NCBI GenBank assembly: GCA_030272155.1
Contig: CP126191.1
Location: forward strand, 9,322,501-9,386,500
Direction of reading: 5' to 3'
Source of the DNA: Tetradesmus obliquus
Lineage: Eukaryota; Chlorophyta; Chlorophyceae; Sphaeropleales; Scenedesmaceae
Length of the DNA: 64,000 bases
Part shown: piece after piece, positions 1-64,000 of the stretch
Layout: every line of letters starts with the position of its first letter
How positions within the stretch are numbered: the stretch's first letter is position 1
Program-made: the position numbers and the translations under genes
The notes under the pieces: model-generated
Told to the model about the DNA's origin: nothing
The model's input: the letters and a program-made list of their open reading frames with translations, nothing else
Databases searched by the model: none

Positions 1-1218
1 TGAGCAACAAACACCAGGTGGCAGCACATGCCTAGGCCCAGTTTGCCAGGCACACCATCTTACGCCAATCAACAGGAGAGAACTGCCTCGCCCCCTCAGG
101 CATACACACAGTTCCCAATACTAACGCACGACTAGCATGAGCCCATAACACCGCTGACCATGGTTGGTCCTGCCCCTACCCCCGCAAGCCCCGCATGTAG
201 AAGCACCTGCTACAGCTGCTACTCTGTTTCCTCGCACCTGCTTACTATCACAGTCTTAACACACTTGCTTGCAGGAACATCTGCTGAATGCCCTCACCCA
301 CCAAGGCGTGCTGTCCAATAGCACAGCACCAGCCTGAACTTACTGGTGAGTTGGTGCGCGGCAAAACGAATGCACCATACACCCTCTGCAGCAGTCACCA
401 TGCAGCTGCTGCAGCTAGGAGCTGCAAGGGCTGCACCTAGACAGGCCTGACAACGCCGAAGTACGACAGTGCACAACACACACAGCACATCAACCACGCC
501 TCTCGCTGGTGTTTTGTGTCCTCAAAAGGTTATCGGGCAGCTCCCTATGAGAACATGCAATGAAAGACATGGTTCACACCCACCCACAGGTCCTCGCTCA
601 ATGAAACACCTACACCCACCCTCGCTGGCACAGACGCCTCATAGCATTGCCTCCTGCCACATGCAGGCTTACCCGCTTAGCCAGGCGCAGCGTGTAAGCC
701 ACGCTTGACGATGACACAGCTTTGGTGGCACATACATCACACCTAATAAAGCACACTTACCACCCAGCCAAACCTGCCTCAGGCAGCAACCCACACACCA
801 GGCATGTCCTGGCCAGCGCCACCCGAAGTCCAAGTAGCCCATCCAACACAAAACCTCCACAGGCTTATCCCAGCACACCACAGACCCAGCCACACGCCAG
901 CAAGCCATGCTGAAGCAGATGACTCCGATTGAACTTCTGCTGTCCATGTGTAGCAGTCTGTGATGTGGGCAATTCCCGAGCCCTTGAACCCACCGCTGTC
1001 ACGACTGACCCGTCCACAGCAAGTGGGGAGCCAACTGCTCAAGCAATCAAGCCACTAGGACAGCAGCAGCAGCAGCAGGCGTCACACCCGCAGGCTATAG
1101 CCTCCGCAGGCTATAGCCTCACTGCCCTGTCACCCCTTCAGCCTACACCCTCTTTTGTAGCAATGACCCTGCGCGGACCCCATCACCCCAGCCCTACATA
1201 ATATGCTTCTGCCAAAGA
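1..1218. other. no gene seen; 3' flank of the large Gln/Ser-rich gene
   Basis: Only short, unconvincing reading frames are present on either strand, with no splice-consistent chain. It probably holds the 3' UTR of the minus-strand gene that stops at 1219 plus intergenic DNA. I saw no TTACA (minus-strand TGTAA) here. A 16-bp unit containing the palindrome GGCTATAGCC is repeated twice in tandem at about 1088-1119. Confidence 0.5.
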
Positions 1219-1303
1219 TTACTGCTCCGCCTCTTCCTCCACAACAGAGCACTCCTCCTCATCTGTGCTGAGCTCCGCAATCTGGAACGACGCCACCTGA
1301 TCC

Positions 1304-1334
<31 letters not shown>

Positions 1335-4300
1335 GCAGCGGCGCACCACCCGCGGTGATGCTGCCCTCACGCTGCAGCCTGCACGCCACCCCCAGCTGAC
1401 TGCCCACCCATGCCTCAACATCAGCTGCGCTGCGCCCAGCACACACAGCACCGGCGCTGCTGCTGCTGCCTACCCAGCCAGCGTTGGCTACTGCTGCTGC
1501 TGCTACAGGCCCAGCACAACTCCCAGCAGCAGCAGCAGCAGCAGCAGCAGCCAGAGGGGGCGTCAAAGGGGTAACAGGCTCGCTGCCACCACCCACCTCA
1601 CCCCCACACACCTTGCCACACCAAGCTGCTGACATCTCTGCTGTGACCGTGCCGCTCCTGCTGTGCATGCTGCTGCCGCCGCCACGCACGCTGCCGGCAG
1701 CACTAGCATCACACTCACTCAACAGCTCAGACCGAGCAGAGCCCCTGCGCTGGCCTAACAAACTGCTGCTGCTGCTGCTGCCGTCTGTGGCGTTGCTGCC
1801 AGCAGGCCGATGCAGCACGCCATGCAGCTGCTGCATATCACTCTCTAGCCCAGCCAGGTTGCCCTGCAGCTGCTTCACCAGCACCAGGATGCCAGTTAGG
1901 CCGTCCGCCACAGCACCTGCAGCCACCACACCGTTGCTGCTGCCGGCACGTCCCAGCGCAGGGTCCCTGGCGGCAGCAGCAGCAGTCTCGTAGCCGCTTG
2001 CACTACCAGCCCACATTGCGTCGCACTGGAGTAAGTTGCGGGGCACTGCCGGGCAGCTATGCAGCAGCCGTCCGGGTTCTGCTGTGCTGTCATCATTGTG
2101 ATGTGCCTGCAGGGCTGCCAGGCTAGGGCTAGGGATGCTCAAGATGCCGAGTGAGGTGTCATCATGGAAAGTGACACGAGGCGACGGCTGCTTGGCGCCG
2201 TGGCTGGCACAGCCTGCTGCTGCTGCTGCTGCTGCTGCTGGTGTGCCGGGCGGCGCTGCTGCTGCCCAGGGCAAGTGTGCTTCAACAGCATCACAGACGT
2301 GCTCACTCTGCTGCTGCTGTTGCTGAGCAGCTGTCCCTGACTCAGCAGCAAGGTGATGCAGCAGCCAGCCAGTGCTGTGTCCGTCAGGCGCAGCTGACTT
2401 GACCTGGCTAACACTACTGACATGCAGGAGGTGTGTTGCAACTCCGGCGATAGCCACATCATTGCAGTGGCTGGCATGCAGCAGAGCGCTGCTGGTAGCT
2501 GCAGCAGCGCTGCCGCCGCTATGCCTACCAGCAGCACCAGCAGCTGCTGCACTGCTGCCACGCCTGCCGCCTGCCACAGTGCGTGTGGAGGCTGTATGTG
2601 ATACATGCGCCTCTGCATCAGCACTGCAGGAGCTGCCACGCCTGATCGGGGAGCTGCTGCTGGCCCTGCGCCTCGCCCCTGACATGCCGGCACCGCCTGC
2701 TAAACCTGCTGCTGCTGCTGCTGCTGTACCTGCATTTGAAGCTGCATTAGCTGTAGCAGGCCTGCCAGTGCGTGTGCCAGCCGCGGGGCTCCTGCCTTGT
2801 GCTGCCACCCCAGCAGCAGCAGTTGCCGTGGCTGTACCTGCACCCTTGGGCGCCCTGATAGGCGACAAACTGCTTGCCCTCGGTCGCACCCTGCTGCTGC
2901 TGCTGCCGCAGCCGCCACTGCTGCCGCTGCCGCCTCCGCCACCATCAGCTGAGGACAGTGGGCTGCGGGCACCATCCCGGCTGCTGCGAGCACAGCCGCT
3001 GCCGCTGCTGCTGCTGCTTGCAAAGTTGCTCACCCAGCCCTTGGGTGAAGCCATCTTGCTGCGGCCAATGACAGTAGGGCTCACCCTCCCTGTGCCACCT
3101 GCTGCTACTGCTGCTGCCGCTGCAGCAGTGCCTGCCTTGCTGCTGCTGCTGGGTGTAGTGCTGCTAGCGGCTGCACCATTTACACTGCGGTGCGGGGAAG
3201 CCGTAGTGTTGATTGCTGCTGCTTTTGTAGGAGAGCCTGCATTGAGCCTGCTACCCCGCTGCTGCTGCTGTGGCTCTAGCAGCACAGCAGCAGCAGCAGC
3301 AGCAGTGCTGGTCCTGGGCAGTGTCAGTGTCACTGGGTCACTGTGCTGCTCTACTGCAGCTCCAGCAACTGCCCTGGGGTCATGCTGCTCAGCCTGGGTG
3401 CTGCCACCTGCCTCGCTGCTGCCACCCCTGCTGCTGCTGGGGCTGATCAGCAGCTGCTTGCCTGGGCCAAAGCGCCTCGCCAGCGGTACATCAGTCATCG
3501 CTGCTGCTGACAGGTCAGCAGAGCAAGCAGGCATGGGTGACGGGCTGAGGCTGCGCCGCCCGCTGCTGCTGCTGCTGTTGCGTGCAGCCACAGCAGCACC
3601 AGCCAAGCTTGCTGCTGCCTTGCTGCTGCTGGCTGGCAGCGTAGCTGTGTTGCTGCGTGCAGCAGTAATGCGCCCGCCGTTGCTGCTGCTGCAGACCACA
3701 CCAGCGCGCTTTGCAGCAGCCTTGGTGCTTGACCCAGCGCCGTAAGTGCTGCTGCATCTCAGCTGCCCAGGTGCTGCTGCTGCTGCTGCTGCTGCAGGCG
3801 GGGCCTTGCTAGGGCTGCTGTTCCACTGCTGCTGCTTCTTGGGGCTCCCCAGCTGCCTCGCTGCACTGGGCTTGTCCCTGCACTTTGCTGCTGCTGCTGC
3901 TGCTGCTGCTGACAGACCGACAGGACTGCTGGCTCTGCCGTTCGCACTGGCACTGTTTGTCAGTCCTTTGCTGTCTCGAGGTGAACTTGGAGCAGAGCCT
4001 GCCGGACGCCACTCTGGTGTTGATGGCCTGCTGCTGCTGCTGCTGCCATTGCCGCTAGTGCCTTGTGCTGCGCTGGCTGCTGCTGCTGCTGCAGCACGTG
4101 CCTTGTCCATGCCTGGCAATGTGGGTGGCTTGTGCCTGTACATGCAAGGTGCAGGGTTCGCATCCCGGCTGTTGCACCCTGCGTGTTCTGCAGCCACATG
4201 CTCGTATGCGATGTCAGCATGGACGCCAGCAAGATCATCTTCTGCCGGCACTTCAAGCGATAATGCGGCTGCGCTGGCAGCAGCATGCATATGCCCAGGT

Positions 4301-7300
4301 GCTGCAGCACCAAGCAGTGTGTCTGCTAGGGCGCTGCTGCGGTGTTGCTGCACTGCCGAAACAGCGCCACACTCCCCAGGCTGCTCCTGCTGCTGCTGCT
4401 GCCGCTGCTGCTGCTGTTCGTTAGCTGAAGTATCACCTTGGGTGCTGCAGCTGCACAGCTGTGCCGTTTTGTGTACTGCCTGCTGGCCTACTGTATGTTT
4501 GCTCACGCCAGCCGCAGCCGCAGCAGCCACAGCAGCAGCTGCTGCTTTTGAGCTAGCAGCAGCTGCATACACGGCCTGAGGTGCCCTCGCAGCGACGCTA
4601 CTGCTGCTGCCTGGGCAGCAGCAGCCAGGCACTGGCACTGACACAGCCCGCTGCGGCAAGATGCTCTGATGCCCTGCCGCCAGGCCTGAGCCACTCGCCC
4701 TGCAGTGCGCTGCATCTGCAGCACCCGCACTTGCAGCCGCCTCTGCTGCTTGCACCACTGCTGCTGCCGCTTCATCCAGTGCCTCCTGCCAGCTGCTGGC
4801 AGCTGCTGGCGATGCTGCCAGGCAAGCCGACCCGCTGCGTGCCCTGATGGGGCTTCCGATAGCAGTGATGCTATATGCTGAGGAGCTGCGTGAGGACCAC
4901 CTGGCAGTACCAGCCTCGCCGCACACGCCGTTTGGGTTGCATGCCGGGCAGTAATGCACGCGTGTGGAGAGGCGCCATGGCCCGGGAGGGCTAGCGGCAG
5001 CGGCTGCAGCAGCAGCAGCAGCGGCGGCAGCGGCTGCCGCACTATAGCTTGTGCTGCTGCTGGGACTGCCGTTGGCGCGTAAGCAGGGCTTGGTGCTGCT
5101 AGGGTTGGTGTGACGTGCGTTGCTTGCACTGCTGGTCTTGCGCCTGCTGCTTCCTGCTGCTTCTGCCGCTGCTGGGGAGCCGTCAGGTGATGTGGTGCTG
5201 CCAGCTGCATTGACAGGTGTAGCCGACCCAGCAGCTGCTGGTTGTGCTTGAACACCTTCCAGCTCTGTGTGTTCTCTGGGTGCTGCCGCTACACCTGCTG
5301 CTGCTGCTGCATCACATGCAGATGCAGCTGCACCAGCGCTGCTGTCAGGCCATACAATGGTTGTGACATGCTGGTAGACCTGGCCACATGCTTGAGCATC
5401 ACTGACTGCATCTTCTGCATTACAGTGTGCTGCTGCCGCTGACAGCTGCTGCTGCTGCTGCTGCATTCTGTCAGCCTCACCACCAGCCAGCGTGCTGTGC
5501 GTGCTGTCCACAACAATGGTGATGCAGTCACTAGCACCAGAGCTGCTGCTGCTACTGCGCCTTGCACACAGCTCGTTGGTGTAGCTCGTGTAAGGACCAG
5601 ACAATAGCACGCTGCTGCTCTCCTTCCGTGCCTGCATGCCAGGTGACACCAGCCTGCTCTCATCGCCTGCACTCTGCGCTTTACGCGAGCAGCTGACAGT
5701 GGTCCATGTGGCGCTGCTGCTGCTGCTGCTGCTGCTGTCATGGCGTGCCGGGGTTTGCCCCGCACCTTCCTGCAGCAGTGGCTGCTGCTGCTGCCGCAGC
5801 TGCTGCTGGCGCTGCCACTGCATGCGGAGCGTCTCCCACTGCTCCTCCTCACCATGCCAGGCCAGCCATGGCGGCAGCACAGCAGCCGGTTCAGGCTGCT
5901 GCTGCTGCTGCTGCTGCAGGCCACCTGAGAGGTCCACAGAAGAGTTCAGTGCTGCAACTCCTGCCAGCCCTGGCGCTTGCTGTTGCTGCTGCTGCTGTTG
6001 GTGTGGCAGACCAGCCAGGTCTACAGAGCACCTCAGCACAGGCTCGTACGCTCGCTCTGGCTGCGGCAGCGGCTGCCGCAGAAGTAACGGCAACTCTTCT
6101 GCCTCATGCTGCTGGTGCTGCTGCTGCTGCTGGTGGTGTTGACCTGGCTCTGGCATCTCATGATGCTGCCAGCCTGCATCTTCGCTGTCATCATCCAGCA
6201 GGTGCACCAGCCTCACACCAGCCGGCACAGATGCTGCTGCTGCTGCTGGCGCATCGTGGCCACTGCTGCTACCATGCCTGCCTAAGCTGCCGCTGCTGCT
6301 GCCGCCTCGTAGCTTGATGCTGCTGTTGCCGGCACTCAGCTTGCAGGAACCTATGCCAGATCTGCCACCCAAGCTACTGCCATGCACCCTGCTGTAGCCG
6401 CGTGGCGTGGTCCATGTGCCGACCAGCCCCTGCTGCTGCATTAGCATCTGCTTGGTGAACGCCCTGTTGCTGTATACATTAGAGTCCGCGCACTGCAGCA
6501 GCAGGCTTTCAATGCTGATGCCTGCCGCAAGTGCCGCTGAAACCTGCTGCAGGAGCCTTGCCTTCTTGGCAGCACTCAGCACGTCCCCGCTGCCACCGCC
6601 CAAGCTACCACCGCCGATGCTGCTGGCACTGCTGGTCCTGCCACTCCTGCGCAATTCCAGCCTGCTGCTGCTGCTGCTGCTGCTGCCAAGCAGGCCGGCT
6701 GCAGCGGCGCTGTGGCTGCTGCCTGTTAGCTGCTCGGGTGAACTCCCGACAGCAGCATCAGTTGCACTGCTGTGGCCCCGTCGTCTCACTACAGCGCCTG
6801 CTTCGCTGCTGTTGCGGCTACCGCTGCTGCCCCCATCACCCAAAGCAGCTGCTGCACTGTACCCCCGGCGGTGTCCTGCCGCACCTTGTGCCAGCCCACC
6901 ACCTGCGCTGCTGCTCCTGCTGCTACCTGCAGCAACCAGAGCACGGCCTTGCTGCTGCTCTTGCCGTGCTGCTAGCGCCATAACTGAAGCTTCTGCCAGC
7001 TGGCTAAGCAACCGGTCTGTCAGGTGCAGCTTACCGCTGCTGCTGCTGGTGTTGCCAGTCAGAGGCTTGCCTGCAATGCTGCTGCTGCTGGCACCATCCT
7101 CTAAGAGGCTCGGCAGCTGCCCACTGTGGTGTGTACTCCTGCGCCGCATGCTGACAGGGCTGCCGACGCTGCGCCTGGCACTGCTGCAGGCATCACCCAG
7201 CAACTGCCCGCCTGAGGCTTCACCTGCTGCCTCAACAATTGCACTGCGCCTGAATGAGTTTGAAGCTGACTCGGGCAGCTCACGCGCAGGCAGCAGCTGC

Positions 7301-9264
7301 TCCTCAAGTTGCAGCACAACATCTGCATAGGCACAGGTGCCACTGCCAGGCAGCTCATCATCGTCTGAGGGCAACAGCAGCGTCCTGCTGACATTGCTGT
7401 GCTCTGCTGTTGCTGCTGCTGCATGAGCCAGCATTTCCTGCAAGCCGCAGCTTGCAGGACAGCAGGCAGGGTCCTCTTCTGAGCTCAGTCGCCGCACAGA
7501 CCTGCTGCTGTGCAGCGCTGCTGCGCTGCTCTCGTCCAGCAGCTGCTGCAGGCGGGAAGCTGTCAGCATGCGCTCCCACACGCAGCGCTCGCTGCGGTTT
7601 GCAGGAAGCACTGCCTCTGCTGCTGCTGCTGCAGCAGCTGGCTGTCCGTCATTTGCACTTGCGTCACTGCTGCAGCTGCACCGCCTGCTGCTGCACACCT
7701 CAGTGTGCCCCAGTCTGCTGTGCCGGTGGTTGCAGCTGCTGCTGGAGTGCTCTGCAGCAACGCCACCAACTGCTGCTAGCTCCTGCTCTAGCGCCGCTAT
7801 GGCAGCTTCTGTTGCGTCTGCTGTAGTGTCTGCTGCTGTCAGTGCTCCTGAGTCTGGTTCTATGTTGTTGGTTATGGCTGCTGGGCTTGCACAAGCTGCT
7901 GCCTGCTGCTGCGGCGCCTCTGCAGCGGGTGAGGGCGCTTCTGAATCAACCTCGGCTGTTGATCCTGTAGCAGATACTATTGCTACTGCTGCTACTGCTG
8001 GTGATGTTGGTGGCTGTGCTTCATCATCCCGGCTGTTTCTTTCAAACAATTGTGTGAGCTCAGCCACTGAGTGCGCAGCTGCTAGCTTAAGGGAGCCTGC
8101 TATTGGCTTCGCCTCTGCACCCTCATCAGCTTTTGTGTGCTGCCCTATCTGCTGGTGTGCTGCCATAGTGCCTGCTATGCTTGCCAGCTGGAGTGTTGAC
8201 ACTGTACATGTCCGTATGTCAGCTCTGCCTGCCACTGCTGCTGCATTTACTGCTGCCCGTCCTGTCTGCAAGGTTGCAGCATCGTGCGACTGTTGCTGCG
8301 CTGCATCCGCTGCACTGAGGAGCCCACTGCTACTCCCCTGAGTGGCTTCCTGCAGGCCCGATCCTTGCTGGATTAGGCTGCTGCTGACGTCCTCACAGCA
8401 CTGACTGCTGTTGTTGCAGGCCAGAACCTGTTGATCAAACACAGCAAAGCATCAATAGTCCGAGATGCACCAGTAAACAAGTTCTGCTGTTGTGGCACAT
8501 CCCTGCAGCAGTGCCACTGCTGTGCACACCAGCAGGCTGGTTAAATACAGGTTTGATCAGATGAATAGCTTTCCTGCAAGCTGTGGTGCAGGCACAAGGT
8601 CCAGTGAGCAGCGGCACTCACCTCATCGCCTAGCAGCTGCTGCTCTTGTGTGAAGGCTGAAGCAGCTGATGCAGTGGCACCTTCTGCTGCTGCCTCATCG
8701 GGGCAGCGTGCTGCGCTGCTGAGCTGCATCTGGCATGCGTCAGTGGCTGGAGATATACTTGCAGGAGCAACAGCTGCTGCAGCTGGTGCTGATGCCAGCA
8801 GCAACCGCACCCATGGTTGGCCACCCTGCTCCTCAACAACCTGCAAGTAATCACACATGATACTGAATGTGTTTGTTGTACAAGGGGGAACTCAGCAACT
8901 TCAACTGCAGTACAGCATGTAGCTCTGCTGCCGCCGCTATCTGCACAGCAGCTGCTGCCCTTGGTCCTGGCATTACGCTGGCACGCCGTTGAGGTTGTGT
9001 GCCAGGCCTCACCAGCTTGACTTGTATGTTGCTGCTGCATCCGGCGTCACATGCTTTGCCTCCTTTCTTTTCGCTCTTGGTGAATGTGATGCTGGCTGTG
9101 CAGTGGCCATCATTGTCAAGAGGCACAGCATCTGCCTGCTGCACTGCAGAGTCTGACTGCTGCTGCTCTGATGGCTGACCATCGAATTTCCCTGTGGAGC
9201 TGTCGTGGTTGGATAGCGTTCTGCCAGGTCTAATGCAGCAGAGAGTCTGCATGGTGCTGCTCAT
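1219..9264 (-). CDS. very large low-complexity Gln/Ser/Ala-rich protein, function unknown
   Basis: I read three exons on the minus strand: 9264-9013, 8840-8622 and 8427-1219, all joined in phase 0 with GTGAGG/GTGAGT donors and CAG acceptors, giving about 2559 aa. The start is the first ATG after an in-frame TGA lying upstream. The last exon is a single open frame of about 7.2 kb. The protein is dominated by homopolymer runs of Gln, Ser, Ala and some Gly, mostly from CAG/AGC/GCA triplets. Non-repetitive islands include a Cys cluster (CPACNPNGVC), several S-P-I-R and S-P motifs that could be phosphorylated, and short helical stretches such as LVKQLQGNLAGLESDMQQLH near the C-terminus. I see no signal peptide, membrane segment or known domain. 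A regulatory or scaffolding protein is possible, but that is a guess. Introns hidden inside the long open frame cannot be excluded. Confidence 0.78.
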
Positions 9265-10343
9265 GCCACTGTACCATGACCAAGCTGGCACAGCTCCCAG
9301 CCTGTTTTCGCTACACTTGTGATGGCAATTTGCGGTTCACAGCTGCCATGAAACTAGACTCAAACATTTTCCAACTGTTGATGGCAGGGCCAGGAGCTGC
9401 CAGCGACTGTTTAAACTGGCAGGACGAGTTGAAGTGCTGACCAAGACTCCACAAGCAGTGCTAGCAAAAACGATTAAACCATGTATTGGGGCAATAAAAC
9501 ACTCGTACTGCGTCTGCACAGTGCCGGGTGCAAAAACGCAGGCCCGGTACAGCGACGAACGAGAGCAATACTCAACTCTGATCTCGTCGGCTGCAGCTCA
9601 TAACGCGCCATTAAAGCCACCATGCCTGGAACTATTACTGAGACGGGCGTGACAGGTGGGTCGAGCGATCGCTATCTGCGCAGGGCTAAGCCCGGCTTGC
9701 CAGACTGTAGCTCATGACTGATAACAGTTGCAGATGTGCCAGCAGTGCATACCAGCACTGCAACGGAGTGTCGTTGCTTATCATGTATGTGACTTCCTTC
9801 AGACTAACTGCATTATCTTTAAACGAATGGGGAGCTGCAGCTGCTGTACACCAAGGCTGCTTGATGCAGCATGGACTGCCTACACTCCACTCAAATCAGC
9901 TGCAGCATGCTTGCATCAGTACACAGCCACACAGCTGAACTGGCGCACATGTATGCCAAGCAGCAACTAAGGAGTCCACTTGAACTAAATGCCAGAACAC
10001 AAAATGATCACGCAAGATGAGCATAGTGAAAGATGCACAGGCTGCCGGCCTGGCCACCTATCCTGGGCACAAACAAGCAAAACCGCATGTTGAAGATCAG
10101 TATGTTGTGCTCTGCACACATGTTGCCTGACATCACCATGACCAACATGTTGCCAGTAAAGCCCTGGCAGCAATATCATTGGCCACTAATACGGGGAGAA
10201 TGACACACATCCCGTGTGGTGTTCACTTCCCCCTCCACCCCAACCCCCACCCACCCTCACCAATGCCTTCCCCTTGAAATGGTCCCTCTTCTACACAGGT
10301 GCAGTCATACACAGTGCTCGCATCCAGTTCAAGCACCAAACCA
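9265..10343. other. no gene seen; intergenic between two minus-strand genes
   Basis: This stretch should hold the 5' region of the large Gln/Ser-rich gene and the 3' UTR of the coiled-coil gene. Only short chance frames occur. A C-rich run of about 30 bases lies near 10230-10262. No TTACA polyadenylation motif was noticed. Confidence 0.5.
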
Positions 10344-13300
10344 TCACATGGTGTCCTCCCCAGCTCCCCTGCTGCCTCGTGGCATTGGAGTAAAGAACGG
10401 CGTGCCTGCACTGTCTGCAGCACCAGCAGTGCCCCTGCTGCTGCCACCCTTGCGAGCATTGCCGGACTGCGGCGTGGCCCAGGCATCTCTCTCAGCTGCC
10501 GCTGCCGCCGCTGCTGCTGTAACCCGCTGCTGCAGGGCTGCCTGTGGTGATGTACTGAACCCGAAGCCTAGTGGTGTGGACATCGCTGCTGCCGCACCAC
10601 CACCAGCACCGCCATCCACCCTGCGCTGTACGCGCAGCAAGCTGCTGCTGCTGCTGCTGAAGCCGGCCGCCGGCACAGAGCTGGTGCTGCTGGGTGTAGC
10701 TGCTGCTGCGCCTCCGTTGAGGGTGCCTTCTGAGGTGAGGCTTGCCACAGATGCCGAGGTTGCCTCCAGCTGCAGCCCTCCAGAGGCGCTCAGGTTGGTC
10801 CGCACAGCCTGCTCGGCACGGTCCTGCAAGCGTCAGCGTGGCTGGCGTAACGACTGCAGTTGACTGACGCATGCATGCAGCAGCTGCTTGACCACCAGTG
10901 CACACCCAGAGGCTGCCACCTGATGACATACAGTCCTGGCGCATTATGCAGCACAAGGTGCAGATGCAGCTGGGCAATCCTAGCCTGCACCCCCTGCTGA
11001 TGTTGGTCACCCTGCAGATTATGCTGCCCCTACCACTGCAAACAAGCAGAGCTATGAATCACCCACCAAGACAGCACGTGCACTCACCCGCTGCTGCTCC
11101 ACATACTTCAAGCTCTTTTCCAGCTTCTCAATCTGCCCCTGGATCTTAGCCCGCTTTTCAGCGTTCATCTTCTTTGTCTTGGCGCTGATCTGCTCCTTCA
11201 GCGTCTCAAGCTTGGCCTTGATCACATCCAGGCCTGCACCAGCTGCTTGGCTGCTGCCACCTGGCGTGAAGCTGAGCCCCTGGGCAGCCGCAGCACCAGC
11301 AGCAGCCATTGCAGACGCCACACTGGGAGTCAGCACGCTGGGGCTGACTGCCAGCTGCGCTGCCAGCTCCTGCGCTGCCTTGTACGGCGTGGCAGACTGG
11401 CCCAGCAGCGCCTGGGAGAGCTCTGCGTGCGCTGGCGTGCGCAGGGAGGATGCGCTTGCATGCTGCTGCTGGCCAGCAGGGCCGGGTGCCGTGGTAGCAA
11501 TGTGCGTAGCAGACAGCCTAGGTGCTGGCTGGCTGGCGGTTGCGCCGCTGCTGTCCCTGGCAGCTGCAGCGTGCTGTGCAGAGCTGGGGGTGACGGGGTT
11601 TGCTGTGCTGCCTGGTCCATGCACATAGGTGAACGCCGCATTGCCCTCGTCCTGCATGCAGCATCACATGCAGCGTCCACAGCGTGTCAGTGAGCATAGC
11701 ATGCTGAACATGATTCTGTTCTTACAAGCCTTGAATTGCATGCTGCTGCTACGCCATGAACACCACAGCAGCCATCACAGCTGTCTGCCCAGACAGTCTA
11801 GTAGTGCCTGTGCCCTCACCTGCAGCCGCTGGATCTGCTGCTTGACGTGCTGCAGCTCCACCACCTGCTGCTGCAGCTCAGCAGCAGCCTTCTTCAGCTC
11901 CGGCAGCCGCGACACCTCCTGCGCGATCTGTGCGTTCTGTGCCCGCAGCTGACGCGCCTTGTCTGCCAGCTGTGCCAGTTTGCGGTGCTCCAGCTCGAGC
12001 TCGTCCAGCATGTCCACGGCAGCCTGGGTTACGCCAACAGAGCAGATCCAGTGCAAAACATTATAGTCAGAACAACACTACAGCTTGTGCAAGGAGCTGG
12101 GGAGGTAAAGTATTGTTCATCTTGTGCCAGAGTGACTGCTGCCTCATGCGAGCAGCTGTATCAGAAAAGCACTGGACCAGCTGGATGCTACAGGCGCACA
12201 TGTGACGTAGCAGTCAAAAGGCCCCTTTCACAATCAGCTGGACTCAGCACAGGTCGCCGCAACCACAGCAACAGCTCGCACCTGCATCCGTGGAATCTCC
12301 TCCTGCAGTCGCTGCGCATGCTGCGCACGCCCCGCAAGCGCGTCATACTCCCGCTGCAGCATGGACACCTCCGCAGTGATGGCGGCCTGCATCTGCAGCG
12401 CCTGCTGCAGCTCTCGCCTGCTGTCTTCCAGGCGAGCAATCTCCGCCCGGTAGTCCAGCAGCCGCTCCTCAACACCCTGCAGCTCTGACAGCTGCTTCGA
12501 GGCCTCTGCCAGCTGCTGCCGCAGCGGTGACATGTCACGCACACGCTGGCGCAGCCGCTCCAGCTGCTGCTGCAGCTGCTCAGCCTCTTCCACGCTGGCC
12601 AGCAGGCTGCTGCGCTCCGCCTGCAGCTTGCTCAGCTCCTCAGCCTGCCAAGCATGGGGTGTGTGTGGCGTAGGGGGGGGGGGGGGCAGCAGCAGAGTCA
12701 GCACTGCTTAAGCCATTCATCTGCAGCTCCATGCTGCTGAAGCCAACATGGAAGCAGCATGCCATTGAAACTGGTCACAAGCACCAATACACATGACATA
12801 GAGCTTGCCGGCTACCCGCATGCAACACATGCAAGTCAGCTTATCTAGGCACACACACATCGCTCAACACGCACCTTGGCCTGCAGCTGGCGCGACTGCT
12901 CCAGCGATGCCTTGTGTGCTGCCTGCAGCTGCTGCAGCTCTTCCTGCAAGGCAGGCAGGTCTGCAACCACCTCCCGCATGCGGCTGACCTTCACGCGCAG
13001 CTCAGCGGTCTCCACCAGGTCTTCCTGCAGCTGCTGCTGCTGCTCCCGCAGCGCATGCAGGTCACTGGCCTGTGGGTTGTCATGCAGCAGCGGCAGCGGT
13101 GAATTGTCAGCAGACGTGGCAAGAATTGACGCGGAGTAATGCAAGACATGCACGTTGGCGTGTGGGCTGCGGCTACATCAGCTCAACCAGATCTATTAGA
13201 CGAGCCGCAAACTCTCCCTGCATCGTGCAGCTGCTGGAGCGAAGTAGCAGTTGTATGCTGCACTGCTGTCAACCAGTGCATGCGCCACACCAAAGGCAGC

Positions 13301-16300
13301 CCCTCACCTCAACCTGCAGCTGTGCGATGGCGCAGCGCAGCTCTGCTGCTTCCTTGGCTGCAGGCTGAAGCTGCTCGCGCTGCTCTTGCAGGGCCTGCAG
13401 CTCCTGCTCAGCACCAGAAATGCCAGCCAGCACCTGCTGCAGCTCCTGGGCCTGCACGCAAGCAGCGGGCACAATGGGGTGTTATTATTGCGTGTAACAA
13501 TTGCAGGAGAGGCTTGTGTTATCCAAGTTCACGCACATCCTGCTCAGCTGCGTGGCTGCAAGCACTCTTGCAGGCATGCTGTGCACACAGCAGCAGTTGT
13601 CACTGCTGGAAGAGCAGGGTGTTGCTGCTGTCACCCAACCAGCCTGCTTGTAGCCTACCTGTGCCTTGACCTGCTGCAGTCGCTCAACATCAGCTGACAG
13701 CCGCTCATTCTGCTGTGCAAGGTCCTCCAGCTGCATTGCCTCATCCTGCATGCCAACAAAGCACATCATGTGCTTGAATGCAAAGGCCAGCAGCCACAGC
13801 ACAAAGAGCAAGTCTGCCTGCCAAGTTGCTGCTGCACCAGCACACAGCCAGATGCAGAATGCTGCCAGCATTTCAGCTAGGCAAGAGCATATTGCATACC
13901 GTACTCGCATACAGATTCATTGTCCTTGAGTGTGCAGCATTTGCAAGCGCAAGCAGGCGCAGCACAGCCGCCAGTCCCAACCCACCTGCAGCCGCTGGTT
14001 CTCCTCCTGCAGCGCAGGCAGCCGCTGCGACTTGTTGCGCAGCACGCCGTTGTCCTCCCGCAGCAACTCCACCTGCTCGCACAGCTCATGCAGCTGCGCC
14101 TGGTCCTTGCGCAGCACTGCCAGCTGCGCCACCAGGCCGGCCATCTCTGCGTTCTCCCTGCGCAGGCTCTCCAGCTGCTGCACCTGCTGCAGCAGCAGGC
14201 TGTGCTCTTCCTGCAGGGTGCAGATGCAGCAGGAACATGTTGGTTTGCACTCTCGTCTGTCACGGTCGCATGTACGAAGTGGTGCCGGCAACAGTCCTTG
14301 AATGCAAGAAAGCCCCTCAAGGTGACACATGGGTGCAGCAGCTAGGTTGCGCAGGCTGCACAGGCACCCCACATGTAGGCAAGTTAGGACATTCAGAGCA
14401 CCGCACAGTCCTGCATCGCACCTTGATGGAGGGCAGGTGTGCGGCCTCCTGCTCCAGCTGCTGGTTGTGCCTGCGCAGCTCCTGTGCAAGCTCTGCCTGA
14501 GGCTTCAGCTGCATCTGTTCCTCCCGCAGCTCCTCCATGTTGTGGGAGATGAGCCGCAACTCACTGTTGAGCGCTGCCAGGCGCTCGCACTCCTCCATCT
14601 GTGCCGAGAGCTGCTCGTGCTGCTGCTGCAGGGCAGCCAGCTGTGCTGTGCTGCCCTCCAATGAGGCCACCTGAAGGGCCAAACCATCAGCAGCGGGGCA
14701 ATGATGAGCACAACCCCAGCGCCGTACAATCATGCGCGCTATGCAGGAGCTGCGCAGAACAGCTGCAGTCTGTGCGGCGAAGAATGCAGCTCACAGCAAC
14801 AACGCGTGTAGCATACACATGGAATCTTGCAGCTGTTTCCTTGGTGCATGCTAGCAGGACCACAACACCGATGAACTTATAGCTGCCCAGGACACATAAG
14901 CCCCAACAGCTAGATGTGCCTGCAGTCTCACCTGCTCTTCCAGCAGCTTCTTGTGGCTGTGCATTGCCTCCAGCTCCCGCGCCTGCTCCCGCAGCAGCTC
15001 CACCTTGCTGCTGATCTTGGTGCGCAGCTTTCCGGCCTCCTCCTCCTGCTGCTGCAGCTGCGCCAGGTTGGCGTGCATCGCCTCCAGGGCAGCTGTCTGG
15101 CCCTGGCATTCGTCCTGCGACAGATACAAGCAGAATAGCAGGCAGGCAGAAAGGCAAGCGCGGCGTTAACATTGTTGGCTAGCAACTTGGAACAAATCAT
15201 TGCAACTACAGTGCAGGGCACGCTTTCCTGCAGGGCGTTTTTGGCAGACAGCTCCTTGGCAGCAACAGCTTACACTGGAGCTTGAATTTTTTAAGCAATG
15301 GGCGACCAACTGTATACCTTAAATACAGCTCCCAAGTTGAAACTCACTGCTGCTCGTGCAGCTGTCGAACAACCTGCTACTTAAAGCTCGACTAAGCTGG
15401 CAGAGCCTCACCTGCATGGCCTGCTGCTCCTCTGCCATCTGCTGCAGCTCATCCACTTCCTGGCGGAGCTGCACCAGCTGCTGCGGCACGCCCGCAAGCT
15501 CCTGCATGCGCTGCTGCAGCTGCGCAACCTCAATGGCATCCTGCTCCAGCTGCTGCACTGTCAAGCGCAGCTCCTGCAGGCCAGCAGCTGCTGCAGACAG
15601 CTCTTCGCAGCTCTGCTGCATCACAACAAAGCTGTCCTGCAAGCTGTCTGCGTCACCGCCTGCGTTTGTCTCCTGCGCCTGCAAGTTGAACCAGCAACGG
15701 CAGCAGCAGCACTTGAGCGTGCAGCCACAAAGCAAGACGTTGACACAACATTTGAACGTTGACTCAATACACCACCAGCAGCACTGTACAGGGAGCAGCT
15801 GTCTGGCATCAGTTGATATTAACGGCGTTGTAGCAGCAGCAGCAACCTCACACAACCTGCGCATCTGTCAGCTCACCTCCGTAGCAGCCATGTCAGCAGC
15901 AGCAGCATCAGCATCAGCAGGGCTGCCGCCAGCCAGCAGGTCCAGTGCCGGCTCTGGCAGGTCGCTGTCAGCCTGCGGCGACCTGTCAGCGGGCTTGGGC
16001 TTGGCCACCAGCTGTTGGTCGCACTTGATGACTGCGGATGACGCTGGTGCATCAGCCGCATCGCTGATACGGCGCTGTAGAGACACAAAGGAGCAGCGGC
16101 AGGCGGCTGTCAGCCATAGAGTAGGCAACTTGTCAAGCCTGGGGCAAATAATCTGTAATCGATGCGCAAGGAAACAGAGCATGCAACCTACACAGTCTTG
16201 ATTTTATGTGTTTGACATCTGTGGTAAGTGCTGCTGTAATATGTATCTGCAATTATTTGCTGTAGCTGCTGGGCGTTGCAGCTTTTACTGTCTACACACA

Positions 16301-16989
16301 GCCAAAGCATGCCCAGCAGTTTCCTGCAAGTGATGAGAGGAGTTCAGTGGTGCTGACGGGCAAGCCAGCTCAACAACAACGGAGCACTAGCTTACCAGCA
16401 AAGCATGGCCTGGCGTGGAAGGGCTCCTGGCTTGCAGCGCTGCTGCTCGCTGGTTCAAATCCTGGGCTGTCTGCTCAACACTGTGGCGCCAGGCTGCCTC
16501 CCTGTGCTTCTGCTGCTGCAGCTGCACCTCCAGCTGCTGTGTCTTTGCTTGTTCTATGCCAAGCTCCCGGCGCCATAGGGCGTCATTTACCTTCAAAGCC
16601 TGCTGCAGTTGCTTGCAGCGGGCTGCAGCCTTTGCTCTGCTGCTGCGGCTGTGGGCATAGATTGCAGTGCACGCCACTGCAAGCACAGCGCACATAAGCC
16701 ATGCTACGGTGCTGCCAAGGGTTGTTCCCACTGGGCTGCCAATTAATATGGGTGCATGGTGCTTCTGCCGCAGCAGCTGGTCCCGCAAGTCCAGGCTCTG
16801 TCGGCGCGCTGCAGCCAGCTGCTGCAGCAGCACCGCCACTGCCTGCGGGTCACAGGCAGCATCGCAGGCACCTGCGGGCGCTGCAGCAGCTGTCCTGCTG
16901 CCCAGATAGTTGAAGTCCCATGCTCCAGCAGTACAGGTGAGTGCTAAGCACGCCCCCAGCAGGAGGCAGAGAGCGGAGGAGCTGGTCAT
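10344..16989 (-). CDS. signal-peptide/TM protein with a very long coiled coil
   Basis: Thirteen exons on the minus strand: 16989-16396, 16074-15877, 15678-15412, 15114-14932, 14670-14422, 14210-13986, 13745-13659, 13451-13308, 13069-12875, 12644-12282, 12023-11820, 11651-11088, 10823-10344. Every exon is a multiple of three and all twelve introns are phase 0; the product is about 1250 aa. It starts with a hydrophobic signal-like segment (residues 1-22), a short luminal part with Cys pairs, and a membrane helix near 94-112 (VAWLMCAVLAVACTAIYA). From about residue 120 to 1010 it is almost continuous heptad-repeat coiled coil rich in Leu, Gln, Glu and Arg. The C-terminus is Ala/Ser/Gly-rich after a basic helix (KTKKMNAEKRAKIQGQIEKL). 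Type I topology with a cytosolic rod would suit a tether of the ER, Golgi or nuclear envelope, but no family is recognised. Confidence 0.85.
12671..12686. repeat. poly(G) run, poly(C) on the coding strand, in a polypyrimidine tract
   Basis: An uninterrupted G run of about 14 bases on the plus strand is a C run on the transcribed minus strand. It lies about 30 bases upstream of the acceptor of coiled-coil exon 10, where a polypyrimidine tract is expected. Confidence 0.8.
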
Positions 16990-18327
16990 CTTGTCTGTTG
17001 TTGTTAAGTGCCCATGGTGTTGGTGCACACTGCCGCCGAGTGGATTGCTGGAGCCGTAGTGAGTTTATAGCTCGCTGGATTACGCGAGGACGATGAACGA
17101 CCTGCTTAGCGGTGCTCCATGCAAAGCGTGCTCGGCTTTGCTGCTGGTCCAGTGCGCTGCGAGCCCGTCAGCACTCAGAACTTGAGGATCACCCACATTT
17201 GATTGAACTTAATCGGGACAAGACAGCTGAAAGCATCGACCAGGCAAGAATGATGAAGGCGGATGCTGACCACCGTATGTCCAAGTTCAGGCGAACCAAG
17301 GGATATGCAAAACAAAGTCGCTTATGAACCAAGTTCCACCAAAAAGCAGGTGTAGGTTGTCTTCAGGCTGTGGGCTGTTACTTCCAATTTGAATGCCCGG
17401 TTGCAGCAGCATTGAATACCCCTGCCAAATGGCCTCGCTGGCCCTGATAGAACGAATTTGCGATGTCATGTGTATTGTTACCGGCTTCAGCCTAGGCCAA
17501 CTCTGCCTGTGGCAGCAGCCATCGCATGCGTCACCCACCTGTGCTGAGCAGGGACTGCTGTGCTTGCCGCTGCGATTCCTGTCAGCATGGCTCCAGCTGC
17601 CAACAACTGGCAGGAAGATGCAACATTCACGCAATTCAACAGTATCAACTCATAATGCATATGTGTTGTCCTCATCTCTGGACACCTGCTTCATCATGGA
17701 AGACACCTGATTCCATCATGGCATGGTTGGCATGGTGCCGCCAAGCATGATGGTTCACATGCTTTTAAAGCGACGCCTGCACTGTGCAGCACTGTTAGAG
17801 GTGTGCCAACACCAAGAAAGTAGGGCTGCCATTGCAGAGCTTGGCGAGGTGCCACAGTGTGCATGAGGGCTGCCGACTGGCAACATGCTCACCGCTGGAT
17901 GTCATGCAACCTGCTGTGGCGAGATTTGTTGGTACTCACCGGCGTATGCGCCATACCTGTGGTACTTTCATTCTCCTACTTTTACTACTTTTACAAGTCT
18001 TGACCTTGGCAGAGTGCCTCCACAGCAGTGCAGCACGTGGTAGCAGTGCTGCATGTCACTGAAACTTTGGAGTGTTGCACGCAAGCCTTCAGGGTTCAAC
18101 TGTGCATGGGTCAGACTCGACTGTGCATAACTTGAAACGCATTTTTATATTTCACCATATGAAGGCTAACGAGTTCTATTGCATGCTGCAGCTGCATGAA
18201 CCGCACCGAATGTGTCGGACGAGTTGCCACGGCACTGCTTGTTCTGCGTGAAACACTCTCGAGGCTCTTCAAGTCTCAAACAAGTTAGTAAACTATATAT
18301 TTTGACTGGTAGGTGCTCACAGTGACC
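16990..18327. other. divergent intergenic region
   Basis: This lies between the minus-strand coiled-coil gene (start 16989) and the plus-strand EngB gene (start 18328), so it should carry both promoters. Only short chance frames are present. An AT-rich box (CTATATATTTT) at about 18292-18303 lies 25-35 bases before the EngB ATG and may be a core-promoter element or part of a short 5' UTR. Confidence 0.5.
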
Positions 18328-20132
18328 ATGAGTGGCCTGCGCTCTCTACTGCTGCCTCGACACACCTGCCTTATGCCACCCCGCAGCCTGGGCAGCAGCA
18401 GTGCACTCCAATCGCAGCCGGTGGCGCATAAACAACAACTGTTGTTGGGTAGCTGCACATGCAGCCGTAGACAGCTGGCATTTAAGCAACAGCAGCATGC
18501 AGCAGCCACAGCGCCTGCTGCTGCTGCTGCCGCCAGCAGCAGTGGCAGAGCACGCAAGCCGCAGCAGCCGCAACACAAGCTAGCAACGCCAAGCAGTGAT
18601 GCAAGTAAACAGGAAGCACCAGAGCAGCAACAGCAGCAGCAGCAGCAACTGCCAGAGTTGCAGCTGCAGCTGCCTGAGCCCACTAATGTCCAAGTCAAGA
18701 CAGCAGAGTTTGTCAAGAGCAGTGTCAAAGTGGGCGACTGCCCGCCCGCCAAATATCCAGAGTTTGCAGTAATCGGGCGCTCCAATGTTGGCAAATCCTC
18801 ACTCATCAACATGCTGACCAGCCGCAAAAGCCTGGCCATGGTGTCCAAGCAGCCTGGTGAATGCCACACGAGTGATAGCTACAGCATGGCGGGCAATGCG
18901 CAATAAGCGCGCGTGGCTCAGCCGTCAAAACCTTTTGTGCTTGACGCTGCATGGTCTGATGTGCAAGCATGCAAACCTGGATGCAGTCAGCAGGCACAGC
19001 TGTGCAGGATATGACATCTTGCAGCGTGGTCGACTATGCTGGCGATTCTGCAGGAGGTTCGAGCTAGCTTGGAAGGGTTATGCAGGCAGAGCACATGGTC
19101 GCATTGATCAACAGTAGCAGCAGCAGCCTGGGTAACATTGACAGCAGCGTGAGGTCTTGTGCATCCGTGTGACCGTGTCTGCACTTGCTGTTTGGTATCC
19201 TTCATCACACCTTGCAGGCAAGACGCGCTGCATCAACCACTTCCTCATCAACAACAGCTGGTACCTGGTGGACCTGCCTGGCTACGGGTGAGTGCGAACA
19301 ATTCATCCGCAGCTCATGCTGTTTCTGCCTGACATTCAGCCAGCAGCTCATGATGTTTTGCCAAAACATTCAGCCAGCAGCTCATGATGTTTTTTCCATG
19401 ACACTCAGCCTGCAGCTTATGATGCTTCTCCATGACATTCAGCCAACAGATCATGATGCTTCTCCATGAAATTCAGCCAACAGATCATGATGCTTCTCCA
19501 TGACATTCAGCTCGAAGCTCAGGCATTTTTTCCATGACACTCAGCCAGCACAGCCAGGTTACTGAAGTCGTGTCTGACACATGCTGGCAGTTTCAAGCCA
19601 GCGGCGAATCAGGTTGTGGCCTATGTGCTACCGCTAAGGTGGCACGCAGCACACCCGCTCCTTCGTGCTGCTCAGCTGATGTATGTATCGCTGTATCTCA
19701 TGCCGCAGATACGCGCGCACCGGCAAGGAGAACCGCAAGGAGTTTGAGTGGTTCACCAAGAACTTCTTCCTGCAGCGGCCCACGCTGACGATGGTGCTGC
19801 TGCTGATTGACAGCAGCATCCCTCCGCAAGCCATTGACTTGGAGTATGCTCAGTGGCTGGGCGCTAAGGGCGTACCCTTCTGCATTGTGTTCACCAAAGC
19901 AGACAAGCGCAAGAAGGGCGGCAGCAAGAAGCAGGCAAATGTGACAGCGTTCAAGCGCGCGCTGCTGCAGCAGTGTGGGTTCACAGCTGTGCCGCCGTGC
20001 ATTTCTACGAGTGCCAGCAGCGGAGACGGCAAGCAGGAGCTGCTTGCCTTTGTGGCGGGCCTGAGGGTGCTATTTGAGCAGCAGGGTGGGGCGGCAGCTG
20101 GCAGCAAGCAGGTGAACCAGCCGGAACAGTAG
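18328..20132 (+). CDS. engB: EngB/YihA-type ribosome-assembly GTPase, predicted plastid-targeted
   Basis: Exons 18328-18856, 19218-19287 and 19709-20132 join in frame to give 340 aa. The N-terminal ~125 residues are Arg/Ser/Ala/Gln-rich with a poly-Gln run and no acidic residues at the start, fitting a plastid transit peptide plus linker. The GTPase domain shows G1 GRSNVGKSS (150-158), the switch I region around SKQPGKTRC, G3 DLPGYG (195-200), G4 TKAD (262-265) and a G5-like TSAS. The first intron falls between the P-loop and switch I, the second directly after DLPGYG. Bacterial EngB proteins act in large-subunit ribosome assembly; plant and algal homologues are organellar, so plastid ribosome biogenesis is inferred. 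The C-terminal tail ([15 protein letters not shown]) lies in a tandem repeat that continues into the 3' UTR. Confidence 0.93.
19300..19550. repeat. minisatellite in EngB intron 2, unit about 34-36 bp
   Basis: Imperfect tandem copies share the core CATGACATTCAGCCAACAG followed by a TCATGATG segment. I count about six or seven copies, the last ones more diverged. The array lies wholly within the second intron, just after the donor. Confidence 0.85.
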
Positions 20133-20275
20133 CAGGCTGTGGCAGCAGGCGGCAGCAAGCAGGCAGAGCAGTAGTGGGCTGCTGCAGTAGCTGGCGGTAA
20201 ACACGCGGAGCAGTAACAGGCTGCTGTAGCAGCTGGTAGCAAGCAGGCGAAGCAGTAGCAGGCTGTGGTGCATCA
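20094..20275. repeat. tandem repeat spanning the EngB stop codon, unit about 40-50 bp
   Basis: About four imperfect copies share the cores GGCAGCAAGCAGG and GAGCAGTAGCAGGCTG. The first copy encodes the last residues and the TAG stop of EngB; the later copies keep CAGTAG or CAGTAA at the matching place and lie in the 3' UTR. Confidence 0.8.
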
Positions 20276-20620
20276 CACATAGAGAGCAACAACAGGAGTG
20301 TTCTCCGTTCTAGCACAGTGACAAATGGGGCAAACTGCTGCATTAATTACTGCTGCATGCAGTTGGTGCACAGCATCCTGCAGGATGCGCAGCTGGGCAC
20401 TTGGTTGGCTGGCACGTTGGCAACAATGAACATATTATTGACACATCGTCATCGCTGACAAGCTTGCCAGCAGAGGCTCTGCCCCCTCTGATATGTATGC
20501 TGCACCAAGGCTGCACTACAATATTTGCGGAGGTAGGGCAGGCACGCCATGTTGTGCTCGTTACACACTGGTTCGCTGCGTTGCTCCAGTGCGAAGCACC
20601 TGACAGGAGCTTCGCCAGCA

Positions 20621-20654
20621 GAATGAGCAGGCCTCTTCAGGGGTCTGCTCATTC
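20621..20654. other. hairpin: perfect 10-bp stem, 14-nt loop
   Basis: GAATGAGCAG at 20621-20630 pairs perfectly with CTGCTCATTC at 20645-20654. The loop itself contains CCT and AGG that could extend the stem. It lies about 490 bases after the EngB stop, probably in its 3' UTR. Confidence 0.7.
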
Positions 20655-21381
20655 GACAGCATGCTGGCACATGGTACCATACCGGTGTGCTCATAAGCAC
20701 ATGATCATGGCGCTCGTCTGGGCTGGTCCTTTGTGTTGCGTGGTTGTTCGTCTGTGTAATTACTCCTTGCACAGGTACAGGACATGTGTGCACTATGTGC
20801 TGTTCAGAGGTGTTGGAGTTCCGCAGAGCAGTGACCTCAACAGCAGTGACCTGCAAGGGCAACTGTCAGGTCAGGTGACAGCCGACAGGTGTAGGTGTGC
20901 TTGATTGCCACGACTATGCGATTGGCCCCGGTGATCCCACATATCCACATTAATTTCAACTTCTGCCAGGCTTCAAGCACTTTTCGGCGTGCTTCGTATG
21001 TAAAGTACGCGAGGCTAATGGCGCCTACGGTTCACCTGGCCCTTTACGCTTGCCGTGGATGCAGTTTCAGCTCCAGTGAGGTGAATCTGGGTTTATAAAG
21101 GGCTGTTTGGAACTTGTTGCTGCGAATCACAGCTACGCACGTGGCCGTGATCGGCTGAATTGGACGGCCAAACCCCAGTCCTGCTGCACCAGCACATTAC
21201 GCGCGCCACCATGGAGGCTGATGTATGCACATAAACAATCAAACATATACACAAGAACGTTCCGAAACATTTATATGCCTGAAAGCATCCGTACGCTCAG
21301 GTTGCAGTGAGTCAACTTCGACTGTATCGCTTGTCGATCTTGCGTGAGCTACGAGATGGTACAACTGTTGAGCCAAACTTG

Positions 21382-21400
21382 TATAAAAGCTTGTATAAAA
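21382..21400 (+). promoter_or_regulatory. duplicated TATA box
   Basis: Two TATAAAA motifs occur at 21382-21388 and 21394-21400 inside a 12-bp tandem duplication (GTATAAAAGCTT). They lie about 80-98 bases before the ATG of the small secreted protein gene, a plausible core-promoter position. Confidence 0.7.
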
Positions 21401-21479
21401 GACTGCAGGCTGCAGTTCTCTAACCACACGCACTCATCTCTGCCTCCCTTCCGGTATTACTGCAAGTCAAACAAACAGC

Positions 21480-22180
21480 ATGGCCCGTGTTGCAATCATC
21501 GTTCTGCTCGCCCTCGTGGCTGGGGCTGGAGTGGCAAACGCAAAGCTTGCTATCTGCAATGCCAAAGCCAGGCCAGCGAAGCCCACAAATGTGGTGGTCA
21601 CGCGCAACATGATCACTCCCCAGGGAGCAGGTGAGTCTCGCTGGAAGCCTTCGTCGAGCAGCGTGCGGAGTGCCCATTACATGCGTTGCCTCTTTGAATC
21701 TTTTAGTGAATCGCGGCTGTAAATCTCAGCCAGCTGCTCACTACCACCATGGGGTGACTCGGGTCTCGGCTCACGACATAATCACCTCCGCTGCACCTCG
21801 CGAGAGGGGATACCCTGTGGCTGCATCGACTTCTTCAGGTATGGCGGGATTGCTCTGCACGTGTGACTCTCATGGCTGATCGACTCTAAAGCTCCACCAG
21901 ATGGTCACATACTAGCTGCTGTATTTGTTATTCAAGTAACACAATCAGTGCTGGCAGTTGCCACGTGTTTAACGTCCCGCCGGACACTACAGCCCCCAGT
22001 GAGCCGTTACTAATCAATGACATCTGGTGCGTCAAACTGCTGCGTTCCTGCAGGGTGCAGACCTTCATCAACGGCAAGCAGGTGTCCGAGGATGGAGTGC
22101 AGCTGTCCAACCCCACCCAGATGACTGCGTCCCTGCTGAAGAAGGGCATTCAGGCCAACTCTATGGTCGGCTGCAAGTGA
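21480..22180 (+). CDS. small secreted six-cysteine protein, function unknown
   Basis: I join exons 21480-21630, 21730-21838 and 22054-22180 (phases 1 and 2), giving 128 aa. The start has a clear signal peptide (MARVAIIVLLALVAGAGVAN, then AKLAIC). The mature part is about 105 residues with six Cys (AIC, SCS, RCT, PCGC, GCK), an even number that would allow three disulfides. I do not recognise a family. The middle exon is inferred from frame continuity: it is the only acceptor/donor choice I found that links the signal peptide to the VQTFINGKQV frame. The stop (AAG TGA) overlaps a perfect donor (AA|GTGAGT), so a further 3' exon is possible. A twin TATA box lies upstream and TGTAA at 22401-22405 is a suitable poly(A) signal. 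Confidence 0.6.
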
Positions 22181-22400
22181 GTACTGTCACTGCGCTGTAC
22201 ACACACTTGCCAGGCTTCCGCAGTAGTGGGCAGCACCGTCGCAACTGTAGATGTACTCGCAGCTTAACCAACCGGCGTGCTGCTGCTTGCGCTGCATGCT
22301 GCTGAGCAGCTGCTATGCACGATAACAAGGCAAGCGCTAGCTCTGAGCTGGCACCTCAACTTGAGGCGCAGTGTGAGGCAGCTTGTGGCTGCAAACCTGT

Positions 22401-22405
22401 TGTAA
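22401..22405 (+). terminator. TGTAA polyadenylation motif
   Basis: This lies about 220 bases after the stop of the small secreted protein gene. TGTAA is the common polyadenylation signal of green algae. Its use here is inferred from position. Confidence 0.5.
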
Positions 22406-22524
22406 CTGTACTAGCAGTGCCAGGTGCATGCACGACTGCATCAGCAGCAGGTGGATGCAGGAACAGTGCTGTTTGTGCAGCCCTGTAGCTCGCTGCCAGC
22501 GTTGCGCGTCATGCACACGCACTT

Positions 22525-23100
22525 TTAGCCCACTGCTTTCAAGTTGTAAAACGCAAACTCTCCCTCAGGGCTTTGCACCTTGACATGCAGACTGAATGCG
22601 CCGCCGTGTCTGCTGCGCAGGGTGTACGCCATGAACCGCGCCACCCAGAAGAAGTCAGACATTGCCTCCTCCAGCTCTGTGAAGGCAGCATCTGGCGGTG
22701 CCACCACTGGCCGCCGCCTGATGGCATAAGCCAGCACTGCGTGCCTGAAGGCTGCTGACGCGGCAGCTGCAGCCTGCTGGCCTGTGCAGTTGGGCGCAAG
22801 GCTGCATGTGCAGGCGTGCATGTGCAAGGCTGCATGTACAGAGCGACAGGCTGCGGCATGGCAGTCCAACGAATGCGAAGAAGCCTTCGAGTCGGACTCG
22901 ACAGGAACAGGGTTTGCACTGCTGCAGCGTTCCTGGATACTGTTGGCGTTGAATGGTGTGTAGCGCTTGAGACTGTTGCCAGTTGTTACAATGAAATCCA
23001 CGCAGTGCTTGTTGTTGGTAGTCACCTTGATGCAAAAATGCGTTGACGAGGCCTTTTCAGGGTGCTGTGCAGTGCACAGACTCAAGATGCTGTGTTGCAT
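22525..23100 (-). CDS. hypothetical protein, weakly supported
   Basis: A single open frame of 191 aa from ATG at 23100 to TAA at 22525. The last ~75 residues look coding: mixed composition, C-rich third positions, and a stretch ELEEAMSDFFWVARFMAYTL followed by a beta-like end (AFSLHVKVQSPEGEFAFYNL). The first half is Cys/His-rich, partly from a short CATGTGCA-type repeat, and could instead contain introns; CAAG|GTGACT is a possible donor. No signal peptide or family is recognised. The gene would be convergent with the small secreted protein gene, whose stop is about 345 bases away. It may be the last exon of a longer gene whose 5' exons I cannot identify. Confidence 0.4.
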   Translation of the reverse strand: MQHSILSLCTAQHPEKASSTHFCIKVTTNNKHCVDFIVTTGNSLKRYTPFNANSIQERCSSANPVPVESDSKASSHSLDCHAAACRSVHAALHMHACTCSLAPNCTGQQAAAAASAAFRHAVLAYAIRRRPVVAPPDAAFTELEEAMSDFFWVARFMAYTLRSRHGGAFSLHVKVQSPEGEFAFYNLKAVG

Positions 23101-26100
23101 CACCAGCTGCCCACTTGAAAGACTAGGGAAGAATGCACTCGCTTGGGAGTACCCTTGCGTTTGCGGCAGTGGCGGCCGCAGGAGCCTGTTTTAGTATCGT
23201 TTGTGCTCACCGTCTTAGTTGTTACAAACAGCAGAACTTGGTAGCTCCTGAGCCCAAGGCTGCAGGCATCTTGCTGCAATCACAACGGTTGTAAATGAGA
23301 CAAAGGTATTCAATTGGTACAACGTGCAAGCAGGTCCACAACTTCAAGTATATGCAGCATAATGAGAGTCACTGGCCGAATCCAGTGGATGGCTGATGGA
23401 TCAAGTGGTTGCCCAATGAGCCTGTCATTGGCTCAAAAACGGGCTGTGTTCCCGTCGTAACACACAAATTGTGAGTACTCACATGGCCTGAAGTGGTCCC
23501 CCAAAAGGCCACCATGGCTGCTGAACCTCAGATTGCAAGCATGTGCAGCTCCTGCTTCTGCTCCTATGTGTCTTTTGTGGCAGACCTTATATTACTCTGT
23601 CTGATAGTAACATGACTCTGGTGTCCCTGATCATCCCCGGCCGGGCAGTTGTTACAATGCCGTGAACCAGCGGGCCGCCCTCCCGCAGCTGTGTCATCTT
23701 ACTAAGATCTTACTAAGATCGTTGAACGATCTTCTACTTGAGATTATCCAGGCCCCAGGCACCACACACACACAGACTGCAGGACATGTGCAGACAGCAG
23801 CGCCGCACTACAAGTGTAGCGAAGCAGCCGTCTCGCATCCCACAACCACAGCAGCACTACAGACCGTGCAGTACCAGGTCTGGCATGTGCTGCTGCGCAT
23901 ACAACAAGTACAGCCTGAGGCACCTCATGTACTCTGCCCCAGCCCATGTGGCTAAAGCAGGCACAGCTGCTGCACCAGTTGCAACAATACCTTCTATCCC
24001 CAGTTTGGTCAACTACACTGCTAGTCACAGCCGCAAATGCTGAACATAGCTGCCTCCAGCTTTACCTTGTGCAATCCTCACAATCAGCCTCCATGTCCTG
24101 AGTCAGCAATGCGCTGAGATAGCCCTGGCAATGCCACACCGGCTCTCATGCCGGCAGCAGCAGCAGGCACACGCCTTCGCTTGCCCACACAATTCAAATC
24201 AGCAGCTCCGCACGGCTGGTTGAGCCGTCTAGCACCAACACACGCACCAGCCAGCCCACTCGGAAAGTAACACAACTGTAACAAGCAAGTGCACCACAGC
24301 ACAGCACCAGCACAGCACAGCACCAGCCACAAGGTTGGTGGTGCGAGGCCGAGCCTCCCTTTAATGCACAGGCGCAACGCTACTTACAAGTTTTGCTAGC
24401 CCACACACAGCAGCGTGTGCCACACCCATCCTAACGTGCATGCGCAAGAGCTGTAACAGCAGCGACTTGCTGCTGCTGCTGCAGCCATCAATGTGCTGAT
24501 GCTCGCCAGCCATCTGGTAAGCACCCCGCATGCCTCAGTGCACGCAGCTGCCGCGGCGACTGCTGCAACCCGGAAAAATGCACAACTGCCTCTCCACCAC
24601 AGCAGCTGCTGCTGCAGCTAGCGTACAGGGTTACTGCCGTAGCACACGCAGCATGGCATGTGCCGTCTGCTGCTGGCAACGCCTGAGCATCAAGTTGACA
24701 TCACCCTCCGCGCTGATTGGGGTTTGGCCTCTGGATGCAGTGCTGTAGTTTGGAAATCCGCTGTCAACAATAAGCTGCAAAAGGCATGCCTTCTGCCAAT
24801 CACATTCAACGCTGCTGATACAAGTTTGCTGCTGCCGCCTTCAAAGCATCACATCATGCTTTGCAAGATGCACGGCCCAGCCCAATGCCGCAAACTTGTA
24901 GTACACTCCTGACGCAGTGCGGCACTCAAGCATTACCCTGGTGGATTGCCACGGCAATGCAATGACTAGCAGCTCACAGCTGTTGTGTTTGCAGCACCAT
25001 CGCCCACGGCAATCAGGCGCTAGGTCATGCTAAACCGACATCTCAACGCCCAATTCCACTCCTATAGCATCGCAGCAGCTACACACATGCAGTTTCAATC
25101 CACAAGCTAAGAACGCCCTGCTGTCGCAGTGCTCGTATGAACTCAAGCATACAGATGCAAGTTTGCAGGGCTGCGTTGGCAGATGAGGTCACGTGACAGT
25201 CACTCATTGCCAAGCAAAGTGTATGCAAGCCCGAGCAGCCTTGCAGAAGCCTACACAGCAACTAAGATTGGGTTTTAACTACAACAGCCGCCGCCACACC
25301 ATCGCAGGCAGTGCTGCTGCAGCTCTCATCCACTCCACGACAGCAAGCAAAAGCAGGAATCAATGCAGGCCTCAGCCGGTGCTGCAGTATGCATGCATCC
25401 TGTGCAGTGTGTGGGCATGTGATGAGGCGTCACACAAAACAGCAGGATGCCACCGCTGCACCACCTCACTCATAATTGTCATTCCGTCATCCCAGCCTTA
25501 GTAACACAAATCTAACCGCTAGGAATGGCTATACACAATGCCAGCATGTATCCAACACCCTTGCTCAGGATATGTCATGACATGCAAAAGGCACGGAGCA
25601 AAAGGCTCGCAGCAGGAGTGCCGGGACAGCACAGCACGTGCGGGCAAGACTGAGCACATCGTAGCACATGTGCGTGCCCAGACGTTACCGTCTGCACCCG
25701 CCACCCGCACAACGAGCTGCCAAGTACACCTGTAGTGTGCATGCATCTCGAGCTGCTACAGCAACAACAGCAGTGTGCGCCAGGGCACACTAGCAAATGC
25801 TGTGCCTCAAGTGTGCCAAGTGTGGTGTGGAAAGGTTTGCGCGTCCTGCTCCCTCATGCCAAAGTAAAGTGAAGTGCCTGCACTTCACACGCATTGTGTT
25901 GCTGCATTCCCGGCACTCTCAGCACAGACACATACACAAGCATATGCGCTGCGCCACTGGACCAAAGTCCAGTGGCATAGATTAGGTTTCCCAGCTGGCA
26001 TTGCATTGTGCAAGTCTGCCAGAGACCCATGCACTGCTGCATGTGCGTTGCAGCAGCAATCAACATGCATTGGATCTGGGTTTGCATACACAGCTCAGGG

Positions 26101-26494
26101 ACAGATCCCTCAAATGGTGGTCAAGTGGGTGGGATGTCCCTAGGATGGACACGTAACTGCTGCTATACAGCCAATGCACGTGTTGCGCATTGGCGGCTGT
26201 GTCAGACTTTTGCACCATTGCCGCTGCCTGCAGTTGGCAGGAACGCTCCGTTGACACAGGGCAGCATCTGCCAACACATGCCGCAGCATCAAAACCAGGC
26301 TACTGCACCGTCGCCAAGCAACACACTTCTGCTGCTGGCTAGCTGCATAGCTGTCAGCTGCAGTCAACTGCAAGCGTCGCCAATGTGTTTCCAACTGGCC
26401 AGCCATCGCCTCACAAATGCCAGGACTCTGCGTCGCATAAGTTTTGACGCATTGGGGTTGCGTTGCGTTGCGCTTCAGCCAAACATCATGCCCT
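23101..26494. other. 3.4 kb with no recognisable gene
   Basis: Only frames of about 100 residues or less, or composition-biased longer ones, occur, and none forms a splice-consistent chain or shows a known motif. The right part is probably the 3' UTR of the sulfotransferase. It contains a perfect hairpin at 25953-25976, a smaller inverted repeat (AGATCGTT/AACGATCT) near 23715-23732, and a short CAGCACAGCAC-type repeat near 24296-24330. Confidence 0.5.
25953..25976. other. hairpin: perfect 10-bp stem, 4-nt loop
   Basis: GCCACTGGAC at 25953-25962 pairs perfectly with GTCCAGTGGC at 25967-25976 across the loop CAAA. No gene overlaps it; it lies about 520 bases 3' of the sulfotransferase stop, on that gene's transcribed side. 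Confidence 0.75.
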
Positions 26495-29006
26495 TCAATC
26501 TGACCGCTTGGCAGAGGCGCCTTTCAGGTATCCATACTTCTCTATGTCGCATGCGTACCAGGAGCTAACTGCATCCAGACAGTGCGCGTTGTCGCCCACA
26601 AAAGGATCAGACACGCTGCCGTTGCGTACGTTTTTAGGGACCAGGGGGTTGTAGGGGATCTCTGGCATCTCAGGCTCACGGCGCTGGTTGATCGCAGCAA
26701 GCACCTGCAATTGATTTCAGTATTGTTTCACAGCAGCAGCAGCAGCAGTGTCAGCAACACATGCAGTTGACGATAAGGTGTCCAGGTTCCTGCATGTGCT
26801 GGCCTGCTGTTTGTCATCCGGTCTAGCTCACGCGGCTGGCTTCATGCTCATCAGTGTCAGTGTGTACAGTGACTCTCTTACTGATGGCATGGTCAGCTGC
26901 CGCCCTGCCCTGCTGGCCACCTCACCCCAATCCACCCCACCCAGCCACCACTGCCAACTTGCTGCACATCATCACACACGTCTGCTGCTGCAAGCCTCGC
27001 CGCCACTCACATCTTTCCAGTCTTCATTCGCCGACTCCACGCGCCCGATGTAGTCAACAGCCCACTGGCCCTCACTTGTGACCATGCAGTGGAATTGATC
27101 CATCATATGGAAGTACATGTAGCTCTTGCTGCGCATCAGGCAGCCTGCATCATGCATTGCATCGCTGCTGCCCCAGGGATCCACACAGAAGTCTCCCCAG
27201 GCCACCTGGCAGTGCGGCTGCGTGAGGCTGTCACTGTTGTTACATTCGGAGGTTTGAATTGTGCGGTGACAGATGGCGGCAGCGGCAGGCAGCAAGACGC
27301 GTGTCAGCAGCGGACGTAAGGCTAGAGTTGCAACTTTTAATTCTAAACAAAGTCAGCATGCTGTCCATGCATCTGCTGTGGCAGAGGTCTTGGTGGCTGT
27401 TGTCCTTTATCTTCATGCGCTGCTGCTCCTGATGCTGCTCGTGATAACTACTATCCCCAGGCACATATCATTTCACTGGCTGTATGCTGCTCTCTGCTGC
27501 TGTTCCCTGCCACACAGGTGCACATTTTACTTGAGAAATTTGATACAAACTAAAATAACACATAAGTGACAACAGTACACAGCCGCTCACCCCGCCATGC
27601 AGCCGTCGCTCTGCATGTACTTGAACAGGCTGTACGCGCGCTTCCAGGGGTTGCGCACAAACCCAAACACAAAGTAGTCGCGCCACATGTCTGTGATGTT
27701 CTTGGGGTCCTTGTACCAGTGCTCCCATGTGCCATGCATACCCATGCATGTGCTGCTGTTGGCGCCGCGTGTGCGCTCATTGTTGCACTCGCCCAGCTCG
27801 TCCACAATGCTGGTGGAGGCGGCTTTCGGGCTGCGGATGTAGATGTACTTGTACCTGGTGGAAGCGGAGCAAGTAACGCAAAGCAAACGAAAGACAGCAG
27901 CAGAGCACAGGCGCGCGTGTCAGAGCCTGAAGAACAGATGTCTACAATGCAGGTGGAGGCGGCCTTGGGGCTGCGGATGTAGATGTACTTGTACCTGTGC
28001 GTGGGTTGCAGGTTGTAGTTTGTGCACAGTTGTAACAGTTGTGATGACAGGTTGTGGAAGAAGAGGGGAAGGCAGCAGGGAGTGAGGTGCAGAGCATCGG
28101 AGGACGACACAGAGGACCTCGACAGCATGTAGAAAGACATACAACACGAGTAACCTTTTTTTTACCAGACAGCTGCAGGAGAAGCTGCTTGAAAGATCTG
28201 TGGCAGCCAGCACATATGCCGGATACAGCACATCGCTGAGTTATTGGCAACTCTTGCGCATGTCCTGAATCCGGCCAGGTGCATAAAGCGTTATTATGCT
28301 GCTGCTGTCAGCTCAAGGGTTTACCAAACCACTAAACCACCACTCACTTGTGGTTTATGAACACATGGCAGCCTGGGAACGGCAGCTTTGGGTGGTCTGC
28401 GCCTTTGCAGGTGTAACTCTCCGCTGTTGCAGCCGGCCGCCCCAACAGCGTCCTGTTCATGCGCCACGACAGAAAGTGGTCAAACCGAGCCTCATGTCGC
28501 TTCGTTGACCAGTGCTCCCAAGCCAGGTGGCCCTGCTTCTGCATGTGGCCGTGGATTGTGGGCTGCAGCTGCTGCACTTGCGGAGCACTGCCGAGCTCAG
28601 GAAACGTCTCCGTGAACTTCACGCCTTGGCCTTTGCTGCTGCTGCTGCTGCTGGAGGTACTGCCGGCAGTGCTGCTGCTGCTGCTGCTGCTGGTGGCGGT
28701 GGAGGCGTCGCCGCTTGCGCTTGCTGCTGCTGCGGCGGCGGTGTCGCTAGCGGCTGCCTGCATGCGCAGCTGGCGTGAGTCATTCCAGCCGAGCTTTCCG
28801 CTGTTCTTCTGCTGCAATGCAGAGCTGCTGCTGCTGCTGCTCACGGATCCCCACTGCGACACTAAGCCAACCAGCAGCAGCATTGCCAGCACCATAATGT
28901 ATGATGAATGGCGCATGCTGCGCACGCCGCCGCTGCTCTTGGTTGGGCTGGTGGGGCGGGATCCCGGCAGCTCATACCTGCTGCTGCTGCTGCCGCTGCC
29001 TGTCAT
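26495..29006 (-). CDS. Golgi-type carbohydrate sulfotransferase (Sulfotransfer_2-like)
   Basis: Exons 29006-28348, 27854-27591, 27233-27011 and 26704-26495 join in frame to give 451 aa. Type II layout: a cytosolic Ser-rich tail, a membrane anchor near residues 36-52 (YIMVLAMLLLVGLVS), a Ser/Ala/Thr-rich stem to about 140, then the catalytic domain. The 5'-phosphosulfate-binding motif is RSPKAASTSI (227-236), and VRNPWKRAYS (286-295) matches the 3'-phosphate-binding motif of the family. PAPS-dependent sulfation of a glycan in the Golgi is inferred; the acceptor is unknown. The distal part is Cys-rich (WGDFCVDPWG, CLMRSKSYMYF) and ends near the usual IEKYGY. The start is the first ATG in frame; the upstream extension lacks one. 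Intron 1 holds a partial copy of exon 2. The gene is divergent from RRP4. Confidence 0.88.
27940..27994 (-). pseudogene. partial decoy copy of sulfotransferase exon 2
   Basis: Inside intron 1, about 140 bases upstream (in transcription) of the real exon 2, the sequence CACAG|GTACAAGTACATC repeats the acceptor and first ~55 bases of exon 2 with a handful of mismatches. It encodes YKYIYIRSPKAASTCIVD, including the PAPS-binding motif, then diverges. Using its acceptor and reading on would put the true exon out of frame. Confidence 0.85.
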
Positions 29007-30083
29007 GCTGCAGGTGGTGATGTGCAGGTGTGGCGTGCTCCTCCTGGCAGGTGCAGCAGCCCTACCATGCACTACAGCGCCCTCCAGCTGCTGCGGTTGC
29101 TGGGGCAGGGTGCAGGAGCTGCGAAGCTGCCCCTGCGCCTGCTGGGATGCTGGCGTTGCTCTGGGTGGGTGGGTGCACTGCAGCGGCTGTTGCTGCTGCT
29201 GCTGCTATTGCTGCTCAGGGTGTTTAGAGGGAGCAGTGTGCACCGAACTGCCAAGTACTGCTAGCTGGCTGTGCTATTGCTGCGGAAGGGTGCTGCGAGT
29301 AGACCAGCAAGTGCAACGGTGTGGGAGGAAACAGGATTGACCGTCAATGGAGCCAGCTAAAGCAAATAGATATTGACATCATTGGAGCTATCAACAAATT
29401 GTACATTCATTGGATGACTTGACGGTGACCTGGCTCGGCGCAGCGCTGCTTGAAGCTAGTTGAGGGGTGCACGATTTGTTGCCGCCGAAAGCCATGCAAT
29501 GGCTACTTAGCATCTATCAAACGCTGAACGAAGTGCATCAGGTGCACTAGCAGTGCTACGCAGCTGAAAGAAGCAGGCTGTCACCACCCTCCAGACGCTC
29601 GGCTGCAATGCTTCAGTGCACAGACGGTTGCCACATGTCCTGCTGATGGCTGAGTTCCGTATTTCTTACCTCGATCCTTCTGTGTATCAGCTCTCCTTAG
29701 CTCTGGAGCTGCCGCACCGGTGGTCCGTGCGGTAAAGGAAGGGTGTCCTAGTGACTATCCACGATCAAGGTCAGAGCGTCGTCAAATACAGTTCAACACC
29801 ATACACTTGTCATTGCTCGGCTATGTGAGAGAAGCTGATGGCCAGAATGGCTGACACACAGCTAGGCTGTCACTCACTAGGGCTCTCTGGTGGTGTTTTG
29901 AGTTCCAGAAAGCCTCCAACGCACAGCAGAGCAGCCCAACGCACAATAAACCGATCGCTTACTGAATCGGTTCTTCGCCATCATACATCAGCACTGCAGT
30001 AGGTTGATACATCGAGACAAACAATGGACCTGCAGCTGTGATAGCTTGACACGTTGATACACCTTGAGGTCGCTCGATAAGCT
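29007..30083. other. divergent intergenic region (sulfotransferase / RRP4)
   Basis: About 1.1 kb between two divergent start codons, so both promoters should lie here. I see no gene and no clear TATA box. Confidence 0.5.
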
Positions 30084-31814
30084 ATGTCTGTTGTTGTACG
30101 AAGCTTCGAGGCTGGCAGCAACCTCAAGCTTATAAGCAAGACTTTGAAGGCGGTGGCAAAAAGCACACCAGACTCGGCATACGTTTGTGTTGGCGATACA
30201 ATAGACACAGAGGAGCCAGACTTCCTAAAGTAAGCTGACAGGAGTAGCATACGTATGCCAGCAGCCTGTGGCCATCACCTCAGCATTGCTGCTACTGCTG
30301 CTGCTGCTGCTGCCGTCGGTGCTGGCGATGCTGCTGCTGTTTCAACTCTGCTATATACTGTAGTTTTCTTGGAATTGAGCCTATTTACCATGTTTGCAGT
30401 TCAAGCAGCAGCGGCTGGCACTTGAAAAAGTTATCCGTCATCTCAACAACAGTAGCCTGCAGAGACCAGTATTCCGCAGCTGCCTTGCAGGCGCACTTGC
30501 TCTGCACCCCGTGTGATACATCACACTTGTGTGCATCACAACCTGGCATTGTGCATCATTCTTATGCACCCTTTTCAACGGCTGGCTGTGGCATAATCGC
30601 GTGTGACCCCTGCAGGGGCCACGGCACTGCGCTGGTTGAGGGCCGGCTGCTGGCCACGCTGTGTGGTGTGGTGCAGCGCATCGACAAGCTCATCTACGTG
30701 CAGCCGGTGAAGAGCAGGTGAGGGTGGCAGCAGCAGACAGCAGGGATCTGGGAGCAGCAGCACACAGTGTATGTATACACACAGCCGGCAGCACGCAGCA
30801 TGCAGCACACAGCATGTGCTACAGCAGTGCAGCACACAGCATGTGCTGCAGCAATGCAGCACACAGCATGCAGCATGCTATACAGCAAGGTAGCATGCAG
30901 CACACAGCATGCAGCATGTTATACAGCAGGCAGCAGGCAGCATGCTATACAGCAATGATTGAAAGGACGTTTGCAGTGTGTTGCATCCCTGATAATGCTG
31001 GGTAACGTGAAAGGCACACCTACAGCAGGTGGTGATGTTGATGAGCAGGAGCTTGATGGCAGCAAAAGTGGCTGTGCCTGGAGTGTGTCTGTCGCCTCTG
31101 TTCTCCAGTTTGTCTCTCTCTCCTTGAAGTGTTACCATGTGATTCTTGTGTGGCTGTGCTGTTGTGCTGCTGCAGGTACACGCCAGAGGTTGGTGATGTC
31201 GTGGTGGGCAGGGTGACTGAGGTGAGGCAGCAGCAGCAGCAACCAGCCAGGAGCAGACAGCAGCGGAAGCAGCAGTATAGTACCAGCAGCAGCAGCAGCA
31301 GCAGACAGCAGCAGCAGCAGCACCTCCAGCAGGAGCTGCAGCAGCAGAGCAGCAGCATGTTGGTGACCTCAGTGGGGCAGCATGGCAGCGGCACGCACGG
31401 CAGTTGGCTGACACACATGCTGCAAATGCCAAGTGTTGCTTGCATTGCCTCCTACTATGCCTCACGTTAAACCACTTACCCCACAACATAACCATACTGC
31501 ACTTGCTTGCGTTGCTCGTGTGGTTATCACATTGTTTGACAGATTGCGGGCAAGCGCTGGAAGGTTGACCTCAACAGTAGGCAGGAGGCTGGCCTGCTGA
31601 TCAGTGCTGTCAACCTGCCAGGCGGGGTGCAGGTGGGCGCACGCCAGCAGCGGCAGCACCAGATGCAACAACAGTAGCAGCATTGTACACTCGCCTGCAG
31701 AGTGGACTTGTGCAGCAAAGCATGCAGAAGCATGCATCAGGCCGTTCTCATGCTTGTCACCACATGCACAGCTCATTGAATGCACAGCACACGTGCAGGC
31801 GGTGCTGGTAACTT

Positions 31815-31869
<55 letters not shown>

Positions 31870-34252
31870 AGCGTCGCCGCAATGCGGAGGATGAGCTCAA
31901 CATGCGCAGCATGTTCCGCGAGGGCGACCTCATCAGCGTGAGTGGGCCGCCGGCGGCAGCGCTGCTGCACCTGCAGTTGCTCAGCGCAGCAGCAACAGCA
32001 GCAGTAGGAATTTGCGTGCTGGCAGATGCGGGGCAAGGTGTAGAGTAGAGCACAGTTGAGAAGCGATGCTCCAGTAGCTGCTGATACAGCTTGCATCAGC
32101 TGCTGGCGTGTGCGCGTGACAGGAGCTTACATGTGCAGCGTGTGCCTGCAGCTGCTGCATGCACATGTCCTTCATTGCAAAGGTGCCTAGTACTGCTGCG
32201 AGTACATATGTGCCTGCTCTGACACATTTTGGAGATTTGATTTGCATCGTGTGGCTGCTGCTGCTTCCGCAGGCTGAGGTTCAGGGCAAGAACCAGGATG
32301 GCGGCATCCAGCTGCACACGCGCAGCGTGAAGTTCGGCAAGGTGCGGTGCTGGCATGCATGTCCTTGCAGCATCCAACATGGGCTGCTGGTCCCTGCTGT
32401 ATTCGATGCATGCCTTCTGGCTTGGTCGTTATGCTTGCTGATTCAGTTTGTTAATTTTTACTACATGCTTTCTTCATGACATGAGTTGTGTGTTGCGCGC
32501 TGCAGCTGTCTGGCGGGCAGCTGGTGGTGGTGCAGCCCAAGCTGGTGCATGCTTGCCGTGCGGCGGTTGTGCTAACTTAGTTCGATCCAACAACTCACAT
32601 TGTGATGACGCGTGCTGCAGCTGTCTGGCGAGTACTGCTGGTGGTGGTGCCGCCAGCCTTGAGCAGCAGGCCTGCTTACGCTAGAGCTCTGCATCAAATC
32701 TATCCAAGCAGCCGACATTGTACCGCCTGCCTGCCTGTTGCCATGCTACACCACTGCTGCAGCTGTGTGGTGGGCAGCTGGTGGTGGTGCAGCCCAAGCT
32801 GGTGCGCAAGCAGCGCTTCCACTTCACCACGCTGCAGGGGCTGGACGTGGACGTCATCGCAGGTGAACTGGGCTGGTGGTGGGCCGGCGGTGGGCTGGTG
32901 GTGGGCTGGTGGTGGGCTGGTGGTGGGCTGGCGGTGGGCTGGCGGTTGGTGCATGATAGTGCATGCAGCGGTTGCCCAGCCCCAGTGAACAAGGCTGGCG
33001 CTGCATTGCCAGCAGCTCGTCCGCCAAAATGTGCTTGTACTCCACCTGGCTATCTGCGAATGGTGTAATGAATAAGCTTGGCTGTTCTGGCAGTTTCTGC
33101 CTGCTGGTGTACATGTGGCATTGCATCAAACCAGATGAGTCCGTCTGTTGCCTGCTGTCTCTACTACGGTGCAGCCGCTCATGTATTGTGAGCCGTGCAT
33201 CTTTCACACGTACACCAGTTTGTGTTGACTGCTGCTGCCTCTGCAGGCCTCAACGGGCTCATATGGCTGTCTCCCCACATCCCCCGTGGTGAGGACGGCG
33301 CACCGCTGCAGCAGCAGCAGCAGCAGCAAGCAGCAGCACCAGCAGCTCCCGAGCAGCAGCAGCCGAGCACCGTAGCAGCGGCGGCAGGCGGCAACCCTGC
33401 GGCAATTGCAGCAGCAGCAGCTGCTGCTGGGGGTCCTAGCAAGCAGCAGCGGGAGGCTGTGGTGCGAGTGGCTGGTGCCATTCGGGCGCTGGCGGCGCTG
33501 ATGCTGCAAGTCTACCCGGACTCTATCGTGGAAGCTTACACGGTCAGTGGCAGATCTCATTCATATTTTCTGTGTGTATGCAATGAAGCTTGGTGTGGGC
33601 AGTGCTGTGCTGCCTGTTGCCTCTTGCGGGCTGTGCATGATGTAGCGTTGTGTTTGCTGCCGATACTGCGCCGTGGCTGTGCCACTGTATGCCACTGCTG
33701 CCGGTGGGTGCTGTGAAGAGGCTACCCAGCTTTTGCCATGCTCGTGCTGAGCCTCCTCTCTTGTTCAACTATCGCTGCCGCCAGCCACCTCAGACCATTT
33801 TAGACTTGTGATTAAGCATCATCTTGCACTGTTCTGTTGCTCTTGCATAGTGTGCTTCCTGCAACTTGTTTATACAGCCTGTGACGATTAACCTCAGCTT
33901 AGCTCCCACTGGGGCCCCACTCTGCTGTTGCACAAGCTCCTCGCTCAGCTAACCCTGTGGCTCCTAGTCACACCACAGTTGCTCACTTGCTCTGTCCTGC
34001 AGGCATCCATCGAGGCAGGCGTGGCAGCGTTAGACATGAGTGAGCGGCCCTTCCTGAGGTGCACGCCAACTGTGTCTGTTGTTACTTTGACTGTTACATT
34101 GACCAACGTACAATGTTGTGCTGCTTGTCCTGCAGGCGTCCATTGAGGCTGGCGTGGCAGTGTCAGACATGAGTGAGCGGTGCTTCCTGGAGGTGCTGGC
34201 GCAGCGCGAGGTGGCGCGGCGCAGGCGAGAGGCGGTGCATGCGGCAGACTGA
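30084..34252 (+). CDS. RRP4: exosome complex subunit RRP4 (EXOSC2 homologue)
   Basis: Nine exons: 30084-30229, 30616-30717, 31176-31221, 31543-31632, 31872-31937, 32273-32341, 32763-32862, 33247-33542, 34136-34252, giving 343 aa. It aligns along its length with animal and yeast RRP4: GDTI, GHGT, then the S1 domain with YTPEVGDVVVGRVTE, KRWKVDLNSR, NLPGG and RRRNAEDELNMRSMFREGDLIS, then LHTRS and a KH-type region starting GLNGLIWLSP. RRP4 is one of three RNA-binding cap proteins of the nine-subunit exosome, in nucleus and cytoplasm, and helps guide RNA into the core. The KH region carries an insertion of about 40 residues with poly-Gln and poly-Ala (about 225-270), absent from the animal protein. 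Introns 6 and 8 hold partial copies of the exons that follow them. TGTAA at 34562-34566 is a likely poly(A) signal. Confidence 0.94.
30785..30958. repeat. degenerate repeat in RRP4 intron 2
   Basis: Imperfect tandem copies of GCAGCACACAGCATGCAGCA-like units, later joined by CATGTTATACAGCA segments, fill most of this part of intron 2. Confidence 0.75.
31817..31871. repeat. (CTG)n tract ending in the acceptor of RRP4 exon 5
   Basis: About 17-18 uninterrupted CTG units run straight into the CAG of the 3' splice site at 31869-31871. Confidence 0.95.
32506..32549 (+). pseudogene. first decoy copy of RRP4 exon 7
   Basis: After TGCAG at 32501-32505 the next ~43 bases match the start of exon 7 with two mismatches, encoding LSGGQLVVVQPKLV (real exon: LCGGQLVVVQPKLV). 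The match then stops and an in-frame stop follows within about a dozen codons. Confidence 0.9.
32616..32657 (+). pseudogene. second, more decayed decoy copy of RRP4 exon 7
   Basis: GCTGCAG followed by CTGTCTGGCGAGTACTG and then CTGGTGGTGGTGC resembles the first decoy with changes and a small indel. It sits between the first decoy and the genuine exon at 32763. Confidence 0.75.
32863..32947. repeat. G-rich TGGGCTGG array starting at the donor of RRP4 exon 7
   Basis: Starting within about 10 bases of the 5' splice site, units of GGTGGGCTGG/GGCGGTGGGCT repeat about seven times. The G triplets are on the transcribed-sense strand. Confidence 0.9.
34003..34058 (+). pseudogene. decoy copy of RRP4 exon 9
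   Basis: After a good acceptor (CCTGCAG) the sequence encodes ASIEAGVAALDMSERPFL, against ASIEAGVAVSDMSERCFL in the genuine last exon 133 bases further on. It ends at a possible donor (CTGAG|GTGCAC). If included it would be 56 nt long and shift the frame. Confidence 0.88.
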
Positions 34253-34752
34253 CGGGTAGTGAAGGGTTTCTGTTTGACTAATTTTTTGATCTGAACGTGC
34301 GAATTCTGGTGTATGGTAGGACAGAGCCAGTGTGCCGGTAGTTGGTGCTGGGTGTGCATGGTTGTCAACATGACATGCTCTGTTGTGCTTGTGCTTTGAG
34401 CGGCCGTGTGGGAGCTGCAGCAGCTGAGATTGAATATGCATTGGGTTTTTTTCGTGGCCGCAGGCATGGCTATGTCTTGGGCAGTGAACCAGAGTCTGCC
34501 ACTCGCTGTGCAGTGACTGCACAGGTCAGCACCCCTGGCGAGGGTTTTTGCAGGGAACCTGTGTAACTGCCAGGCCACAGTATGAACTCAGCGTGCTTTG
34601 ATAACTCACTGATTGAATTCAACTCTTAGTTCTGCAAGTAACGATACGGGGTGCGCAACTCGTCGAGTAGGGCTTTTCTGGTTGATGTCCCGTGCGAAAA
34701 AGGCTCGTGTCCTTGCTGATCCAGCCCATGCCACACAAGACACGACATCAAC
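34253..34752. other. intergenic; RRP4 3' UTR
   Basis: No gene seen. TGTAA at 34562-34566 is the probable RRP4 polyadenylation signal, about 310 bases after the stop. The remainder should hold the promoter of the LRR gene. Confidence 0.6.
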
Positions 34753-36558
34753 ATGGAAGCGGATGCATGCGAGCAAGGAAACGCTTTATGGGAGCGCCTG
34801 CCTGCAGCTGTAGCGAGTGACGTCCTGAACAGGTTGCACCAAGCTGACCTAGTTGCAGTAGCTACAGCGTGCTTGCAATGGCGGTCAGCGGTGCAAAGCA
34901 GTTTGAACACACTTGCCCCAAGGAGCGTTCTGGTGAGCAGGGATGCCCTGTCTTCTCGCCACTGGGGTTGTGTGCAAGTGCAGCAGCAGCAGCACCACCA
35001 CCACATGGCTTCACCTCAACTTCAAACCTATGCAGCAGCCCCATTTGATCAGTCTCACGAATATTGGCAGTATGTGATGTCACGTGTTTGGTCGTGGCTG
35101 CAGGCGATGCCGTTTGTTGGCTGCTGCGTGTCGCTGAAAAGCCTGCGCCTAGGCGAGGCACTACCAGCTGCGCCAGGTGGGACGTGACACACTGCGTGCC
35201 CGCTGCTGATATAGCTACCTTGCAACATCACTACAGATAATTATGGCTAGCAGCAGCAGCACCTGTGGCCTTGTGTGTGGACCATGTGCCATGTAGTGAC
35301 GTGCACATGTTGCAGCGGCCTCACCAGCACTGGTCAGGTGTGTTGTGGACACAAATATGGGCAGAGTGCAGTGTGTGCTCTGACCTGCGCAGCGCACTTT
35401 TCAGTGCAGCACATCACAAAATGGTGTGGCAGAAGAGATGACACGCCACCTGCTGCACCATATGAACACTGCCAACCTCTCATAATCTAGTTGCGCTTTC
35501 ATTGCTGATGTCAACACCTGGGCACTTCAGCCTTGTGGCGCTCACGCAGCTGCGCTGTGTCGTGCCATGTTACATAACATGTTTACTTTCCCCTCCTACA
35601 GGCCCCTTCCCAGGGTTCTGCCACATAACGGCAGCGACAGGCCTGACTGCGCTCAGCCTGGCCGCCAGTGCCACGGCAGCATGGAATGGCAGCACTGCAC
35701 CGCTGCCTGCTGCTGACTTGGCATGCGTGACTGCGCTGCAGCTGCTACAGGTGACACATTATATATTGCTGTCTGCTGAAACACATTTCGCACAATTGCG
35801 CCGCCAGCAGTTGTACTCACAGCAGCACACTTGCCGCCATGCATGCATGCACATTTCTTTCATTTCTTGTGTTTCTCCCTGAAGCTTTATCACGCAACGC
35901 ATCTGCCGCTCGTCACTGCTGATACAGGTGCTAGACCTCAGCCAGCAGCCGCTGCTGCAGCAGCCAGGCTCGCTGCAGCCGCTGCTGTCACTGCTGCAGC
36001 TATCCAGCCTCAACATCAGCCTCAGCGGCTCTGCTTTGCATCTGCCACTCAGCAGCTGGGCAAGCCTGGCTCGCCTGACCAGCTTGAGGCAGCTGGATGT
36101 ATCGGGCTGTGCGCTGTGTTATTTTGACAGCTGTTTGTGTTATAACGATGGCGCTGAGGGGTGTGGCTGTAGCCAGACTGACAGCAGGCGTGGCAGTTGT
36201 AGCGGCGCATGCGATGCAGCTGTTGAAGGAGATAGGCAGAAAACCATAGGGCAGGTGCGGGAGGCCTGTCAGTGCCAGTGTAGGCAGCAGCAGAGGGAGG
36301 TGGGTGCAGCTGCGGCTGCAGGTCAGAAGAAGAAGCTCGTGGCTGCTCCGCTGCAGCAGCTAAGCAGCCTGCAGCAGCTGCAGCGGCTGGTGCTGGCAGA
36401 CTGGCACCAGCCCCCTTCAGCAGCAGGTGCGTCTTGCTGCGTATGCTGCAGATGCAGGGCTGTTGCATGGTACAGCGTCCTCTCCCTCGTGTTTTCAAGC
36501 ACTACGTGAACCATCAGCAGCAGGACTTTGAGGGTGCCTCACGTACTGCACGTTCGTG

Positions 36559-36596
<38 letters not shown>

Positions 36597-38475
36597 AGGC
36601 TTCCAGATGCTGCGCCAGCTGCCTGCCCTGACACACCTGGACCTGTCTCGCATACTGCGCGGCAGCAGCAGCAGCAGCAGCAGTACAGCAGGCCTCACCG
36701 AAGGACGCCAAGCACTGCTGCTGCTGCTGCAGGGCTGGACATCCCCGCAGCCTGACCAGCAGCAGCAGCATGATGGCAATGCATCCGCAGCAGCACCAGC
36801 AGCTGCCGCACAGCAAGAGATTGTTGCCGCCACTGCTGCCAGCAGCACCGCTACCGCAGCCGCCACAAGCAGCATCAGCATCAGCAGCGGCTTCTTGTTT
36901 AGCCGCTTGCAGCACCTGGAGTGTATTGACAGCCCTCTGCTGTTTAGTGAGCAGCTCTGGGCAGGCTTGCCGGGGCTTACAAGCCTAAACCTCGGCGGCT
37001 CTGATGTGTTCCGGGGTACAGGGCTGGCACGGCTGCAGCTGCTGCAGCGCCTGGTGCTGAGTGGTGAGCGTAGATGGATCAGTGCACTGCAGCTGTGGAG
37101 TATTGTGGTGGGACGCTTGTGTTGTTGACTGCGGAACCAACTGAACAGACTGCATACAGACAGTCATGGGCCAGGGTCTGTGCTGGGCTGTTGAAGTTGC
37201 GGCAAGGGATGGTTGACTGAAGTGTGACTGCAGGAATGGCTGGACCTATGCTGTGGCAATAATGCCAGCTGCTGCGGCATGCAGGCTGCGGAAAAACACT
37301 CTCTTATGCTGCTGCTGCTGCTGCCGCTGCTGCTGCTGCTGCTGCTGCCAGGCTGCCACCAGCTGGACTATGATGCGCTGGCCGAGCTGCTGCTGTCCTG
37401 CAGCAGCCTGACCCACCTCGACCTGCAGCGGTCAACCATCATACTGAATGGTAGTGGGGCCACAGGGCAGCTGCTGCGCCAGGGCAGATACAAGCCACCT
37501 GCACAGCCAAAACAGCAGCAGCAGCATCATGCAGATGTGGGTTGGTGCATATTCCCCAACCTCAGCAGCAACAGCAGCAGCAGCAGCAGGAGGGATGTGT
37601 GCAGCCAACGCAGCAGCAGCACAGGCAGTGCACCAGCAGCAGCAGCAGTAGCAGCAGAGCAGCGTCCAGGGCTGCGGGTCCTCAAGATGAGTGAGTGTGG
37701 TTTAGCGCTGGAGGGCTTAGCCTGGCACACACTGCCAGCAAACCCCGACAATACCCCAAGCGACCCTTCCCTGCTGCTTCTGCACCTCGTTCTGCAAAGC
37801 ACCGGCCAGCTGCAGCAGCTGGGGCTGATGCACTGGGCGCGCGCGACGCCGCTGCTGCTCGAGCGCGTGCTGTGCCAGATCGTCCCGGCAGCGTCCAAGG
37901 TTTTGGCCGATCTGGATCTCAGCGGCGGCTGCCTGCCGGCCGATCCCGCCAAATGCTGGCAGGGCCTGGCAGCCGCCACAAACTTAACTCGCCTGGATCT
38001 GTCAGACGCAGGGTTCAGCAGGCTCGGGTATGCAAACGCCTGCGGCACAAACCCTACTGTGGCGATGCTGGCGGCTGTAGCAGGGATGCGGCGGCTGTCG
38101 GAGTTGAGGTTGTGTGGCTGGCGCATGTATTTTGCGTCACTGCATGTGCTGGCTGGGCTGCAGGGCTGCCTGAGGAGCCTGGAGCTGTCGGGGGCGAGGG
38201 ACATGAGTGATGGCGCGCTGTGGAGCTTGACGCACCTCACAGGTGGGCTGCGGCGGGCTGTGGTGGGCTGCGGTGGGCTGCGGTGCGCTGTGGTGGGCTG
38301 CGGTGGGCTGCGGTGGGCTGTGGTGGGCTGTAGTGTGCTTTAGTACACTGAGGATGCTGAGGTACAGGGTGTTGGTATTTGGCACCTGGATCACTGCGGT
38401 GGCAGAGCGTTTGATCATTGCGCTGTGATGGACTGGCCAGCATGCATATGAGCTGGCAGCAGACTGTTTTGTAAC

Positions 38476-38544
<69 letters not shown>

Positions 38545-39277
38545 AGGCCTCACGCGGCTGGGCCTATCAGGTGCCGCTGCCTCCAGCCCCCACACCTGGC
38601 CGCTCATCTTGTTCCACTTGCCAGGCCTGCAGCACTTGGACCTGTCAAATGCTGGCAACTTCAACAGCAGCAGTGTGGCAGGCCTGGTGCAGCTGCGGCG
38701 GCTGACGAGTTTAGATGTGCGGGGGACGCAGACAGGGGACAGGGCAGGGCTGGCCCAGCTGGCTAAGCTCAGCAGCTGCAGGAGATTGGCGCTGTCGCTG
38801 CTGCCAGCAGAGCAGCAGCAAACTGGTGCGTCAGGGGTGGCTGGAGCTGCTGCTGCTGCTGCTGCTGCTGCTCAGTTGGATGGCTGCAACAGTGGGAAGT
38901 CCGCAGCAGCTGAGACAGGCAGTGCTGGAAGCAGCAGCAGCAGCACTGCTGCTAACGGTGTGGCAGATGGCAGGGGCTCTCTGCTGCAGCAGCTGGTGAA
39001 TCACTTGGGGCACAGCCGGATTAGTCACAGCCAGCAGCAGCAGGTGCAGCAGCCTGCTGCTGCTGCTGCTGCTCCCCAGCACGTGCACCAGCAGCAGCGC
39101 CGGCGCAGCAGCATAGATGGGCGTGACAGCTTAGGTTTGTCATCGTCTTTGGAGGATTATGCGTATCTGGCTGTGCTGGGCAAGTGCCACAGCCTGCGGC
39201 AGCTGCTGCTGGGAGCTGGGCCAGCAGTGGCAGATTACTGCAGGCAGCTGCTGCCGCCATGGATTGAAGTGCGCTGA
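34753..39277 (+). CDS. F-box-like leucine-rich-repeat protein
   Basis: Six exons: 34753-35176, 35602-35750, 35928-36426, 36599-37063, 37352-38242, 38547-39277; about 1052 aa. Residues 13-45 (LWERLPAAVASDVLNRLHQA, then DL...CLQWR) resemble an F-box helix bundle. The rest carries irregular LRRs, e.g. LQLSSLNISLSGSALHL, LTSLRQLDVSGC, LPALTHLDLS, LPGLTSLNLGGS, LTHLDLQRS, LTRLDLSDAGF, LRSLELSGARDMSDGALWSL and LPGLQHLDLSNAGNF, separated by Ser/Gln/Ala-rich insertions. Four of five introns are phase 1 and several fall at the same L-x-G/L point of a repeat. F-box/LRR proteins commonly choose substrates of SCF ubiquitin ligases; that role is inferred only. Exon 3 contains a Cys/Gln-rich stretch (about residues 255-300) that could be an unrecognised in-frame intron. 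TGTAA lies 27 bases after the stop. Confidence 0.8.
36561..36598. repeat. (CTG)n tract at the acceptor of LRR exon 4
   Basis: About a dozen CTG units end in CTGTAG, the 3' splice site used for exon 4. Confidence 0.9.
38243..38341. repeat. G-rich TGGGCTG array starting at the donor of LRR exon 5
   Basis: The 5' splice site GTGGGCTG is itself the first unit of an array of GTGGGCTGCG/GTGGGCTGTG units, about nine or ten copies. It remains an open frame for about 33 codons. Confidence 0.92.
38477..38546. repeat. (CTG)n tract at the acceptor of LRR exon 6
   Basis: About 22-23 uninterrupted CTG units run directly into the acceptor CTGCAG at 38541-38546. Confidence 0.95.
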
Positions 39278-39675
39278 GGAGCCATAATTATTGTGTACGG
39301 GGATGTAAAATTGCCGGCTCGTTATCTAGCTGCGTCGCTGTTGGTCTCAACAAAAACTCACTGTGATGTTCCTATATATGCCCAAAAGCACAAACGAGCA
39401 CGGCAGCACCTACGACGATGGCTGTAACGTTTGATATCAACCAAGCATGGCCGATTGAGTGTTGTGCGGGTCTGCCGCAGTCCTGCTGCGTCAGTAATGC
39501 GGAACAGCACCAAAGTCGCCGATTCTGTTACCTGACTTCAGTCCGTCCATAAGCTCGTTGCGTGATCTCCCGCATGATGCATAGCCCACCGGCGTTGGAA
39601 TAGCGGTAGATATCTACTTATCCTGCGCCTCTGCTGCTCAGCATCTGGTGATCATCTGCTCTCTGTGCGCTCGCC
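39278..39675. other. intergenic; LRR poly(A) signal and phosphatase promoter
   Basis: TGTAA motifs at 39304-39308 and about 39422 probably end the LRR transcript. No gene seen; the remainder should include the promoter of the phosphatase gene. Confidence 0.6.
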
Positions 39676-41106
39676 ATGCAGCACGCCTTCGCGATCTGCT
39701 GGCGTACTCTACTAGTGTACACTTTGCTGCAATGCGGCACTTGTATGTGCTTCAAGGTGAGCGTTCGTCTGCTATAACCCCAACGGGTTGCAGCTGCTCG
39801 GAAGGCCAGTCCATTAGCTCCGTGAAAACACGCATCCGGATCCTTAAACGAAGGCTTAATCGCTATTGAATCATGACTATGCTTGTTACAGCCGTCTTCG
39901 ACGCGTGTCACTAGGCCTGCTGCTGCTGCATCAACACTCTGTCGCCGAAACAGTGCCTGCCAAAGCAGCAGGCTTGCGTCAGTGCGTGCCAAGCAACGTC
40001 ATACGTCCCTCCGCAACTGCGCCACTAAATACAAACTGTTGTGTGCCTTGCTGTTGCAGCTGGCAGCTGTGGGCGACTATGGTGTGGACAACTCCAATGA
40101 GCTCAAGGTGACACATCAGCAGCAGCAACTCAATTTTGCATGCCAATGCCCTCAGAAATAAACGTAAGCTGCAAAATCTCCCATGTGGCATCGCAAGAAG
40201 AAGCTATGACGGGTGGGGTTGCAGGAAGGGCAGTGTGCGCAGAATGTCAGCCTGGGCCAGGCCCTGGCCACTGCTGCTGCGTCAGCATACGGCAGCGGGC
40301 CCACGAGCAACATAGCAGGCTCATGACAGCCAACCCAAATGCAGTGTCTATGATGCATCTTGTGCAGCGTTCCAAGTTCAGCCTCACCAACCAGACTTGA
40401 GCCTAATCCTTTCTTGCGGGACAATGCTAGGCAGACGTCAAAAAACTGGCATCGCAAATGCATAGAGGCTGCTGAACCTTTGCTGTGCACTCTCCAGCTT
40501 CCTGCTGCTGCATCTTCTGGCAGCTTCTTGTGCATGCAGCTTGTCACTCACCAGCATGCCTCCTGGCTGGCTGCTGGCTTTTGCAGGTGGCCAACATGAT
40601 TGCTGCATGGGGCGTGGATGGCGTGCTTGCTCTGGGAGGTGGGCGGCAGCAGCAGCAACAGCAGGAGTGGCAGGAGCAACAGCAGCAGATGCAGCTTTGA
40701 GATTCATTTCTGGCAGCAGCATGGTGATGTATGTGGCAGTTGAATTGCCAGCTGTAGGCTGCGACCTTTTTCCGGCAGGTAGGCGGTGATGGTTGTGGCA
40801 ATTGCGGCAGTGCCTCTGTGGCAGGGCCTAAAAAAGCAGCTGCGGCACCAACCGTCAAACCTGTGCAGCAGCAGGAAGGAGCCAGCAGTTTCATATTCCC
40901 TTGCAACAGCAGTGCGCGTGGCTTGCTCGGATGCGCTCCCAGTGCTGGCCCGTGGTACAGTGCATGCGATGAATGCACACGATTCATTGAGTTGAAGCAT
41001 ATGTGTTCCTGCTTGTACACGCTGCTTGTCTGCAGACAACAACTACTTTGTTGGCAGCAACAGCACCATCGGTGAGCACACCATGCGACTGCTTGTGGTG
41101 CACATG

Positions 41107-41150
<44 letters not shown>

Positions 41151-42302
41151 TCTCGCAGGCACAACACAAGACAGTCACCACCAGATGCTGCGGCATGATT
41201 CTCAGCAGCCCAGGAAGTGTTCAAACAAGCAGCATGAAGGGTGGCGTTGCTAACCTTGTCTGCTGTGCTGCCATGCAAACCACCAGATAGCAGGCACTGC
41301 CATGTGCATAATCCAGGCGGCTCACTCTGGCTAGTGCCTGTTCTGCTTTGTGTGCAGACCCTCAAGTGGGCAAGTAATATGTTGTGTTAGAGGCAGCTGC
41401 CGATCAGCTTTCACTGCTTCATCAACAGTTCAAATCACTTGCTGTGTGTGCAGACGCTCAAGTGGGCAAGTACTATGGCAGCTTCATTTACCCTTATAAG
41501 GGCACCTACGGCAGTGGCTCTCCCACGGGCACCAACCGCTTCTGGCCAATCACTGGCAACCATGACGTAAGCGTAACACAACGCATCCAAGGTTCAATGC
41601 TTTAGATTGCTGCTTGTTGGAATGATATTGTAGTGCTGTGCTGTGGCAGTGCTGCACTGATGATGTTGAGCATATGCATTCGAGATTGATGAGCATGGGG
41701 GACTGCTGCTGGGAGCAGAGTGCTGATGCGCACACGCAAGTTGATGCACGTTGATGCATTTGGATGCAAGTTTCTGCAGAGCACGCTCTCATCTCCTCCG
41801 CACAACTGCCCTGGCCGCAACCCCCAGCTCTGCAAACCATGCGCAGCTAACCTTCACCACCGCAGACCTGCCTGCTTTCTTGTCGTGCTGGCTGCATTTG
41901 GTGCATGCGTTGCTGCACAGTGGGAGCAATACCTGTACCGCTAACCTACCTGCCTGCCTGCCTGCTGCACTGGCTGCTGTGTTTGCCGCAATTGCTGCAG
42001 TGGGGAAACACCTGCGGCGACGGCAACAGCGGATGCAGCGCGTCGTGTGCAACAGGCAGCCTTGCAGCGCACCTCTGGTACATGCCCGTGGGTGGGAAGG
42101 CTTACTACAACAAGGTGCTGGGTGAGCGTGGGCGCCTGCTGCTGCTGCTGCTGCTGCAACACCTTTGACGCTACAAACACCTGCATCTTGCTGCTGTGAC
42201 ACAGCAGCTTTGTTTCCTTGCCTGGGTCTGCTCGAAAGACATGGCTACCTGCCCCTGACAATGCTGTGCTGCCGTAATGCTGCTGCCACCCAACCGCACA
42301 CC

Positions 42303-42337
<35 letters not shown>

Positions 42338-42603
42338 ACGTGCAGCTGGCGGCCTGCTGGAGATCTTTGCACTCGACAGCGACTGCAACCAGCGCGATGG
42401 CACCAGCCCCACATCAGTGCAGGGCCAGTGGCTGCAGAATGCACTGGCTGCCAGCACAGCCACCTGGAAGTTTGTGCTGCTGCACCACTCGCCCTTTAGC
42501 TCGTCCACAGGACATGGGACTAACCCACGCCTGCAATGGTGACCCTTGGTGCAAAGTTAGTGCATGTGCTGCCAGCCATGAAGATATACACATGCACATC
42601 ATG

Positions 42604-42674
<71 letters not shown>

Positions 42675-42911
42675 GCGAGGTGCTACAGTTCAGACACTAG
42701 TATGTATACTGAGCGTTGTGCACCGTAGCAACAGCAGCAGCCTGTGCAGCGAGCATCGTCACGTCACGTCATGCAAACAATTCAAACGATGGCTGTGGCC
42801 AGGGATATGCCTGATGCTGTGCTGCCATGTGTGTGGCGTGGTGTGCTGCAGGCCGTTTGAGCAGTGGGGAGCGCATGCCGTCTTCTCAGCGCATGATCAC
42901 GTGAGTGGCTT

Positions 42912-42956
<45 letters not shown>

Positions 42957-44361
42957 GGACGTCCAGCATGCTGATTTGCATGCTGACATGGCTTGGCATG
43001 CAGGTGCCGCATGGGGGGCCTGATGTGGTAGTGTGATAGGGAGCGCTCAGCAGCTGTGACGTGTGCGTGGCCTGTCAGCCGGCTGCTGCTGCTGTCAATG
43101 TAATGGCGGCTCCCTTGCTCACAGCATGCAGCCACCGCTGGGCTGGCGCATACAACATGTTGACTGCCTGCAGGCAGCAGTAGCTACCTGACTGCCTGCG
43201 AATGTGCCAAGCACATGTCAAACAGCTGACTGACAATTAGCTCGAACGCCACTGCCAATGCCCTATACCACCACGAGGAGGCAGAGTGCAGCCCTGTGCT
43301 TGTGTCACCTAGTATGCCTCCTGCTTCTTCTGCTGCTGCTGCTGCTGCTGCTGGTGCTGCTGCTGCTGCTGCCAGCTGTACGAGCGCATCACCAAGAATG
43401 CTGGCTTCCCCTACTTTGTGAATGGCGCTGGAGGGCAGAGCCTCAACAGCTTCGGCACACCAGAGTCAGGTGGGGCCGGCGGGAACAGCAGCAGCAGCAG
43501 CAGCAGCAACGGCATGCCAGAGCCATGTCAAGCAGCAGCAGCTGACAGGCTGCTGGCCGCGTGCTTGGTTTGCCTTGTTTGGTGTTGGTGCTGGTACAGC
43601 ATGCCGCCGAGAGCATGCTTTGAAAGTGAAACAAACAGCCATGAACCTGCATCAGCATTCACATCCTCATCGCTACTACTGAGGCAAGAACACAGCTTGT
43701 TACAATGTATTGCTCTCTTCCTGTCTCTGCTGCTTCCGCAGGCAGCGTGGTGCGCTACAGCACCACCCATATACATACTATGCCAAGCTTGCTGCTGCTG
43801 CTGTTGTTATTGACCGGACTGTCCTTGCCTGTTTCCTCCGCCTTCCAACTACTTCCTTGTGCAGGCAGTGCAGTGCGCTACAGCACCACCCATGGTGCTC
43901 AGCTGCTCACCATCAACGCCACTACAGCAGACATCGCCTTCTACGCCGCCACAGACGCAACCAACCCCTACGCCTCACAGGTCGACTGCTACCGCCTCAC
44001 CAAGCCAGCCAGCGGGGCAGTTGCTTACTCCAGCTGTGCTGCAGGCGCACCACCACCTGCTGCTCCACAGTATTCGCTGCTGACAGGCGCTGCTGCAGAT
44101 GACACAGCAGGCACTCACAACCGCGTGATGTGGCGGTGAGACTAGCTGCACTTGTGTTGGAGGTTGACAGGCCAGCACGTGTGTTGGTGGAATGCTTATC
44201 GCTGCTGTTGCCGCTGCTGCTGTTGTGGCAGTACATGGCCATGACACAGTGACTCTCTGCATCCTTTTGGCAACAAATAGAATTGTCAGCAGCTTCGCCG
44301 ATGCATGCATTGCTGCAAGGATGTACACCTTTGGCCAACAGAGGAGGAGCTGTGGCGCATC

Positions 44362-44415
<54 letters not shown>

Positions 44416-46140
44416 GCAGGTACACCTCCACTGCTGCTGCTGGCGGCGTCGACCCTGCCTGGGCGGCAACCAGCTTTGCTGACACGTCTTGGAAGCTGGG
44501 AGCAACACGCCTGGGGTGGGACCCGTGTTGTTTTGTGATGTGATGTGTTTGTGTGGTGATGCTTTGTGGCGGCATTGCTCAGGCGTATGCATCAACTATG
44601 CATGCCCCGCACACTTAATTCCTAGCCAACCGTATCGTCTTGCTTGCACTTTCGGGTACCTTGCAGACGCCAGCAGAAGCAACAGGGCGTGCAAGACGCG
44701 CTGTGCCCCACTCCGTGTTGAATGGCATGTGCTGCTGCTGCTGCTGCTGCTGCTGCTGCAGGTATGGCAACGACTTTGTGTACAACACCACACTGCCGGA
44801 CGCCGTGACAGGCCTGCTGCACCACTGGCTCAGGTGGGACGAGTGGGGCACCAGCAGGAGGTCTGTAGGGCCTACAGCAACAGCGATGTGCAGCTACACA
44901 TCGACTTACCATGTTGGTATCGCGCAGTGGCTGCCGAGGTTGCCCAGCCGCAGCCAGGAAGGTTCTGTTGCAGAGTCCACCAACATAATAAGCTATTTAA
45001 TGATTGATTTCACAACATAAGCAAAGCAACCTGCAGTTGCCGCTCAAGATCATTCATGCACTGCCCGCTGCTATCTCATCCTTCTGCCGCTGCTGCTGCT
45101 GCTGCTGCTGTTGTTGCGCCAGGGTGTATGTGTGCCTGCCCCCCACCGCACCTGCTGCACTGGGCAGTGTGCGGCTCAAGGTGCTGTCAGACAACACTGC
45201 AGAGGTTTTCATCAACGGGCTGAGGGCCTACACAGACCCGGCAGCAGACCACGAGCCCATGTGAGGCGCAAGAGCATGTGTAACATGTGCTGTGCACGAG
45301 TGTGTATTGCTGCCAACCTGTATGCTCTGAGTGCAGCTGAGCGCAGGTGCTTGCGCTTGCACACTTGTACATTTGGCAGCTGCTGGGCACAGCAGCTTCC
45401 CTGGTTGCTGTTGTTGATGTAATGTAATGCTATGTAATGTAATGTAATGTAATGTAATGTAATGTAATGTAATGCATCAGCTGTGCAAAGTGCTGCTAGC
45501 AGCCAGGAGCTGGGTGTAGTTCTGCAGCTGTGCAGCCCTGGTGATGCGTACACGTTTGCGGCACGCTCACAGCTCAATCTGACACCTTATTACCAGTAGC
45601 AACAAGGCCTTGCAGCAATGGAGTGCCACTTGACGTGTTAGCGCTTTCAAGCCGCAGCTGCAACTGGTGCGATGGCTGCTTGCTGCATGCCATGGCTGTC
45701 CAGTGCAGTTGATGTGCCACTGGCACAACAAAACTGCTGCTGCCGCTGCTGCTGCTGCCGCCTCCTGGTGCAGCTACTGGAACTCTCTGGTGAATATCGC
45801 CCCAGGCTTTGTTGCGGGTAGGCGGTGTCTTGGAGCTTCCAGCTCTGTTGTTGACTGAGGGGTGGCAGTTAACATTCGCGTTGTGGAGGGCCACGCACAT
45901 AGCCTTGTTGTTAGGGCACATGAACCCTGAGAGGTATATTACACTAGGGCCTGCTTGGTGGTTTTGGAAAATCTGCCTTTCCCGCCTATTTTTGTTATAT
46001 CTAAACATCTATGCACAACCTGTAGGGCTAGGGCAGACCAGGTGGTGCCAGGTGGTGCCAGTCAACTAACAAATGCGCTGGCCAAACCTGAAACGCGGAT
46101 GCTTGGCACCGACGCTACTCCCGCCGCCGCTGCTGCTGCT

Positions 46141-46197
<57 letters not shown>

Positions 46198-46614
46198 GCT
46201 GCTGCTGCTATTGCTGCGCCTCAGGGGTCAATGTCATCGCCGTGCACGTCACAAACACCGCAGGTAGGTGAACCCTGCAACCCTGTGCACAAATTAGCAG
46301 CATTGTATCGCAGCAGTACCTGCTGCCTGCCCATACTACCGTCCTCATAACAAATTATTAATAACAACCTCACCCAGCTGGTTGCAGCAGCCAGCCGCAT
46401 CATCAGCAGCGCCAGCCAGTGTGCACCAGCATTGCTTGCAGGTGAACGGTTCTGCATTTACTATGCCTAAAACTGTCATATTGCACCAGCCGTTGCCGCT
46501 GCAAACACCTGCACTGCCACCAACCAGCGTTAGCGGTGCCTGCTGCACTGCAGTGTCACACACAGAGCAGTCATACATAGTAACTAGTGCACTGCTGCTG
46601 CTGCTGCTGCCGCC

Positions 46615-46647
<33 letters not shown>

Positions 46648-48729
46648 CTCCTCGGATGCTGCCATGGACCTGGACATGACGTATGTTGCCGCAGCGCCAC
46701 TGCCAGGAGTAGTGGTTAGCTCCAGCGCTGCAGCATGCAGCAGCACGCCACCACCGCCAGCAGTACCCTCACCATCACCGCCACCATCACCGTCACCATC
46801 AACAAAGCCGTCTGTTTCCCCGTCCCCGTCCCCACCCCCAACTCAGCAGTACTCCCTGATGACAGGCGCAGTTGCCGACAACGCGGCAGGCACACACAAC
46901 CGTGTTGCTTGGAGGTGTGCACATGTTAGAATCGTCCTATTTCCATTCAAGAGTAGAATCGTCCTACATGCAAGCTGTACCTGGCATAGTATGCCAGTAC
47001 TAGTGCAGTGTGGGGCACAGCACTGCCTTGGTGGACTCACAATGCGGCACACACAGCAGCCATAGCCTGGCGTGCATTTGCCCCCATGCGCCTGTAGCTA
47101 GTTGGTTACTTAGCGGCACGCCTGCTTCCCTCTGACTCTCCCGCTGCTGCCTGCCGCAGGTACACCTCCACTGCTGCTGCTGGCGGCATCGACCCTGCCT
47201 GGGCGGCAACTAGCTTTGCTGACGCGGCTTGGAAGCTGGGCGCAGCACGCCTGGGGTGAGCCGGACCACCGTTGCTGCTGCTGCTGCTGCTGCTGCTAAA
47301 GTTACTGTGATGCCGTAGCCTGTTCAGTTGAGCTCTGCCCTGCAGCAATGCGCAACATCAGCAGTCAGCTGCTCAAGCATCAAAGTTACTGCTGCAGTTC
47401 CCAAATGGCACATTGGCCACCTAGCTTGCCAAGCTTCTAGCTGCTTCAACCAGGCCTGCGCAGTGACTTCCCTGCTTGCCTGTTCCCTGCAAGCAGTCGT
47501 GCCTGAATCCTGCAAGCAGTCGTGCCTGTTTCCTGCAAGCGATCGTGCCTGTTTCCTGCAAGCAGTCGTGCCTGTTTCCTGCAACCAGTCGTGCATGTTT
47601 CCTGCAAGCAGTCGTGCCTGTTTCCTGCAAGCAGTCGTGCCTGTTTCCTGCAAGCAGTCGTGCTGCTTGCAGTGGCATCTCCTGCGCAGTGCGCACTCGT
47701 TGCAAGGCCCAACAGAAGCAACACTTATCACATGTGCTCAACTCTGTCCGTACTGCTTATATACTCTGCTGCTGCAGGTATGGCAACGACTTTGTGTACA
47801 ACACCACACTGCCAGATGCCGCCACAGGCCTGCTGCACCACTGGTTCAGGTGGGACGCGCAGGGCAGGGTAGCCTGATGCATTGTTGAGGCTGCGAAAGG
47901 CAGTCCTCAAACCTGAGCATAGGAGGCCAGCAGCGGCTAACCTTGTTTGAGATGGATAACAGTCTGCTTTAGCAGACCGGCTTTCAAACCAATACACACC
48001 AACACCGACGAGATGGCCGCTCATATGCTGCTGTGCCTGCTGTGCATATCTCGCTACTGCTTTTGCAGGGTGTATGTGTGCCTGCCGGCGTCCGCGCCTG
48101 CTGCGCTGAGCTCTGTGCGGCTCAAGGTGCTGTCAGACAACACTGCAGAGGTGTTCATCAACGGGCTGAGGGCCTACACAGACCCGGCGGCAGACCACGA
48201 GCCAGTGTAAGCTGTTACATGACTACAACAGTTGTGGGCTATGCAGCTCGGGTGATGAATTGAACATAGCGACATGTTGCAGCACACATCACCCTGACCA
48301 GGCTGACGATTATGCATATCAAAGCTGGCAGGCAGGCACCCATGCAGGCCCATTCATGAGTGCATGGTCATTGCTTCCCCCTGCGTAACGTCACAGCAGT
48401 CACGACCCACAATTTTGACAGAGCGATGCTCTTCCCGTACCTCCCTTGTTTCTTTGTCAACTCGTCATCTGCTCCTGCCGCTGCTGATGCTGTCACCTGC
48501 CGCTGCCTCGTGTTGCAGATACTGGAACACAGCAGTGAACGTCAGCCCAGGCTTTGTAGCAGGTAGGTGGGGGTTTTCAAACCCCAAACATCCTCAGCTA
48601 ACATCAGGTATTGGGCACTGTGATTAATCTCAGGTACGACAATCCAGCTGCAGCTGCTGCTTTGCCCATCCCTGATAAATGCGCTCAGCAGTTACTGATA
48701 TCAGGTACATTACTGCGCATCAATAGGTG

Positions 48730-48810
<81 letters not shown>

Positions 48811-49153
48811 AGGGTCCAACGTGATTGCAGTGCATGTCACGAACACTGCAGGTGGGCCGCATGATGCTGCAGCGCCGGTCAAGTTGCGCTTCACAAGCCA
48901 GTCATATGCAAGACGAGCATCAGAACACAGCAGCAGAAGTGGCTGGCACAATCAGGAAGCGATGAAAGCGGTTACACGTGCATGCAAATCTTGCATGCAA
49001 ATCAAGCGGTATGCATCCACCAGCTTAGTGTCAGCAAGCATCATGTTGAGATCAGCCCCTTTCACCTGAACCTCCAAGCAGCAGCTGTGCCCCCGCACCA
49101 GCAGTCCTCAAACCACATGTGGCGATTGATGCATGCGCAACCCTTCTGGTGCA

Positions 49154-49211
<58 letters not shown>

Positions 49212-49326
49212 CTCCTCGGATGCCGCCATGGACCTGGACATGACGTATGTTGCCGCAACGCCACTGCCGGGTGTAGTTGTCAGCGCAACTGGATGCCTGT
49301 GCAGCACCACATGTGCCCCGCGTTGA
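39676..49326 (+). CDS. secreted purple-acid-phosphatase-like metallophosphatase with two C-terminal modules
   Basis: Twenty-two exons: 39676-39756, 40060-40107, 40587-40638, 41036-41071, 41454-41566, 42001-42121, 42346-42538, 42852-42900, 43376-43469, 43865-44135, 44420-44515, 44762-44833, 45123-45260, 45774-45817, 46225-46263, 46647-46914, 47160-47255, 47778-47849, 48069-48206, 48519-48562, 48813-48851, 49211-49326; 739 aa. Exon 1 encodes a hydrophobic signal-like start. Metal-ligand motifs of the metallophosphoesterase fold follow in order: GDYG (Asp 33), LGDNNY (Asp 61), GNHD (107-110), LLHHSPF, and AHDH (His 229, His 231), followed by YERI. Then come two copies of a beta-rich module (QYSLxTGA to DLDMTYV, with NTAEVFINGLRAY and NVIAVHVTNTAG), resembling a galactose-binding-like fold, separated by a Pro/Ser-rich linker. 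Phosphate release at the cell surface or wall is inferred. Exon 1 is the least certain. Introns 4 and 9 hold decoy exon copies. Confidence 0.87.
41358..41388 (+). pseudogene. decoy copy of phosphatase exon 5
   Basis: TGTGTGCAG|ACCCTCAAGTGGGCAAGTAATATG copies the acceptor and start of the genuine exon 5 (ACGCTCAAGTGGGCAAGTAC at 41454). The copy has a TAA where the exon has TAC, so use of this acceptor would stop translation after six residues. Confidence 0.85.
42605..42673. repeat. (CTG)23 tract in phosphatase intron 7
   Basis: About 23 uninterrupted CTG units lie in the middle of the intron, not next to its acceptor at 42851. Confidence 0.95.
42914..42955. repeat. (CAG)n tract just after the donor of phosphatase exon 8
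   Basis: About 13 CAG units begin 14 bases after the 5' splice site. Confidence 0.9.
43742..43773 (+). pseudogene. decoy copy of phosphatase exon 10
   Basis: CCGCAG|GCAGCGTGGTGCGCTACAG and on to CACCCAT copies the acceptor and first ~31 bases of exon 10 (at 43865) with two mismatches, encoding GSVVRYSTTH, then diverges. Confidence 0.87.
44363..44419. repeat. (CTG)n tract at the acceptor of phosphatase exon 11
   Basis: About 17 CTG units followed by CCGCAG, the 3' splice site. Confidence 0.93.
44420..46714 (+). repeat. duplicated phosphatase module, copy 1 (exons 11-15 and head of 16)
   Basis: Exon lengths are 96, 72, 138, 44 and 39, then the head of exon 16 (GSSDAAMDLDMTYVAA). The module begins slightly earlier, with QYSLLTGA in exon 10. 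Protein identity to copy 2 is very high, for example SVRLKVLSDNTAEVFINGLR in both. Confidence 0.93.
45417..45474 (+). repeat. ten TGTAA units in phosphatase intron 13
   Basis: A near-perfect pentanucleotide array (AATGT)n with one TGC-TA interruption contains ten TGTAA motifs on the sense strand, about 160 bases after exon 13. TGTAA is the usual green-algal polyadenylation signal. Confidence 0.93.
47477..47662. repeat. 23-bp minisatellite in phosphatase intron 17
   Basis: Eight near-identical copies of a 23-bp unit with the core TTTCCTGCAAGCAGTCGTG. Each unit contains CCTGCAAG, resembling an acceptor. Confidence 0.92.
48730..48812. repeat. (CTG)27 tract at the acceptor of phosphatase exon 21
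   Basis: The longest triplet tract in the window, about 27 uninterrupted units, ending in the acceptor CTGCAG at 48807-48812. Confidence 0.95.
49155..49210. repeat. (CTG)n tract at the acceptor of phosphatase exon 22
   Basis: About 17 CTG units followed by CCAG, the 3' splice site of the last exon. The paralogous exon 16 has a similar tract at about 46605-46646. Confidence 0.93.
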
Positions 49327-52300
49327 TTCCGTCCGACAAACAAGTTTGTCGGTACCAGCGTAATTGTTACTGCATTGCGGACTGTGTTTGGTTCTGAAAG
49401 ACAGCCTCAGACAGCATGAGCGCGTATGCGCCCGAGTACCCAATCCGCTGCTGCATGTTCTTCTTCTGCTGTGCTACGTAGCAGCCGTATACGGCTCATT
49501 GTGCGGGCTTTTTTACTGTGACACCACAGCAATGCGGGCTTGATGGCTGCAGTGCTGCTGTCAATCATGCTTGCTTGCTGTGACTAGAAATCTAGCCCCC
49601 CAGTCTGGCCTGCAATTTGCTGCCACGTAGAGCTTGTGTTGTGATTTGATGCGTCAGACATCGTTGTGTGGCACACATGCATGCGCGCCCATACATCAAG
49701 GCAGTAGTGAAGCTGCGCTGTTAGTACGGCTCATTGTGCTTTTGGCTGTGATTCCACAGCAGCAGGTGTTTGATGGCGGCAGAGCTGCTGTTTTTCACAA
49801 AAACATGCTTGCTTTGAACTAGGAAAAACGCCTTCCCAGTCTTTTCTGGGCTTTGATGCCACAGAGAGCTTGTGTTGTGTTCCCATGTGCCAGAGATTGT
49901 TGTGTGGCCCACACTCATGTGCATCCACGTTTCTAATGTTGGTGGTGCTGCGCTAGTGCTGCTGCTCAATGTGCTTTGTTGCTGTGATCCCGCAACAGCC
50001 GGTGTTTGATGGCTTTTCTTCACAAACGCATGCTTGCTGTGCACTTCGATATCTACTCTTCCAGTCTGATCTGCGCATTGCTGCCACACAGAGCTTGTCT
50101 TCTTTCTCCATGCTTGTTGTTGACATAGAGTTTTGCATTTTGCATGTGTTGTGTGCCGCATGAACTTGTTTGCAGGCAAGTTGTCATGGCCCTGCAACTG
50201 CTGGGCGGCTGCTTGCTGCTGTAGATCAGCTGGTGTCAGCTTGACTGATGTGGCGTCAGCATCTTCTGTTTCAGTTGTCCGCACAAACCTCACATGAACA
50301 GCATGTTTCTCAGTGGCTGGCTTGTTATGATCCCAGAAATCATGCAGATGTCCGCACGCTGCCGCATATGCACGTTGCTTTTATTAGAGCTCTCCAAAAG
50401 ACACCGTGGCAATTTTCAATTTTTCAATCGGCACCACTCCATGTTGCGCTGCCAGTGTGGCCATGTGTCCCCCTGCTGCATAAGTTTTTGTCTTCTTTCG
50501 TTGCCGGTTTGCAGTGCTGCTTCTGCATGCGTCTGCTTGCCAGCCGGCATGTTGCTGCGCATGGCATGTCACCTGTCACTCCAGTGCTGCACAGGATAAT
50601 TACATGCTTACATGCTATATGCCAACTCTTTGTCAACAGCATGTTGCTGCGCAGGGCACGTCACTCGTCACCTCAGTGCTGCACAGCATATTGACATGCC
50701 TGTTTTCTTTGGCCCCAAACCGGACCAGCCGGACGTTTGTGTCTGCGTCAACCTTCATCACACCACAGCATGCTGCATTTTGATCAGACTCATGAGTCTT
50801 GAAGTCCTTGCATCTATTAAGGTCACGCTGATCCTGAGGTCGTTGTATCTTCCTATGCTATTATTCTGGCTTCTGACAATGCTGATGAGTGTTTTTCTGT
50901 TGTTTGTTCTGGTGTCTCTGACGACGCTGAGATGTTCTGTGGCGGGTTCCTACTCCTTGGTTGAGCAGAGTATGTAAGGCAGTGTGTTGTACAGCATGAC
51001 ACCAGCTGTCCTCCTTCTATCCCTTGTAATCAAGGCCGCCCAGTGAACTGCACGATTGGTGTGTTACACACCGGGAACACAGCCCGTGTCCGAGCCAACG
51101 ACAGGCTCATTGTGCAAACAGCTCACTCAGTCCCGTATGTACGTGGGGCTCGTACATAAACATGTTGCGCACAGCACACACATGCAGGCACGTCGCAGCT
51201 ACTAGCTGTTGAACACCCAGATGCCAGCACTTGTGGAACCTGCATCGTGCTGTACAACACGTTGGCCTTGGATTACACATGTGCACATGCAGACACAAGG
51301 CTCGCGCATGGCTTCAACGATGATATGATGCGCTTGACTCAATGAATCGTTAGGCGCAACTGGCGCCGCCACAACGCAGGGCACGGTCGCAGTGTGTGCC
51401 ATTGAATCATTTTGCACTGAGGTGTCAGAACTGACTGCCGCAGTGGCGTGCATTCTGCAACCCCTGCCCCCGATCAGCTGCCCATGCCATGCATGCAGCA
51501 AACGCACTGTACTGCTTGTACAATTGATAAATAAGTGCAGCAGCAAGCTCGGCAGCACTGCAAATCAAACAATGACGAGAAATTGGGCTGACTGCACAGG
51601 CAGCTGCCGCCACAGCAGCAGCAGAGAGCACTGTGGCACATCAAAAGCAATGTGGCCGGCGTATATTTAGATGATGATAAAAAGTCTTTTCAAAACCACT
51701 CTGGCTCACAGCCAGCGCCAATCATGTATCAGGCGCATCAGGGCAGAAGGACGGACTCATACGGCTCCTGGATTCTGGAAACCCAAGGTAAATGTATGAA
51801 TGCACACCTTCAAGCAGTGCTGGACCACTGGCAAGGGACTCCCGTCAAAAGGTGCTGTGCAGCTGCACTGCGCAGAGTGCAAGCACAGCACATGCAGTGT
51901 GTGCAAAGCGCAGAACCTGTGCCGCACGCAACATCAGGTCAAGCAGTCAGCACAAGTAGCAAGACAAGACAAAGCAGTCACACCCTCAGCAGAGGCTCAG
52001 AACCAGGATCTCTAGAGATCTTGAGCTGATTGCAGGCACGTGTTGGCCTTAGAACATCATTACCTGGAGCCAGCTGATCAGGCATCCAATGAGCGCAGCA
52101 CAAACCACCAAACACAACTCAGCTCAGATCCGCCATACCGGTATTGCAAGCATGGCAGATGTATCAATGGAAACCCAGTCATCGCAAAACACAGCACTGT
52201 GGTGGGGTGGGTGCAGCACTGCCAGTATTGCAACCTCACATGCACGCGTGATGCGTTGCAGTCCACGCCATGACAAACCTTGTCGTATGGTATCACAACC

Positions 52301-52924
52301 CACACCAGCAATCGGGTGCATTATTGAATCAAATCAAAGCAAAACACCATTACACTGTTACGACAGCACGCCAGAAGGCTGACTGTTCCCACATGCGTCT
52401 GAACCACAACCTGCAACAAAGCACGGCAGCCATTACACACACGTAAGTGACTGGTGTGCTAGACCAACACATGTCGCTGATAACAGCATATCATCATAGT
52501 ACCGTAACCTGGTGAGATGCACCCACCGCATGCAACCTCCGTCAACAAGCGTTGAATGCCCAATGCCGCGTGGCACCACCCCTCTTATAACCAGCACCAG
52601 CGCATCAACCCAAACCAAACTCTGTAAAACCCATGCAAAAGCAGAAGCTGCATCGGTCTCAAGAAGCTCAAACATGCGGAGCAGTCAGGCGCAGCTGCTG
52701 CCATACAATTTTCGTGTACTTGACTTTTGCTGCAACAGCTCATTCCATCTTTATTTAAGCAGCTCAGCCATTATACATTAACCTGCCCCAAACATCCATC
52801 ATATCATAACAACTAACCCAATTTATCATTGGAACTGCACGGACTCATCACGTCACACATCAATGATCGCTGCGCGGTCATAACCACGACAGTCAATCGC
52901 ATGCGATGCTGCAGCACTGCCGCA
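49327..52924. other. 3.6 kb gene-free region with repeats
   Basis: No convincing gene. It begins with the phosphatase 3' flank, then the ~230-bp tandem repeat (49500-50165), a pair of ~90-bp repeats containing CATGTTGCTGCGCA at about 50547 and 50639, and from about 51.28 kb the first copy of the CHRD segmental duplication. TTACA motifs at 52350-52354 and 52433-52437 could be poly(A) signals of the first CHRD gene (minus strand). Confidence 0.6.
49500..50165. repeat. tandem repeat, unit about 225-236 bp, three copies
   Basis: Anchors CCAGTCT...GCCAC...AGAGCTTGT recur at about 49601, 49837 and 50062, and ATGCTTGCT plus TGTTTGATGGC segments keep the same order in each copy. Copies are diverged and none carries a shared long reading frame. 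Confidence 0.85.
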
Positions 52925-54720
52925 TCACTTGCCAAGCTTCCAGCCCTCGCGGTCACCGCAGCTCGCCTTCACGTTGCTCTTCCAGCCCTTGATGGGCATG
53001 AACTGACCGCGGATGAGGCCCGCAGGCGCTGTCACTGTGTGGATGTTTGCGTACAGCGTTCCTGCTGCGAGGTTGGTCATGAAGTCGGTCCATGAGAAGG
53101 CAACGCCGTTCAGCTGCACCAGGTCGGCTGCAGCAAACTTGCTGGTGTAGGTCTGCGGCGCAGCAACACAGCAGGAGTTGGTAACTGAGGGGGTGAGTGA
53201 TTTAGATCGCTCAAATCTGCGGTTTAAGTGTATTTTTTAAGCTCCATCCTGCTGATATTGTTGGCGGTCTTGTGGGTGTGCAGCTGACACGGGGAGCTGT
53301 TGAAAGAGACATTACAGTCGGTTGCATGCAAGCCGGCTGCTGATAGATTTAACTAGGCTGGCTGTTGACAGAGATTACAGCGTATGTTTCGCTTGCAAAT
53401 TCATCCAGGCCTTGTGCTGCAACACTCACCATGGAACAGATGTCGATGGGTGCGATGGTGGGCAGGTCGGCGGCTGCGATCGTGGTGTTCTGTCCAGCCT
53501 TGAGGCCTGGCAGCAGCAGCACCACTGGGGGGCCGCTGGTGGTCGAGTTACCCTGCACAGCGCGCAGCATGCCAAGAGATTGATATTATGGGGTGCGTTG
53601 CATCGAATTTCAAACATGTCAGAATGCTGTGATGTTGCGGTGCTGCTGGTTGGCGTGGATCGTGCGACTTGCTGCATGGTGCATTGGCTGTGGCACACTA
53701 CGGCTGCGTACAGCGAGCATCGCAAGTGAAAATGTTGAGTGTTACTGATGTGACCGCTTGGAACGTAACAAGAAGCACTTTGTAAACATATTGTGCACAT
53801 TGCACATGTTATAACATGTTATAACGTGTCATATCGCACCTTGTGGATGTGGCTCATGGTGTATCCGTTGATGTTGTACATCATCAGGCTGTAGGTGGCA
53901 GTCTGGGCAGCAGCGTCAACCACAAGGGTCATCTGCGCTACGGCAGCACCCACATTGTTACCACGCAGCTTTGACACATACACGTTGGAAGATGTAGAGC
54001 CACCGGGAGGCCACGGCTTCATGTGCTGGGCGTCAACGGTGTCATTGTTTTGCGCTGACGCAGCGCCAGCAGCGGCCAGCAGGGCTGCCAGCAGCAGCAC
54101 AGCAGCAGTAGAGAGCTTCATGGTGCGCCTGCAGGAAAGCATGCAGGAGAAGCGTGAGTGGAGTTAGGGGATGGGGAAGGGGGTGACAGGCGAGATCTCC
54201 TGCTGCTGGCAGTTGCTGCTGCTGCTGCTGCTGCTGCTGGTGAGTCGCGCTGTCTGTCGCGCAAGAAGCAGGCCGTGTAAGCCAGGCACGCGTCAGTAAA
54301 CTATACAGCCGCACTGAACAGTACAGTGCCAATGATCAGCCCCGCTGTGGAAACGAGCAGTCCGTAGCATGGAGAGAGGCCAAAAAACACCAAGCCCAAT
54401 GCCATGGTCGCGGGTCAACTGACAGGTGTACTGCAGCAGCTTCAGTGTACAAAGTGCTCTTTTGGGCAACACGGCGTTCCGCTGTCGCGCTAGGTGGGCC
54501 TGTAGCATATTTTCGACCTACCGTCACGGGTCCTGGGCCTGGTGACAAGGGTTGTCTGAGCAGATCCTTCTGCCTGCAAGATGATACTTTGTTATCAGTG
54601 TTTGTCAGTCGATGCGATGCAGCTCGGACCTCAGCTGTTTACCGTTCAGTGGTCCTCACCTTTTCACTTCGAGCTCAAAGCAACGAGATGTCCGATTATA
54701 CAGTTATAAACACATTGATA
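51280..54720. repeat. segmental duplication, copy A (contains the first CHRD gene)
   Basis: Non-coding flanks on both sides match copy B in order: the 5' edge with CACAAGGCTCGCGCATGGCT and GGCGCAACTGGCGCCGCC, then CACAGCCAGCGCCAATCA, AACACATGTCGCTG, the gene itself, and the upstream block with CCTGGGCCTGGTGACAAG. Boundaries are approximate. Confidence 0.85.
52925..54121 (-). CDS. secreted CHRD-domain protein, copy A
   Basis: Exons 54121-53840, 53552-53430 and 53152-52925, both introns phase 0; 210 aa. A signal peptide (about residues 1-23, ending GAASA) precedes a single CHRD domain: VAQMTLVVDAAAQTATYSLM, then MSHIHK, GPPVVLLLPG, and LYANIHT...GLIRGQF near the C-terminus. These are the conserved features of CHRD (PF07452), a domain first described in chordin and frequent in bacterial and algal secreted proteins; its molecular role is poorly known. 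Each exon ends at a loop between predicted strands. Three Cys remain in the mature protein (ICSM, SCGD and one lost relative to copy B's extra pair). It is a tandem paralogue of the gene at 56998-58334. Confidence 0.9.
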
Positions 54721-56997
54721 CATGCCACCATGTGAAGATATCACCTCAGAGTAAGTTGCGGAGGCGAACCCTTCGGCCCAAATCGATTTGATGTCAACAG
54801 AGTGATCAGGCGAGTGACCAGGACAGCCGTGCAGGCAGTGGTTTCGGCTTAATGGCGCCCAAAGTGTGCCAAATATGTTTTAATATTTCTTTTTTGGTGC
54901 CGAAGCTAGAGGTAACCGTGCACGCAGGAGCAACCGCAACGTATGCTGTGCCTAGAGGGCACTGCCCACCCTTGCACATCTGATGCTGTGGCAGTGTGCC
55001 CCAGGCGCGACGTAGTCCTCTCAAAAAGCGGGCCGAGCGAACAGGGCAGAACTTTCTTATTGGAATCAGCGCTGCAAAGCAGCAGCCTGCCATGCAATGC
55101 TTGCACCGGGGTCCCAGCTTTAATAAGAATTGGGAATCCCAGCTCTGAACACCTTTGCTTCCTGCTGTGCTGGCATTGCCACTTGTTGATGATGCTGTGT
55201 GACATGGCAACATGGTGCACATCGAGCCGCAATATCTTCCTTTTGATACCATACGTTACACACACTCTCCTACATCACAGACCATCGCGGTTACGACATT
55301 CACTGCATGCATATGCATGTAGTATGGATACTATGATAGGGGCCATCAAGTATGCATGAGTGATGCGCTGCCAGTGCTAGCGGCATAGCTACAGGCCGCA
55401 AGCTTCCCTGTTGATGCCTCTCACACATATTCACATGCAACACAAGGCTCATGCATGGCTTCAATGGTGATATGGTGTGCCTGATGCCGCATCACGCGGC
55501 AATGAGTTGCCCAATTGTGCTGTGGTAGCGAGCCAGTAGGATTCCGTCCCCCCTGGTAACAAAAAAAAAATGAGTTGCCGGGCGCAACTGGCGCCGCCGG
55601 CGTGGCGCCGCGCCGCAGGGCATGGTTGCATTGTGTGCCAATGATATGAAGTTGCAGATAAGTTGCAGATAACACACATTGCAGTAGCACAATGCAAACA
55701 TAGTGTCAATAAATCATTCTGAGCTGCGGCGTCAGTACTGACATCGATGAGGTACTGGCCTGACTGCACATGCAGCAGCAGCAGCAGCAGCAGCAGCAGA
55801 GAGCAGTGGGGCCCACTGACAGCAGTACGATTGGCATGTAGTAGACCAATCAACCAAAGTCTCTTCAACACAACTCAGACTCACTGCCAGCGCCAATCAC
55901 GTACAATACAATGTTGTACGGATCCTGGACATGTATCAGCGTATCTAATGTCCTATGTGGCTGCACTGCAACACTAGTGTGCGCAGAGTGCAGGCACATC
56001 ACATGCAGTTTGTGCAAATCACAGCAATTGTGCCGCGCGCAAAGTCAAATCAAGGAGTGAGCGCAAGCAGCAACACAAGACAAGGCAGGTACGCCTGCAA
56101 CGGAGTTTTGGCTCAGAGCAAGAATTTCTTGTGCAGATTGCAGGCATGAGTTGGCTCTGAAACATCTGATCATATCCTGGAGCCAGCCAGTCAGGCATGC
56201 AGTAAGAGCAGCACAAACCACCAAATAAAAACCCAGCTCATCACTGCCATGCAGGCATTCCAAGCATGCAAAAATCACCTACTGAAACTCAGTCGTTGCC
56301 AACACAACACTGGGATCATCCCACCCTATGATAGGGTGCAGCATTGCTGGTGTTGCAGCACCACGTGCACAGTCCAAACCCTGACAAACCTCGTATGCAT
56401 CACAATCCGCACAAGCATTTGCGTGCATAATGAATCACAGCCAATCATTCACAAGCAGCTGCTTCGCCTTGTCACAACGGCACGCCGTACGGCAGACTGT
56501 ACACACATGCATCATCACTACAGCCTGCAACACAGCACGGCAGCCTTGAGACACGTCAGGCGTGAATGGCATGCTGGCCGAACACATGTCGCTGTTGAAC
56601 ATGCATACCCATTGTGATATGATCGTAAGCCGTGATGTGATGTGATAGACCCACTGCATGTGACCTTTGACAGCAGCCTTGAATGCGCACGCCGAAACGC
56701 GAGATGTGACCAGCTCATCAAGCAAAACCAAATCCTGTAAAACCCAAGCGAGAGCATAAGCTGCATCTCATGTCGTGATGTCATGAAAGTCAAACATGCG
56801 GAGCAGTCAGGCGCAGCTGCTGCCATGAAATGTAAAATTACTTATGATTTGCTGCTGCAGCGCGATCCATCTTATGTAAACGCAGCCCAGTTCTTACGTC
56901 TCCTGCAGCAGACCACCAATCCATTATCAGTCGAACTCCGTGAACGCATCACTTCACATGTCAGCGACAGCTGCCACCGCCCGCATCAATTGCCGCA
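54122..56997. other. intergenic between the CHRD paralogues
   Basis: No convincing gene. It holds the upstream part of duplication copy A to about 54.72 kb, about 700 bases of apparently unique sequence, and the downstream part of copy B from about 55.44 kb. A (GCA)n tract of about 8 units lies at 55770-55798 and an A10 run at about 55560. Confidence 0.6.
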
Positions 56998-58426
56998 TCA
57001 CTTGCCGTGCTTCCAGCCCTTGCGGTCAGCGCAGCTTGCCTCAACATTGCCCTTCCAGGCCTTAGAAGGCAGCAGCTGCCCGCGGATGAGGCCTGCAGGT
57101 GCTGCCGCTGTGTGGATGTTTGCATACAACGTTCCGGCTGCGAGGTTGGTCATGAAGTCGGTCCATGAGAAGGCGACGCCATTCAGCTGCACCAGGTCCG
57201 CTGCAGCAAACTTGCTGGTGTAGGTCTGCAAGGCAGGAACAGGAACACAGCATGTGGGCAGTAGGTGAGTGGGGAAGTAGTTGCAATGCTGCAGGAACTG
57301 CGGCTTCTGCTGCTGCTGGTGGTGGTTGTGGGATTGCAGCTGGTGTTTGGGCTCGTCAGCAGGAGGCGGCGGCAGCAGCAGTGTGGCAGCCGCCGGTGTA
57401 TGATTCAGTTGTTGCTCTGGGACATGGGTGCCACTGAATTCGACTGTGACGCTGTCAACATGACTGCCTCAGAAAAAGCAGCATATGCACTACGGCATGC
57501 TAGTAGGCGTGCGGAGGGCCAAGGGACATGTGCGGCAGCAGGTTTTAGGTTCGGCTCATCCAGGCCATGTGCTGCAACACTCACCATGGAGCAGATGTCG
57601 ATGGGTGCAATTGTGGGCAGGTCGGCGGCTGCGATTGTGGTGTTCTGTCCTGCCTTGAGGCCTGGCAGCAGCAGCACCACTGGGGGGCCGTTGATGCCTG
57701 CGGCACCCTGCAGGAGAGAACAGCGGCAAGGGGTTTGGTTGGATGTCTCATTATGGTGTAACGATGATGGATTATGAGCGGTGTTGCACAAGGAACATCT
57801 GGGTTGTGAACATGTTGGTGGCCGTAGGCGTGTATTGGATCCCAATGTTCGATGCAGCTGCCTGTAACACAGCACATGTTCGTTTTGTTGCGTCTATGCT
57901 GGCCTTGCAGCATGCAGCGCCCAACATGAAACATGCCATTGCTGTACGCCATGGACGCATTCTCTTAGTACAAGTTCGCACTGTTTCAGCCAGCAACAAG
58001 CAGTGCACACGGTTGTTAAACATCACTCGGCCGCACTCACCACATGGATGTGGCTCATGGTGTATCCGTTGACGTTGTACATCATGAGGCTGTAGGTGGC
58101 AGTCTGGGCAGCAGCATCCACCACAAGGGTCATCTGGGCAGTAGCGGCGCCCGCATTGTCACCACGCAGCCTCGACACAAACATGGATGAAGAGGATCCG
58201 CAGCCGCTGCCGCTGCAGCCGCCAGGTGGCCACGGCTTCATGTGCTGGGCGTTGACAGTGTCATCTGCTGACGCAGCGCCAGCAGCGGCCAGCAGGGCTG
58301 CCAGCAGCAGCACAGCAGCGGCGGAGGGCTTCATGGTGCCTGCAGGAAAGCATGCAGAAGAAGTGTGAGTGGAGTTAGTGGATGGGTTGAGGAGGGCAGG
58401 GGAGATCTGCTGCTGCTGGCACTGCA

Positions 58427-58469
<43 letters not shown>

Positions 58470-58900
58470 AGTCACGCTTTCACTAGCTCCAGTGGCAGGC
58501 CGTCTCAGACAGGCGTACGACGAGAACAATATATGGTTACTGTAAGCATTACAGCTGACTGCAACTACCCCCGCTGCCGAAAATAGCAGCTACGAAGCTG
58601 GACACGGGCCCAAAGATCGAGCCCAATGCGTGGCCCGCCGTGATTTGACTGGGGCACTGCAGCTGCTAAAGTGCATAAAGTACTTTACTGAGCTGATTGG
58701 GCGTTCCTTTATCGCGCAGGCTGGGCTTGCAGCGAATGTCGCACCTAGCGAAAGTGTCTTGGGCCTGGTGACAAGACGTTCCTGAGCTGATCCGTCAGCC
58801 TGCATAACAATAAAAACTTTGCAATAGTTTTAAGCCGCTTGGCTGCAGCTCGGACCTTATTTATTGGCTGTTAGCTGTCCTCACCAGATGAATATGAGCT
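55440..58900. repeat. segmental duplication, copy B (contains the second CHRD gene)
   Basis: The same order of blocks as copy A, about 4.1-4.2 kb to the right, in the same orientation. Exons are best conserved, then promoter-proximal blocks; intergenic parts show many small indels. Confidence 0.85.
56998..58334 (-). CDS. secreted CHRD-domain protein, copy B
   Basis: Exons 58334-58041, 57707-57585 and 57225-56998; 214 aa. Exons 2 and 3 have exactly the lengths of copy A (123 and 228), and the introns are phase 0 at the same sites. The signal peptide, MSHIHV, GPPVVLLLPGLKAGQ and the C-terminal LYANIHT...GLIRGQL mark the CHRD domain. Exon 1 differs from copy A by a short Gly/Ser/Cys-rich insertion (GGCSGSGCGSSSS) just after the signal peptide region, adding two Cys. 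Most other differences are conservative, suggesting that both copies are functional. Secretion to the wall or periplasm is inferred. Confidence 0.9.
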
Positions 58901-60175
58901 CAGGGAAACACGTTGCTCACTGCTAGAACTGAAATTGCAATTGAACAGACAAAATGAACTGTGTGATGCTTTATGCACAAGCAGCAACTAGCTAAAAGGG
59001 TGCAGGGTTTCTTGACGGGCCCAAGCGGTCTGCTAGTCATACATGTCACGACAAGCACTCCGCAGCACACGGGCAGCAAGTCTTTTGCTGCATTGATTGC
59101 ATGAAACTATAGTCACAGCAGCGTGCAGCAGAAGGTCATGTTCATACCGTTGTTCAACATCCGGTGTCACCCGCCCAGCACCCGGCCAGCCCATGGTGAC
59201 ATCCATGTTCGGCCGGCGTGATTGGCTGAAACAGCTTGTTACATGATGGATATCAGTGCTATCACAAGCCTGCAAAGCTCTTTACCGAAAGCATCGCACC
59301 AAGACTGTCTTGGTGCCTGAGAAAGCACCGGCACGCACTGCTGCCCAAAATGGTTGGTTCCAGTCACGCAAAGGTGGACACCATGATGACACTGGCTGAA
59401 TCATATAATATAAATCAGCGCCGCTGACTTCACAGCACTCCTGCAGAGCCTGCTTGACATGCTGCATCATACTCGGTTAGTAACCACTGGTAGTGTACTG
59501 GCAGTACATGCTGACAGACAGGAAATAGCAGGTCTTAAAATCCATTCGGCACATGCGCGAACCCCCTGTGACACACTATTCATTTGCTGGTGCTGCCAAC
59601 CAACTAGTTTTCACATTTGAAGACAAACATGAGGAAGTGATGTGTGCACGGCATCAAACAACACGCCATGTGTGCTTAGCAACGCAACACTGCAGCGAAC
59701 AATGTGCACTGTAGTGTAATACAGCTGGTAACGTACTGTAGCAGCCTGCACAACAATGCAAGGACTGCTTACCCACACTGCCGGTGTCTGTCCTGCTGTG
59801 AAACCACCCTGCATGCCTGCAAGACAGCAGGCCTACCAACACATGCACACCAGGTGACAGCGATGCCGCAAGCTCTGTACTGCCAATGCAAAGCTGCAAC
59901 TCCGGACCAGTACTCCAGCCGAAGCTGCAGTCACACGCCACGCCAACCCTCCAAAAACTGTCCACAGCCATCAGCTCGAGGTGGCGTACAAACCAAACAC
60001 AACTGCCCAAGTTGCGGGCAGCTGGGTGTGCTTGCAGGACGCAGCACACTACGTGCTGACCGCAAGCTGGTTGCCGTACAACTGGCAGGAGGCGGCTGGG
60101 GCCTTGAAAACAGAGCACAACACAACACAAGCAGCACCTCCCTAGCTGGGGATGGTTGTCTCCTTGACTGCTGGC
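58335..60175. other. intergenic; promoter of CHRD copy B and 3' flank of the next gene
   Basis: Up to about 58.9 kb this belongs to the duplicated segment, with a (CTG)n tract of about 12 units at 58426-58467. The rest shows only chance frames on both strands. TTACA near 59238 could be a minus-strand poly(A) signal for the gene at 60176, but it would imply a 3' UTR of over 900 bases. Confidence 0.5.
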
Positions 60176-61333
60176 TCAAGAGAGCATGCTGCCGCCACTG
60201 CTGCTGCTGCTGCTGGGCTGCTCATCCATACTGTGCAGCACCTTGACCTTCTCCCCTTTCAGGGCACTGACAAACTGCTGCCTGAAGTTCTTGCTGAACA
60301 GTGCCAGCAGCGGCCATGCCAGCAGCAGCTGCCACTTGCCCTGCTGCTTGTACGTGGTCAGCTCATAGTTACGATTGAAGGCTGCTGTGACAGCTGCATA
60401 GGCGCCCGCCAGCACTAGTGCTGCAAACAGTAAGGGGCTGAAGAGAGCAGTGCTGTGTGCTGGGGTGAGCACTGTCATGCTGCTGGTGCCGCCTGAGCGG
60501 ATCTGGATGCTTTCGTAGTACCTGCGGCAGCGCACATGCACACAAACACGGCAGGTAAGGAGTTACAAGCTATACCGGCAATCACACCATGGTTAGCATG
60601 ATTGTAGCCTCAGCAGGCCGGGCGGTTGCTGCAGCTGCAAGGTCCAAGAGTGTTGCCACCACCAGTTACCACCAAAGCAGGGCCACAGGCCCACCCACTC
60701 AGGAGCCAGACAAGGCTCATGGGGTCATGGGTTGCAGCGTCAAGCAGCCTCCATGTGAGGGCTCAAGTGTAGCGCACTGCCGCTGGCTTGACTCTGAAGC
60801 CGTAAAGCAGAGAAGCTGTCGCCATACTGTTGCAAGCTCTAGTCTCTGAAGCAGCAGTTTTGAAAGAGGAAAATTACATGTGGGTCCTGGCACCATCCTA
60901 GATGATATTGTTTGCTGTACCTGTAGGAACCAGGCGCGCGCTCCTCCCGCCGCTCTATCCTCACTGCAGGCTCCTGCTGCTGCAGCTGCCGCATGCTGCG
61001 CGCCAGCTCAGCGTCCAGCTGCCGCTGCGCCTGGTCAATGTCAGCAAAGGCCCGGTCAAACTGACGGTCAAACTCCCGGAACTGCTCATCCATACGCGCC
61101 TCCATCTGGCGCATGCTGCTGAAAGGGGACATGAAGGCGTCCATCTCCCTGTCGACTTGGCGCTGCATGTCAGCGATGCTGCTGAAGCTGGGCTGCTGCA
61201 GCTGCGGTGCCGCAAACGGCTCGGGTACGCCCCAAACTGATGCATGGATGCGGCAGCGGCTTCGCTGTCTGCTGCTGCTGTTGCTGCAGCTGGATGTGGC
61301 GGTTGCGAGCCTGGGTAGGGCTGGCAGTGACAT
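60176..61333 (-). CDS. predicted plastid-targeted membrane protein, function unknown
   Basis: Two exons, 61333-60921 and 60521-60176, joined in phase 2 (AG|G = Arg); 252 aa. The first ~35 residues (MSLPALPRLATATSSCSN, then RQRSRCRIHASVWG) are rich in Ser/Ala/Arg with no acids, a typical plastid transit peptide ending. An amphipathic helical or coiled segment follows (about 55-135: FSSIADMQRQVDREMDAFMS through QRQLDAELARSMRQLQQQ). The C-terminal half has two likely membrane segments (SPLLFAALVLAGAYAAVTAA and WQLLLAWPLLALF) and a Ser-rich tail. I do not recognise a family. The start is the first in-frame ATG, but a good acceptor (TTTTTTGACCAACAG) just upstream leaves room for an additional 5' exon. 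Confidence 0.72.
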
Positions 61334-62881
61334 CAGACGTGCTGCTGCTGGGCGGTGGCGCTGGCAAGGCTGCAGCTGGCCAACCTGTTGGTCAAAAAAC
61401 CAGAATTGAAGCAATTGTGAGAGGGGCTCGAGTTGCAGCGGTCCGTTACGCTGCCAGCAAGACTCTGCAGTGAGTGCTGCTGCTGCTGCTGCTGCAGCAT
61501 CTCTGCTTGCTCACCATCGGCATGGTCATCATGACAATTTGGTCTAAATTCCTGAACCAAGCATATAAGAAGGGACAGAAATGTGCATGCGACACGGAGG
61601 TGTCCACCAAGGTTGCTCGCGAACTTTCGGGGCAGCCAGGATCTTCTGCTGCGCCTCGATGTAAGTTGATTTCCGCGTAAATTACATACACGCAACGCAG
61701 GGCGACACGTCAGGGCCTCGCTGGGGCTTTAAGCCTAATCTCTCCCATATGTCTACCAGGCTGGCCTTAGGTCTTGTGTGCAGTGGTGGTTGTGATTTCA
61801 AACTTCTTTGACGTTTGACGTTTGGTGCAGCGAGCTGACAGCTTGTATTATGACGCTAACATACATCTTGCAGCTGGCTTGGCTGCCGACGTAGGGGCTT
61901 GCTGCTCCAAGCAGTGGTGGCAGCAGTGCTGGGTGCGCACTGGCAAGGGTGCTACTGCCAACCCCACCCAACGCAATGATATTCAACTGAAGTGATAATG
62001 CTGATCAATGCTTACACGAGGTGGCATTAAATCTGTTCAACAGCTTCCGTGAAGCACAGCATCTGAGACTGAACAGCTGCTGAAAATACTGCACATGCGG
62101 GTTTTACCAGTGACGCGTTCTGCAATCGACACCTTGCTCTGGGAGCAGGCACACAACCGCAGCTGCGAGTGCCACACAGCACAACAGTGCTACTGCATCA
62201 AGACTGTTGCCCACTTCAAGAACTACCACACCTTGCAAACACGACTGCAGCACCACCACAATGCAACCTCACACGCCAAACTAGTACCCTACAGTGGCTG
62301 TGCTTCGTTCCAAAGCACACTGTTTGCACCAAGTTTGCCCAAAGACAGCCTGGCGAATCATATTGCTAAGCTGAAGACATGCATGTCCTGACGTCCCCCA
62401 CCACCCCAACTGCTGCCCCTGCCGCTGCTGCTGTGCCTGCTACCAGCACACCGGCCAGCTGCGCACAGCTGAGCAGCAACACAGCATCCCCAACCCTCAC
62501 CGCTACCTGCTGTCCTCTTGCAAGCAAATGCAGAGCTGTGTCCGCACGTGCAGCAGCATTCCACGCTGCATCTGCACAGCGCAAAAGCCTCTCTGCTACA
62601 CAATCAGCACAACCCCGGACAACAGTGGCAACCGCCGTCACCACTGCTTCACTGAGGTGGGCTGCCTGCTGCTGAATGTGCGCTGCAGCAGCAGCCAGCT
62701 GCTGTAAACCACAGTACACACAGCACACCATGCCGCTCCTGCTGTCGCATGCTGCTGATGCATCCGCTGCTCCGGCTGCACTCGTGCAACTAGCAGAGCA
62801 CCGGCTGCTGCGCCGCTGCTGCTGCTGTAATTGCACTGCTACATGCCCAGCACCACCGCCGCCGCTGCTGCTGCTACTGCT
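61334..62881. other. intergenic; mostly 3' flank of the ATP synthase delta gene
   Basis: No gene I can defend. An open frame of about 156 codons on the minus strand (62836-62366) begins 46 bases after the ATP synthase stop but is Ala-rich without known motifs. TTACA at about 61681 is the nearest minus-strand poly(A) motif noticed. Confidence 0.5.
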
Positions 62882-64000
62882 TTACGACTTGGCCTCCAGT
62901 GCCGCGTCCAGCGCCGAGAACAGCTCCTGTGCTGTCCTGTTGATAGCAGCCTCAAAATCATCAGTTGCTGCTGCTGCCTGCGAGCTTGTGAGCGCCGTCT
63001 TCACTGCTGTGCTGTCGAACTGGTCCAGGCTTGCTGCCTCCAGCACGCAGATGTCTGTCACGCTGTTGGGGTGCACGAATGCAAAGCCGCCGCTGACGAA
63101 GAACTTTGTGACATCAGCGCCATCATGGAGCTCCACAAGGCCGGGCTTGAGCTGAGCAATGATGGGCACGTGGTTGGCCTTCACTCCAAAATAACCCTCC
63201 ACACCAGGCAGCAGCACCTGCTCCAGCTGCGGTGTTGTTAATGTGTGGTTGTTATGAGGTGTTACGAGAGCAGCAGCCAGCAGCGCCAGGAGCAGGAAGA
63301 GGAGTGCAGGGATCAGAAGGTTGAGCAGTGATCAGAGCACAGTCATGGCTGCCTACACGTGTGAGGTGCAACGATGCTGCTGTTGCTGCTGTTTGGTGCT
63401 GCTGCCAAGGGCGTAGATTTAGCTTGCAGGAGGAGATACCGCGTAACACTGCCACAGACCAACGGCGCAACTGCAGCACGTCAACCTCTGCGTCAATTTC
63501 TGAGCCAGCAGTTGCTGGCACAAACATTGCGCCACTGCAAGCACAGCAGTGCTGCGCTCTCCCTGGAAAAGCTGCAGTGATAAACGAGTGACAGTAACTG
63601 GCTGTTGCAGCTGTCTTGCAGCATGCATTGCTGTACATTGCAATTGCTCTTAAATCAGCAGCAGCGGCTGCACAGTTGGTTGCTGCTGCAGCATTGATCA
63701 AGCCCCAGCCAGCTGCAGCCTGACATAAAAGCACCATCACAGCTATGTTGAGTCATGTAGAGCCGCTGCTTGAGCCAGAGCAATCATGCACGACTCACAG
63801 ATCAACTTTCGAGCTGCAGAAGGCTGGATCTCACCCACCTTTGTCTGGGCCACAACGCCGTGCGGTGTGTAGAAATTTACATTGAAGCGCTCTCCATCGA
63901 CTGCAGACTCCGCTGATACCTCTGGCTTAAGGAAAGAAGAGGGGAACTCCGGCAAGTTGAGGGTGCTGGGTGCGACTTTGTTCCACTGCTCGGTGAACTC
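62882..64000 (-). CDS. ATP16: mitochondrial F1 ATP synthase delta subunit (partial, N-terminus beyond window)
   Basis: Two exons seen: 64000-63839 (continuing beyond the right edge) and 63217-62882, phase 0; 165 aa visible. The sequence FNVNFYTPHGVVAQTKV, then LLPGVEGYFGVKANHVPIIA, QLKPGLVELHDG, DVTKFFVSGGFAFVHPNSVT and a helical C-terminus (DFEAAINRTAQELFSALDAA) matches the mitochondrial delta subunit, the equivalent of bacterial epsilon. It sits in the central stalk of the F1Fo ATP synthase beside gamma. The beta-sandwich N-terminal domain is followed by the two-helix C-terminal domain, and length fits the family. The visible EFTEQWNKVAPSTLNLP is probably near the start of the mature protein, so the missing part should be mainly the mitochondrial presequence. 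The exon junction lies between QTK and VLLPG. Confidence 0.93.

Follow-up and report, generated by a model that had tools for sequence, protein, structure and literature searches.

Exon-edge copies in introns of Tetradesmus obliquus as possible repeats left by insertions at splice junctions

Introduction

Why should the beginning of an exon be repeated, in part, inside the intron that precedes it? This question is raised by a 64,000-nucleotide stretch of the Tetradesmus obliquus genome (the window), where such copies occur in genes with the domains Sulfotransfer_2, RRP4_S1 plus KH_6, and Metallophos. On balance, we lean towards reading the exon-head copies as direct repeats that arose when DNA was inserted at exon edges.

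Results

Self-BLAST followed by anchored alignment confirmed the six partial exon-head copies that a preliminary description had placed in the window, each beginning at an acceptor AG upstream of the genuine exon. The features are as follows.

27800..27857, minus strand: true sulfotransferase exon 2 head with acceptor, downstream repeat copy (self-BLAST, anchored alignment, domain match)
27858..27939, minus strand: sulfotransferase exon 2 spacer, 82 nt (genome search, no relative detected)
27940..27997, minus strand: sulfotransferase exon 2 head copy, intronic, upstream repeat copy (93% to 27800-27857)
32499..32548, plus strand: RRP4 exon 7 head copy 7a (96% to 32756-32805)
32549..32612, plus strand: RRP4 spacer from 7a to 7b (genome search, no relative detected)
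32613..32654, plus strand: RRP4 exon 7 head copy 7b, degenerate (83%)
32634..32762, plus strand: RRP4 stretch finishing exactly at the true exon 7 acceptor (genome search)
32756..32805, plus strand: true RRP4 exon 7 head with acceptor (self-BLAST, anchored alignment, domain match)
33993..34056, plus strand: RRP4 exon 9 head copy, ungapped core (gapped, 33988-34062, 88% to 34122-34196)
34057..34125, plus strand: RRP4 exon 9 spacer, 69 nt (genome search, no relative detected)
34126..34189, plus strand: true RRP4 exon 9 head with acceptor (self-BLAST, anchored alignment)
41344..41381, plus strand: copy of the phosphatase exon 5 head, taken as the upstream target-site duplication (38 bp, 92%)
41382..41439, plus strand: phosphatase exon 5 spacer, a dispersed element of a 12-copy family, 3′ end unrecognisable
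41440..41477, plus strand: true phosphatase exon 5 head and its acceptor, taken as the downstream target-site duplication
43738..43770, plus strand: phosphatase exon 10 head copy (91% to 43861-43893)
43771..43860, plus strand: phosphatase exon 10 spacer, 90 nt (no relative detected except CTG-rich matches)
43861..43893, plus strand: true phosphatase exon 10 head with acceptor (self-BLAST, anchored alignment, domain match)

Spacer searches covered the whole genome, and a missing match does not establish that a spacer is rare. Splice junctions were predicted by a self-trained gene model, with low-complexity filtering in training, or read by eye. The copies take in 3-14 of the intron bases that precede the exon. 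Copy 7b is weak, with an anchored core of 8 + 8 bases, and the RRP4 stretch that ends at the exon 7 acceptor has a single genomic relative (C1:9422060-9422196, 77%). The sulfotransferase intron is 493 nt long here; in a paralogue the same intron measures 177 nt and the copy is absent. A block-shuffled 200-kb stretch of C2, run as a control, contained no segments resembling exon-head copies.

Upstream of the repeats, similarity between the 100 bases 5′ of the copy and those 5′ of the exon fell within the shuffled range at five of the six loci. The exception is phosphatase exon 5 (PAP5), whose score of 23 exceeds the shuffled maximum of 22 because its repeat takes in 14 intron bases. When the upstream intron of each copy was compared with that of its own true exon, the two were no more alike than cross-locus controls at sulfotransferase exon 2 (ST2), 7a, 7b, RRP4 exon 9 and phosphatase exon 10 (PAP10). 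PAP5 scored 12.0 against a control maximum of 11.0, an excess that we put down to the same 14 repeat bases.

Among the window spacers, only that of phosphatase exon 5 belongs to a larger family, a dispersed element of ~86 bp with at least 12 genomic copies. Direct repeats of 15-66 bp abut 8 of the 12; seven were measured by script (38, 46, 23, 19, 52, 66 and 33 bp) and that of L046 was read by eye at 15-18 bp. Clear abutting repeats are absent in four copies (L033, L034, L037 and L042). A model-called junction lies within 20 nt of 5 of the 12 (PAP5, L033, L034, L035 and L043; p = 0.019 against uniform intron placement), rising to 10 of 12 (p = 2e-7) when by-eye calls are included, namely L044 (in a Clp_N gene), L045, L046, L038 and L036, where the junction is the acceptor of an older copy. 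The gene model places PAP5, L033, L034, L035, L036, L037 and L043 as intronic or junctional, and the others were so placed by eye. Besides Metallophos, the domains SBP, AAA_34, Clp_N and Peptidase_M1_N were found by Pfam in four element-bearing genes. At L034, L035 and L043 the modelled intron extends well past the insert, and the insertion at L045 could be an intron gain.

Folding of four copies showed clear terminal inverted repeats of ~10 bp in L037; in an alignment of 11 copies they are weaker. In the Rfam results listed, which cover seven of 11 loci, nothing matched the element (E up to 1). Three insertions are antisense by the gene model (L033, L036 and L044), or 5 of 12 with by-eye ones added, and reverse splicing of RNA was set aside since some insertions are antisense. 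Among the other dispersed-repeat copies tested for flanking repeats, a 20-bp repeat was found in 1 of 20; this was the 113-bp L005, whose flanking repeat is exact and fails a random control (20 against a 95th percentile of 30). For four spacers sampled elsewhere (C14, C2_82, C2_163 and C2_86), no relatives were detected genome-wide.

Phosphatase exon 5 and its relatives have the anatomy of an insertion: an element family, abutting repeats and a position at a junction. Because the spacer is dispersed, repeats abut most family members and copies lie near junctions, the exon-5 head copy is best read, from its sequence, as a long target-site duplication straddling the splice site. The same insertion-like anatomy is seen at sulfotransferase exon 2, RRP4 exon 9 and phosphatase exon 10; extending the explanation to them, we consider an insertion origin probable, and for the RRP4 exon 7 copies uncertain.

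As for how such repeats could form, we infer that a short DNA segment (46-132 bp; once the dispersed ~86-bp element with its short inverted ends) would enter a staggered break, with one cut a few bases into the intron and the other within the exon. Once both overhangs were filled in, everything between the two cuts, splice site and exon edge included, would be present twice. The repeat copy adjoining the remaining exon would go on working as exon, and the other copy, together with the insert, would turn into intron. Since the between-cut stretch would be duplicated and one copy would stay exon, heads would be copied upstream and tails downstream. With its splice site duplicated, a gene may tolerate the insertion, and this would be the advantage of the duplication.

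Both arrangements occur in a 304-kb sample made up of the window and 240 kb elsewhere in the same genome. Exon heads are copied upstream in 7 of 314 cases and exon tails downstream in 6 of 307, with one CTG-rich match in each group; the crossed arrangements number 0 of 308 and 2 of 303, and of this pair one is an overlap with a head copy and the other a CTG-rich match. The proposal that copies always lie 5′ of the exon thus describes the six in the window and not the tails copied downstream elsewhere, and the one-sidedness of the window is a sampling effect. Of 27 non-tandem local duplication loci, 16 touch a predicted splice junction, where random shifting leads one to expect 8.2, although some copies are called exons by the gene model and may inflate the count; 16 was reached in 1 of 2000 shifts. 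Set aside beforehand were 14 pairs in repeat arrays as well as low-complexity segments, and 5 of the 11 non-junction loci remain arrays. We sorted the 16 loci into nine head and seven tail copies. Placement is therefore non-random, as first suggested, in that duplications cluster at splice junctions, but a process specific to exon heads or 3′ splice sites is not supported, because tails are copied too.

Tandem duplication, which automatically yields both heads and tails, is a serious alternative, though a somewhat unlikely one. Here, units of 85-165 bp would be duplicated across the exon-intron junction, after which the intron half decays and the exon half stays recognisable, perhaps aided by gene conversion with the true exon as donor. 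Next to the copies at C14:3505, C2:163675 and C2:1086 the intron halves can still be aligned, as they can at C2:41253, where the gene model predicts no junction. Intron scores at the own locus are higher than every cross-locus control for the heads C14, C2_163 and C2_187 and for five of the seven tails that do not adjoin the element (C11, C2_191, C2_82, C7 and C2_1086); C2_86 and the tail copy of L037 lack this excess. More decayed copies are also in weak excess, with 29 of 348 tails scoring at least 5 against 11.6 expected. Judging by intron homology past the repeat, several exon-edge copies outside the window are junction-spanning tandem duplications. Within the window, however, such homology does not rise above controls at the five loci named earlier. 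Exon halves have also diverged much less than intron halves, by a wider margin than simple neutral decay would produce (at C14, outside the window, 2 differences in 58 in the exon half; ~1/3 by eye in the intron half). Tandem duplication also leaves the dispersed PAP5 spacer unexplained. As a sole cause it fails on that spacer and, PAP5 apart, on intron homology at the window loci.

It is improbable that exon heads are copied from the 3′ splice site, or that the copies are selected as poison exons or spliceosome decoys, as the preliminary description had supposed. The acceptor AG is in register in 10 of the 11 head copies listed, several copies are called exons by the self-trained model, and 7a, at 39 nt, would be in frame as a cassette. 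Against this, exon tails are duplicated as well, and 7b has decayed alongside 7a. Substitutions over 697 nt (30 synonymous, 27 nonsynonymous and 1 stop, in a count that omits 7b, C2_1086 (stop in copy), C2_144, C7, L038 and L046 and so favours better-kept copies) look unconstrained; the pattern is near our estimate for an unconstrained copy against a constrained exon and gives no sign that copies are retained as coding exons. Frame effects also differ, where all decoys checked had been said to shift frame or stop early. Early stops follow from 7a, 7b and the phosphatase exon 5 copy; the sulfotransferase copy shifts the frame but runs without a stop up to where exon 2 is modelled to finish; the RRP4 exon 9 copy yields a 47-residue alternative end; and the exon 10 copy acceptor reads in frame into the true exon through 123 stop-free bases.

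An assembly artefact is barely credible for the exon-head copies, given that those in the window differ from their exons by 4-17% and have distinct spacers, and that repeats flank the same element at eight loci; at another place in the sample, a perfect tandem repeat of 4.4 kb could be such an artefact.

Discussion

The literature searched yielded no description of exon-edge repeats of this kind, and no paper on introners in Scenedesmus. MITEs are short elements with short inverted ends, no evident coding capacity and short target repeats of fixed length. The element here is likewise short, with inverted ends and no evident coding capacity, but its repeats vary from 15 to 66 bp. Introners offer another comparison, and the PNAS 2022 study of them reportedly has Gozashti as first author. 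In that paper, introners are short non-autonomous elements that insert in genes, some of them with terminal inverted repeats and with target-site duplications bearing splice sites; the repeats measure 3-9 bp in previously characterised families (PNAS 2022, PMC9860276). Our element is also multi-copy and intronic or junctional, with repeats that carry splice sites. It differs in its 15-66-bp repeats and in lying mostly at the edge of an apparently pre-existing intron, whereas an introner insert becomes a new intron.

Work on neointrons in Daphnia describes inserts at staggered breaks, mostly of unknown source and flanked by direct repeats (Genome Biol Evol 2014, PMC4202315). There, too, the end of the adjacent exon is repeated on the far side of the insert; however, the exon-shared repeats are 4-12 bp and mark new introns (PMC4202315). 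Direct repeats at intron borders are read as insertion footprints by Rogers and Bendich 2025, where they measure 4-30 bp (mean 11.4) and surround whole introns (PMC11782384). By comparison, the repeats described here reach 66 bp and adjoin an insert that sits inside an intron or at its margin.

Splicing often suffers when a mobile element lies close to an exon. If a long target-site duplication spans the junction, splice site and exon edge would be copied together, a simple route to a harmless insertion, and by the same route introns would lengthen by added blocks. We speculate, while thinking it rather unlikely, that at least one ~86-bp family integrates by a process that recognises junctions and cuts a few intron bases and 10-56 exon bases in, giving a spare splice site; this process would be splicing-neutral by construction and a source of many exon-edge duplications. 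If junction targeting holds genome-wide, element integration would be tied to gene architecture, and there would be a path, open to testing, that leads from insertion at an exon edge to a longer intron and, with AG|GT in the repeat, to a new one.

Exon-edge copies in the window and in a genome sample

The genome spans 104.7 Mb in 17 contigs, and to the window (C1:9322501-9386500) we added 200 kb of contig C2 and four 10-kb stretches, giving a sample of 0.3% of the genome. Junctions are calls of a simple gene model trained on the sampled DNA itself or were placed by eye, and codon and splicing readings rest on sequence. Self-comparison of the window recovered all six exon-head copies claimed in the preliminary description, each a partial copy of an exon's 5′ part with its acceptor. 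They lie 96-257 bp from exons of three genes, namely sulfotransferase exon 2, exosome RRP4 exons 7 (copies 7a and 7b) and 9, and exons 5 and 10 of a calcineurin-like phosphatase. Homology starts 3-14 bases 5′ of the first exon base and runs 24-55 bases into the exon in all but 7b, whose anchored core is 8 + 8 bases.

A sulfotransferase paralogue has an intron of 177 nt without the copy, versus 493 nt here. Copy and paralogue both read CCC, AAG, so parsimony places the changes (to CCG, AAA) in the true exon. Copies 7a and 7b (window 32499-32654) have common flank bases and two common differences from the true exon; 7a is otherwise nearly unchanged and 7b changed at many bases, a pattern possibly due to conversion from the true exon. 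Separately, an exon with its flanks is duplicated at window 44750-44850 and 47766-47866, 3 kb apart, at 92%.

In the sample, 40-base probes from 53 genes (473 exons) showed that exon heads matched the upstream intron in 7/314 cases and the downstream intron in 0/308, while exon tails matched the downstream intron in 6/307 and the upstream intron in 2/303; exon middles matched in 1/435 and intron probes in 4/587. AG-anchored heads scoring at least 9 numbered 6 of 350 (0.4 expected) and GT-anchored tails 8 of 348 (0.6 expected), with some of these matches CAG/CTG-rich and the head count too low because the gene model took some copies for exons. By our own sorting, 16 junction-touching duplication loci comprise 9 heads and 7 tails. 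Since tails are copied downstream too, the earlier rule that copies always lie 5′ of the exon does not hold in general and reflects the five exons first seen. Under a stricter filter, the window and C2 yielded no inverted copies. At L037:135-293, a locus chosen on other grounds, a separate exon-tail copy lies 127 bp downstream (91%).

A dispersed element at exon-intron junctions

A genome search with the phosphatase exon 5 region hit the gene itself, a paralogue and six further places at which the spacer between copy and exon was matched at 80-90%; a second search started from one of these six brought the total to at least 12. Aligned with one another, the copies form a single element of ~86 bp with an inverted end pair of 10 bp, clearest in L037. 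A script found abutting direct repeats in 7/12 copies (19-66 bp, 91-100% identity); that of L046 is 15-18 bp.

Positions of the element relative to exons
Phosphatase exon 5: at the acceptor; repeat of 24 exon + 14 intron bases
L035: repeat of an SBP-gene exon tail + 19 intron bases
L043, AAA_34 gene: repeat of 42 exon + 10 intron bases
L044, Clp_N gene: repeat of 56 exon + 10 intron bases; gene model reads through, donor placed by eye
L034, Peptidase_M1_N gene: begins 5 bases past an exon's donor as called by the model; repeat unclear
L033: begins ~11 bases past a model donor; no repeat visible
L045, L046, L038: placed from reading frames only, no Pfam hit; at L046 the model's proposed gene is on the opposite strand
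L036:233-563: nested events, the element located where an older head copy has its acceptor
L042 (~+48) and L037 (~+300): deeper inside the intron

Orientation relative to the gene is 5 sense and 3 antisense by accepted model directions, or 7 and 5 including by-eye loci. Against uniform placement within introns, proximity to junctions gives p = 0.019 for the five model-called junctions only, 0.003 with L044 added and 2e-7 with all ten. At L045:265-413 the 33-bp repeat holds CAG/GTGCGA, with frames open on either side of the element; L045 is possibly a new intron, both of whose splice sites would be supplied by the repeat.

Insertion and tandem duplication as possible sources

We lean towards exon-edge copies being direct repeats left by insertions at exon edges. 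In 18/19 repeats more bases come from the exon than from the intron (intron parts 0-19, exon parts 8-56), most of the repeats being discovered via exon matches and so biased toward exon parts; among them, the seven family loci, which apart from phosphatase exon 5 (the entry point to the family) were not exon-match finds, have the larger exon part in 7/7. L036, outside the 19, is reversed, with ~19 intron + 4 exon bases by eye round the older copy's acceptor. A genome search detected no relatives of the spacers of sulfotransferase exon 2, RRP4 7a, RRP4 exon 9 and phosphatase exon 10; the 7b-to-exon stretch has a single relative, 67 kb off on the same contig (77% identity), likewise terminating at AG.

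Tandem duplication of junction-spanning units is a less probable source overall, though it is how we read several loci outside the window. Intron or flanking halves still align at C14:3505, C2:1086, C2:163675 and C2:41253, the last with no predicted junction, and intron scores exceed their controls at three head loci (C14, C2_163, C2_187) and at 5/7 tails not adjoining the element (C11, C2_191, C2_82, C7, C2_1086). The C2_86 tail, the tail copy of L037 and the five tails of the element family (L035, L043-L046) score no higher than their controls, and for all window heads except phosphatase exon 5, intron before the copy and before the exon showed no homology exceeding cross-locus controls. Exon-edge copies here thus arise by at least two processes.

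When 20 further dispersed-repeat copies from the sample were examined for flanking repeats, L005 alone had a long one: an exact 20 bp at both ends of a 113-bp dispersed repeat, which failed its random control (20 vs a 95th percentile of 30). This 20-mer occurs at just those two places within the locus and is absent from other loci examined. Three other copies have flanking repeats of 11-14 bp, slightly above their own controls. This test counts against the generality of insertion scars; it and the one by-eye junction among six first counted slightly lower the weight we give to insertion and to junction recognition, and slightly raise that of tandem duplication. L005:2687-2843 holds this second dispersed repeat (113 bp), with relatives in L006 and window 60859-60908. 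L009-L010 (C2:3007041-3015839) is a perfect 4.4-kb tandem repeat, a recent duplication or assembly artefact.

Predicted consequences for host genes

Across 697 nt at 18 copies, true exon and copy differ by 30 synonymous and 27 nonsynonymous changes and 1 stop, a nonsynonymous share of 48% versus the ~57% we estimate for a freely drifting copy and an exon changing only silently. This pattern argues against copies kept as coding exons and is silent on splicing use. The predicted consequences of using the copies differ from copy to copy, and in our view the copies are by-products. It is unlikely, though conceivable, that an integration process recognises exon-intron junctions and thereby gives the target gene a spare splice site.
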